A stretch of 64,000 nt of DNA, from positions 2,318,001 through 2,382,000 of the forward strand of contig NZ_CP126170.1 in assembly GCF_033170385.1 (NCBI RefSeq). Reading direction: 5' to 3'. Positions 1-64,000 of this stretch are shown here, piece after piece (within the stretch, counting starts at the first letter, position 1; each line of letters begins with the position of its first letter). This stretch comes from Xanthomonas rydalmerensis. Lineage in GTDB: Bacteria > Pseudomonadota > Gammaproteobacteria > Xanthomonadales > Xanthomonadaceae. The position numbers were made by a program, and so were the translations under genes. Below the pieces are notes generated by a model, which had not been told where the DNA came from, searched no databases, and saw only the letters and a list, made by a program, of their open reading frames with translations.

Positions 1-112
1 CATCGATGCGGCCTGCGGGCAGCTCAAGGGGCAGGTCATGGACCGCACCCGCCGCCAGGCCGAGTTCAAGCGCGAATTGCAGACGCGGGCGGATCGGGAT
101 GCGGCGGCTTAG
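1..112 (+). CDS. rlmN: 23S rRNA (A2503)/tRNA methyltransferase RlmN, C-terminal fragment
   Basis: Only the last 36 codons are present, read from base 2 to a TAG at 110-112. The tail ([10 protein letters not shown] followed by an Arg/Lys-rich stretch) matches the end of RlmN, the radical-SAM enzyme that methylates A2503 of 23S rRNA and A37 of some tRNAs. The catalytic part lies outside the window. The gene order rlmN-pilF-rodZ is conserved in gammaproteobacteria and supports the call. The stop overlaps the likely pilF start by 14 bases, suggesting translational coupling. Confidence 0.8.
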
Positions 113-917
113 CCAAGGGCATTCCATCGCGGTGGTGGCGATTGCAGTGCTGGCCTTGCCGGGCTGCAACTGGATCGCCGCCAAGACCGGCACGGTGCGC
201 ACCGCCGAGCAGGTGCAGCCGAATTACTCGTTCCGCGACAACCGTGCGGTGAAGTCGCGCGTGGCCTTGCAGGAGCAACTCGGCCTGGCCGCCAACGGGC
301 TGGCCTTCAACGACCTGGACGCGGCGCAGACGCACGCGCGCAAGGCGCTGGCGCTGGATCCCAACTCGGTGGACGCGCTGACCGTGCTGGCGGTGGTCGC
401 CGATCGCCGTGGCGATGCCACGACCGCCGGCGGGTACTACCGCAAGGCCGCCGAACTGGCGCCGACCGACGGTGCGACCTTGAACAACTACGGCGCCTGG
501 CTGTGCGCGAACGGTTCGCCGGCCGAATCGCTGGCCTGGTTCGACCGCGCGCTTGCGCTCCAGGACTACGCCACCCCGGCCTCGGCACTGGCCAACGCCG
601 GCGGCTGCGCGCTGCAGGTCGGCCAGCGCGAGCGCGGCGAACGCGATCTGCGCAAGGCGCTGGACCTGGATCCGGACAACGCGTTCGCACTGGAGGCGAT
701 GGCGCGCAACCAGGTCGCGCAAGGGCGCTTTTTCGAGGCGCGCGCCTTCTCCGAGCGGCGTCTGGCGGCTGCGCCTGCCACCGCTTCCGTGTTACAACTT
801 GCTATTCAGATTGAGCAAAGGCTGGGCGACAAGGCTGCCGCCGGCCGTTACCAACAGCGGTTGCGCAAGGAGTTTCCCGACGCCGCGACCACGACACCCG
901 GGGCTAGTGCATTGTGA
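99..917 (+). CDS. pilF: type IV pilus pilotin/assembly lipoprotein PilF (PilW), TPR repeats
   Basis: This 272-residue protein has a lipoprotein signal with lipobox LPGC (Cys23), followed by tetratricopeptide repeats from about residue 55 to 250. PilF is the outer-membrane pilotin that helps the PilQ secretin multimerise in type IV pilus assembly. An upstream in-frame ATG at base 6 would add 31 Arg/Ser-rich residues inside rlmN and destroy the signal peptide, so the ATG at 99 is chosen. The gene sits between rlmN and rodZ, the usual location, and overlaps rodZ by 4 bases. Confidence 0.9.
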
Positions 918-1786
918 TCAGTGATTCCAATCCGAACGCTTTCGATGGCGCCAAAGGCTGCGGGCAACAGCTCCGCGAAGCGCGCGAAGCGGCGGGCCTG
1001 AGCATCGACGACGTCGGCAGCCGACTGCGCATGCCGGTGCATGTGGTGCAGGCACTCGAGTCGGAGCAGTGGCAGCGCCTCGGCGCGCCGGTGTTCGTGC
1101 GCGGGCAGCTGCGCAGCTATGCGCGCCTGCTCGGTGTCGATCTTGAGCCGCTGCTGCAGACCGCGCAGATCGCGCCGGTGCAGCCGGTCGAATTGATCAG
1201 CCACACGCATACGCCGCCGCTGCGGCGCATGCTCGAGAGCGCCACGCGGCGCATGGTGTACGTGGTGATCACCGCCGGACTGGCGGTGCCGGTCTGGTAC
1301 GCCACCCGCAGCCACTTCGCCGAGGACAATGGCCCCAGCACCGCGTCGCTGGACGTGGTGCCGGGCGCGCCGGGCAATACCGCGGCCGCGCCGGCGGCGC
1401 CGGCCAATGGCGCTGCGTCGACGGTGCCGGCCGCGCCGGTGGCCGCACGGCCGGCGCCGAGCGCTGCGCCGTACATCGCCTCGCTGACGCCGATGCCGCG
1501 CCCGGCGGCGGAGCCGGAAAAGAACAGCCTGAGCCTGTCGTTCCAGGGCGACAGCTGGGTGCAGATCCTCGCGCCCGACGGCACGCCGGTGGAGAAGGCG
1601 CTGCTGAGGGCGGGCGAGACCCGCACCTATGCGCCGGGCCAGGTCGGGCGCGTGGTGCTGGGCAATGCCTCCGCGGTCCAGGTTCAGCATGCCGGGAGTA
1701 CGGTGGATCTGACCCCGTTCAGGCGCGCGAACGTGGCGCGCTTTGCGGTATCCTCTGACGGTTCCGTGGTGCCCGCCTCCGAGTGA
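914..1786 (+). CDS. rodZ: cytoskeleton protein RodZ (HTH, single TM, DUF4115)
   Basis: The 290-residue product has an N-terminal helix-turn-helix of the RodZ type (about residues 16-80), a basic stretch and a single transmembrane segment (about 114-130). An Ala/Pro-rich periplasmic linker (about 140-200) leads to a C-terminal beta domain (DUF4115). RodZ links MreB filaments to the membrane and supports rod shape. It starts with GTG inside the pilF stop (GTGA overlap), which indicates translational coupling in the rlmN-pilF-rodZ-yfgM-bamB-der run. Confidence 0.88.
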   Translation: MISDSNPNAFDGAKGCGQQLREAREAAGLSIDDVGSRLRMPVHVVQALESEQWQRLGAPVFVRGQLRSYARLLGVDLEPLLQTAQIAPVQPVELISHTHTPPLRRMLESATRRMVYVVITAGLAVPVWYATRSHFAEDNGPSTASLDVVPGAPGNTAAAPAAPANGAASTVPAAPVAARPAPSAAPYIASLTPMPRPAAEPEKNSLSLSFQGDSWVQILAPDGTPVEKALLRAGETRTYAPGQVGRVVLGNASAVQVQHAGSTVDLTPFRRANVARFAVSSDGSVVPASE

Positions 1787-1850
1787 CGGCGGCGCGGTTC
1801 CTCATCTTCAACATTTCATGTCCCGTCGCAGCGGCGGGGCGAGAGTACGC

Positions 1851-2489
1851 ATGGCGATTGACGACCTGCTCGACGAGCACGAACAAAGCGAACGCGTCCG
1901 CACTTGGCTCAGGAAGAACGGCGCCGGCCTGATCGGCGGCATCGTCCTGGGCCTCGGCGCGATCATCGGCTGGCAGTGGTGGACCAAGCAGCGCTCCAGC
2001 GATCTGGCCCAGGCCAATGCCCGCTACGAAGCGGTGCTCAAGAGCATCCAGGCCAATCAGCTGGACAAGGCCGCCAAGGACATGGCCGAGCTGCAGCAGG
2101 GGTCGACCAACATCTACGCCGAACTGGCCGCGCTGCGCCTGGCCAAGGCGCAGGTCGATGCCGGCAAGTCCGATGCCGCGTTGACCACGCTGCGCGGGCT
2201 CAAGACCGACGGCGAAATGAAGGTGATGGTCGACCATCGCGTGGCGCGGCTGCTGATTTCCGGCGGCAAGCCGCAGGACGCGCTGCCGCTGGTGGCTTCG
2301 GCCACCGATGCGCAGGGCCTGGAAATTCGCGGCGATGCGCTGATCGCGCAGGGCAAGCGCGACGCGGCGCGTGACGCGTACGCCAAAGCGCTGACCAGCC
2401 TGGACGTGGCCTCGCCGCAGCGGCGCGTGGTCGAAACGAAATTGATGGATGCGGGCGGCAGCGTGCCGAATGCCGCGGAGCCGATCTGA
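1851..2489 (+). CDS. yfgM: YfgM family TPR membrane protein (ancillary SecYEG translocon subunit)
   Basis: The product has 212 residues: an acidic N-terminus (MAIDDLLDEHEQ), one transmembrane segment (about 24-44) and a periplasmic TPR-like domain. This is the architecture of YfgM, which associates with the Sec translocon and periplasmic chaperones and is encoded next to bamB. The reading frame opens earlier at 1743, but that extension is not family-like. The ATG at 1851 gives the typical N-terminus. The stop overlaps the bamB ATG by one base (TGATG). Confidence 0.88.
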   Translation: MAIDDLLDEHEQSERVRTWLRKNGAGLIGGIVLGLGAIIGWQWWTKQRSSDLAQANARYEAVLKSIQANQLDKAAKDMAELQQGSTNIYAELAALRLAKAQVDAGKSDAALTTLRGLKTDGEMKVMVDHRVARLLISGGKPQDALPLVASATDAQGLEIRGDALIAQGKRDAARDAYAKALTSLDVASPQRRVVETKLMDAGGSVPNAAEPI

Positions 2490-3844
2490 TGAAGGTAGTC
2501 ATGTTCAAGCGTGTCGCCACCGTGGCCCTGCTGGGTCTGGCGTTGTCGGGCTGCACCACGGTCAAGGGCTGGTTCGCCGGCAAGGATGCGGCTGCCAAGA
2601 AGGCCGCCGAGCCGGCCGAACTGGTGAAGTTCACCCCGTCGGTGAAGGTGGTGAAGCTGTGGTCCACCGACGCCGGCAAGGGCGAGCGCCGCATCGGCGT
2701 GCGCCAGCACCCGGTGGTGGCCGACGGCAAGGTGTATGCGGCCGCGACCTCCGGCACGGTCTACGCGCTGGATCTGCAGACCGGCAAGACCATCTGGGAA
2801 TACGACGCCAAGCAGGCGCGCAAGCAGAAGCTGGCGCAGGTCGAGGACCAGCCGAAGAGCCAGGTCGAGAGCGAGTCCGGCAAGAACCTGACCAAGGATG
2901 AGCGCGCCGCGTACAAGCAGCGCCTGCGCAACGAGAAGCAGCAGGCCAAGGAGCGCAAGCGGCTTGAGAAGAAGCGTCCGCTGCCGCGCTTCGCCGGCGG
3001 CCCGGGCGTGGGCGATGGCCTGGTGGTCGTCGGTGCGCTGGATGGCGAGGTGATCGCACTCGATGCCGCTACCGGCACCGAGAAGTGGCGCGCCAAGGTG
3101 CCCAACGAAGTGATCGCCGCGCCGGTGATCGCGCAGAACACGGTGTTCGTGCGCAGCAACGACGGCCGCACCACGGCTTTCGATGCCGCCACCGGCCAGC
3201 AGCGCTGGTTCAACGCGCAGGAACTGCCGAGCCTGACCGTGCGCGGCAACGCGCCGGTGGTGGCGGGTCCGGGCGTGCTGTTCATCGGCAACGACGACGG
3301 CACCCTGGCCGCGCTGGCGATGCAGGACGGCCGCGTGCTGTGGGAGCAGACCATCGGTGCGCCGGAAGGCCGCACCGAGCTGGAGCGCATGGCCGACGTC
3401 GACGGCGCCCCGGTGCTCGACGGCACCACGCTGTTCGCGACCAGCTTCAAGAACCAGACCGTAGCACTGGAAGGTCCGAGCGGCCGTCCGCTATGGAGCC
3501 GCGATCATGGCGGCGCCGGCGGCGTCGGCGTGAGCTCCGGCAACGTGGTGGTGGCCGACAACGCCGGCACCGTGTGGGCGCTGGACAAGGCCTCCGGATC
3601 GGCGATGTGGTCGCAGCCGGCGCTGGCGCGCCGTTCGCTGACCGGTGTGGCGATCCAGGGCGACTACGCCGTGGTCGGTGACTACAAGGGCTATCTGCAC
3701 TGGCTCCGGCTCGACAACGGCGAGTTCGCCGCGCGCGAGCGGGTCGGGCGCCAGCCGCTGGTGGCGCAGCCGGTGGTCGCGGACGGAATTCTGCTGATGC
3801 AGAACACGAAAGGCGACCTGACCGCGTTCCGGTTGGGTCAATAA
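2489..3844 (+). CDS. bamB: outer membrane protein assembly factor BamB
   Basis: A lipoprotein of 451 residues with lipobox LSGC (Cys22 from this start) and repeated PQQ/WD-like blades ending in motifs such as ATGxxxW. BamB is the beta-propeller scaffold lipoprotein of the BAM complex that inserts beta-barrel proteins into the outer membrane. An alternative in-frame ATG at 2501 (MFKRVATV) also gives a good signal peptide. The protein is longer than the roughly 390-residue E. coli homologue because of a highly charged, Lys/Arg/Glu-rich insertion at about residues 108-167, between early blades. It sits between yfgM and der as in E. coli. Confidence 0.92.
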   Translation: MKVVMFKRVATVALLGLALSGCTTVKGWFAGKDAAAKKAAEPAELVKFTPSVKVVKLWSTDAGKGERRIGVRQHPVVADGKVYAAATSGTVYALDLQTGKTIWEYDAKQARKQKLAQVEDQPKSQVESESGKNLTKDERAAYKQRLRNEKQQAKERKRLEKKRPLPRFAGGPGVGDGLVVVGALDGEVIALDAATGTEKWRAKVPNEVIAAPVIAQNTVFVRSNDGRTTAFDAATGQQRWFNAQELPSLTVRGNAPVVAGPGVLFIGNDDGTLAALAMQDGRVLWEQTIGAPEGRTELERMADVDGAPVLDGTTLFATSFKNQTVALEGPSGRPLWSRDHGGAGGVGVSSGNVVVADNAGTVWALDKASGSAMWSQPALARRSLTGVAIQGDYAVVGDYKGYLHWLRLDNGEFAARERVGRQPLVAQPVVADGILLMQNTKGDLTAFRLGQ

Positions 3845-3862
3845 CAAGAGAAGGATGTCGCG

Positions 3863-5260
3863 ATGCTGCCGCTGGTCGCCCTGGTTGGACGGCCGAATGT
3901 CGGCAAGTCCACGCTGTTCAACGCGCTGACGCGCAGCCGTGACGCGCTGGTCCACGACCAGCCCGGCGTCACCCGCGATCGCCACTACGGGGTCTGCCGG
4001 CTGCAGCCGGAAACCCCGTTCGTGATCGTCGATACCGGCGGTATCTCCGGCGAAGAGGAAGGCCTGGCCGGTGCCACCGCCGAGCAGGCGCGCGCCGCGG
4101 CCGGCGAGGCCGACCTGATCCTGTTCGTGGTCGACGGCCGCGAGGGCTCGTCCTCGCTCGACGACGAGATCCTGGCCTGGCTGCGCAAGCTGGCGCGGCC
4201 GACCCTGCTGCTGATCAACAAGATCGACGGAACCGACGAGGACCAGGTGCGCGCCGAGTTCGCGCGCTACGGTCTCGGCGACGCCATCGCGGTTTCCGCC
4301 GCACACCGCCATGGCATCGACGACCTGCTCGAGGAAGTCCTGGAGCGGTTGCCGGAAGAGGGCGCCGGCGAAACCCTGGACACCGATCCGGCGCGCATGC
4401 GCATCGCCTTCGTCGGTCGCCCGAACGTCGGCAAGTCGACCCTGGTCAATCGCCTGCTGGGCGAGGAGCGCATGATCGCTTCCGAGGTTCCGGGCACCAC
4501 CCGCGACTCGATCGCGGTGGACCTGGAACGCGACGGCCGCCTGTACCGGCTGATCGACACCGCCGGCCTGCGTCGCCGCGGCCGCGTCGAGGAGGCGGTG
4601 GAGAAGTTCAGCGCGTTCAAGACGCTGCAGGCGATCGAGCAGTGCCAGGTGGCGGTGCTGATGCTCGATGCCGGCGAAGGCGTGACCGACCAGGACGCGA
4701 CCGTGCTCGGCGCGATCCTCGATGCCGGCCGTGCCCTGGTGGTGGCGATCAACAAGTGGGACGGCCAGAGCGACTACCAGCGCGCGCAGGCCGAAGATCT
4801 GCTGTCGCGCAAGCTCGGCTTCGTGGCCTGGGCCGAGGCGGTGCGCATCTCCGCCAAGCATGGCTCGGGCATGCGCGAGCTGTTCCAGGCGATCCATCGC
4901 GCACACGCCTCGGCGGTGCGCGAGTTCAGCACCAGCGAGGTGAACCAGGCGCTGGAAATCGCCTACGAAAGCAATCCGCCGCCGAGCATCCGCGGACACG
5001 TCTCCAAGCTGCGCTACGTGCATCCGGGCGGCAGCAATCCGCCGACCTTCATCGTCCACGGCACACGCCTGAAGGTGCTGCCGGAATCGTACAAGCGCTA
5101 CCTGGAAAACTTCTTCCGCAAGCGCTTCAAGCTGGTCGGCACGCCGGTGCGCTTCATGTTCCGCGAAGGTGCCAACCCGTACGAAGGCAAGAAGAACGTG
5201 CTGACCGAGCGCCAGATCGCCAAGAAGCGGCGCCTGATGAAGCACGTCCGCGGCAAGTAG
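3863..5260 (+). CDS. der: ribosome biogenesis GTPase Der (EngA)
   Basis: Der is an essential GTPase in 50S subunit maturation with two tandem G domains and a C-terminal KH-like domain. Both P-loops are visible: [12 protein letters not shown] near residue 8 and [12 protein letters not shown] near residue 188. NKID and NKWD G4 motifs and the basic KH-like C-terminus (ending [12 protein letters not shown]) are also present. The length of 465 residues is normal. The ATG is preceded by an AGAAGGA ribosome-binding site and lies 18 bases after bamB. Confidence 0.97.
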
Positions 5261-5266
5261 CGCACG

Positions 5267-5872
5267 ATGGACCCGCAGCGCGCGATCACCCTCGGCATTC
5301 TCGCCGGTGGCCGCGCGCAGCGCCTGGGCGGACACGACAAGGCCTGGCTGCAACGCGGCGGGCAGGCGCAGGTGGAGTGGCTGGTACAGACGCTGGCGCC
5401 GCGGGTGTCTGCGGTGCTGGTCAGCGCCAACCGCAGCTTGCCGCGCTACGCCGCCATTGGATTGAAGGCCGTGCCGGACCGCGTCGCGGCGCCGGCCGGG
5501 GCGGAGCGTTCGCTGGGGCCGATCGCCGGGCTGGATGCACTCGCCGCCGCCTGCGCCACGCCCTGGTTGCTGACTGTGCCGGTCGACCTGTGCGTGTTGC
5601 CGCCGGATCTGCCCGCAAAGCTGGCCGCAGCCGCTGAGGAGTGCGACGGTGCCTGGGTCGAGGATGCCGACGGCGCGCAGCCGCTGGTGGCGCTGTACCG
5701 GTTATCCGCGCTGCGTCCGGCGCTGGAGGAGGCGCTGGCGGCCGCCCGCTACGCGCCGCGGGCTTTGCAGCAGCGCCTGCGGATGGGGCCGGTGGCGCTG
5801 CCGGAGATCGTGCTGGGCAACCTGAACACGCCGCAGGACCTGGCCGCAGCGGGTATCCTGCCGCCACCATGA
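5267..5872 (+). CDS. mobA: molybdenum cofactor guanylyltransferase MobA
   Basis: A nucleotidyltransferase of 201 residues with the N-terminal signature LAGGRAQRLGGHDKAW, an LxGGxxxRxGGxDK variant typical of MobA. MobA attaches GMP to molybdopterin to make the guanine dinucleotide form of the cofactor used by DMSO-reductase-family enzymes. It lies 6 bases after der, and its stop overlaps the moeA start (ATGA at 5869-5872). The direct link to moeA and moeB supports a molybdenum-cofactor operon. Confidence 0.9.
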   Translation: MDPQRAITLGILAGGRAQRLGGHDKAWLQRGGQAQVEWLVQTLAPRVSAVLVSANRSLPRYAAIGLKAVPDRVAAPAGAERSLGPIAGLDALAAACATPWLLTVPVDLCVLPPDLPAKLAAAAEECDGAWVEDADGAQPLVALYRLSALRPALEEALAAARYAPRALQQRLRMGPVALPEIVLGNLNTPQDLAAAGILPPP

Positions 5873-7086
5873 CCGACTATCCCTCCCGGATCGCCTACAC
5901 CGACGCGTTGGCGATCGTCGCTGCCGCTGCGCGTGCCCGTCCCGTCAACAGCGAGCGCCTGGCGGCGTCGCGCGCCGATGGCCGCATCCTGCTGGAACCG
6001 CTGGATGCGCCGATCGACCTGCCGCCGTTCGCCAACAGCGCGATGGACGGTTTCGCGCTGCGCCATGCCGACCTGGCCCCTGGGGCGCCGACCGACTTGC
6101 ACCTGGCCGGCGAGCAGTTCGCCGGCGCCGATCGGCAGCAGGCGCTCGCGCCCGGCGAATGCCTGCGCATCACCACCGGCGCGCCGCTGCCGGCCGGGGC
6201 GGATACGGTGGTGATCAAGGAGAACGTGCACGAGCACGATGGCGTGGTGCAGGTCCCGGCCGAGATCGCCGCCGGCGCGCACGTGCGGGCGCGCGGCGAG
6301 GACGTGCGTGCCGGCGAGCGCGTGCTCGAGGCCGGCATGCTGCTGACGCCCTCGCGCATCGGCCTGGCGGCGGCCTTGGGCATGGACCAGCTGACGGTGG
6401 CGGCGCGGCCGACCGTGGCGGTATTCGCCACCGGCGACGAACTGGTCGAGCCGGGCATGCCGTTGCAGCCGGGGCAGATCTACAACAGCAACCGCGACAT
6501 GCTCATGGCGCAGCTGCGCCTGCTCGGCCTGGCGCCGACCGCCTGGCCGACTCTGCCGGACGATCCGCAGCGCATCCAGGCCATGCTCGCCGATGCGGCC
6601 TCGGCATTCGACGTGGTGCTGACCTGCGGCGGCGTCTCCGCCGGCGAGAAGGACTACCTGCCGCGGCTGCTGGCCGAGTACGGCCGCATCCTGTTCTGGA
6701 AGGTGCGCATGCGTCCGGGCATGCCGCTGTTGTTCGGCGAGTGGGATCGCGCCCTGTTCCTGGGCCTGCCGGGTAATCCGGTGTCGGTGCTGGCGACCTT
6801 CCTGGCGATCGGGCGACCGTTGCTGGATGCATTGCAGCGTCGCAGCGAGCCGCACCGGACCTGGCGCGCAAGGCTGGCGGCCGGCTGGGACAAGCGCCAC
6901 GACCGGCTGGAGTTCCTGCGCGGACGCATGCGCTGCGATGCGCGCGGCCAACTGTGGGCGGAGCCGAATCCCGCGGACGGCTCGCATCGCCTGCGCGGCG
7001 CCGCCGACAGCGACGTGCTGCTGCGGCTGGAGGAGGGCGCGCGCCAGTTCCAGGCCGGCGACGTGGTCGAGGTGGTGCCGTACTGA
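5869..7086 (+). CDS. moeA: molybdopterin molybdenumtransferase MoeA
   Basis: The 405-residue product carries MoeA signatures: ANSAMDGFA near residues 60-68, ITTGAPLP, FATGDEL, the TCGGVSAGEKDY loop and LFLGLPGNPVS. MoeA catalyses molybdate insertion into adenylated molybdopterin. The start at 5869 overlaps the mobA stop by four bases. A longer in-frame opening back to 5641 lies entirely within mobA and is not family-like. Confidence 0.95.
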   Translation: MTDYPSRIAYTDALAIVAAAARARPVNSERLAASRADGRILLEPLDAPIDLPPFANSAMDGFALRHADLAPGAPTDLHLAGEQFAGADRQQALAPGECLRITTGAPLPAGADTVVIKENVHEHDGVVQVPAEIAAGAHVRARGEDVRAGERVLEAGMLLTPSRIGLAAALGMDQLTVAARPTVAVFATGDELVEPGMPLQPGQIYNSNRDMLMAQLRLLGLAPTAWPTLPDDPQRIQAMLADAASAFDVVLTCGGVSAGEKDYLPRLLAEYGRILFWKVRMRPGMPLLFGEWDRALFLGLPGNPVSVLATFLAIGRPLLDALQRRSEPHRTWRARLAAGWDKRHDRLEFLRGRMRCDARGQLWAEPNPADGSHRLRGAADSDVLLRLEEGARQFQAGDVVEVVPY

Positions 7087-7137
7087 ACTGCGCCGCGCAT
7101 GGCGGACGCGCGCCCGGTTTGCGCCGATAATGCGCGC

Positions 7138-8274
7138 ATGGGCATTCGAGAACTGACCCCCGCACAGGCGCAGGCGCGGCAGGCGCAGGGCGCGCACTTG
7201 ATCGACATCCGCGAGGAGCACGAGCGCGCCACCGGCATGGCCAGCGGTGCGCAGGGCGTGGCCCGCGCGCAGTTGCAGGCCGACCCGTCCGCCTATCTCG
7301 GCGCCAAGACCGAGGTGCTGCTGATCTGCCAGAGCGGCAAGCGCTCGCACGACACCGCGGTGTTCCTGGAGCAGGCCGGCTACACGCAGGTCGCCTCGGT
7401 ACTGGGCGGCACGACGCGCTGGCAGCGCGAGGGCTTGCCGCTGCAGCGGCCGGCGCTGGCGCCGGAACAGGAAGACTTCTTCGACCGTTATTCGCGGCAT
7501 CTGCGCCTGCCCGAAGTCGGGGTCGAGGGCCAGCGCCGGCTGCAGGCCGCGCGCGTGCTGCTGGTCGGCGCCGGCGGCCTGGGCTCGCCGGCTGGCTTCT
7601 ACCTGGCCGCGGCCGGGGTGGGGCAGTTGCGCATCGCCGATGACGATGTGGTCGAGCGCAGCAACCTGCAGCGGCAGATCCTGCACGGTGACGCGCGGAT
7701 CGGCCAGGCCAAGGTGGACTCGGCCGCGGCGAGCCTGGGCGCGCTGAACCCGGGCGTGCGGGTGGAGGCGCTGCGCGAGCGGGTCACCGCGGACAACGTC
7801 GAGCGGCTGCTGCAGGACGTGGACGTCGTGCTGGACGGTTCGGACAATTTCCCTGCGCGTTACCTGCTCAACGATGCCTGCGTGAAGCTGGGCAAGCCGC
7901 TGGTGTACGGCGCGGTGCAGCGTTTCGAGGGCCAGGTCAGCGTGTTCGACGCCGGCCGCCGGCGCGGGCAGGCGCCGTGCTACCGCTGCCTGTTCCCGGA
8001 GCCGCCGCCGCCGGAATTCGCGCCGAACTGCGCCGACGCCGGCGTCCTCGGGGTGCTGCCTGGCATCGTCGGCCTGCTGCAGGCCAACGAGGTCTTGAAG
8101 CTGTTGCTCAACATCGGTGAGCCGCTGCGCGGCCGCCTGCTGCACTTCGACGCGCTGGCGATGCGCTTCCGCGAAACCCGCCTATCTGCCGATCCGCAGT
8201 GTCCGCTGTGTGCGCCGGAGCGGCCGTTTCCTGGCTATATCGACTATGCGCAGTTCTGTGGTGCTGAGGGTTAG
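7138..8274 (+). CDS. moeB: molybdopterin-synthase adenylyltransferase MoeB with N-terminal rhodanese domain
   Basis: A fusion of 378 residues. Residues 1 to about 105 form a rhodanese domain with the persulfide Cys64 in CQSGKRS. From about residue 115 comes a ThiF/MoeB E1-like domain with the GAGGLGSP nucleotide loop, RSNLQRQ, the CYRCLFP segment and a C-terminal CPLC zinc pair. MoeB adenylates the C-terminus of MoaD; the fused rhodanese could supply sulfur, as in eukaryotic MOCS3 where the order is reversed. It follows moeA by 51 bases. An upstream in-frame ATG at 7099 is rejected because the family N-terminus begins at MGIREL. Confidence 0.88.
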   Translation: MGIRELTPAQAQARQAQGAHLIDIREEHERATGMASGAQGVARAQLQADPSAYLGAKTEVLLICQSGKRSHDTAVFLEQAGYTQVASVLGGTTRWQREGLPLQRPALAPEQEDFFDRYSRHLRLPEVGVEGQRRLQAARVLLVGAGGLGSPAGFYLAAAGVGQLRIADDDVVERSNLQRQILHGDARIGQAKVDSAAASLGALNPGVRVEALRERVTADNVERLLQDVDVVLDGSDNFPARYLLNDACVKLGKPLVYGAVQRFEGQVSVFDAGRRRGQAPCYRCLFPEPPPPEFAPNCADAGVLGVLPGIVGLLQANEVLKLLLNIGEPLRGRLLHFDALAMRFRETRLSADPQCPLCAPERPFPGYIDYAQFCGAEG

Positions 8275-8281
8275 CTGCCAC

Positions 8282-9115
8282 TAGGTGTCGCTGTTCGCGG
8301 CGGCGGACGTACCCTCATCCGCCCCTTCGGGGCACCTTCTCCCGGTGGGGGAAGGGAAGCGGGTCTAGGTGGCTGAAGCAGTGCCGTGCACGCTTTAAGC
8401 CCCTCTCCCCCCGGGAGAGGGGTTGGGGTGAGGGTACGGCGCGAAGCGCACTCGTGGTGCCAGCCTGCAGTAGGTGTCGCTGTGCGCGGCGGCACCCGCA
8501 CTCTCATCCGCCCCTTCGGGGCACCTTCTCCCGGTGGGAGAAGGGGAGGCGCGGTTTCGATGGCTGAAGCAGTGCCGTGCACGCTTTAAGCCCCTCTCCC
8601 TCCGGGAGAGGGGTTGGGGTGAGGGTACGGCGCGAAGCGCACTCGTGGTGCCAGCCTGCAGTAGGTGTCGCTGTGCGCGGCGGCACCCGCACCCTCATCC
8701 GCCCCTTAGGGACACCTTCTCCCGGTGGGAGAAGGGAGGCGCGGTCTCGATGGCTGAAGCGGCGTCGCGACGCTTAAGCCCCTCTCCCTCCGGGAGAGGG
8801 GTTGGGGTGAGGGTAGGGCGCGCAGCGCCTCGCGATGCCAAGCCACACTAGCGTCGCTGTGCGCGACGGCACCCGCACCCTCATCCGCCCCTGCGGGGCA
8901 CCTTCTCCCGGTGGGAGAAGGGAAGCGAGGTCTCGATGGCTGAAGCAGCGCTGTGCATGCTCAAGCCCCTCTCCCCACGGGAGAGGGGTTGGGGGTGAGG
9001 GTACGGCGCGAAGCGCACTCGTGGTGCCAGCCTGCAGTAGGTGTCGCTGTGCGCGGCGGCACCCGCACCCTCATCCGCCCCTTAGGGACACCTTCTCCCG
9101 GTGGGAGAAGGGAAA
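8282..9115. repeat. tandem array of a ~189-bp intergenic repeat (about 4.5 copies)
   Basis: The 1-kb gap between moeB and the antiporter gene is filled by units that each begin with TAGGTGTCGCTGTGCGCGG (at about 8282, 8471, 8662, 8849 in a diverged form, and 9038). Unit starts are spaced 187-191 bases apart. Each unit contains CCTCATCCGCCCC, CACCTTCTCCCGGTGGGAG and CCCCTCTCCCTCCGGGAGAG, the last two being palindromic hairpins. The final copy is partial. Open frames here are repetitive and not genes. From 9116 to 9296 I see nothing further except the region just upstream of the antiporter gene. Confidence 0.9.
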
Positions 9116-9296
9116 CAGGTTCCTGGTGGGAAAAGGAAGGTGTGCTCTGCGCGTTGATCGCACGATCGACATTGGCCGGCAATCGACCGCCTGCATGTCT
9201 CAGGCGACGCGTGGTGCGCGCAGCACGCAGTGCGCCGCGTCTCATGTCGCATCCCGCTCCATAGGGATGCTCCGGCGGTGTGCGTAGAATCAGCGC

Positions 9297-11144
9297 ATGA
9301 CAAGTCCAGCCGACAGCAGCGAATTGATCAAGGTGGTGGCGCTGCTCGGCGCGGCCGTGGTGGCGGTTCCCGTGTTCCGCCGGCTTGGCCTGGGCTCGGT
9401 GCTCGGCTATCTTGCTGCCGGTCTTGCGATCGGGCCGTTCGGCCTGGGCTGGTTTTCCGATCCGCAGGCGATCCTGCACGTCGCCGAACTGGGCGTGGTC
9501 ATGTTCCTGTTCGTGATCGGCCTGGAAATGCGGCCCTCGCACCTGTGGAGCCTGCGCAAGCAGATCTTCGGTCTGGGCACTGCGCAGATCATCGTCTGCG
9601 CCAGCGTGCTGACCGGCGTCGGCCTGGCCTTCGGCTTCCCGCTGCCGGTGGCCTTCATCGCCGCCTCCGGCTTCGTGCTGACCTCCACCGCGGTGGTGAT
9701 GCAGCTGCTCGGCGAGCGCGGCGACATCGCCTTGCCGGCCGGGCAGAAGATCGTCGCGATCCTGCTGTTCGAGGACCTGTTGATCGTGCCACTGCTGGCC
9801 GTGGTGGCGTGGATGGCGCCGGTGCCGGCGGATGCGTCGGCACCGTCGCGCTGGATCGGCATCGGTGTCGGCGCCGCGGCGATCGTCGGCCTGCTGGCGG
9901 CCGGGCGCTGGCTGCTGAACCCGCTGTTCCGGCTGCTGGCCGCGGCCAAGGCGCGCGAGGTGATGACCGCGGCGGCCTTGCTGGTGGTGCTGGGCGCCGC
10001 GCTGCTGATGCAACTCGGCGGGCTGTCGATGGCGATGGGCGCGTTCCTGGCCGGCGTACTGCTGTCCGAATCGACCTTCCGCCACCAGATCGAAGCCGAC
10101 ATCGAACCGTTCCGCGGCATCCTGCTGGGGCTGTTCTTCCTCGGTGTCGGCATGGCGCTGAACCTGGCGGTGGTGGCCGCCAACTGGACGCTGATCCTCA
10201 GCGGCGTGCTCGCCTTCATGGCCGCCAAGGCCGCGTGCATCTACCTGGTCGCGCGGCTCACCGGCAGCGGCCACGCGCAGGCGCTGGATCGTGGCGTGCT
10301 GATGGCGCAGGGCGGCGAGTTCGCCTTCGTGCTGTTTGCCGCCGCCAGCGGCGCCGGCGTCATCGATGCGCAGATCAACGCCAACCTGACCGCCATCGTG
10401 GTGCTGTCGATGGCGCTGACCCCGTTGTTCGTGCTGCTGTACCGGCGCTGGGCGCCGGTGGAAGTGCCCTCCATGGAAGGCGTGGACGCGGCCGACGGCC
10501 TCACCGGCAGCGTGTTGATCATCGGTTTCGGCCGCTTCGGCCAGGTCGCCAGCCAGTCGCTGCTGGCACGCGACGTGGACGTGACCATCATCGACAACGA
10601 CATCGAGATGATCCAGAGCGCGGCCAAGTTCGGCTTCAAGATCTACTACGGCGACGGCACGCGCCTGGACGTGCTGCACGCGTCCGGCGCGCACAGGGCC
10701 CGCGCCATCGCGGTGTGCGTCGACAACCGCGAGGCGGCCAACCGCATCGTCGAGCTGGCCACGCATGAGTTTCCGCACGCCAAGCTGCTGGTGCGCTCCT
10801 ACGACCGCGAGCATGCGCTGGAATTGATCGCCGCCGGCGTCGACTATCACATTCGCGAGACCTTCGAATCGGCGGTCGAGTTCGGCCAGGCCGCGCTGGT
10901 CGAACTGGGTATGGACGAGAGCGAGGCGCGCTCCATCGCCCGCGAGATCCGCCGCCGCGATGCCGAGCGACTGGAACTGGAGGTCGCCGCCGGCGACGTG
11001 CGTGCCGGCAGAGGCCTGATGTACGGCAACATCACCCCGGTGGTGCCGACGCCCACCCCGTTCACGCCGCCGCGGCGCGAGAGCCGCACGCTGAATCCGG
11101 AAGGCGTGCCGGTGGAGGCCGGCGAGCAGCGTCGCGGCGATTAG
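9297..11144 (+). CDS. monovalent cation:proton antiporter, KefB/KefC type (CPA2)
   Basis: The 615-residue protein has about twelve transmembrane segments of the Na+/H+ exchanger fold (residues about 10-385), with motifs such as FVIGLEM and FLAGVLLSES. A cytoplasmic Rossmann TrkA-N domain follows (GFGRFGQ near residue 405, then a YGDGTR segment). This is the glutathione-gated K+ efflux KefB/KefC layout, and the role is K+ or Na+ export in exchange for protons. The C-terminus ends in a Pro-rich tail. It stands alone between two repeat regions. Whether it is KefB, KefC or another CPA2 member is not decided here. Confidence 0.85.
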   Translation: MTSPADSSELIKVVALLGAAVVAVPVFRRLGLGSVLGYLAAGLAIGPFGLGWFSDPQAILHVAELGVVMFLFVIGLEMRPSHLWSLRKQIFGLGTAQIIVCASVLTGVGLAFGFPLPVAFIAASGFVLTSTAVVMQLLGERGDIALPAGQKIVAILLFEDLLIVPLLAVVAWMAPVPADASAPSRWIGIGVGAAAIVGLLAAGRWLLNPLFRLLAAAKAREVMTAAALLVVLGAALLMQLGGLSMAMGAFLAGVLLSESTFRHQIEADIEPFRGILLGLFFLGVGMALNLAVVAANWTLILSGVLAFMAAKAACIYLVARLTGSGHAQALDRGVLMAQGGEFAFVLFAAASGAGVIDAQINANLTAIVVLSMALTPLFVLLYRRWAPVEVPSMEGVDAADGLTGSVLIIGFGRFGQVASQSLLARDVDVTIIDNDIEMIQSAAKFGFKIYYGDGTRLDVLHASGAHRARAIAVCVDNREAANRIVELATHEFPHAKLLVRSYDREHALELIAAGVDYHIRETFESAVEFGQAALVELGMDESEARSIAREIRRRDAERLELEVAAGDVRAGRGLMYGNITPVVPTPTPFTPPRRESRTLNPEGVPVEAGEQRRGD

Positions 11145-11260
11145 CCACGGCAACATTATGTGCAGTGCCCGTGTGGGAAAGACTTCGGTCGCGACGACGC
11201 ATTACCGGGAACGCCCCGTCGCGACTGAAGGACACTTCCAATTACCTCAGAAAGCGTCCG

Positions 11261-11327
11261 GTAGGAGCGGCTTCAGCCGCGACGGGGCGTTCCCGGTGCA
11301 GCCGGTCGCGGCTGAAGCCGCTCCTAC
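11261..11327. repeat. inverted repeat of the Xanthomonas GGAGCGGCTTCAGCCGCGAC type
   Basis: A near-perfect inverted repeat: GTAGGAGCGGCTTCAGCC at 11261 onwards pairs with its complement ending in GGCTGAAGCCGCTCCTAC at 11327, with a 20-base spacer. The 409-bp gap between the two convergent genes (11145-11552) also holds diverged half-elements, such as GACTTCGGTCGCGACGACGC near 11180 and GGGACTTCAGTCCCGACGC near 11430. Such elements are dispersed in Xanthomonas genomes and may act as transcript ends between convergent genes (inference). No gene is seen in the gap. Confidence 0.75.
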
Positions 11328-11552
11328 CGTGCAACCTGCATCAGGCTCGATGGTGCCGGATGCAGGCTATCGGAGGTGTCTTGAAGCCGCTCCCACAGGG
11401 GCTTGCGGCGAGCCCGCCGGGTGCACTGTGGGAGGGACTTCAGTCCCGACGCATTGGACCATCGGAAAGCACGCACCACTTTGCGTGTCGCGGCTGCATG
11501 ACAGTTGACTCCCGCAATGACCTGCGCAGTACGCCGTTCGGGCGACGCCGCT

Positions 11553-12329
11553 TCAGCGCAAGAACGCCTGCAACGCCTGCACATAGCCAGGATCGTCGCT
11601 GATGTCGTTATGGTCGGCCTGCGCGAAGGCGACCACGGTCGGGCGCTGCGGCAGGGCATTGAGCAGCGCATCGGTGCTGGCCGGCGGCACCACCTGGTCG
11701 TGGCCGGCACGCAGCACCAGCAGCGGGCCACGATAGCCGCGCAAGGCGGTGGCCGAGTCGTAGCGATCGCGCAGCAGCCAGCGCACCGGGACCCACGGAT
11801 AGTGCGCCTGTGCCGCCGAGACCAGGCTGTCGAATGGCGTCACCAGCACCAGCCGCGACACCGCGCGGCGCGCCGCCAGCTGGCTGGCTACGCCGCTGCC
11901 CAGGCTGCGCCCCAGCACCGCGATCTGCGCCTGCGGCTGCGCGGCGCGCACATGGTCGCACAGCGCCACGGCGTCGCCGACCAGTGCGGTCTCGCTGGGT
12001 GTGCCATCGCTGGCGCCGTAGCCGCGATACGCGAGCAGGTAGAGGCTGTGGCCGGGCAGGGCGGCCTGCAACTGCGCGCGTGCCGAACGCAGGTCCTCGG
12101 CATTGCCGCCGAAGTACAGCAGCACCTTGTCGCGGCCGGGAGTGACCTGCCAGCCGCGCACCTGTACGTCCGCACCGCGTCGCAGCGCGAAGTCGGTCTG
12201 CGCCGGCGCCACCCGCGTGCCCTGCGGGAAATACAGCAGGTCGCGCTGGCCCCGGTAGAGCAGGGCGCAGACGCTCAGATAGGCGATGGCGAGGACGGCG
12301 AGGGCAATGGCGGCGTAGCGCAGCATCAC
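11553..12329 (-). CDS. membrane-anchored alpha/beta hydrolase (YfhR/BEM46-like)
   Basis: A protein of 258 residues with an N-terminal signal-anchor (about 5-24) and an alpha/beta hydrolase domain. The nucleophile elbow is GRSLGSG, the acid is in AGHDQVV, and the catalytic His is in ADHNDI, giving a complete Ser-Asp-His triad. The substrate is unknown. Translation can start at GTG 12329 or the ATG three bases later, both touching the stop of the upstream DUF1244 gene, so the two are coupled. Confidence 0.8.
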
Positions 12330-12625
12330 TAGCCGTGCTTGCGCTGCGCCTCGGCGAAGGCGGCCAGTTGCTCCGGTGTGGCCTCGGCCTGGTGCTGCGC
12401 CTTCCAGTCGGCGAACGGCATGCCGTAGACGCGCTCGCGCGCCTGCTCCTTGCTCAAGTCTTCGCCTTCGGCGGCCGCCGCCTCGCGGTACCAGTCGGCC
12501 AGGCAGTTGCGGCAGAACCCGGCCAGGATCATCAGGTCGATGTTCTGCACGTCGGGACGGTCCTGATTGAGGTGCTGCAGCAGGCGGCGGAAGGCGGCGG
12601 CCTCGATGCGGGTGGTGTCGGTCAT
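12329..12625 (-). CDS. DUF1244 family protein
   Basis: A small protein of 98 residues with the DUF1244 signature [19 protein letters not shown], including a CxxC pair. Its biochemical function is not established. An in-frame ATG at 12649 adds eight residues; the ATG at 12625 ([12 protein letters not shown]) matches the usual family start and is preferred. Its stop overlaps the start of the downstream alpha/beta hydrolase gene. The gene is divergent from folD with about 50 bases between them. Confidence 0.82.
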
Positions 12626-13549
12626 GGCGGAATCGGGGACAATGGACATCCCCCGACTCTACACCCGCCCGCCCCGATGACCGATTCCGCGCCCGTCTCC
12701 TCCGTCCCGGCCCGCATCCTCGACGGGCGCCGCATCGCCGAAGACCTGCTCGACGAGCTCAAGGCACGGGTCGACGCGCGACTGGCGGCCGGGCAGCCGC
12801 GGCCCGGGCTGGCGGTGGTGCTGGTGGGCGGCGACCCGGCGTCCGCGGTGTACGTGCGCAACAAGCGCCGTGCGGCCGAGAAGGTCGGCATCGAGGCGTT
12901 CGACTACGACCTGCCGGCCGGTACCAGCGAAGCCGAACTGCTGGCGCTGATCGACCGGCTCAATGCCGACCCCAAGATCCACGGCATCCTGGTGCAATTG
13001 CCGCTGCCGGGCATTCCCGATGCCAGCCGGCTGATCCACCGCATCGATCCGCGCAAGGATGTGGACGGCTTCCATCCGGAGAACGTCGGCCACCTGGCGC
13101 TACGCGAATTCGGCCTGCGCCCGTGCACGCCGCGCGGCATCGTCACCCTGCTGGCGCATACCGATCAGCCGGTGCGCGGGCGCAACGCCACCATCGTCGG
13201 CGTCAGCAACCACGTCGGCCGGCCGATGGCGCTGGAACTGCTGATCGCCGGCTGCACGGTCAGCTGCTGCCACAAGTTCACCCCGCCGGAGGTGCTGCAG
13301 GCGCGGGTGCGCGACGCCGACATCCTGGTGGTGGCGGTGGGGCGGCCGGGGCTGGTCCCGGGCGAGTGGGTCAAGCCCGGCGCGGTGGTGATCGACGTCG
13401 GCATCAATCGCCTGGACGACGGCCGTCTGGTCGGCGACGTCGGCTTCGACGCGGCGGCGCAGCGCGCCAGCTGGATCACCCCGGTGCCGGGCGGGGTCGG
13501 GCCGATGACCGTGGCCACGCTGATGCAGAACACGATCGAGGCCGCTGAG

Positions 13550-15304
<1,755 letters not shown>

Positions 15305-15312
15305 TGCCCATG

Positions 15313-15427
15313 CGCGGGATTGGGGATTCGCGATTGGGGATTCGTCGCCCGCCGCGTCTCCACCGGCCGTGCGCAGCGCGGCCCCCCGCTGTTGCGAATC
15401 CCAACTCCCGAATCCCGAATCCCGGCC
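15313..15427. repeat. inverted GGGATTGGGGATTCG repeat between guaB and guaA
   Basis: Forward units (GCGGGATTGGGGATTCGCGA) occur at about 15313-15344, and complementary units (GCGAATCCCAACTCCCGAAT) at about 15395-15425. They enclose a GC-rich spacer with its own GCGCAGCGCGGCC symmetry. The whole 127-bp guaB-guaA gap is occupied by this element, which could form a hairpin in the bicistronic mRNA. Confidence 0.75.
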
Positions 15428-15431
15428 CCAG

Positions 15432-16997
15432 ATGACCAACATCCACAGCGACAAGATCCTCATCCTCGATTTCGGTGCGCAGTACACGCAGTTGATCGCG
15501 CGGCGCATCCGCGAACTCGGCGTGTATTGCGAGATCTGGGCGTGGGACCACGATCCGGCCGAGATTGCCGGCTTCGGCGCCAAGGGCATCATCCTCTCCG
15601 GCGGCCCGGAATCGACCACGCTGCCGGGCGCGCCGGCCGCGCCGCAGGAAGTGTTCGACAGCGGCCTGCCGATCTTCGGCATCTGCTACGGCATGCAGAC
15701 CCTGGCCGCGCAGCTCGGCGGCGCCACCGAAGCAGCGGACCAGCGCGAGTTCGGCCACGCCGAAGTCGAGGTGGTCGCTGCCGATGCGCTGTTCTCCGGG
15801 CTGACCGATCACGCAGGCGCGTCGCGTTTGAATGTGTGGATGAGCCATGGCGACCACGTGTCGCAGGTGCCGCCGGGCTTCACCATCACCGCCGTCACCG
15901 ACCGCATCCCGGTCGCGGCCATGGCCAACGAGGCCAAGCGCTGGTACGGCGTGCAGTTCCATCCGGAAGTCACCCACACCCTGCAGGGCCAGACCTTGCT
16001 GCGCCGCTTCGTGGTCGACGTGTGCGGCTGCGCCACGCTGTGGACCGCGGCCAACATCATCGACGACCAGATCGCCCGCGTGCGCGCCCAGGTCGGCGAC
16101 GACGAGGTGATTCTGGGCCTGTCCGGCGGCGTGGATTCGTCGGTGGTCGCCGCGCTGCTGCACAAGGCGATCGGCGACAAGCTGACCTGCGTGTTCGTCG
16201 ACACCGGCCTGCTGCGCTGGCAGGAAGGCGACCAGGTGATGGCGATGTTCGCCGAGCACATGGGCGTCAAGGTGATCCGGGTCAATGCAGCGGACCGCTA
16301 CTTCACCGCGCTGGCCGGCGTCAGCGATCCGGAAGCCAAGCGCAAGATCATCGGCAACCTGTTCGTGGAGATCTTCGACGAAGAGTCGAACAAGCTCCGC
16401 AACGCCAAGTGGCTGGCGCAGGGCACCATCTATCCGGACGTGATCGAGTCGGCCGGCAGCAAGACCGGCAAGGCCCACGTCATCAAGAGCCACCACAACG
16501 TCGGTGGCCTGCCCGAGCACATGAAGCTGGGCCTGGTCGAGCCGCTGCGCGAACTGTTCAAGGACGAAGTGCGGCGCCTGGGCGTCGAACTCGGCCTGCC
16601 GCGCAGCATGGTCTACCGCCACCCGTTCCCCGGTCCCGGCCTGGGCGTGCGCATCCTCGGCGAAGTGAAGCGCGAGTACGCCGAACTGCTGGCCAAGGCC
16701 GATGCGATCTTCATCGACGAACTGCGCAAGGCCGACCTGTACGACAAGACCAGCCAGGCCTTCGCCGTGTTCCTGCCGGTGAAATCGGTCGGCGTGGTCG
16801 GCGACGCCCGCGCCTACGAGTGGGTGATCGCCCTGCGCGCGGTCGAGACCATCGACTTCATGACCGCGCACTGGGCGCACCTGCCGTACGACTTCCTCGG
16901 CACCGTGAGCAACCGCATCATCAACGAGCTGCGTGGTGTTTCGCGGGTGGTGTACGACATTTCGGGCAAGCCGCCGGCGACGATCGAGTGGGAGTGA
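15432..16997 (+). CDS. guaA: GMP synthase (glutamine-hydrolysing)
   Basis: GuaA converts XMP to GMP using glutamine and ATP. The class I glutamine amidotransferase domain (residues about 8-205) has the GICYGMQ nucleophile and a HPEVTHT His/Glu pair. The ATP-pyrophosphatase domain has the [11 protein letters not shown]-loop near residue 235, and the C-terminal dimerisation domain ends in the conserved [10 protein letters not shown]. At 521 residues it is full length, so integration of the adjacent element has not damaged the gene. Its 3' end is the attachment site of the element. Confidence 0.97.
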
Positions 16998-17188
16998 AAT
17001 CAGGTCCTTCGGGGACTATCGCCAGCTATCGAAAAATCGCCGCAACGTGTTGATCTGAAAGGAAATAGGTCGCGGCTTCTATCGGTGGCTATCGCTGGCC
17101 AGCACGACAGGTTGGCGGTAGCGCTGGCGGTACGAAACGGAGGTCGGATCAAGACCCTCCCGTTTACTATTGAGGCCAAAACGGTCTT

Positions 17189-17270
17189 TGACGGTAAAAA
17201 CCTCTTGAGGAAAGCTTATTTCATGCGGCTTTCCGAGCATCAGCGGGTCTCCAAGTCCCTGACGGTAAAA
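17189..17270. repeat. 11-bp direct repeats upstream of the integrase, possible arm-type sites
   Basis: TGACGGTAAAA occurs at 17189-17199 and again at 17260-17270, 71 bases apart, in the 301-bp gap between guaA and the integrase gene. Integrases of this class often bind short direct repeats flanking the att core, so these are candidates (inference only). The gap otherwise holds no convincing gene. Confidence 0.3.
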
Positions 17271-17298
17271 GCCGTCACGAACAGGAGTGAAAACCTCG

Positions 17299-18555
17299 AT
17301 GCTGACCGACACTGCACTGCGCAATCTCAAGCCTAAGTCCAAGATCTATAAGGCTTTTGATCGAGATGGAATGTACGTGACGGTATCGCCTACCGGTACC
17401 GTCACCTTCCGCTACGACTATCGTCTTCATGGGCGCCGGGAGACGCTCACCATCGGACGCTACGGGCCTGCCGGCCTATCGTTGGCGATGGCCCGCGAAA
17501 AGCTCATTGATGCCAAGAAGACCATCGCCCAGGGCAAGTCGCCCGCGATGGAGAAGCAGCGCGAGAAGCGCCGGCTGACCGCCGTGAAGTGCTTTGGGGA
17601 CGTGGCGGCGAAATGGTTGGATGAGGCGCGGATGGCCGACAGCACGCGCGCGATGCGTAAGCATGTCGTCCAACGTGACATCCTGCCGGTCTTCCAGAAG
17701 CGGCTGCTCAACGAAATCACCCCTGACGACCTGCGCGCTCTCTGCCAGAAGGTGAAGGCCCGCGGTGCTCCTGCCACGGCAGTACACATCCGCGACATCG
17801 TGAAGCAGGTCTATGCCTTCGCGATCCTGCATGGAGAGAAGGTGGACAACCCGGCCGAGGGTGTGGCCGCGTCGTCGATCGCCACCTTCGTTGCCAAGGA
17901 CCGCGCTCTGTCGCCGCTGGAGATCCGGTTGATGGCGCGGCAGATGGAGTCGGTGGCGACCTATCCGACGATCCGGCTCGCGCTGCGCATGATCCTGCTC
18001 ACGCTGGTGCGCAAGAGCGAGCTGATCGAGGCTACCTGGGACGAGGTGGATTTCGAGAACGCGACCTGGACGATCCCGAAGCAGCGGATGAAGGGGCGCA
18101 ATCCGCACGTCGTGTACCTGTCGCGCCAGGCGCTGGACATCTTCGTGGCGCTGCACACCTGCGCGGCGGGGTCACGTTTCGTGCTGCCGTCGCGCTATGA
18201 CGCCGACCGCTGCATGTCGCATGCGACCTTGAACCGGGTCACGCAGATCGTGGCCCAGCGCGCCAAGGAAGCGGGATTGCCGCTGGAACCGTTCACGGTT
18301 CACGATCTGCGCCGCACCGGCTCGACCCTGCTCAACGAGGTGGGCTTCAACCGGGACTGGATCGAGAAGTGCCTGGCGCACGAGGACGGGCGCTCGTCCC
18401 GCGGCGTCTACAACAAGGCGGAGTACGCCGAGCAACGCCGGCACATGCTGCAGGAGTGGGCCAACATGGTCGATGCGTGGATCGAGGGCGAAACCTACGT
18501 TCCGAAATTGCTGCCCGAGAACATGGCGGTGCCGATGCTGAGCGCGGTAGCATGA
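17299..18555 (+). CDS. int: P4-type site-specific tyrosine recombinase (integrase)
   Basis: The 418-residue protein has an N-terminal DUF4102 arm-binding domain (about 1-85), a core-binding domain (about 95-185) and a catalytic domain. The full catalytic set is visible: Arg238, His335-x-x-Arg338, His361 and Tyr371. It should catalyse integration and excision at the guaA 3' end. ATG 17299 is preceded by AGGAG at 17283-17287; an in-frame GTG at 17287 would sit on that Shine-Dalgarno and is rejected. Transcription runs into the element. Confidence 0.93.
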   Translation: MLTDTALRNLKPKSKIYKAFDRDGMYVTVSPTGTVTFRYDYRLHGRRETLTIGRYGPAGLSLAMAREKLIDAKKTIAQGKSPAMEKQREKRRLTAVKCFGDVAAKWLDEARMADSTRAMRKHVVQRDILPVFQKRLLNEITPDDLRALCQKVKARGAPATAVHIRDIVKQVYAFAILHGEKVDNPAEGVAASSIATFVAKDRALSPLEIRLMARQMESVATYPTIRLALRMILLTLVRKSELIEATWDEVDFENATWTIPKQRMKGRNPHVVYLSRQALDIFVALHTCAAGSRFVLPSRYDADRCMSHATLNRVTQIVAQRAKEAGLPLEPFTVHDLRRTGSTLLNEVGFNRDWIEKCLAHEDGRSSRGVYNKAEYAEQRRHMLQEWANMVDAWIEGETYVPKLLPENMAVPMLSAVA

Positions 18556-18613
18556 CCATGCATTGGTTGTCACTTGACAACTTCGGTTGTCGTCTCCACA
18601 CTGGAGGCCGCTG

Positions 18614-18889
18614 ATGGTTCGCCCCTCCCATCCGAAGAAAGAAGTCGAGGAGGCGCTTCGGCATGTCGAAGGGCAGGGCTGGCGCGTCGAAGTCGGCGGA
18701 AGCCATGCGTGGGGGCGGATCTATTGCCCCTACAACGACCAGGAATGCCGTTGTGGCGAGTTCTGCATCACCAGCGTGTGGAGCACGCCGAAGAGCCCTG
18801 GCAACCATGCACGCGCCTTGCGGCGCGTCGTGGACAACTGCACCACGCACCGCCGCCAGCAGGGGGCTGGCGAGGGCGCCCAGGAGTAG
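18614..18889 (+). CDS. HicA-like small protein, candidate toxin of a TA-like pair
   Basis: A basic protein of 91 residues. The segment EGQGWRVEVGGSHAWG resembles the beta strand-loop of HicA mRNA interferases, where a conserved Gly-Ser-His carries the catalytic His. It continues with Cys-rich CPYNDQECRCGEFC and a basic C-terminus. It lies 58 bases after the integrase gene and 4 bases before an HTH protein gene, the layout of a toxin-antitoxin pair. The HicA link is inferred from the motif and size; function is unproven. Confidence 0.55.
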   Translation: MVRPSHPKKEVEEALRHVEGQGWRVEVGGSHAWGRIYCPYNDQECRCGEFCITSVWSTPKSPGNHARALRRVVDNCTTHRRQQGAGEGAQE

Positions 18890-18893
18890 AGCG

Positions 18894-19418
18894 ATGGAAT
18901 ACACCTTCACCCTGAAGTACCAACTGGCCGACGAGGACCGCGATACCGATGCGCTGGTCGAGCGTTTGGGTGAGGCCGGCTGCGACGATGCCCTGGTCGG
19001 CATCGGGCAGCCGGGGCGGCTCGCGCTGGAGTTCACCCGCGAGGCGGACAGTGCGGACGCTGCTGTGCGCAGCGCGTTGGCGGACGTGCGGAGCGCCGTG
19101 CCATCGGCCAGGCTGATCGAGGTCGCACCGGATCTGGTCGGGCTGACCGATGTGGCCGACATCGTGGGCGTGTCGCGGCAGAACATGCGCAAGCTGATGC
19201 TAGCCCATCCGGGCAGCTTCCCCGCGCCGGTGCATGAGGGCAGCGCGTCGATCTGGCACTTGGCGGATGTACTGGCCTGGCTGCAGGCGAAGGGTAGCTA
19301 CGCGCTGGCCATGGACGTTCTGGAGGTGGCGTGCGTTGCCTTGCAGGTCAACGTGGCCAAGGAGGGGCGGCGGTTATCGCGCTCAACTTCTGAGGAGCTG
19401 GAAGCTCTCGTTGGATGA
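18894..19418 (+). CDS. helix-turn-helix protein, candidate partner/antitoxin of the HicA-like gene
   Basis: A protein of 174 residues with an N-terminal alpha/beta region (about 1-80) and a MerR/AlpA-like HTH at about 85-125 (LTDVADIVGVSRQNMRKLM, then a WHLADVLAWL wing). ATG 18894 is preceded by AGGAG and lies 4 bases after the upstream stop, so the two genes should be co-transcribed and coupled. By analogy with HicB and similar antitoxins it could bind both its partner and the promoter (inference). A frame opening at 18663 runs through the upstream gene and is not used. Confidence 0.6.
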   Translation: MEYTFTLKYQLADEDRDTDALVERLGEAGCDDALVGIGQPGRLALEFTREADSADAAVRSALADVRSAVPSARLIEVAPDLVGLTDVADIVGVSRQNMRKLMLAHPGSFPAPVHEGSASIWHLADVLAWLQAKGSYALAMDVLEVACVALQVNVAKEGRRLSRSTSEELEALVG

Positions 19419-19492
19419 GGGGCTGTGAATTGATCTTTCCCTGCTCGTCGAATAGGTACGATGATGCCAATAGTTTTCTAGGAAGGCGATGA

Positions 19493-22400
19493 ATGACTGA
19501 GGGAGTGCAAAAAAAGAAAGTATCACCATCGGAGTTCATGCGCCAACTGCGTCCTGCGCTCTACTCAGATACGAGTGATCGCACGACCTACCTGCTTGAC
19601 GCAACGACGCTTGAGTACAGCCTCGACACCATTACCGCACGCAACCAGACTCACGACTTTGAGCTCTTTTGCCGCAAGCTGTGTGAGCGCACGATTTGCC
19701 CAAACCTTAAACCTGCCACCGGACCCGAAGGGGGCGGGGACAGCAAGGCTGATACCGAAACCATTCCTGTTGCGGACGAGATCGCAACTCTTACGTATGT
19801 GGGCGAACCGAATTCCGGTAAGGAACGTTGGGCGTTCGCCTTCAGCGCTAAGAAGACGTGGGCAGAGAAAGCTCGCAACGACGTGGCAGGCATTGCGGAG
19901 ACGCAGCGTGGCTATCAGAAGGTCTATTGCGTTACCGCACAGTTCGCCCGTGCGAAGGACCGCGCTCGGGTCGAGGACGAACTCACCAAGAAATATGGCC
20001 TGACCGTAACCATTCTTGATCGGAGCTGGATCGTTGAGCAGGTCGTTGGTGGTGATCGCAGGGACCTCGCTTTTAACTACCTCGGTGTTGGACAAGAGAT
20101 TGCCGACGCGCGCCGACTGGGGCCGACCGACTATTCTCGTTCCCGGCAACTCGAAGATGTCGAGAAGTTGATTGGCAACCCAGAGGCATTTTCCGGAATG
20201 GAAATGCAGCGCGTGACGGAGGCTTTGGTTGCGGCCAAGCTTTCGCGCAATTTGGAGCGTCCACGAACAGAAACGGATGGGCGGTTTGCACGCGCAATTC
20301 GATTGGCCGAACGAGATGGTACTTCCCGTCAGACGCTTGAAGCGCACTACGAATGGATCTGGACCGCCTTCTGGTGGTTTGACGATGTCGCGCACTTGAA
20401 CGCCAGCTATGACGCTTTCGAGAAGCTCGTGATCGACACGGATCACGCCAAGAACCTTGAGCTTCTGTGTAACTTGGCTCAACTGCTGTTCAACTCGGTC
20501 ATTCATCAGCATTTGACTTCCGGTGAGGCCAAGCTGGAGGAGCGCATCGCTCGACTGAGCGACAGATTAAAGGCGATGGTGGCGGACCATGATCGTCCAA
20601 ACAATTCTTTGGAGGCGCGAACCTCACTACTCGTTATCGAAGTCAATCAGGCGGCGCTCAAGAAAGATCCTCAACGACTCAGTTCACTTTGGCCGCAGTT
20701 TTCTGAGGTGATCGAGCAAGCAAATGGTCTGGGCGAGTTTGCTGCCGAGCGCTTGACTAAAATGATTGAGGTGTTTGGCAACGTCGCGGGAAAGGATCAG
20801 GGATATACCCGCCTTGTCGACGACGTTGCGGCGTTCGTGTCGGAGCGCACTGGCGAAGCTCAGGGAGCACTCGTACTCCTCAGGCGCGCTCAGCAGCTCG
20901 ATTTCGAAGACAACTTCGAAATGATCAGGTTGCTGGGCAAGGCCGCGCGGCAGCTCACCAAGAAAGAGTATGCCGACGCGCTGATCGAGACTATGCAACT
21001 TCTCACGCTGGCTTATCGCAGTGCCGGACTGCTATGGGCCGCGCGAGCAAGCTGCATTTTTGCAGTGGCTTCGATATTCATCGAGGCTGAAGAGAATAGC
21101 GATCTTCCGGCCTCAATCGTGCCAACTGTCATGATGCTTGCTTGGATCGCTGTCGAACTGCGGCATTTGCCAGATTGTCTTGAAGCCGTTCGACTGGTTC
21201 GAGGCTGTGCTGCAGGGCTTCCGCTCGACGACGCCTCCAATGAGCGTATCGCGAAGCGCCTTATGGAGTTCGATCTCATTCTTGGTAGCCAGTTGCTGAA
21301 TTTCACATCAGCAGAGCTTGAGCAAGTTGTTCAACTACCCGACGTTCTTGATCGGCTTGGCTTGCACCAGAGTCGAAATTCGCTGCTCTACGCGCTCGGC
21401 TATGAGCCAGTGCTCCGCGATGAGGGTTCTATACCGAAGGAGGAAACGCCAGAGAGTATTGCAGAGTTCTTCACATTGCTCGCTAGTCAACCAGTATCAG
21501 ACAACTTGCATGGGCCAGTCGTCTTCAATGAGTCAGATTCGCACTCTTATGTGTCGAGAGTGCAGGGCATGCGGATTGTGGTTCACTACCAGATGTCGGA
21601 GACCTCGATCCTTGTGGCCGAGTCGGTCGTTGGAGTCATTGAGGCGCTTTTTGCGACAGCTCCTGAGATTGGCGCTGCAGCGCACACTGAAAACTTCCGT
21701 ATCTCGATTCAAGAGGGTGCTGACGTGCTCGCACCTGACTTCGTGGTTGACGAGGAAGGAATGGCCGCGACTGTTAATTGGCCTGTTGGCTTGGCGCCGG
21801 CTACATATGGACGACAAGATGAGGTTCAGAGGGCATTGATTGGTTTGGCTGCGACGATCTTCGCAGCCACCTGCTTCGTGAAGGATTTGCAGCAGACCGT
21901 CGAACGCTTCTTTACGAACGAAGCTGTACTCGATCGGGTGTCGATGATTGTTGTAGCTGGGAACAGCCGCCAGCGCATCTTTAAGAAGGCTGTATCGAAG
22001 CTCGGTGATTGGGCACAGTTGGCGACGACGTCATTCCCGTTGGTGCAATCGCGCCCGTGTATCCGTCGCCGCGCGCTGGGTGCTGCTGTAGAGAATGACG
22101 ATGCTGCGGCAATCGATACGAGCAGCCCCTCTTGGCCGAAAAATCACCGCGACCTTGGTGTCCGATCAGTCATCGATTTGCATCTTTGGAATCGCGCAGG
22201 GTGGACTGGCGCGGCATTTGCCGATTGGGGGGCGGCTTATCCGCCCGCGATGGCCCTGATGTTTACGGATGAGGATGCTGCTAGGAAGATCTTTCAGCGC
22301 TGGCGCGAACGTTTTGGGGAGATCGACAAGGATGGAGATATCTACATTGCGATCGTTCGTGGCATCTCTGCTGAGAATCCCGCTCACTATCGCGTACTCA

Positions 22401-22684
22401 TCACCTCGCGGCTACCCTCCGAGGATAAACGTTCTGGCAACCGGTCATTAATGGTGGCGTCTCGAATTCAAACAATGCACGCGGAATCCGATGCCAACCT
22501 TGTGCGCTTTCTCGACGCGTATGGGCGATCGCAAGCTTACTTGCTTGTGCCTGCGATATTGCGGAGCGGGAGTTCACCGCAGTTCCTGCTGGAGCTTGCC
22601 ATCCTGAAGCGGAAATTGAGCGTAAAGAATGCGTCAGAGGTGGGGGAGCATGAGATAGAAATGATGGCGCTTGGACCCGAGTAG
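19493..22684 (+). CDS. large unassigned protein with N-terminal PD-(D/E)xK-like nuclease motif; putative defence protein
   Basis: The product has 1063 residues. Its N-terminus contains PEGGGD (residues about 79-83) followed about 33 residues later by AFAFSAKKTW (about 114-123). That spacing and context recall Mrr/restriction-endonuclease-like PD-(D/E)xK folds. Residues from about 250 to 850 look alpha-helical and repeat-like, and the C-terminal part (about 860-1050) is mixed. I find no P-loop ATPase or helicase motifs. Codon use is visibly less GC-rich than in the backbone, suggesting separate acquisition. It is convergent with the AlpA/HamB/HamA genes, so it may belong to the same defence island, but I do not recognise the family. 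Confidence 0.6.
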   Translation: MTEGVQKKKVSPSEFMRQLRPALYSDTSDRTTYLLDATTLEYSLDTITARNQTHDFELFCRKLCERTICPNLKPATGPEGGGDSKADTETIPVADEIATLTYVGEPNSGKERWAFAFSAKKTWAEKARNDVAGIAETQRGYQKVYCVTAQFARAKDRARVEDELTKKYGLTVTILDRSWIVEQVVGGDRRDLAFNYLGVGQEIADARRLGPTDYSRSRQLEDVEKLIGNPEAFSGMEMQRVTEALVAAKLSRNLERPRTETDGRFARAIRLAERDGTSRQTLEAHYEWIWTAFWWFDDVAHLNASYDAFEKLVIDTDHAKNLELLCNLAQLLFNSVIHQHLTSGEAKLEERIARLSDRLKAMVADHDRPNNSLEARTSLLVIEVNQAALKKDPQRLSSLWPQFSEVIEQANGLGEFAAERLTKMIEVFGNVAGKDQGYTRLVDDVAAFVSERTGEAQGALVLLRRAQQLDFEDNFEMIRLLGKAARQLTKKEYADALIETMQLLTLAYRSAGLLWAARASCIFAVASIFIEAEENSDLPASIVPTVMMLAWIAVELRHLPDCLEAVRLVRGCAAGLPLDDASNERIAKRLMEFDLILGSQLLNFTSAELEQVVQLPDVLDRLGLHQSRNSLLYALGYEPVLRDEGSIPKEETPESIAEFFTLLASQPVSDNLHGPVVFNESDSHSYVSRVQGMRIVVHYQMSETSILVAESVVGVIEALFATAPEIGAAAHTENFRISIQEGADVLAPDFVVDEEGMAATVNWPVGLAPATYGRQDEVQRALIGLAATIFAATCFVKDLQQTVERFFTNEAVLDRVSMIVVAGNSRQRIFKKAVSKLGDWAQLATTSFPLVQSRPCIRRRALGAAVENDDAAAIDTSSPSWPKNHRDLGVRSVIDLHLWNRAGWTGAAFADWGAAYPPAMALMFTDEDAARKIFQRWRERFGEIDKDGDIYIAIVRGISAENPAHYRVLITSRLPSEDKRSGNRSLMVASRIQTMHAESDANLVRFLDAYGRSQAYLLVPAILRSGSSPQFLLELAILKRKLSVKNASEVGEHEIEMMALGPE

Positions 22685-22730
22685 TGCCGTGATCGCTACG
22701 GTGATTGAAACGTAGTGCCAAGCTGCATGT

Positions 22731-23159
22731 TTAGATGGTGGCATCTGGTTCAGTTGTGAACCTGTGAATGGGGCGTGTCTTGCGCTGTCTGACATCCGGC
22801 CCCTTTGTGACGTTTGTGGAGTTGGATCGCGAGGCTTGTTTGCGCATCTCGATCCAAGCTTCCACTTCAGCCAGATCCCATACGACGCACCTTGGTGTCA
22901 GGTTGAAGCGGCGCGGGAACTCACCGCGTCGCTCCATTTCGTAAATCGTTGTTTCAGCCAAAGGGACAATCTGACGCAGTTCGTGGCGGCGGATGGTGCG
23001 CCGGAAAGGAAGCGGACTGCGCTTGGGGAACTGTGGCAGCGCCTCATAGGCTTCCGTCCCAGGCAAGGGGAGAGATTGGCCAAGGGCGGCGTCGAGAACA
23101 TTGGATACCTGCGATAGGGTTTTCACCTCGAACTCCATGAATACTCTGTATGGAGACAT
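22731..23159 (-). CDS. AlpA-like DNA-binding regulator
   Basis: A protein of 142 residues whose central part (RRHELRQIVPLAETTIYEME, then RGEFPRRFNLTPRCVVW and a WIEMRKQA helix) matches the AlpA/phage-excisionase winged HTH family. It lies 87 bases downstream of hamB on the same strand and may be read from the hamA-hamB transcript or its own promoter. AlpA-like proteins control integrase or cargo genes in integrated elements, so a role in excision or in regulating the defence genes is plausible. The start could also be an internal ATG at the MEFEVK position. Confidence 0.75.
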   Translation of the reverse strand: MSPYRVFMEFEVKTLSQVSNVLDAALGQSLPLPGTEAYEALPQFPKRSPLPFRRTIRRHELRQIVPLAETTIYEMERRGEFPRRFNLTPRCVVWDLAEVEAWIEMRKQASRSNSTNVTKGPDVRQRKTRPIHRFTTEPDATI

Positions 23160-23246
23160 GGTGAATTTCAGTACCTATCGGCACAACCTGTTGTGGCGTA
23201 GGTGGGCATAGAACGTTTACGCCTTCGTGCTCATCCGGTTACACAG

Positions 23247-26200
23247 TTACACATCGTGTCCCGTCCAGCGCGCTTCGCCTCGCCCAATACGGCGGATGCT
23301 GACACTCGTTCCATCCGGTAGCGGCTCGACTTCAAGCAGGCTCGGTGCTTCGGCCTGAAGCTTCTGTCTGATCGTCGTGAGCTGCACAAAGTCAGGCGTT
23401 GCAACAGACACTTGACCACTTTGCGGATCAATCTCCACCCGCATGGGGAATGCGGAGCGCGAGGGCCATTGCATCGTCCACTCTTGGGATGTCCATTTTC
23501 CATCTACGCTTGAAAGAACGTCGCGCCGGAACTGCTGCCAGATTGACTTTGTTTCGAGCGTAGGCCAATTGGGGACATCATCGAAAGCTTCCACTGCCGC
23601 TGAACGCAGCCAGGTCTTCATCTCTGCGCGAGTGGTGAAGTCAGGCGCCATTTGCTCAACTACCGCCTTGGCCGCGACGCGAGAGGGCAAGCCCGCTCGG
23701 ACAAGCATAGCCATCGCATTGGATGGAAGCCCAGCTTCCAGGCATGCGGCGGCGGCACCTTCAATAAGCATCTCTGATTCGCCACCATTGATGCGTCGAT
23801 TCATTCGGACGGCTTCGATCGCCCATACCAGGCGATAGACGAAGGCATCGTCCACCACGCGCATTCCCTCTTGGCCGATGACAGCCACGTCCTCACCTCG
23901 AATCCAGGCGCTGAGAAGATCTTTCCAGTTTGCAGGCAGTGGATCATCTGGAACAAAGGGCCGGATCGCAAGAAGCTTGTCTCCCATTCCACTGAGTGCG
24001 GCAGTCAAGACTTCCACATTGCCAAGGAGGGCGGCAGCATCGCCAAGGTCAACAAGCTCCGTCAGTTCTGTAGCTATTGCATCGATGGCGAGCCCAGATT
24101 CCAGGCCCACACCCATCGCAAACTGTCCCTTGCGCTGCTCGATCGTTGTCTTGTTCCAGATGAGCTGTGCTCTACTGACGAGAATCCAGAGCTGCTTTTG
24201 CTTTTCGAGGACATCAAGTCGAGCAATTTGCCTTGACCAAAGTGAGCCAACAAGGGCCTCATCAAGCAGCCGTGGAAGATCCGCGCTCTCTGCATCAAGC
24301 GCTTCGATCAGGCCGAGGACAGTTGCGTCCAACCGCTCGATAAGGCTTTCTATCGAGTCCGACTCTTGATCGCCCTCTACGGCGTCGGGGAACCAAGCAC
24401 CCTGTGTGTTTGACAGGTAGTCCATGGCATCCTCCCGCGCAAATACTCCCGAAGTAGAGAGACGCCTGATCACCTCGTTGACGACGACGATGATGCCACT
24501 CGAAAGCGAGCGGGCCTTGGCCGACGTGACCAGCTCTCGCCACCTCTGATGACGCCAGTCTTCCGGTTGATGCATCACGTGGATCACCAGTCCTTCAAGA
24601 TCCACAAACGCGCGGCCGGCGCGTCCTGCGACGTTGGCAAACTCTTCTCCCGTGATCAGCGTGCCCGCCCTGTACAGGTTGGGGATCAGGAGCACCGCAG
24701 CATTGAGGTTCAAGCCTTGGGCCAACGTCGGTGAGGCCACAGTAACGCGCAGAACGCCTGCGGCAAGCAGTGCCTCTACTTCACGCAAGAAGGGGCCTGG
24801 GAGGCGCCCATGATGAATGGCGACGCCGATGGCCAGGCAACGGACTGCTGGGTGCTCGGCTCCCAGCCATTCCCGACCCACGGCCATAGCACGCTCGACT
24901 TCCTGGGCGTTGGCAAGCAGTGACGGAAGAAAGCCTCGTCGTTGCAACTCCAGAGCGGTTTCTGCAAATCCCTCAACATGATCACGTTGGGTGCAAAAGA
25001 CGAGCGCTCGTTTTCCTTGCTCGGAGAATTTCCACGCTGCCGCCAGCGTCAACTCTTTGTTGTCTCTGGGGAACGGTGTCCGACGGGGGCGAATAGGAGG
25101 AACTTGCGGCACAAAATGGCGAATGAATGGCCCATCGTGCTCAAGGTCGAAGCTCAGACGTGCGGAATTGCCAATCCAGGACAACGTGCCAAATCGCTGG
25201 CGCGTAGGTCGCCAATCTGACTGAATCGGGTCGCCTGGGGCATCACTGCGAATCCATGCAGTCAGGTCATCGAGTTGATCCCCTGCCGGCAGGATCGCTG
25301 AAAGACAAACGATTCGTCGGTCGTCATGGTCAGGGCGCCGCAGCAATCGCTGCACCAGATTCTCATAGCGGATCTCGCGCTCGCTCGGGCCGATTAGATG
25401 CCCTTCGTCGAGGACGATCAATCCAACGTCGTCAATGATGTTAGGATCATTTCGCAGCGCAAAGTCCAGTTTTTCTGGCGTGGCGATAACGATGCTCTGT
25501 TCCCGAAGAGCATCCTCATCTGTTCCAGCTACGCCGCTGCTTCCATAAAGCGATGAGACAGAGAACCCAAGAGGCGTGAATGTCTTGCGAAATGAACGCT
25601 CGGTTTGGGCCGACAGTGCACGCAGTGGCGTCACGATCAAGACCCGATGTCCACAAGCCAGTGCCATCAATGCCGCGATCTCTGCTATTCGCGTCTTGCC
25701 CGCACTAGTAGGAAGCGCGACCACCAAGTCGTCGGATACGTCGGCCGCTCGTTGCGCTGCCAGCAACTGAGAAGGCCACAGTTCCACCTCTGATGAGCGT
25801 CGGCTATACAACTCGGAAACAAACAGCTTCCTGAGCTGGGCATAGTCTCCTGAACCGGGCGGGCCTTGGATGGGCAAGACCTTGTGTAGGCTGCTTGACC
25901 AAAGGTCATCGATGAGGTTTGCGGTGATCCGGAGAATCCACCAAAGTGAAACTGCACTGGCTGCCTTCGTCAGCGAAGTTGCTCGCCTTAGCAGGTTGCG
26001 CGCTTCCACAACGAGGGAGTCATGGCCGGTTTGCAGGCCAAACTCGAAGAACACCAGCGCCCTGAACATCGTTGATGTCGCCACGCGGGAGACTACGTCG
26101 TCGGGGTCAAGTTCCCCTTCGGCCGCTGCTCGGCTGATGGCTTCATCGCCGTTGACGGGGTCGTGTAGCCACGCCCTTGCACGCTGTCCAAGTCCTTTCA

Positions 26201-26651
26201 GATCGCGCACGATCAGCAGTGCAAGTGCATCCTCGGCTGGCGAGCGGTTCTGGTCAGCTTGCGCTTGTGTCAGAAGAGAGAACGCCAGTGCGGAGTAGTT
26301 TGCCAAGTGATAGGCAGCAGCCCCGACCGTTCGATAGAAGCCTCGGAATGTGTCTTCCTGCGGGCCGTTCTGGACGAGTGCCTCGAAAGCACCACCCGCA
26401 TGCACAAAGCCACGCCGCCAAGTCTCCTGATCGCCCCCAAGCTCCCGCAATGCCAGTGATGCTCGCAGTACGGAAAAGCCATAGTCAGCGAGGTCCGCGT
26501 CGATTCCTTCACTGAAAGCGGGGGCATCCGGTGGCAAATGTCCGTCATGACGAATCAGCGCTCGCGCCTGACCACGGGCCTGCAGGCGACCTCGATATCC
26601 GTCTTGGGTGGTTTCGCGCAGGAAGCCGGTTAGTTCTTCAATCGTTTCCAA
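23247..26651 (-). CDS. hamB: Hachiman defence helicase HamB (DEAD/DEAH, superfamily 2)
   Basis: The 1134-residue product has a helical N-terminal region (about 1-285) and a Ski2-like helicase core. Motif I is LPTSAGKT (about 313-320), motif Ia TPLRALSAQ, motif II DEGH (415-418), motif III LSAIL, and motif VI VAGRAGR (about 680). A long C-terminal region follows. Encoded immediately after the DUF1837-like gene with a 14-base overlap, it fits HamB of the Hachiman anti-phage system, whose helicase inspects DNA and releases HamA nuclease activity on infection (established for characterised systems). It is longer than many HamB proteins, so it may be a variant. Confidence 0.82.
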   Translation of the reverse strand: METIEELTGFLRETTQDGYRGRLQARGQARALIRHDGHLPPDAPAFSEGIDADLADYGFSVLRASLALRELGGDQETWRRGFVHAGGAFEALVQNGPQEDTFRGFYRTVGAAAYHLANYSALAFSLLTQAQADQNRSPAEDALALLIVRDLKGLGQRARAWLHDPVNGDEAISRAAAEGELDPDDVVSRVATSTMFRALVFFEFGLQTGHDSLVVEARNLLRRATSLTKAASAVSLWWILRITANLIDDLWSSSLHKVLPIQGPPGSGDYAQLRKLFVSELYSRRSSEVELWPSQLLAAQRAADVSDDLVVALPTSAGKTRIAEIAALMALACGHRVLIVTPLRALSAQTERSFRKTFTPLGFSVSSLYGSSGVAGTDEDALREQSIVIATPEKLDFALRNDPNIIDDVGLIVLDEGHLIGPSEREIRYENLVQRLLRRPDHDDRRIVCLSAILPAGDQLDDLTAWIRSDAPGDPIQSDWRPTRQRFGTLSWIGNSARLSFDLEHDGPFIRHFVPQVPPIRPRRTPFPRDNKELTLAAAWKFSEQGKRALVFCTQRDHVEGFAETALELQRRGFLPSLLANAQEVERAMAVGREWLGAEHPAVRCLAIGVAIHHGRLPGPFLREVEALLAAGVLRVTVASPTLAQGLNLNAAVLLIPNLYRAGTLITGEEFANVAGRAGRAFVDLEGLVIHVMHQPEDWRHQRWRELVTSAKARSLSSGIIVVVNEVIRRLSTSGVFAREDAMDYLSNTQGAWFPDAVEGDQESDSIESLIERLDATVLGLIEALDAESADLPRLLDEALVGSLWSRQIARLDVLEKQKQLWILVSRAQLIWNKTTIEQRKGQFAMGVGLESGLAIDAIATELTELVDLGDAAALLGNVEVLTAALSGMGDKLLAIRPFVPDDPLPANWKDLLSAWIRGEDVAVIGQEGMRVVDDAFVYRLVWAIEAVRMNRRINGGESEMLIEGAAAACLEAGLPSNAMAMLVRAGLPSRVAAKAVVEQMAPDFTTRAEMKTWLRSAAVEAFDDVPNWPTLETKSIWQQFRRDVLSSVDGKWTSQEWTMQWPSRSAFPMRVEIDPQSGQVSVATPDFVQLTTIRQKLQAEAPSLLEVEPLPDGTSVSIRRIGRGEARWTGHDV

Positions 26652-27411
26652 GTGCCAGCGCCCTTTCGTAGCAGGCCCGGATAAAGGCCTGGTGATCCTC
26701 TATGCGCAGGTGTGCAGATAAGTGAGGGCGGTTTCCGCCCGCCGCTGCCAGATCATCAAGCTGCGCCTGAGGGGTCGCGTTGCCTGACATGGTGAACAGC
26801 ATGTGGCTGGTCCTCGCGGGGGGCGCTGCTCTGCTGGCGACTTCGTTGCGAATCTTCCGGCCGACGTCCCGGCGCTCACCGCCGCCTTCCATAAGGCGAT
26901 CCGCGACGAACAGCAAAGATGTGGCAGTGGGGCGACCGTCATCCCGAGATAGCGCCTCGCGGGCCTCTGAGATGGTGGCTTTGGCAAGGCTGGCGCGACT
27001 TTTCGACTCGCCTTTCAGAAAATGCAGATTGGCTTGGTCATCGAGCCTCAGTCCAACGAAGTCATCGCCACGCAGCGCCATTTCCCGACCGTCCTTGTAA
27101 CGCAACCGACGGACCGGAACCTTGAAATCAAGGTGTTCTTCGACCAACTCGGTTGCGAGTATTTCGCCGAGTTCTCCCGAACGCGCTCGGGCTGAGCGTG
27201 GCATGCGCTCGGACAAAATAGCAGCTGCACCTGGATACCCCAGCTCGCGCACGTCATCGGCTATTTGGTCCAGGTTGTCGTACTGAGATCGGATGCGGGT
27301 GGTGAGAATCGCTTCAATAGCGGCTCTTCCCCCTTCACGCTCGGCTAATCGCCATAGCTGCTTGCTGGCGTCTTCCTCGACTTCTTTGTCGCACCAAGGT
27401 TGATACAGCAC
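26638..27411 (-). CDS. hamA: Hachiman effector HamA (DUF1837-like nuclease)
   Basis: A protein of 257 residues starting at GTG 27411 behind a strong GAGGGGA ribosome-binding site. The core shows the nuclease-type series GELGEILATEL (Glu80, Glu83), RGDDFVG (Asp116, Asp117) and FLKGESKSR (Glu135-x-Lys137), as in the PD-(D/E)xK fold of DUF1837 proteins. HamA is the DNA-degrading effector held in check by HamB. Its 3' end overlaps hamB by 14 bases. The assignment rests on the motif set and the helicase neighbour; sequence similarity was not computed. Confidence 0.78.
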   Translation of the reverse strand: MLYQPWCDKEVEEDASKQLWRLAEREGGRAAIEAILTTRIRSQYDNLDQIADDVRELGYPGAAAILSERMPRSARARSGELGEILATELVEEHLDFKVPVRRLRYKDGREMALRGDDFVGLRLDDQANLHFLKGESKSRASLAKATISEAREALSRDDGRPTATSLLFVADRLMEGGGERRDVGRKIRNEVASRAAPPARTSHMLFTMSGNATPQAQLDDLAAAGGNRPHLSAHLRIEDHQAFIRACYERALALGND

Positions 27412-27479
27412 GTCCCCTCCCTGATTTACTTGCTACGTTTTGCTACATTGTGCCGGAGACTTCCTGTTCATACACCCAG

Positions 27480-27707
27480 AACAAGACGGACTTCGATTCC
27501 GCACCCGTGCTCAAGCTGTTTACGCCCGACGCCGGTGCGACCTAGTTGCTCAGTGCGATCGACCGGGAGAAGCATGACCACGCCTTTCGCTTGTGCGACC
27601 AGGGCTTGGGTTTTCCCGAGCTGGGCTGGGTCAGCCTGCAGGAGTTGTCCACGGTACGTGGTCGGCTGAGGTTGCCGATTGAGCGTGATCGGGCCGAGAG
27701 CTGCTGA
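27480..27707 (+). pseudogene. DUF2958 gene remnant (truncated, in-frame stop)
   Basis: Reading + strand from 27480 gives NKTDFDSAPVLKLFTPDAGA, then Thr, a TAG stop at 27543-27545, and after it LLSAIDREKHDHAFRLCDQG continuing with LGFPELGWVSL. This is the body of DUF2958, a small protein common in ICE backbones; the stop replaces what is probably a Trp. The first third of the family is missing and the 3' end terminates early at 27705. The 422-bp gap 27412-27833 is otherwise empty. It marks the junction between the defence cargo and the backbone. Confidence 0.8.
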
Positions 27708-27833
27708 ACGCCCATGTGCGCGATGCGCGGCACGCCGGCCGGATCGTCGCTTGAGCTTGAACGGGGTGTCGAGAGAGGCCCCGTTCCTTGTGCAGCGCGT
27801 TACGGCGCCGAATCAGCTTTCTTCAATGAACCT

Positions 27834-28760
27834 TCAACGAGGCCAGTCGTCGCTGCGCACGTTCTCGAAGAAGTCGGGGCCGACCTCGATGCGCAGCGAA
27901 GCGTGGCGCTGCAGGATCTTCCGTGCCACTTCGGGTGAGGCGTAGTCCGTGAAATCGAGGATGTAGCTGTAGACCATCTCGCCGCTGTGGCCATCCTGCG
28001 GTTCGGCGTCCACATCAACGAGGTTGCCCACTTCGTGCGGGTCCAGGCCCAACAGATCGGCATAGGCCTGGAACATGCTGCGCACGGGCGGCCCGTCTTC
28101 GTGGTCATTGCCGCCCCAGTCCATATCGAGATCTGCGTTGGTCACTTGGCAGTCCACCGACCCAAAGCAGTGGCGGCCCAAACGCTGCACGCTCAGGGTG
28201 CCTTCCACATTGACGATGTGGCCCGCGTAGGGGCGCTCGGTGTCGATGCCAAGGCCGACGTGTCCGTCGAGGTCGATATCCAGCGCACCGCCGATCGGGA
28301 CTTTCTCGAACTCGACCTCGAAATCGAAATAGACCTCATCGACGCCATCGTAGTTGGCGTTCGCCATTTCGCTGTTCACGTCGTTATCGTCGATGACCAC
28401 CTTGTCAACGTGCTGGCGCAGGTAGTCCTCGAAGGCGGCGTAAGAAGCATGGATGCGTGTGTGGGGCGCTCGTTCTCGAAAGGCTGTTTGGATCAGTTCA
28501 TGCAAGCGATCCGGAGGCGGGGCCGCCCCCAGTTCACTGGCGCGTTGATGGAGCAGATCTTCGTCCAGCACGACGTGGTGAACGATGGTCAGGCTACTGG
28601 CTTCTTGCGCGGAGGCTTGTGCCGCCTGGTAGGCGGCAAACGTTTTGTAGCCCAGTGCAGCGGCCACTAGTTGCTGCGCATGACCAAGCGGCACAGGCAC
28701 GGCAGCAGCGGCGCTGTTCTTGCGAATGGAATGGGCGAGGTCGGAAATGCCGAGGGACAT
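27834..28760 (-). CDS. conserved ICE hypothetical protein
   Basis: The product has 308 residues. The N-terminus (LAHSIRKNSAAAAVPVPLGH, then LVAAALGYKTFAAYQA) is a short helical domain seen at the start of many plasmid and ICE proteins. The rest is acidic and rich in Asp/Glu with beta-like repeats. No catalytic motif is recognised. ATG 28760 has a clear AGGAG ribosome-binding site. It is transcribed away from the radC leader region, like hamA-hamB but separated from them by the DUF2958 remnant. Confidence 0.7.
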   Translation of the reverse strand: MSLGISDLAHSIRKNSAAAAVPVPLGHAQQLVAAALGYKTFAAYQAAQASAQEASSLTIVHHVVLDEDLLHQRASELGAAPPPDRLHELIQTAFRERAPHTRIHASYAAFEDYLRQHVDKVVIDDNDVNSEMANANYDGVDEVYFDFEVEFEKVPIGGALDIDLDGHVGLGIDTERPYAGHIVNVEGTLSVQRLGRHCFGSVDCQVTNADLDMDWGGNDHEDGPPVRSMFQAYADLLGLDPHEVGNLVDVDAEPQDGHSGEMVYSYILDFTDYASPEVARKILQRHASLRIEVGPDFFENVRSDDWPR

Positions 28761-28968
28761 ACGATTCTCCTGTTTCAGCGGGGACCAATCGAGCGCTTAC
28801 TTGGTCCACGCCCAGGCGATATCGCATGGTGAGTGGCACAAAGGGAGAAATCAGAAAGTCTGGTCTTGATTGAGCCGCTCGAAGCTCAGGCGGACGAGGC
28901 CTTGCCGCCATTTTGCGCAAAATCAGTCCAAGCGCAAGCCCCCATCCGGCGGGATCGGGGCGCCCTAA

Positions 28969-29132
28969 GGGCGTCCCCGGCCATGTGATGGCCGGGCCAC
29001 GCTGTCGTGCTGCGCATCGAGCCCCGCTGTGCGCGGGTCTCGCGCCTGGCGGGCATCCATCGTTCCCTCGCTGCGCTCGGCTGACGCCTCCGGCCCGGCC
29101 CTGTGGGCCGCGCCTGCGCGCTCCGCTTGCCG
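28969..29132. repeat. leader repeat A, copy 1
   Basis: The block beginning GGGCGTCCCCGGCC and containing GCTGTCGTGCTGCGCATCGA and CATCGTTCCCTCGCT recurs at 32709-32872 with scattered differences. Both copies lie in long non-coding stretches ahead of backbone genes. The 567-bp gap 28761-29327 consists of this block plus leader repeat B. Confidence 0.75.
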
Positions 29133-29327
29133 GTCCTGGCTTCGTTTGGGGCTGGGGTGGGCGGAGTTGCCGTTCCCTCGAACGTACCACGGCGTTCTCG
29201 CCGTCAAGGGCTGCGCGTGCCTGTGGGCACGCTTGCGGCCTGTGGCCGTCTCCGACCCCTGACAGCTTGCGCTGCGCCGTGATGGCGGCGGTGCCGGGCA
29301 ATTTCGCCCGAGCAACTGGAGATCGCC
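29112..29327 (+). promoter_or_regulatory. leader repeat B, copy 1: foldable element upstream of the 131-residue protein gene
   Basis: This 216-bp block is almost identical to 29841-30054 upstream of radC, and both end exactly at a start codon. An outer stem can form between GTCAAGGG (29203-29210) and CCCCTGAC (29256-29263) with one mismatch. It encloses two hairpins, GCGTGCC/GGCACGC and CGGCC/GGCCG, giving a cloverleaf-like fold. A small CGGGC/GCCCG hairpin sits just before the Shine-Dalgarno. It could be a cis-acting RNA or a single-stranded DNA promoter (inference). Confidence 0.6.
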
Positions 29328-29723
29328 ATGAACGAGAAATCGCACGTTTCGCTGGAACAACACGTCTGCCTGGTCTGCGGCAGCGCGTTCGAGACCGGCT
29401 CCGTCCTGCTGGATAGGGGCCTGCGCGCCAGCATGGAGCGCCACACGAGGACGGGCTGGGGGCTGTGTCCCGAGCACCGGAAGTTCGCCGACGATGGCTT
29501 CGTCGCGTTGATCGAGTGTGATCCTGAGCGCAGTGCGTTGGCGACCAATGCAGAGCGCCTGAAGCCGGAGCATGCATACCGGACGGGGCACGTGGCGCAT
29601 CTGCGGCGAGAGGTGTTCGCGAAGCTGTTCGATGTGCCCTTGGAGTCCTGCCAGGACTGCGTGTTCGTGGAGGTCGGGCTGATCGATCAGCTGGAGTCGC
29701 TGCTGAAGCGCGAGGCCACCTGA
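29328..29723 (+). CDS. conserved ICE protein with CxxC...CxxH zinc-binding pattern
   Basis: A protein of 131 residues with CLVCGSAF at residues about 14-21 and GLCPEHRKF near 45-53, a Cys4/Cys3His-like metal site, and a second CQDC pair near the C-terminus. The function is unknown; such proteins are frequent next to radC in ICEs. The ATG is preceded by CTGGAG at the end of leader repeat B, and the gene is closed by a strong terminator at 29735. Confidence 0.72.
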   Translation: MNEKSHVSLEQHVCLVCGSAFETGSVLLDRGLRASMERHTRTGWGLCPEHRKFADDGFVALIECDPERSALATNAERLKPEHAYRTGHVAHLRREVFAKLFDVPLESCQDCVFVEVGLIDQLESLLKREAT

Positions 29724-29734
29724 TTGCAGTCACG

Positions 29735-29769
29735 GGCGCCGCCTGCCGTGAGGCGGGCGGCGCCTTTTT
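29735..29769 (+). terminator. rho-independent terminator
   Basis: GGCGCCGCC (29735-29743) pairs with GGCGGCGCC (29756-29764), followed by TTTTT (29765-29769). It starts 11 bases after the stop codon of the 131-residue protein gene and so isolates it from radC. Confidence 0.88.
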
Positions 29770-29840
29770 GTTTGCGGTCGATCTTGCGCCGCTGCTTCCC
29801 ATTGCGTTCGCTACATCTTCAGCCCGGCGAGGTTCGCCGG

Positions 29841-30054
29841 GCCTGCGCGCTTCGCTTGCGGATCCTGGCTTCGTTTGGGGGAGGGGTGCGGAGTTGCCGA
29901 TCCCTTCACCGTACCACGGCGTTCTCGCCGTCAAGGGCTGCGCGTGCCTGTGGGCACGCTGGCGGCCTGCGGCCGTCTGCGACCCCTGACGGCTTGCGCT
30001 GCGCCGTGATGGCGACGGTGCCGGGCAATTCCGCCCGAGCAACCGGAGCTGATC
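29841..30054 (+). promoter_or_regulatory. leader repeat B, copy 2: foldable element upstream of radC
   Basis: Second copy of the block at 29112-29327. Here the outer stem is longer: GCCGTCAAGGG (29927-29937) with CCCCTGACGGC (29983-29993), a single mismatch in 11 pairs. It encloses GCGTGCC/GGCACGC and CGGCC/CGGCCG hairpins. The conservation of the stem while loops vary supports a selected structure. It ends at the radC ATG with CCGGAG as the ribosome-binding site. Confidence 0.65.
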
Positions 30055-30570
30055 ATGACCATGTCGAACCTGTCCATTCTCGATGTCGATGCCTCGCTGC
30101 ACGTGCGCGACGGCCGGGGGCGCTACCGTCCCGCATCCGTTGACCAGATCCTGGCGGCTGCGCGGCGCGTGGCTGACCTGAAGGTGCAGCGGGGCGCGGA
30201 GTTCACCTCGCCTGTTTCGGTGAAGAAGTACCTCTGCGCGAAGTTGGCGGGCCTTGAGTGCGAGGTGTTCGCCGTTCTGTTCTTGGATACGAAGCACCGT
30301 CTGATCGAATACGTGGAGATGTTCCGGGGGACCATCGACTCTGCGGCGGTGCATCCGCGGGAGGTGGTCAAGGAGGCGCTGCGCTTGAACGCGGCCGCCG
30401 TGATCCTGGCGCACAACCATCCCAGCGGGAACCCGACGCCGAGCGAAACGGACAGGCAGATCACCGAGCGCCTGCGCAGCGCTCTGGGCCTGGTAGACGT
30501 GCGAACCCTGGATCACTTCATCATCGCGGGGTCGCGCGCGGTGTCGATGGCGATGCGTGGTTGGAGGTGA
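30055..30570 (+). CDS. radC: RadC family JAB1/MPN (JAMM) domain protein
   Basis: The 171-residue product carries the RadC metalloprotease-like motif HNHPSGNPTPSETD near residues 122-135 with an upstream conserved Glu. It lacks the N-terminal helix-hairpin-helix region of chromosomal RadC, as is usual for plasmid and ICE versions. The biochemical role is unsettled, although such genes cluster with anti-restriction functions in leading regions of conjugative elements. The start could be ATG 30055 or 30061. A terminator follows directly. Confidence 0.88.
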   Translation: MTMSNLSILDVDASLHVRDGRGRYRPASVDQILAAARRVADLKVQRGAEFTSPVSVKKYLCAKLAGLECEVFAVLFLDTKHRLIEYVEMFRGTIDSAAVHPREVVKEALRLNAAAVILAHNHPSGNPTPSETDRQITERLRSALGLVDVRTLDHFIIAGSRAVSMAMRGWR

Positions 30571-30575
30571 ACTTC

Positions 30576-30600
30576 GGGGGGCTTCGGCCCCCTTTTCTTT
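30576..30600 (+). terminator. rho-independent terminator after radC
   Basis: GGGGGC (30577-30582), loop TTCG, GCCCCC (30587-30592), then TTTTCTTT. It begins just after the radC stop (30568-30570). Confidence 0.85.
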
Positions 30601-30672
30601 GGGTGCGGCTGTCGCCGCACCCATTTGCGTCGCCGAGACCGTGGGCCTGCGCTCAGGTGCGGGGACAAGGAC

Positions 30673-31518
30673 ATGCTCAGGCCAAGCTGGAACAATGGAG
30701 CCATGGTGAAGCCCGGGAATGCGGCGAAGGAACGATGGCATGGTGCGCGCGGCGAGCGCGCACCGCTCGCCATCCTCTATCTCCATGGGTTTTCGGCAAG
30801 CCCTGGCGAGGCTGGGGATCTGCCGGAGCAGATGGCCCAGGCGCTCGGGGCCAATCTGTACATGCCCTTGTGGCCCGGCCATGGCGAGGATGCGCCGAAA
30901 GCGATGCGCGGGCTGACTGCCGATGCGCTGGAGGCCTCGGCGTGGGCCGCGCTGGACCATGCCTGCGCGATGGGGGAGGCCGTTGCGATCGTGGGATGCT
31001 CGCTCGGTGCCACGCTGGGCCTGCGGCTGGCCGCCGCGCGGCCTGGCGACGTCGCTGCCGTCGTGGCCTGGTCGCCTGGTGTGCAGCCGGCGGACCCGGC
31101 GCTGCTGGACCGGATCTGCGCGATGAGCGAAGCGTGGACGAGCGATCAGGAGCGGTCATCGGCCGTCCGCGCCTATTGGTCCGATGCCATCCACCCCGAC
31201 GGGTTCCAGGCGCTGCGCGAGACATTCCGCCGATGCGCCGCCGAGCCGCCGTGGCCGCAAGTGACGTGTCCTGTGTTCCTGGGGTACTACCGCGGCCCCG
31301 ATGGGCGCGAGGACCCTGTGTCGTCCGTGCCGGCCATGCTGGCCATGTTCGATGCGCTGGGCAGCCGGGCGGAGCAGAAGCGGGCGCAGGCCTTCGTCGC
31401 AGGTGCCCATGCCATCGGTTCGCCGCACAAGACGCGACTCGCTGGGGCGGTGGCTGCGGCGTCCGTGGATTTTCTGCGGGAGATGCTTGCTGGGGCGAAT
31501 CCTCGCCGGAGTACCTAA
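30673..31518 (+). CDS. alpha/beta hydrolase (carboxylesterase/lipase-like)
   Basis: A protein of 281 residues with the oxyanion HGF motif in ILYLHGFSAS (about residues 35-44), the nucleophile elbow GCSLGA (about 113-118), and a C-terminal AHAIGSP carrying a candidate catalytic His. No signal peptide is evident. An in-frame ATG at 30703 is an alternative start. It is an isolated gene between radC and a minus-strand membrane protein and is not part of the transfer machinery; the substrate is unknown. Confidence 0.75.
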   Translation: MLRPSWNNGAMVKPGNAAKERWHGARGERAPLAILYLHGFSASPGEAGDLPEQMAQALGANLYMPLWPGHGEDAPKAMRGLTADALEASAWAALDHACAMGEAVAIVGCSLGATLGLRLAAARPGDVAAVVAWSPGVQPADPALLDRICAMSEAWTSDQERSSAVRAYWSDAIHPDGFQALRETFRRCAAEPPWPQVTCPVFLGYYRGPDGREDPVSSVPAMLAMFDALGSRAEQKRAQAFVAGAHAIGSPHKTRLAGAVAAASVDFLREMLAGANPRRST

Positions 31519-31723
31519 CCTGCGCGGCGCATGCCGCCCAGGTTGGCGCTGTGGCATTGCCGGCGTGGCGCTGCTCAGGCGCTCGCGGGAGGAGCTGCCA
31601 ATGGCGCCCGCGTCCGGCATGGTCAGATTCCCACGGGATCGCGTGCGGCGGTATCGGGAAGTTGCCCTGTGCCGTGTCGGGATTTTCCTGGGGGAGGTGC
31701 GCCGATGGTTCGCACGTCTAACG

Positions 31724-32518
31724 CTAGGCTGGCACCTGCTCCTTTGCCGGGGGCACCGTTGGACACATGTCCTTGCTAACAGCCTGGGGCGGCTGGATTT
31801 GATTGGGCACTGATGCCTGACTCTCGGACGGCATGGGCTCGGCGTGGGCAATAGCGTGCTCAAGCAGTTCGATGACCTGCGCACGCCGCTCGCCGGTTGC
31901 GCCCACGAAGAACGCGAGGAACTGGAAGGCCCCGACCAAGGATGCGACTTGCCAGATCCACGGCAAGGATGCGTTCTCCAGCAGTTTGCTGATACCCACG
32001 ATGATCGCGAGCAGTCCTGGAAAAAGCCCCAGTTTCCTGATGTCGCCAGATAGCAGCATTGCTCTGCCGTCGACTCTGCTCCAGCGATGTCGGTACTGCA
32101 GCAGCGCGTACTCCAGCATGGGCTTGGGAAAGGCCTTCAGTTCCTGAAGGTACGGTGCGTCGTGGAGCATGTCGGTCTGGAACTGCTTGAAGATCGTGCC
32201 CCATGGGTTGCGCTTTTCTTCGAGGAACATTCGCCCCATGTCATAGAAGAACATCGCGAAGAACCCGACTGCGGGAATCACCGGCAGCAGCACCCAGGCA
32301 TATGAAAGTTGCACAGGCAGAATCCCGGGATAGCGTCGATCAACCGCGATGGCAACTATGGCCAGTACTGTGTTGACCACAACGGCAATGATGAACCCGA
32401 GTTCTGTCCGCTTTTTAGCCTTGCTGCCTTTGGGAACGTGACGAGGCCGGTCATCCGGGCGGGTCATACGTTCAAGGAGTTGGGATAGCTGGTTGAGCGA
32501 TTCTTCAGGGAAAGCCAT
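31724..32518 (-). CDS. hypothetical membrane protein
   Basis: A protein of 264 residues with four predicted transmembrane segments: two in the first half (about 42-60 and 74-92) and two later (about 165-182 and 187-205). A charged loop lies between the pairs, and the C-terminal tail is Pro-rich. I do not recognise a family. It is convergent with the hydrolase gene, with 205 bases between them that contain nothing I can call. Confidence 0.65.
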   Translation of the reverse strand: MAFPEESLNQLSQLLERMTRPDDRPRHVPKGSKAKKRTELGFIIAVVVNTVLAIVAIAVDRRYPGILPVQLSYAWVLLPVIPAVGFFAMFFYDMGRMFLEEKRNPWGTIFKQFQTDMLHDAPYLQELKAFPKPMLEYALLQYRHRWSRVDGRAMLLSGDIRKLGLFPGLLAIIVGISKLLENASLPWIWQVASLVGAFQFLAFFVGATGERRAQVIELLEHAIAHAEPMPSESQASVPNQIQPPQAVSKDMCPTVPPAKEQVPA

Positions 32519-32708
32519 GGCCTGGGATGAAGTTGAGGCGGCGTGCGAAGTCTAGACAGCGTTATGCCGATGGAGGATTGCCAGCATCCGTGTTTCTAGA
32601 TGCGGTGCCACTTTTGGATCATCGCTTCTATGAACGGGTTCGATGCCATCACCCCCTAAGTGCTGCGTATCGCTGAGACAAACTTCCTTTATGTCTGGTG
32701 TGTGGCAT

Positions 32709-33214
32709 GGGCGTCCCCGGCCCTCTGGGAGATGGCCGGTCGCGCTGTCGTGCTGCGCATCGAGCCCCGCTGCGCGGGTCTCGCCCCTGACGGGCTTCCA
32801 TCGTTCCCTCGCTCCGCTCGGCTAACGCCTCCGGCCCGGCTTCCAGCTTCGGGCCTGCGCACTTCGCTTGCCGTGCGGTTCGGCGCAGCGGGGTGGTCGC
32901 CGCCGTGTCCAGCCGTCTTGCCTGACTTCATCACCTTGTCCGCGACTGTAGCCCGCGTCCGTGCGCCGTCAAGGCGCGCAGGGCCGTGTCCTCGGCTGCG
33001 CCTGCGGGCCGCGCCACCCCTGCGCTTTTCTCCTTGACGGCCCCCGCCCGCGCGCTCCTGACCGTCGCGGGCGATGAACTCAGGAAAGACGGTGGCAACA
33101 GGGCCAACCGGGTTCCTCGTGCCAACCGCACAGAACAGCCGGAAGGCTGGGCTCCGAATCTAGGAATCCGGTGTGCGGTGTTTCTTCAACAGCCTTTTCG
33201 TCAGGAGAAAGACC
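32709..33214 (+). promoter_or_regulatory. leader of the DUF932 gene: repeat A copy 2 plus a long inverted repeat
   Basis: The 696-bp gap 32519-33214 contains no gene. Bases 32709-32872 repeat the block at 28969-29132. Further on, GCCGTCAAGG (32965-32974) pairs perfectly with CCTTGACGGC (33032-33041), enclosing GC-rich inner hairpins. This is the same outer-stem sequence found in the two radC-region leaders. The DUF932 Shine-Dalgarno AGGAG lies at 33203. Confidence 0.6.
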
Positions 33215-34042
33215 ATGCAACTCGCATCCCGTTTCGCATCCCGTTCCCCGTCGCTGCGCAGCGATTGCCCGCTGTCCGATGACCAGATCCGCAGGGTGGC
33301 GCCGTCCATCTTCGCCGAGGCCCCGCACGAAAGCCGCTCCGAGCGGTACAGCTACATCCCCACCGCCGCCGTGCTGACCGAACTGCGCAAGGAAGGCTTC
33401 CAGCCCTTCGCGGTGACGCAGACCCGCGTGCGGGATGAGGGCAAGCGCGAGCACACCAAGCACATGATCCGCCTGCGCCACGCCAGCCAGATCAATGGTG
33501 CGGAGGCCAACGAAATCATCCTGCTGAACTCGCACGACGGCACCAGCAGCTACCAGATGCTGGCCGGCATGTTCCGCTTCGTCTGCCACAACGGATTGGT
33601 GTGCGGGGACACGGTGGCGGACGTGCGCGTGCCGCACAAGGGCGACGTGGCCGGGTCCGTCATCGAAGGCGCCTTCGAGGTGCTGAGCGGCTTCGAGCGG
33701 GTGCGGCAATCCCGCGACTTGATGCGCAGCGTCACGCTGGACGAGGGCGAGGCCGAGGTGTTCGCCCGCGCCGCGCTGGCGCTCAAGTACGACGACCCGA
33801 ACAAGCCCGCGCCCGTGACCGAATCGCAGGTGCTGATGCCGCGCCGCTTCGATGACCGCCGGCCCGACCTGTGGACCACGTTCAACCGGGTGCAGGAAAA
33901 CATCACCAAGGGCGGGCTGTCCGGACGCAGCGCCAACGGACGCCGCCAGCAGACCCGGCCCGTGCAGGGCATCGACTCCGACGTGCGCCTGAATCGCGCG
34001 CTCTGGCTGCTGGCCGATGGCCTGCGCCAACTAAAAGCTTGA
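33215..34042 (+). CDS. DUF932 (phage/plasmid-like TIGR03299 type) protein
   Basis: A protein of 275 residues with hallmark segments YSYIPTAAVL, LLNSHDGTSSYQM and FRFVCHNGLVCGD, placing it in DUF932, a family common in leading regions of conjugative elements and phages with no assigned biochemical role. ATG 33215 has AGGAG twelve bases upstream and gives the usual start MQLASRFASR; an earlier in-frame start at 33173 is not used. Confidence 0.85.
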   Translation: MQLASRFASRSPSLRSDCPLSDDQIRRVAPSIFAEAPHESRSERYSYIPTAAVLTELRKEGFQPFAVTQTRVRDEGKREHTKHMIRLRHASQINGAEANEIILLNSHDGTSSYQMLAGMFRFVCHNGLVCGDTVADVRVPHKGDVAGSVIEGAFEVLSGFERVRQSRDLMRSVTLDEGEAEVFARAALALKYDDPNKPAPVTESQVLMPRRFDDRRPDLWTTFNRVQENITKGGLSGRSANGRRQQTRPVQGIDSDVRLNRALWLLADGLRQLKA

Positions 34043-34113
34043 CCTGTTTCCCCCGTGCCTGGAGGGGAACGGTCCCCTCCATACCGCGTTTTTTACTGGA
34101 TTGGAGATATCCC

Positions 34114-36180
34114 ATGAACGCCATTACCCACAACGAAATCCGCGCCGTCGATGCCGTCGCTGTTCCGCTGGAAGCCGCCGACCCGACCAAGAACCTGATA
34201 CTGGTGCCGCTGTCGCGGCTGGTGCTGCGCCCGAAGGGCCGCAACGTGCGCAAGACCCCGCGCATGTCCATCCCCGAGCTGGCGGCAAGCATCCAGCGCG
34301 TGGGGCTGCTGCAAAACCTGATCGTGATCGCCTCCGCCGATGGGGAGCATTACGAGGTGGTCGCTGGTGGCCGCAGATTGGCCGCGTTGAAGCTGCTGGC
34401 GAAGAAGCGCCGCATCAGCAAGGAATGGGAGGTGCCTTGCCTGCTGGTGGCCGACGGCACGGCCCGCACGGCGAGCCTCACGGAGAACGTGCAGCGCGAG
34501 GCCATGCACCCCGCCGACCAGTGTGAGGCCTTCGCGGCGCTGGTGGCCGAGGGCCGGCCCATCGAAGACATTGCTGCCGACTTTTCCGTGACGCCGCTGG
34601 TGGTGCAGCGCCGCTTGAAGCTGGCGAACGTCTCGCCGCGCCTGATGGCCGACTACCGCGCGGATGCCGTGAGCCTGGAGCAGTTGATGGCCCTTGCCAT
34701 CACCGATGACCACGCCGCACAGGAAGCCGCGTTCTACGATGCGCCGACGTGGCAGCGCCAGCCCGCCATGCTGCGCGAGCGTCTTACTGAACGAGAAATC
34801 GACGCCTACCGGAATCCGCTGGCGCGCTTCGTCGGATTGTCTGCCTACGAGGCTGCGGGCGGCGGTGTGCGCCGTGACCTGTTCGCCGAAGCTGATACGG
34901 GCGTGTACCTGAGCGATGCCGCGCTGCTCCAACGGTTGGCCCACGAGAAGCTGGCGGGCATCGCCGCCGAAGTGAAGGCCGAGGGATGGGCCTGGGTGGA
35001 AGCCGTGCCGACCGTGACCCATGCCGACTTGCACGCCTTCCAGCGCGCGCCGCGAGAGCACCGCACCCCGACCAAGCGCGAAGCCCAGCGCATCGAGAAG
35101 CTCCAGGACAGGATGTTGGAAATCGAAGGCGCCATCGAGGCCGCGATGGACGCCGACGACGAGGAAACTGCAGAAGCCTTGCAGGAGGAAAGCGAACACA
35201 TGCGCCGCCAACGGCAGGTGCTGGAGGACAGCTTGCTATGCTACGCCCCGAACGTGCTTGCCGTGGCGGGCGCCGTGGTCACCATCGATCGCAACGGTGA
35301 GGCGGCCGTGCATCGCGGGCTGATGCGCGATGCCGAGGCCAAGGCACTGCGGACGCTGGAGCGGCTACGGCAAGGCTTTGCCGATGGCGATGCGAGCAAC
35401 GACGACGACGGCGAGGAAGGCCAGGGCGCAACCCAAGTCGCTCCCGTGTCCGACCGGCTGGCGCAGCGCCTGAGCGCGCACCGCACGGCGGCACTGCAAA
35501 TCGAGGTGGCCCGGCATCCGCATGTGGCCCTGGCCGCCCTGGTGCATGGCATGGTGCAGTCCATCTTGCAGGACGGTCACTTCCGCCGCGATCTTCCGTT
35601 GGGCGTGACCGCCACCGCGCAAGACCGGCTGGAGCGCGTGGCCTCCGGCCTGCCCGAGTCGCCAGCGGCCGAGGCGCTGCGCGACCTAAAGTGCGGCTGG
35701 GCCGCGAAGCTGCCCGAGGACGGCGCCGAACTGTTCGCCGCATTGCTGGCGATGGAGCAGGACGAATTGGTCAGGCTGCTGGCGGTATGCGTCGGCTCCA
35801 CCGTGGACGTGGTGACATTGCGCGCTGCACCTCGCCAGCCCGGCGCGGCGCTGGCGCAGGCGGTGGAGCTGGACATGGCTGCATGGTGGCGGCCCACCGC
35901 GGAGGGCTATTTCCGGCACATCTCCAAGGCCGCGATCCTGCACATCGTGGCGGAGTTCGCACCGGGACACGTCACCCGGTTGGCCAAGCTGAAAAAGGCT
36001 GACGTTGCCAGCGAAGCCGAGCGGCTGGCCGAGGGCACGGGGTGGATGCCGCCGATCTTCCGTTCCGAAGAACTGTCGCATAGCCAGGAGGACGTGCAGG
36101 CCGAAGACTCGGCGCAAGACGCTGCTGAAGACACCGGAGGCGGCGAGATCGAGGCGACCACCAAAGCGATGGCCGCTTGA
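34114..36180 (+). CDS. ParB/Srx N-terminal domain DNA-binding protein, plasmid type
   Basis: The 688-residue product has a ParB N-terminal nuclease-like domain (about 25-130, with GRNVRKTP, the GLLQNLIV box and GGRRLAAL), then the KorB/Spo0J-like HTH (about 140-210). A long C-terminal region with an acidic coiled segment follows (about 320-400). Such large ParB-like proteins are standard in ICE backbones near DUF932 and are distinct from partition ParB. It could modulate DNA or gene expression during transfer. ATG 34114 follows TTGGAG. Confidence 0.85.
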   Translation: MNAITHNEIRAVDAVAVPLEAADPTKNLILVPLSRLVLRPKGRNVRKTPRMSIPELAASIQRVGLLQNLIVIASADGEHYEVVAGGRRLAALKLLAKKRRISKEWEVPCLLVADGTARTASLTENVQREAMHPADQCEAFAALVAEGRPIEDIAADFSVTPLVVQRRLKLANVSPRLMADYRADAVSLEQLMALAITDDHAAQEAAFYDAPTWQRQPAMLRERLTEREIDAYRNPLARFVGLSAYEAAGGGVRRDLFAEADTGVYLSDAALLQRLAHEKLAGIAAEVKAEGWAWVEAVPTVTHADLHAFQRAPREHRTPTKREAQRIEKLQDRMLEIEGAIEAAMDADDEETAEALQEESEHMRRQRQVLEDSLLCYAPNVLAVAGAVVTIDRNGEAAVHRGLMRDAEAKALRTLERLRQGFADGDASNDDDGEEGQGATQVAPVSDRLAQRLSAHRTAALQIEVARHPHVALAALVHGMVQSILQDGHFRRDLPLGVTATAQDRLERVASGLPESPAAEALRDLKCGWAAKLPEDGAELFAALLAMEQDELVRLLAVCVGSTVDVVTLRAAPRQPGAALAQAVELDMAAWWRPTAEGYFRHISKAAILHIVAEFAPGHVTRLAKLKKADVASEAERLAEGTGWMPPIFRSEELSHSQEDVQAEDSAQDAAEDTGGGEIEATTKAMAA

Positions 36181-36239
36181 TCAGAAACCGGAACAGCGCC
36201 CCGGTCCCGGCCGGGGTGTTTCGTTGAAGGAGCAGCCCC

Positions 36240-36455
36240 ATGTCTCGCAACATCGACCGCCGCCGGCGCATGTTGGCGATCTACGCACCGGGCAACGTCA
36301 GCGCTCGCCGCTGGCATGGCGCCGGCGACGTACGCGCCTGCCGCCCGCCCTCGGGCTGGTCGGCCCGGGCGAACCTGACCGATACGTACCCCACCACTGG
36401 CCGTGTTCTGCCGCGCGCAGAGTGGTGGATCATCGAAACGAAGCAACAGCCGTAA
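36240..36455 (+). CDS. small conserved ICE protein
   Basis: A basic protein of 71 residues starting MSRNIDRRRRML with a strong GAAGGAG ribosome-binding site eight bases upstream (36226-36232). No known domain is visible. The ORF continues the co-directional run after the ParB-like gene, separated by a CCCCGGTCCCGGCCGGGG hairpin at about 36200-36217. Confidence 0.6.
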   Translation: MSRNIDRRRRMLAIYAPGNVSARRWHGAGDVRACRPPSGWSARANLTDTYPTTGRVLPRAEWWIIETKQQP

Positions 36456-36500
36456 TCGGTACCGCGCCCAGCCCGTTCCGGCCTGGGCGTGGGGAAAAAT

Positions 36501-36526
36501 CCGGGCGCGGCAGTGGCCGCGCCCGG
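36501..36526. repeat. perfect inverted repeat
   Basis: CCGGGCGCGG (36501-36510) pairs perfectly with CCGCGCCCGG (36517-36526) across a 6-base loop. A second hairpin, GCCCAG/CTGGGC, lies just upstream at about 36465-36488. They follow the 71-residue gene and may end or attenuate its transcript. Confidence 0.55.
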
Positions 36527-36728
36527 TGTTGAATGCAGCTTTCGCGCAGCCTGTGCGGCTGCGAATCCAGTGGACGAGGCCGTGCTTCAATGCAAATACC
36601 TTCGCGCCCGTGGCGCTGCGCTTGCCTTCAATGCGTGGCGTCTGGCAATGCCAGCCGCGCGATGCGCGATTGCCATGCCATGCCATGCGCTGCCGTGTGC
36701 TGGTGTGCAAGGCGGATGCCACGCGAAG

Positions 36729-37040
36729 GCCTGCTGCGCGACCAGAACAGCTCGTGCTTGCCACCTTCGACGGCGGCGGTTCCATACCGGGAAGCGATGA
36801 AGAACGGTTCACATGCGCGCGTCCCGCTGCCGGCCGGCTTCGCTGGTCTTCTTCCTTTAGCTGCCATGCGCTGCGCCGCTGTACGCGGCTGGGCACGTGC
36901 TCGTTGCCGGCCTTGTCGCTGGGGCGGACATGTCGATGCCGGAGGGGAGGCATGCCGGTGCAGCCGTCGTTTGGAGGCACCGAGTCCGCCATGCCACCTT
37001 CCGGGGAGGGCCGACCAGTACGTCCTTGTTTGTCGTGAAT
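36729..37040 (-). pseudogene. degenerate inverted copy of the DUF736 gene
   Basis: Read on the minus strand, this stretch repeats the DUF736 gene at 37266-37580 in order. An ACAAGGACG leader is followed by a start giving [13 protein letters not shown] (the live gene has [16 protein letters not shown]), then DKAGNE (live: DKADNE). A near-exact GAAGAAGACCAGCGAAGCC block comes next, and finally GGCAAGCACGAGCTGTTCTG as in the KHELFWSRS end. The middle is scrambled by indels and the frame is broken. It faces the live gene across 225 bases within an 810-bp gap (36456-37265) that holds no other gene. Confidence 0.78.
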
Positions 37041-37265
37041 CCTGGCGAGGGCACGGCTGCGCCTTGGGCTTCATGCCCGCAACCTTCCAGCGAAAACAAT
37101 TTCCCCGCCGCTGCGCGGCTTCCTCGCGCGGCAAATTCTTTTCGCTTCCAGGTTCTCCACTGCGTTGCGACCGCTGAGCGGTGCGGTCAGCCCATCCCCC
37201 GCCGGGCGGATCACAACAAGGACGCACTGGCGCGACCTTGGGTCACCCCGAAAGGAGAAATCACC

Positions 37266-37580
37266 ATGGCAAACATCGGCACCTTCACCACCCAGAACGA
37301 CGGCTACACCGGCACGCTGCGTACCCTCACGCTCAACGCGAAGGCCCGGCTGGTCACCAACGACAAGGCCGATAACGAAAAGGCCCCTGACTTCCGCCTC
37401 CAGGTCTCCGGACACGACATCGGAGCGGCATGGAAGAAGACCAGCGAAGCCGGCCGGGACTACCTGTCCGTGACCCTGGATGATCCTTCGTTCCCAGCGC
37501 CGATCTACGCCCGCCTGGTCGAAGGCGAGGACGGCAAGCACGAGCTGTTCTGGTCGCGCAGCAAGCCCCAGGCGTCCTGA
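37266..37580 (+). CDS. DUF736 family protein
   Basis: A protein of 104 residues with the family start MANIGTFT and the end [16 protein letters not shown]736 proteins are small beta-rich proteins conserved in ICE and plasmid backbones with no known activity. A good ribosome-binding site (AAAGGAG) precedes ATG 37266. A degenerate inverted copy lies just upstream. Confidence 0.87.
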
Positions 37581-37617
37581 CGGCCGCCACCGAGCCCCGC
37601 CCATCGGCGGGGCCGGA

Positions 37618-37704
37618 CTGCCCCGGTCGCGAGACCGGGGCAAGGCGCAGAGCCGCAGAAGCGGAGAAGCGGAGAAGCGGAGAAGCGGAGAAGCGGAGAA
37701 GCGC
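37618..37704. repeat. CCCCGGTC hairpin followed by an octamer tandem repeat
   Basis: CCCCGGTC-GCGA-GACCGGGG (37621-37640) is a perfect hairpin. From 37657 the octamer AGAAGCGG repeats six times (last unit imperfect). In the rest of the 463-bp gap 37581-38043 I see alternating GCATGC/TGCAC-rich sequence (about 37774-37850) but no gene. Confidence 0.8.
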
Positions 37705-38043
37705 ATCCCCACGGAAGCACAAATCCGTAAATCCGCATCTGCGCGATCGTTCGTTCGATGCTATCCGTACAAGCGCATGCGTGCTTGTGCACGCATGCAC
37801 GAAGCCGCTTCCGAGAAGATGCACGAAAGCACGCACGCGTGCGTCTGTGACGCGGCCAAGGCGCCCGCATGCGCATTGCCACGATCTCGGTCTCGCCGCA
37901 GACGGCGCGCGTCTCAATCGCGTTCCAGACGCGGAGCGGCGCGATTCGGATCGAAACGGACATGCGCTGCGGTGCCGTCCTCCAGAGACTGCCCACACCC
38001 GACCTGCTTTGGCGGTCGGGGCTGTGAATCGATGGAGAACACC

Positions 38044-38349
38044 ATGATGCGACCCAATCCCGTGCGGCCCCCGGCCGCCCCCGGCGCTGCGCCGCAGGCT
38101 GCTGCCGCTGCCGCCGCGAACCCACCGCGCTACCTCACCAACGAAGAAGCCGCAGCGCACCTGCGGCTGTCTCCGCGCACGCTCGAAAAGCTGCGCGTGA
38201 TCGGTGGCGGCCCCAAGTTTCGGAAGTTCGGTCGGCGCGTGATGTACGCGGTGACCGACCTCGATGCCTGGGCGGATGCGCGCAGCTTCGAGGCCACGTC
38301 CGATCCCGAGTACGCCGAGCACCACTCGGCGGACAGCCGTGCGCGGTGA
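38044..38349 (+). CDS. AlpA/MerR-like helix-turn-helix regulator upstream of repA
   Basis: A protein of 101 residues: an Ala/Pro-rich N-terminus and then the HTH YLTNEEAAAHLRLSPRTLEK with the wing PKFRKFGRRVMYAVTDLDAW, typical of the helix-turn-helix proteins that precede repA in this ICE family. GGAG at 38034 serves ATG 38044. Its stop overlaps the repA GTG by four bases, so it probably regulates repA and is coupled to it. Confidence 0.85.
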   Translation: MMRPNPVRPPAAPGAAPQAAAAAAANPPRYLTNEEAAAHLRLSPRTLEKLRVIGGGPKFRKFGRRVMYAVTDLDAWADARSFEATSDPEYAEHHSADSRAR

Positions 38350-39212
38350 CCGGCGCCGCACGGCGGGCCGCCGCGCCGTGCGAGTCGGAATCGCGGGAGC
38401 GGGAACAGCTGGACCTGTTCCGTGCCTTGCCTGGCGACATGGCGCCGCGCGACAGCCAGGACCTGATGGCCTATCCGTTCTTCTCGCTTGCGAAGTCGCG
38501 GCGCACGGCGCCGATCGACTTCCAGGCCGGGAACGTGAAGATTCGCGTGGAGGGCACCCACGAGCACGGCATCGCCACGATCTGGGATGCGGACGTCCTG
38601 ATCTGGGCGGCCTCGCAGATCGTGCAGGCGCGCGATGCCGGCCTGCGGCCGTCGCGCCTGATGCAGGCCACGCCCTACGAGATCCTGCGCTTCATCGGGC
38701 GGGGGACGTCGCTGCGCGACTACCAGCGGCTCAAGGCGGCGCTGGACCGGCTGCAGTCCACCACGGTGGCCACGTCCATCCGCGAGACGACAGGGCGCCG
38801 GCTGCACCGCTTCTCCTGGATCAACGAGTGGAAGGAGCTGGCCGACACCCGTGGCGCGCCGCAGGGCATCGAACTGATCCTGCCCGACTGGTTCTTCTCG
38901 GGGGTGATGGACTCGGCGCTGGTGCTCACCATCGACCCGGGGTACTTCCGGCTGACCGGTGGCATCGAGCGCTGGTTATACCGCCTGGTGCGCAAGCACG
39001 GCGGGCGGCAGCCCGGAGGCTGGCAGTTCGACTTCCAGCACCTGTATCGCAAATCGGGAAGCGTGGCGCGCTACTACGACTTCGCGGCGGACTTGCGCGC
39101 ATTGGTCGCCCGGCAGGCGTTGCCGGGGTATCGGCTGAGCATCCTGCCTGCCGAGGGCACGCAGTCGCCCTTGCTGTCGTTCCGGCCCGTGCTGCCGACG
39201 GCACGGGGATAA
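38346..39212 (+). CDS. repA: replication initiator protein A
   Basis: The 288-residue protein matches the RepA found in broad-host-range plasmids and Tn4371-like ICEs: SQDLMAYPFFSLAKSRRTAP at the N-terminus, ATIWDADVLIW, then HRFSWINEW and LPDWFF. It starts at GTG inside the upstream stop. Replication initiators let an excised ICE circle be maintained transiently. The iterons immediately after the gene support an active origin. Confidence 0.87.
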   Translation: MTGAARRAAAPCESESREREQLDLFRALPGDMAPRDSQDLMAYPFFSLAKSRRTAPIDFQAGNVKIRVEGTHEHGIATIWDADVLIWAASQIVQARDAGLRPSRLMQATPYEILRFIGRGTSLRDYQRLKAALDRLQSTTVATSIRETTGRRLHRFSWINEWKELADTRGAPQGIELILPDWFFSGVMDSALVLTIDPGYFRLTGGIERWLYRLVRKHGGRQPGGWQFDFQHLYRKSGSVARYYDFAADLRALVARQALPGYRLSILPAEGTQSPLLSFRPVLPTARG

Positions 39213-39236
39213 CCGCGGTAATTCCTGTGGACGGCC

Positions 39237-39300
39237 TCGTGCTATCAGGCAACAGGGGCATCGTGCTATCGGGCAACGAATCCTCGTGCTATCAGGCAAC
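39237..39300. other. three iterons, probable replication origin (oriV)
   Basis: TCGTGCTATCAGGCAAC occurs at 39237-39253, as TCGTGCTATCGGGCAAC at 39261-39277, and again exactly at 39284-39300. The spacing is 24 and 23 bases, about two helical turns, so the sites lie on one face of the DNA. They sit in the repA-parA gap, directly after repA, where RepA-binding iterons are expected. Confidence 0.78.
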
Positions 39301-39395
39301 AAAATCCGCCGGAAAGCCACGGCTGATGAGGCTTTCGGCTCCCCGTAACGTACCTAACCTTGTTTCTAACATTGGTGGTAGAAGCGCCGCGATTC

Positions 39396-39404
39396 GGTGG
39401 ATAA
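39396..39404 (-). other. DnaA-box-like sequence near the iterons
   Basis: TTATCCACC on the minus strand differs from the DnaA consensus TTATNCACA at the final base. It lies 96 bases beyond the last iteron and 47 bases before parA, and would fit an iteron-type origin. Confidence 0.35.
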
Positions 39405-39450
39405 CCGTCAGCCGGCACGCGCTCGCCTCCTCGATGGGGAGGCGAGCGCC

Positions 39451-40089
39451 ATGATCTTCGCGTTGCTCAACCAGAAGGGCGGCGTCGGCAAAACCACGCT
39501 CGCCACCCACATCGCGGGCGAGCTGGCGATACGCGGCGGGCACGTCATCCTGCTGGACGCCGACCCGCAGGGATCGGCATTGGACTGGACGCAACGGCGC
39601 GCCCAGCAGGGGCTGCCGCGGCTGTTCAGCGCCGTGGGCCTGGCACGCGAGACGCTGCACCAGGAGGCGCCGGAGCTGGCGCGCCGCGCGGATCACATCG
39701 TGATCGACGGGCCGCCGCGCATCGCCGCGCTGGCGCGCTCGGCGCTGTTGGCCGCTGACCGCGCATTGATCCCCGTACAGCCCAGCCCGTATGACCTGTG
39801 GGCTTCGGCTGAGATGGTGGCGCTGGTCCGCGAGGCGCAGGTGTTCCGGCCTGCGCTGCGCGCGGCGTTCGCCGTGAACCGGCGCGTGAGCACCACCGTC
39901 ATCGGGCGGGAGGCGCGTAGCGCGCTCGCGGAGCAGCCATTGCCCGCGCTGCGCGCCGAGGTGCGCCAGCGCATAGTCTTCGCCGACAGCGCGGCCGCCG
40001 GCCGGCTCGTCCGCGAGACGGCGCCGGGCAGTTCCGCTGCGCGCGAAGTCGCCGCACTGGTGGACGAACTGTTGCGGTGGACCACATGA
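39451..40089 (+). CDS. parA: ParA family ATPase (partition)
   Basis: A deviant-Walker ATPase of 212 residues: NQKGGVGKTT at residues 7-16, LLDADPQGSALDW near 33-45, and VIDGPPR near 77-83. ParA forms ATP-dependent gradients that position DNA copies. GGGAGG lies ten bases before ATG 39451; the frame opens earlier at 39397 but without family sequence. Its stop overlaps the start of the small partner gene (ATGA). Confidence 0.92.
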   Translation: MIFALLNQKGGVGKTTLATHIAGELAIRGGHVILLDADPQGSALDWTQRRAQQGLPRLFSAVGLARETLHQEAPELARRADHIVIDGPPRIAALARSALLAADRALIPVQPSPYDLWASAEMVALVREAQVFRPALRAAFAVNRRVSTTVIGREARSALAEQPLPALRAEVRQRIVFADSAAAGRLVRETAPGSSAAREVAALVDELLRWTT

Positions 40090-40358
40090 CCGCGAAGCCG
40101 ACAACTCGCGCCAAGCGCGTCGGCATCGGCGCGCGTCCGCCCGCGAATCCGCATGCCGAGGCATGGATTCGCCAGGGCGACGCCGATGCGCTCGCCAAGG
40201 GCGACCTCTACACCGCGCGCCTGACGCTCGACATCACGCCCGCCATGCGCGCACGCATCAAGGTCTCCGCGTTCACGCAGGGCGTGACCGTGGCGGAGCT
40301 GTTGCGCGGCCTGCTGGAGCGCGAGTTCCCCGACAACTCCATGGAGACGCGACCATGA
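40086..40358 (+). CDS. small partition-associated protein (ribbon-helix-helix-like)
   Basis: A protein of 90 residues with a basic N-terminus and a C-terminal segment (YTARLTLDITPAMRARIKVS) like a ribbon-helix-helix DNA-binding fold. Coupled to parA by an ATGA overlap, it is probably the centromere-binding partner or a regulator of the parA operon (inference from position and fold). Confidence 0.72.
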   Translation: MTAKPTTRAKRVGIGARPPANPHAEAWIRQGDADALAKGDLYTARLTLDITPAMRARIKVSAFTQGVTVAELLRGLLEREFPDNSMETRP

Positions 40359-40978
40359 ACGCATCCGAATTCCCAAAAAAAGCATTCGCGGCTTGCGCCG
40401 CACGCCATGCGCCGCTGCAAGCCGCACCGCGCTCGCGACGGAGCCCCCGCGCCGTGCTCGCGGCACTGTCGGTCGCAGGCCTTGCTGCGCTCGCCTGGGC
40501 CTCGTTCGCGCATCCCGATCCGCGGCTCATCTACAACCCGTCCGACAGCGTGCCGGTCGGCTGGTACCACGTCGATCCGGTGGCCTCCGCAACATCCCAG
40601 TCGCCTGCCCGCGTGCGGGTGGGCAGCACGGTGCTGGTCCACTTGCCGGACAGCGTCGCCGCGCTCGCGTCGCAGCGTGGTTACCTCCCGGCGAACATCC
40701 CGCTACTCAAGCGCGTTGGCGCCGTGGCGCCCCAGCATGTCTGCATCGTGGCGGGGCACGTCCTGATCGACGGCGTGTCGGTGGCGCGCACGTTGACGTC
40801 GGATCGCATGGGTCGGCCGCTGCTTTCCTGGCCGGAGTGCCGCCAGCTCGCACAGGGTGAACTGTTCCTCCTCAGCGTGACCAATCCGGCGTCGTTCGAC
40901 AGCCGCTACTTCGGCCCGGTCAACGCACTCGCCGTGGTCGGCATCGCGCGCCCGATCCGGCTGGAGGTGCGTCCATGA
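40355..40978 (+). CDS. traF: conjugal transfer peptidase TraF (S26 signal peptidase family)
   Basis: The product has 207 residues: a membrane-spanning segment (about 33-50), then YNPSDSVPVGWY with the catalytic Ser65, and LLKRVGA with the general-base Lys119. TraF-type peptidases process and cyclise the TrbC pilin, so it should act on the trbC product encoded further on. The start overlaps the upstream stop (ATGA), and its own stop overlaps the next ORF the same way. Confidence 0.9.
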   Translation: MNASEFPKKAFAACAARHAPLQAAPRSRRSPRAVLAALSVAGLAALAWASFAHPDPRLIYNPSDSVPVGWYHVDPVASATSQSPARVRVGSTVLVHLPDSVAALASQRGYLPANIPLLKRVGAVAPQHVCIVAGHVLIDGVSVARTLTSDRMGRPLLSWPECRQLAQGELFLLSVTNPASFDSRYFGPVNALAVVGIARPIRLEVRP

Positions 40979-41418
40979 CGAACGCCACATCGCTGCCTAG
41001 CGCAATGCACGTTGCCGTGCCATTCGGTGTGTCGTGCCGCTTGTCACGTTCGTGTCGTCGCGCGTGCACCGAGGGCGCTTTCGCGCTGTTCCGTGCGGTG
41101 CTGCCGAGGCGACCGCCCGACGTGCTCGAACCTGGCCGGCCCTGGATCACCGCCGTGGCTGCCGGCGCGCTGGCTGCTTGCGCAGCAGCGCCACCGGATC
41201 GCCATCGCTCGGGCACCCGGGGAGAGGCACAGGCGGAAGGCAAGACAAAAGGACGCGGCACCGGGCCGCGTCGAAAGCCAGTCTGCACGTGGGGTTGGCG
41301 CGGCACGCAGCGGCTTCGCCGCCGTGCCGCGAGGGGTGCTGGAGCTGCGCCGCTCCAGGGATGTCCGCGTGCCTCTTGCGTCCTGACGCGCTGCAACTTG
41401 CCTGGGATAGAGCCATGA
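40975..41418 (+). CDS. uncertain ORF coupled between traF and the relaxase gene
   Basis: An open frame of 147 residues whose start overlaps the traF stop by ATGA and whose stop overlaps the relaxase start by ATGA. This double coupling favours translation. The composition (Arg/Ala/Pro/Cys-rich, one possible hydrophobic stretch at about 57-72) is not like a known family, and the second half runs through hairpin-rich DNA that may be oriT. It may be a leader that is translated mainly to couple the relaxase. Confidence 0.4.
   Translation: MTNATSLPSAMHVAVPFGVSCRLSRSCRRACTEGAFALFRAVLPRRPPDVLEPGRPWITAVAAGALAACAAAPPDRHRSGTRGEAQAEGKTKGRGTGPRRKPVCTWGWRGTQRLRRRAARGAGAAPLQGCPRASCVLTRCNLPGIEP
41252..41414. 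other. hairpin-rich candidate origin of transfer (oriT)
   Basis: Three strong inverted repeats precede the relaxase gene: GACGCGGC/GCCGCGTC (41252-41272); GCGGCACG/CGTGCCGC (41300-41330) with an inner GCGGC/GCCGC; and CTGGAGC/GCTCCAG (41339-41358). Next to the start codon the minus strand reads CTATCCCAGG, sharing TATCC with the IncP-type nick region. Relaxase-proximal hairpins are typical of oriT, but no nic site can be proven. Confidence 0.35.
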
Positions 41419-43409
41419 CCCGAAGCCGCGACGACGACTTCCGGGTGCGCCCAGGCGCCCCGAGGAACAGAGGCAAGGGGCAGGGCAAGAGCTTCGTCGC
41501 GGAGGTGCTGAAACACGCTGGCAAGGCCAGCGGCGGCAAGCCGGCGATGCGTCGTCCCACGACTGGCAGCAGCAGCGCGCGCACCGGCCAGCGGCCCGGC
41601 TCACGCCTCGGCCGCGGCCATACGGCGGCGCGCTTCGCGGGCGCGAACCTAACGCCCATGTCGCGGCGGGTGACCATCAAGACCTTGCTGGTCAACCAGC
41701 GTCAGGCCAGCTCCCGGTCGCTCGCCAAGCACCTGCGTTACATCGAGCGTGACGGCGTGGGCCGTGGGGGCGAGCCCGGGCGGGCCTACGGGCCGCAGAC
41801 AGACACCGCGGACCTGGACGCCTTCAAGCAGCGCTGCGCTGACGATCGGCACCATTTCCGCTTCATCCTCTCGCCCGAGGATGCGGCGGAACTGGAAGAC
41901 CTGCGAACCTACACGCGGCACCTCATGGGCCGCATGGAGGCCGACCTGGGCACGGGACTCGATTGGGTCGCGGTTGACCACTGGAACACCGACAACCCCC
42001 ACACGCACATCGTCGTGCGGGGCAAGGACGACACCGGCAAGGACCTCGTCATCGCCGGCGACTACATCGCGCATGGTTTCCGGCACCGGGCCGCGGAGTT
42101 GGCGACGGAATGGCTCGGGCCGCGCACCGAGCTGGAGATCCAGCAGACCCTGGGGCGCGAGGTGGAACAGGAGCGCTGGACCAGTCTGGATCGCACCCTG
42201 CAGCGCGAGTCGGGGGAGGGTGGCCAGGTGCAGATCGAACGCTTCAGCCGGCCGGATCTGCACCGCCAGCGCCTGCTGCTGATCGGCCGGCTGCAGCGAC
42301 TGCAGCGGCTGGGGTTGGCAGACGAGGTGCAGCCTGGGACGTGGACCATCCATGCCGACGCGGAGAAGACCTTGCGCACCCTGGGCGAACGGGGCGACAT
42401 CATCCGCACCATGCAGCGGGCCATGTCTGGCGCCTCGCGCGAACTGGCGATATTCGAGCCGGGTGGAGATGGCCGCACCATCCTCGGCCGTGTTGCCGCG
42501 AAGGGGCTCGCGGACGAGCTGCACGACTGCGGCTATCTGGTGGTCGATGGCACCGACGGCAAGGCGCACTACGTCACGTTGAACCGGCGCGATGAACTGG
42601 CGAACTACCCCCTGGGCGCAGTGGTGGAAGTGCGCGGTACCACAGAGATGCGCACGGCCGACCGGAACATCGTCGCGCTGGCTACCGATGGCCTGTATCG
42701 CGCAGACCATCACCTGGCAGTCGAGCAGGGTCGCGCCGCGCCGGGCCGCGATCCGAGGGAGGTTGTCGCAGCGCATGTGCGCCGTCTGGAAGCACTGCGC
42801 CGGGCCGGCATCGTGGAGCGCCTGGCAGAAGGGCTTTGGAAGGTGCCGGACGACCTGGCCGAGCGTGGCCGCCAGCACAATGCGCAGAGGCTGGGTGGCG
42901 TCGCCGTGGAGCTGAAATCGCACCTGCCCATCGAGCGCCAGATCCGCGTCATCGGAGCGACCTGGCTGGACCAGCAATTGATCGGTGGTGGCGCGGGAGT
43001 AGGGGACCTGGGCTTTGGTGCGGACGCCAAGCTGGCCATGCGGCAGCGCGCCGACTTCCTGCTGGAGCAGGGGCTTGCGGAGCAACGTGGGCAACGTATC
43101 CTCCTGGCCCGCAATCTGCTGGGTACGCTGCGCGGCCGGGAGCTCGCGCAAGCCGCGAAGGACATCGCCGCAGATAATGGCCTGGTGCATCGGCCGGTGC
43201 CTGACGGACAGCGCGTGGCAGGCGTCTACCGGCGCTCCATCATGCTCGCCAGTGGGCGCTACGCGATGCTGGACGATGGCATCGGCTTCAGCCTGGTTCC
43301 ATGGCGGCCCGTCATCGAGCCGCGGCTGGGGAAGCAGCTTTCCGCGACGGTGCGCGGTGGGTCCGTGACGTGGGACGTAGGGCGGCAGCGCGGGCCGTCG
43401 ATCGGGTGA
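41415..43409 (+). CDS. relaxase/mobilization nuclease, VirD2-like with DUF3363
   Basis: The 664-residue protein has a basic, disordered N-terminus (about 1-75), then a relaxase domain with the catalytic Tyr region HLRYIERDG and the metal-binding DNPHTHIVVRG near residues 192-202. The C-terminal DUF3363 region is long. It should nick oriT and pilot the transferred strand through the TraG/Trb channel. ATG 41415 overlaps the preceding ORF by four bases. Backbone genes resume only after a large cargo block. Confidence 0.9.
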   Translation: MTRSRDDDFRVRPGAPRNRGKGQGKSFVAEVLKHAGKASGGKPAMRRPTTGSSSARTGQRPGSRLGRGHTAARFAGANLTPMSRRVTIKTLLVNQRQASSRSLAKHLRYIERDGVGRGGEPGRAYGPQTDTADLDAFKQRCADDRHHFRFILSPEDAAELEDLRTYTRHLMGRMEADLGTGLDWVAVDHWNTDNPHTHIVVRGKDDTGKDLVIAGDYIAHGFRHRAAELATEWLGPRTELEIQQTLGREVEQERWTSLDRTLQRESGEGGQVQIERFSRPDLHRQRLLLIGRLQRLQRLGLADEVQPGTWTIHADAEKTLRTLGERGDIIRTMQRAMSGASRELAIFEPGGDGRTILGRVAAKGLADELHDCGYLVVDGTDGKAHYVTLNRRDELANYPLGAVVEVRGTTEMRTADRNIVALATDGLYRADHHLAVEQGRAAPGRDPREVVAAHVRRLEALRRAGIVERLAEGLWKVPDDLAERGRQHNAQRLGGVAVELKSHLPIERQIRVIGATWLDQQLIGGGAGVGDLGFGADAKLAMRQRADFLLEQGLAEQRGQRILLARNLLGTLRGRELAQAAKDIAADNGLVHRPVPDGQRVAGVYRRSIMLASGRYAMLDDGIGFSLVPWRPVIEPRLGKQLSATVRGGSVTWDVGRQRGPSIG

Positions 43410-44032
43410 AAACAAAGCCGCCAAGCCTGGCGCTGCTATTAACCATCGACGTACCTATGTGTTGGGCTGCTGTGCGGCCCCCGCGCGCTCAGGACTTCAT
43501 TTGCCTCGTGCGCGGTTTATTGACCCCATAAAGTGAGATGCGCAGAAACAAATTCCATTCCGCAGTAGGGAAGCGGTGCGACGACCGTCCCACTACGATC
43601 GGCCCCCGTCTCAGGGGCACGCGCTGCAACAGGTGGGACCTGTTTTTGGCGTTGCAGCGGGCAGGCACTGGCCCAACTTTTCCGGAGGTCCTTTCCGATG
43701 GCGGCGAGCACGCGGCACTGATCTCGCGCCGAAAAGCATCGGATTGCGAGGACCACGCTGACGAAAACGTTTGCGCCTGAAATTTTCAGAACGGTAGTAG
43801 CGATCAGGCGATTCCTGGGGCCGCCCGGCGACTGACCAGATCGCGAAGTTGAACGGAAGCCAAGTGCCTGAGAGATAGCGCTATCAAAACTCGATGCGCC
43901 GCACATTCGCGCGGTAGGGATACATGAACGATAGATCGTCTACACCGGGAGGCCATATGCAATGAGGTAGCTGATGAGGGAATAAGCAGGAGACAAGACC
44001 CGATGGATTGGAGTTCAACAAGGAAAAACAAT

Positions 44033-44965
44033 ATGGAACTACGCCATCTTCGGTGCTTCCAAGTGGTAGCCGAAGAACTTCACTTTTCGCGTGCGGCTGA
44101 GCGCTTGCACATTGAGCAATCACCGCTTTCCCGCACCATCAAGGAATTGGAGGCGGACCTGGGAACACCTTTGTTCGTGCGGACCACCCGCAGCACGCGA
44201 TTGACGCGTGCCGGCATGCTTTTCAAGGAGCGCGTACCGCGGATTTTTGCCGCGCTCCACCAGGCCTGCGATGGCGCCAAGGCCGTGGCCAGCGGGTTCA
44301 ATGGCCAACTGCGCATCGCACTTTCGGACGGCATCACGCCTTCCGGGCTCCCCACGCTACTCGCCCGATGCCGTGAAGAAGAGCCGGAGACCGACATCAA
44401 GCTGTACGAGGTCACGCTGTCCGAGCAGATCGCTGGACTTCGGGACGACCTGTACGACATCGGGTTCGCCCAGTCTGGCGACGTTGGCGATGGCCTCATT
44501 GCCGAGGCGGTCTGGGCCGAGGAGCTGGCCGTGGCTGTGCCATCGCGACACCCGCTTCTGGCGCACAAGCATCTGGCGCTCGAAGAGGTGATCCGCTATC
44601 CACTGGTGCTATGCGACCCCAAGGCATACGAAGGCCAGGCAATGCAGGTGGAGCGCATCCTTCAGCGAACGGGTATGGAGCCGCTGGTAGCGGAGCGCGT
44701 CGCCTCGTTAGATTTGATGATCGCCATGGTGTCTGCGGGATTGGCGCTGGGGCTGGCAGGTGCGTCCTACATCGCGCCCAGCCGCGCTGGCGTGGTGATG
44801 CGTCCGTTTGCGGCCCCAGTCCCCATGCTCACCACCTATCTGTTGCGCCCCGACAAGGCGCCGTCGGAAGCGCTGGCCCGGTTCATTGCCCGCGCCCAGG
44901 CGGTCGGCTCCATGGATGGTTTCGTTGGATGCGGCCCTAGCGTCAGATTCCAAGCTGCGGTTTAG
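44033..44965 (+). CDS. LysR family transcriptional regulator
   Basis: A regulator of 310 residues with an N-terminal winged HTH (MELRHLRCFQVVAEELHFSR, then AAERLHIEQSPLSRTIKELE, about 1-60) and a periplasmic-binding-like effector domain. ATG 44033 follows AAGGAAA; an earlier in-frame start at 44003 adds ten residues. The 623-bp gap upstream (43410-44032) contains no gene I can support. No metabolic operon adjoins it, so its target is unclear. Its 3' end overlaps the convergent AP2 gene by 23 bases. Confidence 0.87.
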   Translation: MELRHLRCFQVVAEELHFSRAAERLHIEQSPLSRTIKELEADLGTPLFVRTTRSTRLTRAGMLFKERVPRIFAALHQACDGAKAVASGFNGQLRIALSDGITPSGLPTLLARCREEEPETDIKLYEVTLSEQIAGLRDDLYDIGFAQSGDVGDGLIAEAVWAEELAVAVPSRHPLLAHKHLALEEVIRYPLVLCDPKAYEGQAMQVERILQRTGMEPLVAERVASLDLMIAMVSAGLALGLAGASYIAPSRAGVVMRPFAAPVPMLTTYLLRPDKAPSEALARFIARAQAVGSMDGFVGCGPSVRFQAAV

Positions 44966-45812
44966 CCGAATCAGCACCAGCGCGAGGCCGCTGAGCGCGC
45001 CTGCGCGCTGGCTCTGGAGGCTGCGCCAGCCAAGCGCCGCGCTGCTCAAACGCACGGCGCCTGGCATCGTCTTCCCCATATTCGGTCACGGAGAACTGCT
45101 TGCGTCGGGTACCTCCAGTGGCCAGCGCACATTCCGCCACCCAGTAGTCGCGGCAGACATGCACACCGCTGCGCAGTCTCCAATTGAGCTGAGTGCGATA
45201 GACCCGCTTGTCTGGTGAAGGTTGATGCTTGCTTTCACCAGCCTGCGTCTTCTCACGCTTGGGCATGGCGGGTTCGACAACGGCGCTTGGCGCCGGGCCA
45301 GGCGGCACAGCATCTGGATGATGCACGAACCAGCCGTCGAGCAACTTGAGCAGCTCCAGCCGTGCTTCTATTGCCTTTTGGCGGGCCGTCTCTTCGCCGT
45401 ACTTGCCCACCGCGAAGGTGCGCCTGCGCGTCGTGCCATCCGGCAGAGATACCATCGCGCACCACCGTACAAAGCCTTTTTTTTCCTCGCGGCGCGACAC
45501 GCCCGGGACACCGGAAGTGTTGTTGCTGCGGAGGATCGTTCCGAACTCGCTCCGGCTCATCGCGGGAATCGTCTTCAGGACCTCGTCGCGATAGGCGATC
45601 GCCGCAGCTTTCGCTTTCTCCGGGTCGCCATAGGTGGCAACGCGGAACTCCTGGTGGAAACGCTCGCCTCGGCGGGCGATCATCACCGACCACCTCAGGA
45701 GCCTTCCGCTTTCGTACCTTGGGGTCAGCCCGTAGATCTTTTCGGGTCTCTCTGGTCCTGAAGAACTTGGCACTCCTGCACAAGTGGGCGTGGCGATTGG
45801 ACGTGTATGCAT
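44943..45812 (-). CDS. protein with three AP2-like DNA-binding repeats
   Basis: The product has 289 residues with three repeats at about 25-80, 97-152 and 203-260. Each has a beta-hairpin with a central Trp/Tyr, then a basic strand and an (A/V)xYG(E/D)xxAxxxA helix, e.g. RRRTFAVGKYGEETARQKAI and RKQFSVTEYGEDDARRRAF. The middle repeat has the classic NNTSGVPGVSRR opening of bacterial AP2 domains. It is the last gene after the toxin-immunity set. Roles could be DNA binding or regulation of the module (inference). Confidence 0.7.
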   Translation of the reverse strand: MHTRPIATPTCAGVPSSSGPERPEKIYGLTPRYESGRLLRWSVMIARRGERFHQEFRVATYGDPEKAKAAAIAYRDEVLKTIPAMSRSEFGTILRSNNTSGVPGVSRREEKKGFVRWCAMVSLPDGTTRRRTFAVGKYGEETARQKAIEARLELLKLLDGWFVHHPDAVPPGPAPSAVVEPAMPKREKTQAGESKHQPSPDKRVYRTQLNWRLRSGVHVCRDYWVAECALATGGTRRKQFSVTEYGEDDARRRAFEQRGAWLAQPPEPARRRAQRPRAGADSAKPQLGI

Positions 45813-45828
45813 TGCGTCCAGGGTGCAA

Positions 45829-46383
45829 TCAGGCCGCGATGGCGGCCTTGGTTGGCTTGAACTCGGGAAGCCAGGATGCCCCCACCCATTCTCCGGTGCG
45901 CACCAGGTTCATGGTTTGCAGTGTCTTGCCCGGGCCACCGAAAGCGCACTGCACTGCCCAGGTCTGACCGTCGAATCCAGGCACCAGGAAGCAAGCCATC
46001 TCCGGCAATGCGAGTAACGCGTCATCGCCATCCTCTGCCAGCAGTGCCACGACATCCCGCGAGGTAGCCGTCGCCACGTCGAGTCCCTTGGGCCAATCAC
46101 CTTTCCACGGCGCGGCTGGCCGGGACAAGGGAGTATGAAAGGTCAGGGCGTGCAGACCCCACAGCTGCTCATGGTCGGGTAGGGTAGGGTCCATGCACTG
46201 CAACATGAGATCCAGCCCTAGGCAATCCACGCTGACGGGATACGGGTCGGCATCACGGCCTCGACGAAGATCCCTGACTGGCGGCTGCAACGACATCAAC
46301 GCCTTCTGCAGCGGTTCCTGGCGACTGTAGCGGCCAATATTGCGCAACAGCATGTCGGGTAGAGGATCGAATCGGATGGGCAT
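45829..46383 (-). CDS. unrecognised protein in the type VI toxin-immunity operon
   Basis: A protein of 184 residues, acidic, with no signal peptide and no recognised motif. ATG 46383 is preceded by a GGGAG ribosome-binding site; the longer frame back to 46590 lies in the neighbouring gene. Located after three TPR genes and before the AP2 gene on the same strand, it may be a further immunity or accessory protein, but nothing in the sequence proves it. Confidence 0.6.
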   Translation of the reverse strand: MPIRFDPLPDMLLRNIGRYSRQEPLQKALMSLQPPVRDLRRGRDADPYPVSVDCLGLDLMLQCMDPTLPDHEQLWGLHALTFHTPLSRPAAPWKGDWPKGLDVATATSRDVVALLAEDGDDALLALPEMACFLVPGFDGQTWAVQCAFGGPGKTLQTMNLVRTGEWVGASWLPEFKPTKAAIAA

Positions 46384-46411
46384 ACAGCAACTCCCGTAAA
46401 GATCAGGCCGA

Positions 46412-46864
46412 TCAGCGATTCGAGCGCAGAAATGCCAGGTACTTTGGATCCTCATCCGAAAACAACTCATCGCCCTCCTGCATATGGGCTTGCGCCAGCA
46501 TCTGCTTGGCTTGCGTCGTCTCCCCCAGTTCGAGGGCCGACTGGCCCACCCGTAGCAACAGGTAAGGGTTGCCCTGACCGCCTGGTCCACTCATGGCGTC
46601 GAGAAACGAGATGCGCGCCATCCTGAAATCGGAGAGGTTGAAATACGCCTCGCCCAGCGAGCCGTTCAACCAAGTCCATGCCTCCCACTCATGCTGTGGT
46701 TCGGGCAACAGGTCGAGGGCCTGCTGCAGCGGCTCGATGGCAGCCGAAGGCCTGTCGCTCTCCAATGCGTCGTTGGCCTTTTCCGACAGCGCGGTCACCT
46801 TCTCGTAGATCTCGTCGGGCAACTCGGGGCCGGTATCGTCCTCAACATCATCACTCGCCATCAT
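46412..46864 (-). CDS. TPR-like candidate immunity protein 3
   Basis: A protein of 150 residues, mostly helical with TPR-like pairs, and ending with EDPKYLAFL, the same terminal motif as the next two genes. It is more acidic and its DNA is GC-richer than the other two copies. It starts inside the stop region of candidate immunity gene 2 (14-base overlap). Protection against the PAAR-like toxin upstream is inferred from position. Confidence 0.68.
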   Translation of the reverse strand: MMASDDVEDDTGPELPDEIYEKVTALSEKANDALESDRPSAAIEPLQQALDLLPEPQHEWEAWTWLNGSLGEAYFNLSDFRMARISFLDAMSGPGGQGNPYLLLRVGQSALELGETTQAKQMLAQAHMQEGDELFSDEDPKYLAFLRSNR

Positions 46865-47300
46865 TTACTCGCTTTTTGACTTGGTCCAGTGCAAACTTCA
46901 AGTATTTCGGGTCCTCACTGGCATAACCTCTTCTTCCACCCATCTCATATGCCTTGATAAGATTTTGCGCTGCCAACTCGTGCCTGCCGGATTCGTAATA
47001 TATCTTTCCAAGCAGAAGGTAAGGTTTGGGGTCGCCCGGAAGAGGGTCGCATTTGAACAACTCTTTCACCCAATTCTCGGCAGCGGAAAAATCTTTCCTC
47101 TCGATATAAAAGCCAGCAATCGTCTTTATCACGCTCTCAGACGAGTCCCAGGAATGCTTGGGTTCCGGAAATGCATCCCAACTCTCCATAAGTTGGGCTT
47201 CCGCCAAAGCGTAATCCCCTGAAGCCTTGGCGTCCCTGTATACCTTCCCGTTTTGGACCAATTTATCCAACACCTCGGAAGGAAGGCTTTTAACGTCCAT
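46851..47300 (-). CDS. TPR-like candidate immunity protein 2
   Basis: A protein of 149 residues, clearly paralogous to the 143-residue neighbour: shared stretches include IAGFYIERKDFSAAENWV, a DPKP turn, YESGRHELAAQ and EMGGRRGYASEDPKYLKFAL. Two helical repeats are visible. The DNA is visibly AT-richer than backbone genes. It is separated from candidate immunity gene 1 by 31 bases. Confidence 0.7.
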   Translation of the reverse strand: MDVKSLPSEVLDKLVQNGKVYRDAKASGDYALAEAQLMESWDAFPEPKHSWDSSESVIKTIAGFYIERKDFSAAENWVKELFKCDPLPGDPKPYLLLGKIYYESGRHELAAQNLIKAYEMGGRRGYASEDPKYLKFALDQVKKRVNDGE

Positions 47301-47331
47301 TGCAATCCACCATCACAAATGACCTGAATGC

Positions 47332-47763
47332 CTAGCGCTTTTGTCGTGACAGCGCAAATTGAAGATATTTAGGATCTTCGCCCACATATCCTCGTCGACC
47401 ACCCATTTCGTACGCCTTCAAAAACTCCTGCGCAGCCATGTCCTTGCGTCCGGACTCGAAATACACCTTTCCACGAATGATATGTGGCTTAGGATCATTC
47501 GGCAGCAAGTTACACCGAAAAAGCTCATCCACCCAGCTTTCGGCACTTGAGTAGTTTTTCTGCTCCATGTAGAAGCCGATGATGTCTTTTATCAGACTCT
47601 TCGAAGAACTCCAGAGGTGCTTCGGCTGTGGGTAGATATCCCACATGGCGAGGAGCATCTTTTCTGCCTGGGGGTAGTCGTTTGCTTTAATCGACTGCTG
47701 GTAGGCCTTACCGAGTTCAACTTCTTTCTCACCAATATCGACTGGCAAATCCTGTGCTGACAC
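47332..47763 (-). CDS. TPR-like candidate immunity protein 1
   Basis: A protein of 143 residues starting 12 bases after the toxin stop, the usual place for a cognate immunity gene. The helical repeats include IIGFYMEQKNYSSAESWV, LPNDPKP and EMGGRRGYVGEDPKYLQFAL. It is the closest neighbour and the most likely direct inhibitor of the toxin C-terminal domain; the other two copies may be duplicates that neutralise related toxins. Confidence 0.72.
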   Translation of the reverse strand: MSAQDLPVDIGEKEVELGKAYQQSIKANDYPQAEKMLLAMWDIYPQPKHLWSSSKSLIKDIIGFYMEQKNYSSAESWVDELFRCNLLPNDPKPHIIRGKVYFESGRKDMAAQEFLKAYEMGGRRGYVGEDPKYLQFALSRQKR

Positions 47764-47775
47764 TTTGATTTCCTT

Positions 47776-49389
47776 CTACTTCAAGGGAGGCAGATACGTC
47801 TCTCCTAAACTGGCACCCGATGACCTGTTCAAGGAAAAATGATCCAATACATAATTATCCGGATTATTCATAAACGCTCTAACCTCTGGGGATCTTGCTC
47901 CGAACTTCCGGCCTTCCTCATTCCAATACGATACAGCATCCCGTGGGTAATGGGCCATATCTGCCTCGTCAATCTTATACCACTCTCCATCCGAGGCCTT
48001 GAATTCTTGCTCTCCCGTACGGGGATTGTTTCTTATCTTACCCTCGCTCTCCATCCTTTCAATCACCTTCTTGCCGGTGGCCGATTTCTTACCTGGCGTC
48101 TTGCCTAGGAACAGTTCACGTAGGCTGCGGGCTTTGATCTTTACGCCATTCGCCTTCCGGGTTGAAAATTCTTTGACCGACTTACCCTTCTTCGTGAGGA
48201 CCCTGTATTCCTCCACGGGCACTCCTGCCGCTTCAGCCGCCTCCGCCGCCTTGGACGCTTCACCCGGTTTGGCGACAGTCCCCAGCTCGTCGCCCACCTT
48301 GGCGCCAGCTCCAGCGCCTTCAGCTGCTTTCCCACCGGCTCCAGCGCCCTCAGCCGCTTTCCCACCGGCAGACAAGCCTTCGCCAGCCTTGCTGCCTGCA
48401 CTGACTGCATCCGCCGCCTTCACACCAGCGCTTGCGGCTTCTACTGCTTTCGCACCCTGTGCCAGCTTGGCCACATCGCCGACGACCAGCACCAGGCTTC
48501 CTATCTCCAAGCCGGCCCGCGTTACCGCCTCGACGTAGTTGCCCTTTTCCCAGGCGTCCGTCACCGGCTTGGTCAATTCATGGCCCGCGGCCTTAGCGGC
48601 CTGCTTGAGCGTTTCCAGGCAGACATTGCCCAACCGAATCTGCTCTGCGAGGATCTGCGCATCCAGATTGCTATGAAGCGCTCCTGCGATGTTGCCCTTC
48701 TTGCCGACTGTGTAGAGAAGCTGCCCCAGCCCAAGGCCGATGTCCTTGACGAAGCCCAGCGCTCCTCGCGCCACCTGCCCGCCATAGTGACCCGCCGTGG
48801 ACCACCCGCCCTCGTTTTTCATGTCGATCGAGGCGATGGTCTCGTCCGCTGATTTGCTCCAATCGCCAAATCGGATGTATTCATCCAATTGGTCCGGATT
48901 CATGAAGCTCAGCTTCTCTTTGAGTTGCTGCAGCCTTTCCAGCTCCGGTGAGGTCTTCGGTGGGTCGTTGCAGGGCAGTTTGCCGTTCTTCACCACTCCG
49001 GCTGGCGCACTCTGCTCTGTGATGAGTTTGCCGACGGTGTTGGGCCCACCCGGCCCGACGTTCATCTGTACTATCGTGTCGTGGCGCGCACAGATCAGTC
49101 CGTTGACTTTCACGCTTGTGTTGTCGCCGATCAGCCGTACGTGCCCAGGCTGCTGCGACGTCTGGGACACGACGCCCATACCCGCGTTTGCATCTGTGCC
49201 GCGGACCCAGTCGGTCAATCGATACACTGGCATGCCACGCGCGTACACGTTCGGGGAATACTTCAATTTGTTCGACAGGCTCCTGAAACTGTCGAACGGG
49301 ACGGCAGTGCCGCCGACCTTGCATACATCCGGTGTCGTGCAGACCGCGATCCACTTCGCGGTCGCTTCGGCGATGTGTTTTCTAGCCAT
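47776..49389 (-). CDS. PAAR-like (DUF4150) type VI effector with C-terminal HNH/Endo VII-like nuclease domain
   Basis: The product has 537 residues. The N-terminal DUF4150/PAAR-like domain (about 1-125, with HIAEATAKWIAVCTTPDVCK and GMPVYRLTDW) should cap the VgrG spike. A helical middle region and an Ala/Gly-rich repeat linker (GGKAAEGAGAGGKAAEGAG-type, about 345-400) lead to a toxin tip (about 420-537). The tip carries GKKVIERMESEGKIRN, DGEWYKIDEADMAHYPRDA and NYVLDHFSLN and resembles GH-E/HNH nuclease toxins, with Ala where that family usually has Gly before His. ATG 49389 follows GGAGG and overlaps the DUF2169 gene by eight bases. Confidence 0.78.
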   Translation of the reverse strand: MARKHIAEATAKWIAVCTTPDVCKVGGTAVPFDSFRSLSNKLKYSPNVYARGMPVYRLTDWVRGTDANAGMGVVSQTSQQPGHVRLIGDNTSVKVNGLICARHDTIVQMNVGPGGPNTVGKLITEQSAPAGVVKNGKLPCNDPPKTSPELERLQQLKEKLSFMNPDQLDEYIRFGDWSKSADETIASIDMKNEGGWSTAGHYGGQVARGALGFVKDIGLGLGQLLYTVGKKGNIAGALHSNLDAQILAEQIRLGNVCLETLKQAAKAAGHELTKPVTDAWEKGNYVEAVTRAGLEIGSLVLVVGDVAKLAQGAKAVEAASAGVKAADAVSAGSKAGEGLSAGGKAAEGAGAGGKAAEGAGAGAKVGDELGTVAKPGEASKAAEAAEAAGVPVEEYRVLTKKGKSVKEFSTRKANGVKIKARSLRELFLGKTPGKKSATGKKVIERMESEGKIRNNPRTGEQEFKASDGEWYKIDEADMAHYPRDAVSYWNEEGRKFGARSPEVRAFMNNPDNYVLDHFSLNRSSGASLGETYLPPLK

Positions 49390-50500
49390 GACCCACCTCC
49401 GTCGAAGCCCGCTGGCGGTGGATATGGACAGGCTGCTCGGCGCCACGCTGCGCCGGCCCGGAGGGAATGCCAGCCAACATGACCTTGCGCAGCCCCCATT
49501 CCTTGGGCACTGCGCGGCGCCACACCATTTGCAGCGACAGCCTGTCGAGATCGATGGTCACCGTGTCCAGCCGTAGCGGAAGGGGCTGTGTCAGCCCGTC
49601 CTCGTCAGTGAGCAAGCTCAGGATGTCGATACCCGGAAGCTGGGTGTCGATACGGCCGGTGGGGTCGCAGCCGATCAACGTGACGGGTTCATTCCCTTTC
49701 AGCCAGCCGTTCGCGATCAGGTCGGGCTGCGCGGATTGGTAGAACGCGAAATCGAAGTCCGGCGGCAGGTATGGGAAGTGCTCCGCTCGCCAAGCGTCGT
49801 CATAGGTGCCGGCATGGCGGGCGCGCTGCGGGTTCCAGCGGGGCAGGGGGCCAAAGCAGACGGGCGCAAGCCGCTCACGGATGTCGCGCAGCGGCTTTTG
49901 TACGTCCTCGATCTGCGGGGCAAGGTAGAACTGGGCGCGATCTAGTTCGGCATCGCCCACATAGCCCCTGCCCACCGGATTGGGCTGGTAGGCATCGAAG
50001 GCCTGGGCGTCGTGGATGTCGTCGGTGGCCGGCCCGCAGTAGCGCGCTCGGCGTACCGCGCCGCCGTACGCCGCCCCCGCGTGCAGGGGCACGGCGGTCG
50101 TTGGCTCGGGCTTGGTCAGGTGCCAGCCGCGCAGCGGCGTCCAGTGCCACGCACGCAGCCCGGTGACCTGCGCGGTCTTGGTGAGCGGGCCGACACGCAC
50201 GCCGATGGGCCAGTGCGTCGCGGGCTTGCCGTCCAGGGGGCGGGCGTGGCCGAGCACGTGCACGTCCGTGCGCTGCTTGCCGACGACGAGGTGGGTTTCT
50301 TCCAGGAACGGCGTGCTCTCGGGCGCGCCGACGTAGCGGTCCACGCACTGGATGGGCATTTGCTCATCCATGGCCAGCACGGGCTGTCCGTGGGCGAGGG
50401 TGAAGCTGCCCGCCACGATGACGACATCGAAGAAGCGGCCTTTGGTGGTCGCTTTCTCGATGACCATGTGCGGGAACGGGCTGTGGTTTTCGACGTCCAT
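49382..50500 (-). CDS. DUF2169 type VI secretion adaptor
   Basis: A protein of 372 residues with family segments FDVVIVAGSFTL, RPLDGKPATHWPIGVRVG and YVGDAELDRAQFYLAPQIED near the start and middle. DUF2169 proteins act as adaptors or chaperones that load PAAR-like effectors on VgrG. Position between vgrG (17 bases upstream) and the DUF4150 toxin gene (overlap) fits exactly. Confidence 0.85.
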   Translation of the reverse strand: MDVENHSPFPHMVIEKATTKGRFFDVVIVAGSFTLAHGQPVLAMDEQMPIQCVDRYVGAPESTPFLEETHLVVGKQRTDVHVLGHARPLDGKPATHWPIGVRVGPLTKTAQVTGLRAWHWTPLRGWHLTKPEPTTAVPLHAGAAYGGAVRRARYCGPATDDIHDAQAFDAYQPNPVGRGYVGDAELDRAQFYLAPQIEDVQKPLRDIRERLAPVCFGPLPRWNPQRARHAGTYDDAWRAEHFPYLPPDFDFAFYQSAQPDLIANGWLKGNEPVTLIGCDPTGRIDTQLPGIDILSLLTDEDGLTQPLPLRLDTVTIDLDRLSLQMVWRRAVPKEWGLRKVMLAGIPSGPAQRGAEQPVHIHRQRASTEVGHG

Positions 50501-50516
50501 GCCAGTCCAGGGCGAA

Positions 50517-52868
50517 TCAGTTCAGGTGGATGTCTTCGCCCTGGATCACCACGTTGTCGCCATCGGCCGTGATCTGGATGAGCTTGCCGTTGACGCTGAC
50601 CGTGCCGTCGTCCTTCATCTCCAGCACGGACTTGCCCACCTTGAGGGTGATGCTGGTTTCGTCCATGACCAGGCTGGAGCCGCCTTTTCCTTCAGAGCCA
50701 CCGGAGGGTGCTGTGATGTTCTTGGAGACTGCACCGGCCGCCGCGCTTCCACCGCCCCCACCCACGGTGAGCGCGTACTTCTTGCCCGCCGTGTGGGTGT
50801 GCTCCATCCCGATGGTGTCGCTGCGGTTCATGCCCACGTTGGTCATCATCGTGATGCCCACGTTGAGGTTGTAGGCCACGCCGACGTTGGCCATCTTGAA
50901 GACACCCGTGGTCTGGATGCAGCCCACGCCGATGGTTTCGGTCTTCAGCAGGCCCACCGTGGTGGTCCAATTTTTCGAGATGGAATCGGTCTCGCTGCGG
51001 CCTACGGTTTTGCTGCGGTTCTTGCCGATGCGGATGTCTTCGTTGATACCCACCATCTCGTCGCGGTTGTCGCCGATCGAGATCGTCTCGTTGTGGTCCA
51101 CCCGCTCCTTGCGGTTGGAGTGGATGGTGATGGTCTCGTCGCCATCGACTTCCTCGGTGCGCCAGCCGTGCACCGTGATCTTCTCGTTCCGATCCACCGT
51201 TTCGGTCCGGTCCCGGTGGATCACGTTCGTCTCGTCCCGGTCGATCGTCTTGCGCCGGTCCTGGCCCACCCACTTGTCCTCGTCGTTCTCGACCTCGGTG
51301 AGCTGGTCCTTCTGCGCATGCAGCCACAGCTGCTCCGCGCCCTTCTTGTCCTCGAAGCGGATCGCGTTCGCGTCGCCCGCGCCGTTCTTCATCCCGTCGC
51401 CGAACGCCCCGCCCTTGCTGGACTTCGTCTTGATGCCCGACTGCGTCGCATTGCCCGGCAAGGCCCACGGCGGCATGTTCGCGGCGTTGTAGACGCTGCC
51501 TACGACCAGGGGATAGTCGGGATCACCGTTGAGGAAATCGACCAACACTTCGTGCCCGATGCGCGGGATCGAGATCGCCCCGAACCCCGAGCCCGCCCAG
51601 CTCGTGGCCACCCGCATCCAGCAGCTCGAGTTCTCGTCCATCGCCCCCAGCCGGTCCCAGTGGAACTGCACCTTGATGCGGCCGTATTCGTCGGTCCAGA
51701 TCTCCTCGCCCGCCGGGCCCACCACGACGGCGGTCTGCGGACCGGTGGTCCGTGGTTTGGGTGTTTTTCTTGCGGGGGTGTAGGGCAGGCTCGTGGGCTG
51801 GGCCGTGAGGCTGAACTTCTGGAAGGAGCCGTGCTCCTCGTTGTGCTTGAGCGTCTCGCCCGGCCTGGCGCTGTTGGCTGACGATGTGCGCGGGTTCTCG
51901 TGCAGGTGGTAGGTGACCCCGGTGATGAGGTATTGCCGGTTCTGGTCGCCGCGCGGGTAGTTCTCCAGCGTGAAGGTGTAGCCCGGCGCCAGGCTTCGGT
52001 GGCGCGATTCGCCCTTGACGGCGCTGTGGCCCGTCAGGCCCTCCTGCAGGCGCACGCGCGCGTATTGCTCGCCGTCGCCGTGCTGCACGTAGCCGCCCGG
52101 CCATTCGTAGATCTCGTACGCATCGTGCGCATGGCCCGGGGGCTGCTGGCGCATGTTGGAGAGGTCCGACCTCGGCTTCTTGAAGTCGTAGTCGTCGTTG
52201 TAGTACCGCCCGGGCTTGATCTCCTCGCCCAGGGTCCAGGCGTGGATGTTCTCGCGGTCGGCCGTGGCCGACTTCTCGGGCGGGTAGAACGGGATCACCG
52301 CCGCGCCCGGCAGGGGCTCGTGCCCGGCCACGATGTCGTCGGCGATCACCAGGGTGTGCTGGCCGCTCGCGTGCTGGAAGTAGTAATACGCGCCCTCGTG
52401 CTCCAGCAGCCGCGAGACGAAGTCGAAGTCGCTCTCGCCGTACTGCACGCAGTAGTCCCAGGCGCGGTAGGCACGCGTGAGCTTGAGCTGCAGCGGGTAG
52501 CCGTAGCAGCCCAGCACCTCCTGGACGATCTGCGGGACGGTCTTGAACTGGAAGATGCGGAAGTCCTGCCGCCGCGTGGCCACCCAGAGCCAGGGCTGCA
52601 GGCGCAGGTGGTAGGAATAGAGCCGATGGTCCTGCCCCTGCATGCCGAAGCGCGTGACCAGGCCGTCCAGGTACCGCTTGCCGCCGCCTTCGGTCTCGAT
52701 CTCCACCGTCGCCGTCTTGCCGAGCAGCGCCTTGGGATCGATGTCGCGCCCCTCCGAGAGCAGGTCGATGTCGAAGGAGAAAAGCTGGCTCAGCTCCTCG
52801 CTGCCCCGCAGCTGCCGGAACTGCAACTGCTCTCCCAGGGGCGTCTGGATGGTGACGCGGCGTGTCAT
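50517..52868 (-). CDS. vgrG: type VI secretion spike protein VgrG (TssI)
   Basis: The 783-residue protein has a gp27-like base with GEQLQFRQLRGSEELSQLFS near the N-terminus. A gp5-like OB fold follows (TAVVVGPAGEEIWTDEYGRI, then KVQFHWDR, about residues 375-405). A C-terminal needle of short beta repeats (DRDETNVIHRDRTETVDRNE-type, about 535-640) follows. VgrG forms the tip of the type VI tube. No other type VI core gene is in the window, so this is an orphan module that must use a chromosomal apparatus. The frame extends upstream to 52901, but ATG 52868 gives the family start MTRRVTIQTP. Confidence 0.92.
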   Translation of the reverse strand: MTRRVTIQTPLGEQLQFRQLRGSEELSQLFSFDIDLLSEGRDIDPKALLGKTATVEIETEGGGKRYLDGLVTRFGMQGQDHRLYSYHLRLQPWLWVATRRQDFRIFQFKTVPQIVQEVLGCYGYPLQLKLTRAYRAWDYCVQYGESDFDFVSRLLEHEGAYYYFQHASGQHTLVIADDIVAGHEPLPGAAVIPFYPPEKSATADRENIHAWTLGEEIKPGRYYNDDYDFKKPRSDLSNMRQQPPGHAHDAYEIYEWPGGYVQHGDGEQYARVRLQEGLTGHSAVKGESRHRSLAPGYTFTLENYPRGDQNRQYLITGVTYHLHENPRTSSANSARPGETLKHNEEHGSFQKFSLTAQPTSLPYTPARKTPKPRTTGPQTAVVVGPAGEEIWTDEYGRIKVQFHWDRLGAMDENSSCWMRVATSWAGSGFGAISIPRIGHEVLVDFLNGDPDYPLVVGSVYNAANMPPWALPGNATQSGIKTKSSKGGAFGDGMKNGAGDANAIRFEDKKGAEQLWLHAQKDQLTEVENDEDKWVGQDRRKTIDRDETNVIHRDRTETVDRNEKITVHGWRTEEVDGDETITIHSNRKERVDHNETISIGDNRDEMVGINEDIRIGKNRSKTVGRSETDSISKNWTTTVGLLKTETIGVGCIQTTGVFKMANVGVAYNLNVGITMMTNVGMNRSDTIGMEHTHTAGKKYALTVGGGGGSAAAGAVSKNITAPSGGSEGKGGSSLVMDETSITLKVGKSVLEMKDDGTVSVNGKLIQITADGDNVVIQGEDIHLN

Positions 52869-53075
52869 TTTGCATGGGTGAGCGCCATCCAGGCGCGTCA
52901 CGATGAGTCGGAACGGCCGCGATCTTAGATCGGGCTGGGCTGAGTTGTATGTGCTACGACAAATCTGTTTTGTTTCTGATCGTTAATGGTTATGTACGTC
53001 ATTAAATTTTTATTGATCTGGACGGGCCATATGGGGCCATCGTGGGCGCTCTACTCAACTCTGCGAGAACCCACC

Positions 53076-53996
53076 ATGCAGTTTCGCTTGCGTCAGATGG
53101 AACTCTTCAGGGCAGTGATGCTTGCCGGATCGATAAAAGGGGCGGCAAAGCTGCTTTCCATGTCCCAGCCGGCCGTGAGCCGAGGAATTGCGCACACGGA
53201 GCAGTGCCTCGGATACTCCCTGTTCGAGCGTGTCGGAGGCCGGCTATGCCCGACCGAGGAGGCAAACGCCCTGATCGCGGAGGTGGAGTCGTGCTACCTC
53301 CACGCACTCCAGGTCAACGACCTGGCCGCTAGTCTTCGCAACGGGTCTGCGGGTACGTTGACCCTTTGTTCGAGTCCCTGCTTATCCCGTGGGGTGGTCG
53401 CCCGCGCGGTTGCTCGATTCCTGGCCCGCTACCCGAAGGTGCATGTGCAACTGCGGACATGCACGCTCGGGGAAATGCCACGCGTGCTTCTGAGCAACCA
53501 AGCGGACTTGGCTATCGCAGTAGTCCCATTGGAGCATGTGAACCTGGAAGCCGAGGTGGTGACCTCAGGGCGCATGGTTTGCGTGATGCCCGTGGACCAT
53601 CCGTTCGCATCGAAAGAGCGGATCAGCTTGCTGGACCTCGCCAACGTCCTGGTAATCGCTCCGCATCCGAGCATCGCGGGTGGCCAGTTGATCGAGGCCG
53701 CGCTCAAAAAGATTGGGGCGTCGCTGAACTCACGCTTCGATGTCTGGCAGATGGACGTCGCATGCGCGCTCGCCGCATCCGGGGTTGGCGTGGCTTTGGT
53801 CGATGAATTCACGGTGCAGGCGCACCATGACGATCGTCTTAGGGCCGTGCCGATCGCCGAGGACATCTTGCTGACCCCGGCGGTGTTGCGCTCCTCGCTT
53901 GGCGTCGCAAGACCCTATGTCTCCCCATTCATCGCCGCCTTCAAAGAACAGGCGGCTCAAGAGCGGATGGACTTCGCATCGCCCATGGCGAATTGA
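53076..53996 (+). CDS. LysR family transcriptional regulator of the adjacent dehydrogenase/TctC genes
   Basis: A LysR protein of 306 residues: HTH QMELFRAVMLAGSIKGAAKL, then LLSMSQPAVSRGIAHTEQCL (about 7-65), then an effector-binding domain. It is divergent from vgrG with an AT-rich 207-bp spacer (52869-53075) that contrasts with the GC-rich surroundings and probably holds both promoters. It points towards the dehydrogenase and tctC genes and is their likely regulator. An upstream in-frame start at 52986 is not family-like. Confidence 0.87.
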   Translation: MQFRLRQMELFRAVMLAGSIKGAAKLLSMSQPAVSRGIAHTEQCLGYSLFERVGGRLCPTEEANALIAEVESCYLHALQVNDLAASLRNGSAGTLTLCSSPCLSRGVVARAVARFLARYPKVHVQLRTCTLGEMPRVLLSNQADLAIAVVPLEHVNLEAEVVTSGRMVCVMPVDHPFASKERISLLDLANVLVIAPHPSIAGGQLIEAALKKIGASLNSRFDVWQMDVACALAASGVGVALVDEFTVQAHHDDRLRAVPIAEDILLTPAVLRSSLGVARPYVSPFIAAFKEQAAQERMDFASPMAN

Positions 53997-54150
53997 AATG
54001 GCTTTTTATGGTCAACATAAATAATTGTGGAAATGCGCAGGAGGCGGCCGATCAATTAACCAATATGCATACTGCACCGGATATTTAGCAATCGTCACAT
54101 TCCACCTGCCGGCATAGCATTTCGGCCGTTCAGTGCATTACCGGGAGGGG

Positions 54151-55047
54151 ATGATGCGTATTGGGTTGATCGGGGCCGGAAATATCGGCCGGCATTTCGT
54201 CAGGCGTTGGGTTGGGGCAGGCCATGCGGTCGTCGTGATCGACTGCAACGCTGCAGCGGTATCCGCGGCGCTGGAATATGGCGCGGTCGCAGCGGGCGGA
54301 TTGGATGAGATGCTGGCTGACGTCAGCGTGGTCTGCATGAGCTTGCCAACACCCGACAGCGTGCTGTCGGTCGTTCGGGAATTGGCGGGGCGCTCACGGC
54401 AACGTAGACCGAATGTGCTTGTCGATCTGTCCACGATAGGGCCAGAGGCCACCCGTGAGGCGAAGGCATTGATGGACGAGGCAGGCGTGCGTTTCCTGAG
54501 CGCTCCCGTCAGCGGAGGGCTGACAGCTGCTGTGCGCGGTGAGCTGACCATCATGGCTGCTGGCTCGCTGGATGCATACGGAAGCGCATTGCTCGCCTTG
54601 GAAGCCATCGGAAAGCACGTCTTCTACCTCGGCGCTGACGTGGCCAGCGGGCAAACCCTCCGGGTACTCAACAGCCTGCTCTATGCGACGACGATGCTCG
54701 CAAGTTTCGAGGTGATGGCTTGCGGCGCCGCTGCCGGGATTGAACCGTACATGGTCCTGGACGTCATCAATCGATCGAGCGGCAGGTCGTTCGCCACGCA
54801 GGAGCGGCGCGCCAGCGGGCTGCTGGACCGGAGCTTTCCGCCGCGCTTCAGCAGCGGTCTTCTCCGCAACGACATGCATATGGGGCTCCAGGCCGCCGAG
54901 GCGCTTGGCGTGCCGATGGACGTGTGCCGCACGGCGTTGCGCCTGCTCGACGTGGTGATCGCGGATGGACTCAACGAGGCGGGCAACGCCACGGCCATTC
55001 AATCCGTGGACCGGGTGGCTGAGGTCAATTTCAGCAGCGCGCCGTGA
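54151..55047 (+). CDS. NAD(P)-binding beta-hydroxyacid dehydrogenase family protein
   Basis: A protein of 298 residues with the GLIGAGNIGRHF dinucleotide loop (residues 5-16), the substrate motif DLSTIGPEAT (92-101) and APVSGG (118-123). It belongs to the 3-hydroxyisobutyrate/tartronate semialdehyde reductase family. The usual catalytic Lys in GxGxxxK is Arg171 here (ASGQTLRVLN), so activity may be altered. GGGAGGGG precedes ATG 54151. The upstream 153-bp gap is AT-rich and may hold the LysR operator. It probably forms an operon with tctC. Confidence 0.82.
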   Translation: MMRIGLIGAGNIGRHFVRRWVGAGHAVVVIDCNAAAVSAALEYGAVAAGGLDEMLADVSVVCMSLPTPDSVLSVVRELAGRSRQRRPNVLVDLSTIGPEATREAKALMDEAGVRFLSAPVSGGLTAAVRGELTIMAAGSLDAYGSALLALEAIGKHVFYLGADVASGQTLRVLNSLLYATTMLASFEVMACGAAAGIEPYMVLDVINRSSGRSFATQERRASGLLDRSFPPRFSSGLLRNDMHMGLQAAEALGVPMDVCRTALRLLDVVIADGLNEAGNATAIQSVDRVAEVNFSSAP

Positions 55048-55092
55048 GCGCCGATCTGCGAGCTGTACATAACAATCAACCGAATAGAAACC

Positions 55093-56040
55093 ATGAAGAA
55101 ACGCATCGTCGCATTCCTCATTGCCGTAGCGCCGCTGGTTGTTGCCGCGTTTCCGGACAGGCCGATCCGGCTCGTGGTCCCGATGTCCGCTGGCAGCATC
55201 ACGGATGTCGTGGCGCGAACACTGGCCGACGCGATGGCGGTCCGCCTGAAGCAGCCGATCGTCGTGGACAACCAGGCCGGCGGCGGCAACCTCGTAGGCA
55301 CCATGGCAGCGGTTCGTGCTGCACCGGATGGCTACACATTGCTCATGGTAGGCGTCACCAATGGAGCCAGTAATTTGGCGGTCATGAAGTCGCTGCCGTA
55401 CGATCCCCGAAAGGACTTCACGCCGATTTCCTTGATCGGCGAGTCCCCCTTCCTGCTGGTCTCCAGCAAATCGCTGCCTGTCCGGTCTGCGCAGGAACTT
55501 GCCGCCTATGGCAAAGCCCATGCTGGCAAGCTTTCCTATGGGTATGGGGCGGGGAGCACCCAGTTGATGGCCGCTCGCTTCGTGTCGGCGATGGGCTTCA
55601 CCGCCACCGCGGTGGGCTACAAGGGAACGCCGCAGGCCATGGCGGATTTGATAGGCGGCAACACGGACTTTGTCGTTGCCGATCTCGTCAACGGCATGCA
55701 GGCGGTGCGTTCTGGGCGCGTGACCGCGCTGGGTGTCACTTCCGCACGGCGCACGCCGCTGGCGCCGGATATCCCGACACTTGCGGAGCAAGGCCTCCGG
55801 GACTACGACCTGACCGCGTGGATTGGTGTGGCGGCTCCTGCGAACACCTCACCCCAGATCGTCGCTCTGCTCAACGCCACGCTGCGCGAGGTGCTTGCCG
55901 ATCCAGCCATCAAGCAGCGCTTCGATACCGTGGGCTTGGCCGTGTCGCCGTCTTCGCCCGAGGAGTTCGGTAGGCTGATCCGCGAGGACATCGAGAAGTG
56001 GGGCGAAATCGCCAGAACTACCGGCATCGCACCCCAATGA
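55093..56040 (+). CDS. tripartite tricarboxylate transporter receptor (TctC/Bug family)
   Basis: A protein of 315 residues with a signal peptide (about 1-20) and the Bug-family opening FPDRPIRLVVPMSAGSITDV, then QPIVVDNQAGGG, VVADLVNGMQAV and the C-terminal EDIEKWGEIARTTGIAP. It is a periplasmic carboxylate-binding protein that works with TctA/TctB membrane subunits, which are absent here, so it would need chromosomal partners or serve sensing. It lies 45 bases after the dehydrogenase gene. Confidence 0.88.
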   Translation: MKKRIVAFLIAVAPLVVAAFPDRPIRLVVPMSAGSITDVVARTLADAMAVRLKQPIVVDNQAGGGNLVGTMAAVRAAPDGYTLLMVGVTNGASNLAVMKSLPYDPRKDFTPISLIGESPFLLVSSKSLPVRSAQELAAYGKAHAGKLSYGYGAGSTQLMAARFVSAMGFTATAVGYKGTPQAMADLIGGNTDFVVADLVNGMQAVRSGRVTALGVTSARRTPLAPDIPTLAEQGLRDYDLTAWIGVAAPANTSPQIVALLNATLREVLADPAIKQRFDTVGLAVSPSSPEEFGRLIREDIEKWGEIARTTGIAPQ

Positions 56041-56236
56041 GGCCGCCCGCGTGAGCAACTGAGCGGCCCACACGCTGCTGCATCGCTTCGGATCGTGGCC
56101 AGGCCTGACTACGTGCCCGGGCCAGCGGCCCAGCATTCCACTTCCATCAATTGCATGCCCGCGAGGGCAGGGGCGGACTCGCGCCCCGAGAGACCGGGTA
56201 CCCGCATGCGTGGCACCCGGGAGGAGAGACACGACC

Positions 56237-57175
56237 ATGCATTCCCATTCCAACGTACATGACGCGCTGGGCGCGGCCTTGGCGCCGCTTGCCAAGCCCG
56301 GCAGCTTCAAGGACCCGGTGGCGCGCGGGCATGTGCTGCACCTGGCGCGAGCGCTGGCGGCGGTGCGCTGCGCATTGGACGGCAGCGCGCATGCGGTCGC
56401 CATCGCGCGCTTACGAGCCCTTGGCGTCACCGCGGCGCAGCTTGCCAGGGTTGCGGATCGGTTGCCCCGCGGCCCGCTGCACGGACTGGTGACGAACAAG
56501 GTCCGTGCCTCGGCAACTTGGGCGGGCGGCATGCTGGAGTACGGCTGGCATGGATTGGCCCCCACATCCCAAGTGGCGTGGGGGCTGGGCTTCGACTCCG
56601 CGAATTTCAGCGAGGCCGCGGAAAACCCCACCTTGCACTGGATCGCAAACGGCACCGTTCCGCTGTACCTGACGCAGTCGTGGCAGGTGCTGGGCGGGGC
56701 GATCGATGCCGCATTGTTGCGTGGGCTGGGCGATCTGGCGCGCTGCGTGTGCGATCAACCCGATGTGCGTTGCGCCGTCTTTGCCGGCAGCTATCGGGAT
56801 GTCGTCCACCAGTTGGAGTGCATGGCCGAGACCTTGCTTGCTATCGACCTGCGGATGCAGGAATGCGCCTGGATGCTGGCACAGCTGTCAGAGCGGTTGG
56901 ATCCGCTGGCGCGCCGTGTGCTGTCCGCACTGGACGCGCGGTACAGCACCGCGGGAGGCCTGCCGGTGGAGTACATCTACGCGGAGTTCGACCAGGTCCA
57001 GCAGCACAATCTGAAGTCGTGGTGCGCTGCGCAGTTTCGGCTGCTTCAGGTGCGGCTGCTGAATGACGCCGGCGGGCTGACGGCCGAGGGCAGCGCTGCT
57101 GTAGTGGACGCAAGGCGGCTGCTGCTGAGCGGTACGTCGAGTCTGGCGATTCGCGACGAGGCCTGCGCTGCCTGA
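56237..57175 (+). CDS. conserved hypothetical protein at the cargo-backbone junction
   Basis: A protein of 312 residues, mostly helical, without signal peptide or recognised motif; it contains WAGGMLEYGWHGLAP and YRDVVHQLECMAETL. AGGAGAG at 56222 serves ATG 56237. It follows the tctC gene by 196 bases and precedes the transfer operon, so it could belong to either block. The family is not identified. Confidence 0.65.
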   Translation: MHSHSNVHDALGAALAPLAKPGSFKDPVARGHVLHLARALAAVRCALDGSAHAVAIARLRALGVTAAQLARVADRLPRGPLHGLVTNKVRASATWAGGMLEYGWHGLAPTSQVAWGLGFDSANFSEAAENPTLHWIANGTVPLYLTQSWQVLGGAIDAALLRGLGDLARCVCDQPDVRCAVFAGSYRDVVHQLECMAETLLAIDLRMQECAWMLAQLSERLDPLARRVLSALDARYSTAGGLPVEYIYAEFDQVQQHNLKSWCAAQFRLLQVRLLNDAGGLTAEGSAAVVDARRLLLSGTSSLAIRDEACAA

Positions 57176-57434
57176 CGGCGCGGTCTATTCGCTGGGCAAC
57201 AAAGCACGCGGCAACGCGTTGCATTGGCGCGGATCCCTTGCGCGCACTTTCAAATTGACCCCTGTCTCAAACTGAAAATCCGCCATTCTTGGAGCGCGCG
57301 AACCCGTGTGCACATCGAGACGGCCCGACGTTACGATGTGCGCGCTTTGGCTGCCCCTATGCGGCTGCGAAGCGTTGCACCAACAGGAAGTCTCTGGCGC
57401 TGCGGCGCCAGCACCAATTCGTGGAGAACACTTG

Positions 57435-57668
57435 ATGCACAAGACACCCGTTGCAATCCCCTTGCTTGTCATGCTGCTGGCCGGCTGCAGCCCGTCTCAA
57501 CCCGCCGAGACGGTCGATTCGCTGGTGGCCAATCCTGAGCGCTTGAAGGAAATCCGCCGCCAGTGCCGCGAAGAGCGCGAGAAGGTCTCGGACGCGCTGT
57601 GCGAGAAGGCGGCACATGCCTTCAATCGCCGCTTCCTCGGAGATCGGCCGGAGCAGAAGTCGCCATAG
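57435..57668 (+). CDS. EexN-like lipoprotein (entry exclusion)
   Basis: A lipoprotein of 77 residues with lipobox LAGC (about residues 15-18), then VDSLVANPERLKEIRRQC and EKVSDALCEKAAHAFNRRFL, the conserved core of EexN-family lipoproteins found just upstream of traG in Trb-type ICEs. The expected role is to block entry of a second copy of the element. GGAGAA precedes ATG 57435. The frame opens at 57306 but only the 3' part is family-like. Confidence 0.8.
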   Translation: MHKTPVAIPLLVMLLAGCSPSQPAETVDSLVANPERLKEIRRQCREEREKVSDALCEKAAHAFNRRFLGDRPEQKSP

Positions 57669-57896
57669 CGCCGGGATGTATGGCGCGCGAAGCACGGCGC
57701 TTCGCACTTGAATCCCACTACGCCGCAGTGCTCCCGGGCCTGCGGCTTTTTCATGGCTTTCGCCGCTGCTGGAAGTTTGATTTTTTGCGCATGAATCCTC
57801 GCCAGAACAGTCTTTGACGGTCCCTGGACCTCACACCGATCCTCGCCATCCGGCACGCGCTCGTGCCGGGGTGTGCAAGGAGAAGTGGAGGCAGGA

Positions 57897-59894
57897 ATGC
57901 AGGGTCAAGGGGTGCTGTTCGGGCAGGTCGCCGTGGTCCTCGGCATGGTGGTTGCCGGGGTCTGGGGCGCGACGCAATGGACTGCCGCGGCCCTGGGTTA
58001 TCAGGTACGCCTGGGCTCGCCCTGGTTCGACCTCTACGGCACGCCGGTGTATCACCCTTGGCGTCTGTTCGAGTGGTGGTTCTTCTACGATGCCTACGCC
58101 TCGCGCATTTTCGATGTCGGAGGCGCGATCGCCGGTGGCAGTGGCTTGCTGGCCGTGGTGGTCGCCATCGCGATGTCGGTCTGGCGCTCCCGCCAGTCGC
58201 GCCTGGTCACGACGTATGGATCGGCACGCTGGGCGAATGTGGAGGACATTCGCAAAGCCGGCCTCACGCAGCCGGCCGGCGTGTTCCTCGGCCAGCATGA
58301 CCGCCAGTACCTGCGCCACGAAGGACCGGAACACGTCCTGACCTTTGCTCCTACGCGCAGCGGCAAGGGTGTCGGCATGGTCGTGCCCACGCTCCTGTCC
58401 TGGCCGGCGTCCGCCGTCATCCACGACATCAAGGGCGAGAACTGGCAGATCACCGCGGGCTGGCGCAGCCGTTTCAGCCACTGTCTTCTGTTCAATCCGA
58501 CGGATGCGAGGTCGGCGGCCTACAACCCGCTGCTAGAGGTGCGTCGCGGCGCCCATGAAGTGCGCGACGTGCAGAACATCGCGGACATCCTGGTCGATCC
58601 GGAAGGTGCGCTGGAGCGCCGCAATCACTGGGAGAAGACCAGCCATGCGCTGCTGGTCGGCGCCATCCTGCACGTGCTCTATGCGGGCGAGGACAAGACG
58701 CTGCGCGGCGTCGCCAACTTCCTGTCCGACCCGGCCAGCCCGTTCGAGCTGACGCTGCACCGGATGATGACCACGCCGCACCTCGGCGATGGCCCGCATT
58801 CTGTCGTCGCTTCCGCGGCACGCGAAGTGCTCAACAAGTCGGACAACGAGCGTTCCGGCGTGCTGAGCACGGCCATGTCGTTCCTTGGCCTGTACCGCGA
58901 CCCGACCGTGGCCGAAGTGACGTCGCGCTGCGACTGGCGCATTGCCGATCTCATCTCCGCTGAACACCCGGTGTCGCTGTATCTGGTTGTGCCGCCGTCG
59001 GACATCTCGCGCACGAAGCCGCTCATCCGGCTGATCCTCAACCAGATCGGGCGGCGGCTGACGGAATCGCTGGACGGTTCCGATGGCATCGAGCGCCGGC
59101 ACCAGCTACTGCTGATGCTCGACGAGTTCCCGGCGCTGGGGCGCCTGGACTTCTTCGAGACGGCGTTGGCCTTCATGGCCGGCTACGGCATCCGCAGCTT
59201 CCTCATCGCGCAGTCGCTGAACCAGATCGACAAGGCGTACGGGCAGAACCACTCGATCCTGGACAACTGCCATGTGCGGGTGACGTTCGCGACGAACGAC
59301 GAGCGCACGGCCAAGCGCATCTCCGAAACCCTGGGCACTGCCACCGAGCTGCGCGCGCAGCGCAACTACGCAGGCCATCGGCTTGCGCCCTGGCTCGGTC
59401 ACCTGATGGTGTCCCGCCAGGAAACCGCACGGCCGCTGCTCACGCCTGGCGAGGTGATGCAGCTTCCGCCCGACGAGGCGGTGGTCATGGTCGGCAGCAG
59501 TCCGCCCATCAAGGCGAAGAAGCTGCGCTATTACGCGGACGCCAACTTCCGGCGGCGTGTGCTGCCGCCGCCGGAGCTGGCCGTGGGCCGCTATGCCGAT
59601 GCGCCGCCAGGCCGCCCGGACGACTGGAGCGAACTGGTGATTCCACTAACGCCCGCGGCACCCGCCCCCGATTCCGCGCACGGCTTGGCGTGCGCGGATG
59701 ACGGTGGCCCGCGCCGGCAGCCCGAGCTCGCTGAAACGGTCGCCTACGCCGCTGAGCTGGACGTGGTCGCGAACGACCTCTCTCTGCTCGACGACGAAGA
59801 CCCGCCGCTGCCGCTCCCCGGCCAGCTCGATCCGGCCATGCAACGCACGGCCCGGCTTGCCTCACTCGACCCCGACGACGGAATCGACCTATGA
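57897..59894 (+). CDS. traG: conjugal transfer coupling protein TraG (VirD4 type)
   Basis: The 665-residue protein has two N-terminal transmembrane segments (about 8-28 and 75-95), Walker A FAPTRSGKGVG (about 150-160) and Walker B LLLMLDEFPALGRL. It couples the relaxosome to the type IV secretion channel. ATG 57897 with AGGA just upstream is chosen; a GTG at 57873 would add eight residues. Its stop overlaps the RHH gene by four bases. The 228-bp gap before it (57669-57896) contains nothing I can call. Confidence 0.93.
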   Translation: MQGQGVLFGQVAVVLGMVVAGVWGATQWTAAALGYQVRLGSPWFDLYGTPVYHPWRLFEWWFFYDAYASRIFDVGGAIAGGSGLLAVVVAIAMSVWRSRQSRLVTTYGSARWANVEDIRKAGLTQPAGVFLGQHDRQYLRHEGPEHVLTFAPTRSGKGVGMVVPTLLSWPASAVIHDIKGENWQITAGWRSRFSHCLLFNPTDARSAAYNPLLEVRRGAHEVRDVQNIADILVDPEGALERRNHWEKTSHALLVGAILHVLYAGEDKTLRGVANFLSDPASPFELTLHRMMTTPHLGDGPHSVVASAAREVLNKSDNERSGVLSTAMSFLGLYRDPTVAEVTSRCDWRIADLISAEHPVSLYLVVPPSDISRTKPLIRLILNQIGRRLTESLDGSDGIERRHQLLLMLDEFPALGRLDFFETALAFMAGYGIRSFLIAQSLNQIDKAYGQNHSILDNCHVRVTFATNDERTAKRISETLGTATELRAQRNYAGHRLAPWLGHLMVSRQETARPLLTPGEVMQLPPDEAVVMVGSSPPIKAKKLRYYADANFRRRVLPPPELAVGRYADAPPGRPDDWSELVIPLTPAAPAPDSAHGLACADDGGPRRQPELAETVAYAAELDVVANDLSLLDDEDPPLPLPGQLDPAMQRTARLASLDPDDGIDL

Positions 59895-60355
59895 CCCAGC
59901 ACCGCCTCAATCTCTTCATCCAACCCGAGCATGCCAAGCGCCTCGATGAGCTGGCGGCCAAGAAGGGCGTATCCAAGTCCTCCATCGTCGCGGCGGCGCT
60001 GGCGTCCTGGCTGTCAACGGATGCGGGCGAGCAGCGCGAAGCCGCCATTGCTAAGCGCCTGGACCGTCTGTCACGGCAGTTGGAGCGCCTGGAGCGCGAC
60101 CAGGCCATCCTGATCGAGACGTTGGCGCTGTACGTGCGCTACTTCCTGACCGTCAGCACGCCGCTCCCCGAGGCCCACCAGGAGGCGGCGCGGGCGCAGG
60201 GCAGGGCGCGCTTCGAGCAGTTCGTGGAGCAACTGGCCCGCCACCTGCTGCGTGGCCGCAGCCTGGTGCGGGACGTCGTGGGGGAAATGCAGCCCGACGC
60301 CGCACGCATGGAGGACGCGGTGGCAGCCGCCGAGGTGAAGGAGCGCGCGTCGTGA
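59891..60355 (+). CDS. CopG/ribbon-helix-helix protein of the transfer operon
   Basis: A protein of 154 residues with an RHH N-terminus (RLNLFIQPEHAKRLDELAAK, then KGVSKSSIVAAALASWL, about 5-45) and a helical C-terminus. CopG-family genes between traG and trbB are standard in Tn4371-like elements and may autoregulate the operon. ATGA overlaps couple it to traG upstream and trbB downstream. Confidence 0.85.
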   Translation: MTQHRLNLFIQPEHAKRLDELAAKKGVSKSSIVAAALASWLSTDAGEQREAAIAKRLDRLSRQLERLERDQAILIETLALYVRYFLTVSTPLPEAHQEAARAQGRARFEQFVEQLARHLLRGRSLVRDVVGEMQPDAARMEDAVAAAEVKERAS

Positions 60356-61380
60356 TGCCCGCGGCTGGTACTTCGACGGCAAGCACGCTCGATCGCCGCG
60401 TGCGCATGCTGCGCACCGCCATGGGGCCGGTGATCGGTGCCGCCCTGGCCGATGCCGACGTGGTGGAGGTGATGCTCAACCCCGACCGCTCCCTCTGGGT
60501 GGACAGGCTGTCCCGCGGCCGCGTGCCGTTGGGGTTCGAACTGTCCGAGGCCGATGGGGAACGCATCATCCGCCTCGTGGCAACGCACGTCGGCGCGGAG
60601 GTGCATCGCGACCGGCCGCTGCTGAGCGCCGAGCTGCCGGAGACAGGAGAGCGTTTCGAGGGCGTGTTGCCGCCAGCATCGCCGGCACCGGTTTTCGCGC
60701 TGCGCAAGCACGCCGCGCACGTCATCGGCCTGGAGCGCTATGTGGCCGATGGCATCCTGGGCGCGGAGCAGGCGGAGTTCCTGCGCCATGCCGTGCGCGA
60801 CCGGCAGAACATCCTGATCGCCGGCGGCACCAGCACCGGCAAGACCACGCTGGCCAACGCGCTACTGGCGGAAGTCGCCGCCACGGGCGACCGGGTGCTG
60901 GTGCTCGAAGACACCGTGGAACTGCAGTGCCTGGCACGCGACCACGTGGCGTTGCGCACGCGGGCTGGCGTGGTCTCGATGACGGACCTGGTGCGCTCCG
61001 CGATGCGCCTGCGGCCTGATCGCGTGGTGGTCGGCGAGGTGCGCGGCGGCGAAGCGCTGGACCTCGTCAAGGTGTGGGGCACCGGGCATCCGGGTGGCAT
61101 CGCCACCATCCATGCAGGCTCCGCGCAGGGAGCGCTGCTGCGCCTGGAACAACTCATCCTTGAAGTGGCGTTGAACGCCCCACGCGCCCTGATCGCAGAG
61201 GCGGTGAACGTCGTCATCCACATCTCCGGACGCGGCCGCAAGCGCCGCGTCGACAGCATTGCCCAGGTCGTCGGCTTCGATGGCTCGGGCTACCACCTGG
61301 CGGACGCCCTGGAAGCCCCGTTTCCGGAGCTTCCGCCGGAATCCTCCCCGTCCACTGAACCATCTGGAGAACTGCCATGA
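60352..61380 (+). CDS. trbB: conjugal transfer ATPase TrbB
   Basis: A VirB11-like secretion ATPase of 342 residues: Walker A AGGTSTGKTTLAN (about 157-169), Walker B region DRVVVGEVRGGEALD and a His-box GHPGGIATIHAGSAQG. It powers pilus assembly and transfer at the inner membrane. It may start at GTG 60352 or ATG 60355; both overlap the upstream stop. Its stop overlaps trbC. Confidence 0.93.
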   Translation: MMPAAGTSTASTLDRRVRMLRTAMGPVIGAALADADVVEVMLNPDRSLWVDRLSRGRVPLGFELSEADGERIIRLVATHVGAEVHRDRPLLSAELPETGERFEGVLPPASPAPVFALRKHAAHVIGLERYVADGILGAEQAEFLRHAVRDRQNILIAGGTSTGKTTLANALLAEVAATGDRVLVLEDTVELQCLARDHVALRTRAGVVSMTDLVRSAMRLRPDRVVVGEVRGGEALDLVKVWGTGHPGGIATIHAGSAQGALLRLEQLILEVALNAPRALIAEAVNVVIHISGRGRKRRVDSIAQVVGFDGSGYHLADALEAPFPELPPESSPSTEPSGELP

Positions 61381-61760
61381 CGCAGGCGCATCTTCCTGCT
61401 TCCCGTAATTCCGTCCATCCGCATTTCCGGTCCGAGCGACCGGACCACCTCGCCGTGCCAGCAGTGCGTGGCCTGGCGCTCGCGGTCCTGCTGCTGGGGC
61501 TGGCGGGCGCAGCCCAGGCCGCAGGCTCATCGATGCCGTGGGAAGGTCCGCTGCAATCCATCCTGGAATCCATCCAGGGCCCGGTGGCGCGCATCGTCGC
61601 CGTCATCATCATCATTTCCACAGGCCTGGCGCTCGCGTTCGGCGATACCTCGGGCGGGTTCCGCAAGCTGATCCAGATCGTCTTCGGCCTGTCCATCGCG
61701 TTCGCCGCGTCGTCGTTCTTCCTGTCCTTCTTCAGCTTCTCCGGGGGGGCCGTCGTATGA
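61377..61760 (+). CDS. trbC: conjugal transfer pilin TrbC
   Basis: A protein of 127 residues with a long signal peptide cleaved after about AAQAA, then two hydrophobic helices (IVAVIIIISTGLALAF and IQIVFGLSIAFAASSFFLS), the VirB2/TrbC pilin layout. TrbC is processed and cyclised by the TraF peptidase encoded earlier. ATGA overlaps join it to trbB and trbD. Confidence 0.9.
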   Translation: MTQAHLPASRNSVHPHFRSERPDHLAVPAVRGLALAVLLLGLAGAAQAAGSSMPWEGPLQSILESIQGPVARIVAVIIIISTGLALAFGDTSGGFRKLIQIVFGLSIAFAASSFFLSFFSFSGGAVV

Positions 61761-62053
61761 CGGCGGCCCAAGACGCAGCGCCGGGCACGGAGCAGGACAC
61801 CTTGCCGGGCTTCGAGGTGCCGCTGCACCGCTCCCTGACCGATCCGATCTTGATGGGCGGCGCGCCGCGCGCCGTCGCGATTGCGAATGGAACGCTGGCC
61901 GCCGCGGTGGGCATGGGGCTGCAGTTGTGGCTTCCCGGGTTGCTGCTGTGGATCGCCGGCCATTCCCTGGCGGTGTGGGGCGCGAAGCTGGACCGGCAGT
62001 TCATGCAGGTCTTCGCGCGCCACATCAAGCACCCGCCGCTGCTAGACGTGTAG
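61757..62053 (+). CDS. trbD: conjugal transfer protein TrbD
   Basis: A protein of 98 residues with the VirB3/TrbD motif LHRSLTDPILMGGAPR near residues 23-38 and one or two membrane helices after it. It is an inner-membrane part of the mating-pair channel next to the TrbE ATPase. ATG 61757 overlaps the trbC stop. Confidence 0.9.
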   Translation: MTAAQDAAPGTEQDTLPGFEVPLHRSLTDPILMGGAPRAVAIANGTLAAAVGMGLQLWLPGLLLWIAGHSLAVWGAKLDRQFMQVFARHIKHPPLLDV

Positions 62054-62061
62054 GGGGCGGC

Positions 62062-64000
62062 ATGCTGAACCTTGCCGAATACCGCAAGCGGCCGGCGATG
62101 CTGGCCGACTGGCTGCCATGGGCGGGGCTGGTGGCGCCGGGTGTCGTGTTGAACAAGGATGGCGCATTCCAACGGACCGCTCGGTTTCGCGGACCCGACC
62201 TGGACAGTGCGACGCAGGGCGAGTTGATCGCCACGTCAGCGCGCGCGAACAACGCGCTGCGCCGTTTTGGATCTGGCTGGGCGCTGTTCATCGAGGCCGA
62301 TCGCCGGCCAGCGGCGGACTATCCCCGCTCCGACTTTCCGGAGCCTTTGTCGTGGCTGGTGGACGAGGAGCGCCGCGCCGCGTTCGAGGAATCGGGCAGC
62401 CACTTCGAAAGCAGCTATCACCTGACGCTCGTCTATCTGCCTGCGGAAGAGTCGCGCGCGCGAGCGGCCAGGCTGCTCTACGAGAACCACACCAGCGATG
62501 GTGTGGACTGGCGCGAGCGGCTGCAGGCCTTCGTGGCAGAGACCGATCGCGTCTTCGATTTGCTCGATGGGGTGATGCCCGAGATCGCGTGGCTGGACGA
62601 TGCGGGCACGCTGGCTTATCTGCATTCCACCGTCTCGACCCGGCGCCATCCGGTGGCGGTGCCGGAGGTGCCGTTCCATCTGGATGCGCTACTCGCCGAT
62701 TCCCGGCTGGTCGGCGGCCTGGCGCCGATGCTGGGCGACCGGCACCTGCGCGTGGTGTCCGTGCGCGGCTTCCCGTCGACCACCTGGCCCGGCGTGCTGG
62801 ACGACCTCAACCGGCTCGGGTTCGCCTACCGCTGGTCCACGCGCTATCTCTGCATGGACAAGGCCGAGGCCGAGAAGGAGTTGCGACGGCTGCGCCGGCA
62901 ATGGTTCAGCAAGCGCAAGAGCGTCGTCGCACTGCTGCGCGAAACGATCTTCCAGGAGCAGACGCCGCTGGTCGATACGGATGCCAGCAACAAGGCGGCG
63001 GACGCCGACGCGGCCATGCAGGAGCTGGGAAGCGATCACGTGTCCTACGGCTACTTCACCGCCACGGTGACGGTAATGGATGCCGATCCGGATGTGGCCG
63101 ACGAGAAGCAGCGCATGGTGGAACGCGCCATCCAGGCGCGGGGCTTCGTCACGATCCCAGAAACGCTCAATGCCGTGGATGCGTGGCTGTCGTCCATCCC
63201 GGGTAATGCCTACGCCAACGTGCGCCAGCCGATCGTGTCCACGTTGAATCTGGCGCACATGATGCCGGTATCGGCGGTCTGGGCGGGACCGGAGCGCAAT
63301 GCCCATCTCGACGCGCCGCCGCTGATTGTCACGCGCACCGATGGCGCCACGCCGTTCCGGCTGGTGACGCACAACGGCGACGTCGGGCACACGCTGGTCG
63401 CCGGCCCGACCGGCATGGGCAAGTCGGTGTTGCTCGCCACCTTGGCGATGCAGTTCCGCCGCTATCGCGGCTCGCGCGTCTTGGCCTTCGACATGGGTCG
63501 CTCGCTGCGCGCCACGGTGCTCGGGCTGGGCGGCGAGCACTACGAACTCGGAGCGGATGCCGCGGACCGTCCGGGCGGCGGCATCGCCTTCCAGCCGCTG
63601 GCACGCATCGACCAGGAGGGCTATCGCGCCTGGGCGGCCGAGTGGGTCGAGGGCCGGCTGCTGCACGAGGGAGCGACTGTAGGCCCTGACGAGAAGGCCG
63701 CGATCTGGTCTGCACTGGGCAGTCTGGCCGGTGCCCCGGTGGAGCAGCGCACGATGACGGGCCTTTCGGTGCTGCTGCAGTCCAACGCGCTGCGCCAGGC
63801 CATCGCGCCCTACGTGCTAGGCGGCGCGCATGGCCACCTGCTGGATGCCGACCGCGACCGTCTGTGCACTGCGGACGTGCAGTGCTTCGAGATGGAGGAG
63901 CTGATGCACAGCCCCGCGGCGGTGCAGGCGGTGCTGCGCTACCTTTTCGCACGCTTCGAAGAGCGCTTCGACGGCGCGCCGACGCTGCTGATCCTGGACG
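62062..64000 (+). CDS. trbE: conjugal transfer ATPase TrbE (VirB4), incomplete at right edge
   Basis: Translation from ATG 62062 stays open to the window edge (646 codons). The start MLNLAEYRKRPAMLADWLPW, Walker A AGPTGMGKSVL (about residues 447-457), and a Walker B LLILD at the very end identify TrbE, the VirB4-type ATPase of the transfer channel. It is eight bases after trbD with GGGGGCGG as ribosome-binding site. Downstream trbJ onwards should follow outside the window. Confidence 0.93.
   Translation, partial: MLNLAEYRKRPAMLADWLPWAGLVAPGVVLNKDGAFQRTARFRGPDLDSATQGELIATSARANNALRRFGSGWALFIEADRRPAADYPRSDFPEPLSWLVDEERRAAFEESGSHFESSYHLTLVYLPAEESRARAARLLYENHTSDGVDWRERLQAFVAETDRVFDLLDGVMPEIAWLDDAGTLAYLHSTVSTRRHPVAVPEVPFHLDALLADSRLVGGLAPMLGDRHLRVVSVRGFPSTTWPGVLDDLNRLGFAYRWSTRYLCMDKAEAEKELRRLRRQWFSKRKSVVALLRETIFQEQTPLVDTDASNKAADADAAMQELGSDHVSYGYFTATVTVMDADPDVADEKQRMVERAIQARGFVTIPETLNAVDAWLSSIPGNAYANVRQPIVSTLNLAHMMPVSAVWAGPERNAHLDAPPLIVTRTDGATPFRLVTHNGDVGHTLVAGPTGMGKSVLLATLAMQFRRYRGSRVLAFDMGRSLRATVLGLGGEHYELGADAADRPGGGIAFQPLARIDQEGYRAWAAEWVEGRLLHEGATVGPDEKAAIWSALGSLAGAPVEQRTMTGLSVLLQSNALRQAIAPYVLGGAHGHLLDADRDRLCTADVQCFEMEELMHSPAAVQAVLRYLFARFEERFDGAPTLLILD

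Follow-up and report, generated by a model that had tools for sequence, protein, structure and literature searches.

P0001, a candidate single-protein phage-defence system with a predicted Mrr-like nuclease head and helical body, encoded beside a Hachiman operon

A gene carried in a 64,000-nucleotide stretch of Xanthomonas rydalmerensis DNA (the window) encodes a protein, P0001, which is probably a stand-alone single-protein system of phage defence, predicted from its sequence to combine an Mrr-like nuclease head with a sensor body (Table 1). A broader proposal, about which we are more doubtful than confident, is that the P0001 family may be a new and widespread single-protein immune system, made of a helical sensor body and an Mrr-type DNA-cutting head whose catalytic lysine would have moved to K126; it would occur in six or more phyla and have escaped the 2023 PADLOC models.

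Table 1. Features of the P0001 gene and of the surrounding island (positions within the window).
Feature	Position	Strand	Basis
Tyrosine integrase of the island	17287..18555	+	PF00589, PF13356
Excisionase-like gene, PADLOC label PDC-M06B	18663..19418	+	PHROG 2620 (E 7e-25); PADLOC (E 1e-85)
P0001 gene, predicted nuclease-sensor protein, 1063 aa	19493..22684	+	ORF, ATG start, homologues, dN/dS
N-terminal segment, residues 38-216, with putative Mrr-like domain (aligned ~52-180)	19604..20140	+	hhalign to Mrr_cat
Codon E57 (FE motif)	19661..19663	+	72/72, also in L125
Codons D83 to D87 (GGGDSKAD), equivalent of Mrr_cat GD-x3-D	19739..19753	+	72/72, L125, hhalign region
Codons S118-A119-K120, Mrr QxK position	19844..19852	+	S118 72/72; K120 variable, 52/72
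Codon K126, candidate migrated catalytic lysine	19868..19870	+	72/72, kept in L125
Middle segment, residues 216-880, likely helical repeat scaffold	20138..22132	+	Weak TPR-S/TPR matches, relatives' names
C-terminal segment, residues 880-1060, putative sensor part	22130..22672	+	32-member alignment, invariants in 72
AlpA-like regulator	22731..23159	-	PF05930 (E 9e-13)
hamB, Hachiman helicase, neighbour	23247..26651	-	PADLOC HamB (1532.7 bits)
hamA, Hachiman nuclease, neighbour	26638..27411	-	PADLOC HamA (E 5e-97), Pfam PF08878

The P0001 gene is preceded by the sequence AGGAAGG, which ends six bases ahead of the ATG. In comparisons with the copies from Thauera (L007 and L008), Burkholderia (L009) and E. 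coli (L004), dN/dS (NG86) was 0.128, 0.136, 0.117, and 0.107, respectively. With values of 0.11-0.14 in four pairs and the reading frame kept, this is a selected gene and not a chance ORF, and purifying selection acts on it. Promoter and Rfam scans at the locus gave nothing useful.

A preliminary description of this DNA had left P0001 unassigned and proposed profile searches, PADLOC among them. Profile searches have now been run, and they returned no confident match to a known non-defence family. Indeed, no known family was obtained from Pfam (E ≤ 1), NCBIfam (E ≤ 0.1), PHROGs (E ≤ 0.01), the PDB, or the PADLOC models (0 families at E ≤ 10). A 28-member family profile retrieved two photolyases alone from the PDB (E 1.4), and no match of weight was obtained there with the full alignment, the alignments of either terminus, or a distant member. 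Some sources label relatives of P0001 "tetratricopeptide repeat protein," and one E. coli fragment carries the annotation "restriction endonuclease." A literature search, mainly of open-access text without supplements, found no description of the family and no defence phenotype for any of its members.

The database search (7997 candidates scored) yielded 1534 homologues at E ≤ 1e-3, 120 of which were among the matches listed, and a genome scan confirmed 88 places, from which 79 distinct loci were kept. The family occurs in at least six phyla; where only the organism was given, we assigned the phylum from general knowledge. Its hosts include many Pseudomonadota, Desulfobulbus (L020), Desulfosudis (L018), Bacteroidota (L061, L078, L080-L085), a Verrucomicrobia genome (L069), Vicinamibacterales, Nostoc, and Cohnella. 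The gene is spread over plasmids and islands, and its distribution is patchy: it was found in 3 of 100 relatives and 3 of 369 genomes of the class (own genome counted in both cases), in 18 of 5426 E. coli genomes (chromosomal in every case), in 15 of 72,556 plasmid records, and in 1 of 50,697 phage records.

From the spacing of GGGD and AFAFSAKKTW, the preliminary description had likened the N-terminus to PD-(D/E)xK/Mrr folds. Both motifs were located (residues 80-83 and 114-123, respectively), and the likeness was borne out at the profile level. When 51 N-terminal segments of the family were compared with 23 Mrr_cat (PF04471) proteins in hhalign, a whole-domain match was obtained with a probability of 72%, below 90%, and a P of 3.5e-5 over 105 columns; FE and GD-x3-D coincide in the two sets, as do the QxK position, the VTT-like strand, and the LIDG aspartate. 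The Mrr_cat set came from matches in 27 of 114 genomes, with 34 places listed and 30 obtained as loci, seven of which were dropped as short, weak, interrupted, or unreadable in the expected frame. Against Mrr_cat, the controls (a reversed profile, eight shuffled ones, and the family's own C-terminal profile) reached at most 0.5%, 100 further column shuffles at most 6.7%, and natural controls (73 families from the same loci) at most 4.1%. Other gap settings gave 75-76%, removal of the most distant member (L125) gave 62% (P 7.6e-5), and of four random draws of 12 Mrr members, three scored 67, 69, and 61% and one 25%, the 61% run spanning just 47 columns. Taken together, the match, its controls, and the variation among subsets make an Mrr-like nuclease head in P0001 likely, not proven; kinship with Mrr_cat is supported, membership is not.

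Pfam searches with P0001 and with the 51 N-terminal segments gave no Mrr_cat hit and no nuclease of the PD-(D/E)XK fold. The segments matched 14 families at chance level (E 0.0062 at best); ParB_C, for example, was hit by 10 segments and GIY-YIG by one. The N-terminal profile scored 0.3% against HamA; HamA likewise fails to score against Mrr_cat (0.4%), which indicates that the profile method misses some true nucleases. A comparison set for Cap4_nuclease comprised two loci, too few for a profile.

The candidate active site was examined in an alignment (A2) of 72 chosen full-length members, in which P0001 is joined by 18 proteins from the database and 53 locus copies free of interruption; it leaves out broken or cut copies, and the other members are 23-88% identical to P0001. 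Residues E57, G80-G82, D83, K85, D87, S118, W123, K126, D130, R139, D176, and W179 are invariant in all 72, and the conserved acidic residues of the PD-(D/E)XK bipartite motif (E57, D83, D87) are thus present. The lysine position of (D/E/Q)xK falls in P0001 on S-A-K120, where the residue is Lys in 52 members, Met in nine, Gln in eight, Glu in two, and Asn in one, and position 121 is Lys in 49 of the 72. The distant L125, 32% identical in the N-terminal segment, retains E57, D83, D87, S118, K126, D130, and D176, and has Gln, Gly, and Ile at positions 120, 85, and 123, respectively. Compared with Mrr_cat, P0001 therefore has SxK with a variable K120 in place of QxK and an invariant lysine, K126, six residues further on; it also has a longer loop between the motifs, about 850 additional residues, and no Pfam hit.

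Asp83 and Lys120/121 had been singled out earlier as the residues to mutate. The choice of Asp83 stands, and D87 is to be counted beside it, since both are invariant and the D83-x3-D87 spacing is that of GD-x3-D in Mrr_cat. Lys120 and Lys121, in contrast, find no support as the catalytic lysine, since both vary, whereas K126 is invariant and is likely to fill this role. A migrated catalytic lysine is on record for COG4636/Tt1808, as described in PMC1189080. If the assignment is true, P0001 would bring a variant with a migrated lysine to the immune nucleases of the PD-(D/E)XK type, and the invariant E57, D83, D87, and K126 are direct targets for mutants.

In line with the earlier remark that no ATPase motif is present, a search for the Walker A pattern found none in P0001, and the single occurrence among the 72 aligned family members was taken as chance. 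The middle of the protein, part of the stretch described beforehand as long and helical, may be a TPR-like solenoid. In a Pfam scan of 45 middle segments (figures from 25 of 29 families), PF20308 (TPR-S) matched two segments, and PF00515 and PF13424 one each; these scores are weak, with best E values of 0.013, 0.026, and 0.12, respectively, and unrelated families reached down to 0.0022. The middle segment also retrieved from the PDB one small helical chain, 8g4k (E 0.0004), which we take to be a designed protein. In blocks of 40 residues, mean majority identity ranges from 0.56 to 0.76 between residues 41 and 280, from 0.27 to 0.45 between 721 and 880, and from 0.54 to 0.57 between 881 and 960; W899, A902, W904, and G906 are invariant in the C-terminal part of the 72 members. 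A conserved effector attached to a fast-changing body would fit a sensor.

In the proposed mechanism, the helical body would keep the Mrr-like nuclease head inactive until the tail senses infection and the head is released. The head would adopt a PD-(D/E)XK fold with an active site composed of E57, D83/D87, S118, and K126, in which K126, probably situated on the helix after the third core strand, would replace the variable K120; its target would be DNA. Residues ~720-880, the most variable, together with residues 880-1060 may detect a product of the phage or DNA in a damaged or modified state, and the outcome could be either selective cleavage of phage DNA or suicide of the infected cell. The absence of a constant methylase or antitoxin-like partner (see below) argues for an autoinhibited enzyme.

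Related arrangements have been described. By the description in PMC1189080, proteins of the KOG2143/KIAA1018 type unite, as is predicted for P0001, a PD-(D/E)XK nuclease and a probable TPR-like helical domain in one chain, with the difference that their longer members carry an extra unknown domain and a zinc finger. HamM and other protease-paired gated nucleases, as presented in PMC12799240, resemble the proposed system in that the nuclease is silent until infection and is sometimes found beside Hachiman; however, these are separate pro-nucleases cut by a protease, whereas the body of P0001 is fused to its head and its gene has no constant neighbour. If our reading is true, a large family of "hypothetical" or "tetratricopeptide repeat" proteins would turn out to be a defence system of one gene whose single chain holds both sensor and effector, and a system of this type would be easy to clone and test.

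The genomic company of the family was studied in 83 loci, which formed 53 groups at 80% identity. For the 52 representatives other than that of the window, the neighbours scanned were at most the two nearest ORFs per side, each of at least 120 aa (193 proteins, 70,526 residues). At E ≤ 1e-6, these hit 187 (96 proteins) and 137 (97 proteins) PADLOC families, versus six in a control of 97 proteins (43,982 residues), which were taken from 20 stretches of 12 kb chosen arbitrarily in relatives of the window's genome and were unmatched for mobile elements or host; the figures are counts of families, not of hits per protein, and are inflated by cross-matching ATPase and methylase models. PADLOC families around the relatives of P0001 are thus far beyond the control, in line with the defence position attributed to the gene beforehand. 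The models hit include Type I and III restriction, pAgo, BrxL, GajB, and MADS. Among ten large neighbours picked by hand and scanned directly, seven gave matches: a Type III methylase just upstream (L064), a Type I restriction subunit (L020), a Type IIG-like protein (L038), a TIR-like domain (L069), ATPase models (L012, L075), and, weakly, PDC-S02 (L036); the large neighbours in L070, L028, and L026 gave no match. Among the adjacent ORFs of the 53 loci (n = 101), three pairs are related at E ≤ 1e-5, and a same-strand upstream ORF lies within 100 bases in 15 of 52 loci. In the examined loci, the P0001 gene has no constant neighbour. The widest shared flank family is integrase-like and occurs in 13 loci, that of L007 included and seven coming from one Sphingopyxis group; as it is the commonest shared neighbour, the company of mobile elements is as real as that of defence genes.

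These data bear on two other readings of the protein. P0001 could be a modification-dependent (Type IV) restriction enzyme that attacks foreign modified DNA directly, its Mrr-like nuclease doing the cutting and its C-terminus reading the bases. The kinship of the head with Mrr_cat, the lack of a constant methylase neighbour, and the location of relatives in defence islands would all agree with such an enzyme; yet no reader domain was recognised in the middle and C-terminal segments, and the body, with its weak TPR-S match, looks more like a protein-binding solenoid, so that we regard this reading, hard to tell apart from the preferred one, as rather unlikely. Less likely still is a function for mobile elements (anti-plasmid activity, entry exclusion, or island maintenance) in place of phage defence. 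Integrase, excisionase-like, and AlpA-like genes flank the P0001 gene in the window, partition genes adjoin its relatives on Nostoc and Cohnella plasmids, and the shared integrase-like family points the same way. However, the elements vary by locus, most loci have no accompanying element gene, and E. coli islands retain hamB while losing the P0001 gene.

The gene had also been suggested to be a helper of the adjacent Hachiman system, whose effector nuclease is HamA, as described in PMC12278908. In such a role P0001 would be an accessory part acting with HamAB, which its position could favour: the gene and hamBA point towards each other in the window, and the arrangement recurs in Thauera L007 and the E. 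coli loci L004-L006; between E. coli and the window HamA is 52%, HamB 54%, and P0001 71% identical, values which imply that the neighbourhood was kept or remade over a long divergence. The wider sampling speaks against it. In a search of 86 sequences (the window and L001-L085, where L001 is the locus of the window itself), only five had hamA of this type, namely the window, L007, and three E. coli loci, all of which fall in one of the 53 groups; the queries were the HamA and HamB of the window, so other Hachiman types may escape them, and many loci end at contig ends. Even within this group, L008 and L011 have no hamA in the examined stretch, and the contig of L009 ends just past the gene. No hamAB of this type surrounds the copy of the same-genus relative G003 (53% identical), and among the best 10 of 161 plasmid records matching HamB none belongs to the 15 plasmid records with the P0001 gene. 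P0001 is encoded by a separate gene that is not constantly linked to Hachiman, and no PADLOC or Pfam match relates it to HamA or HamB.

Among 5426 E. coli genomes, 19 carry hamB of this type; it is matched over its full length in every one, and one copy is annotated as split. Judged by coordinates, each of the 19 also has the P0001 gene, or what is left of it, some 340 bases from hamB. Nine of these copies are uninterrupted, five lack the start and are split by an IS21-type element, one is start-truncated with a second piece elsewhere, one is multi-frame, and three are remnants; they are not independent events, and the annotation was inspected for three regions. That the gene is broken in 10 of 19 genomes while hamB stays full length makes a role as a Hachiman part very improbable, and the stand-alone system is preferred. 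With the same Hachiman genes next to them, the intact and the broken E. coli copies offer a natural comparison.

In the window, the gene does face the Hachiman operon, with hamB and hamA on the opposite strand, as noted before, but an AlpA-like gene lies in between; similarly, the integrase is upstream, but separated from P0001 by an excisionase-like gene and not immediately adjacent. The latter gene, directly upstream of P0001, matches the B component of PADLOC PDC-M06, a system that P0001 itself does not fit. A two-gene system with it was rejected, as the gene is excisionase-like and present in 4 of the 86 sequences, with the window and its duplicate L001 accounting for two of the four; a literature search on PDC-M06 found nothing. 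The integrase sits behind an ORF (15231-16997) which from its C-terminal sequence we take to be guaA, for which the family scan, run on another frame, gave no hit, and which itself follows guaB (IMPDH). An initial assignment of positions 12335-17053 to three recombinases was dropped, since Pfam places a tetrahydrofolate dehydrogenase and an IMP dehydrogenase in this region. A search downstream for exact direct repeats of the guaA end (≥ 14 nt) was negative. From within the guaA frame through the island (15453-29321), the window is 91% identical to Thauera phenylacetica L007. At the DNA level, the P0001 gene, hamB, and hamA are 96-98% identical between the two and the integrase 84%, which suggests that the cargo and the integrase of the island may have different histories.

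The window's integrase comes after guaB and a putative guaA (13604-17000), the ORF directly ahead of it being one that we take to be guaA from its C-terminal sequence. Because the gene for the 1063-residue putative defence protein also stands behind an ORF matching this putative guaA in the homologous loci L007 (Thauera phenylacetica), L009 (Burkholderia), and L060, insertions appear to have occurred repeatedly on the 3' side of guaA. The ORF at 18663-19418 was identified as the candidate defence component PDC-M06B by PADLOC (E 1e-85) and as an excisionase/transcriptional regulator by PHROGs (E 7e-25); the former label may reflect a mobile-element gene that was drawn into a PADLOC defence model.

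In the E. coli loci (L004-L006 and others), hamB is full-length and the gene for the putative defence protein next to it is repeatedly interrupted or truncated, as if the latter were costly or dispensable in this species. Among 50,697 phage records searched, a single one, MT836254.1 (11.6 kb, from human faeces), carries a relative of the gene, whose product (encoded at 3447-6335) has 25% identity. A distant relative of 1009 residues is encoded at L125:7774-10800, directly behind a gene that, judged by eye, is presumably pyruvate dehydrogenase E1. This protein has kept the candidate catalytic lysine, K126, and is without K85, K120, and W123.

Elsewhere in the window, a second low-GC patch (46001-48000; 0.534 vs. 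0.617-0.627 in the adjoining 2-kb bins) is possibly further cargo. Direct repeats were also observed within 29030-32900.

Direct repeats and the window positions of their copies
Repeat	First copy	Second copy	Identity
176-nt direct repeat	29156	29883	90%
70-nt direct repeat	29030	32771	93%
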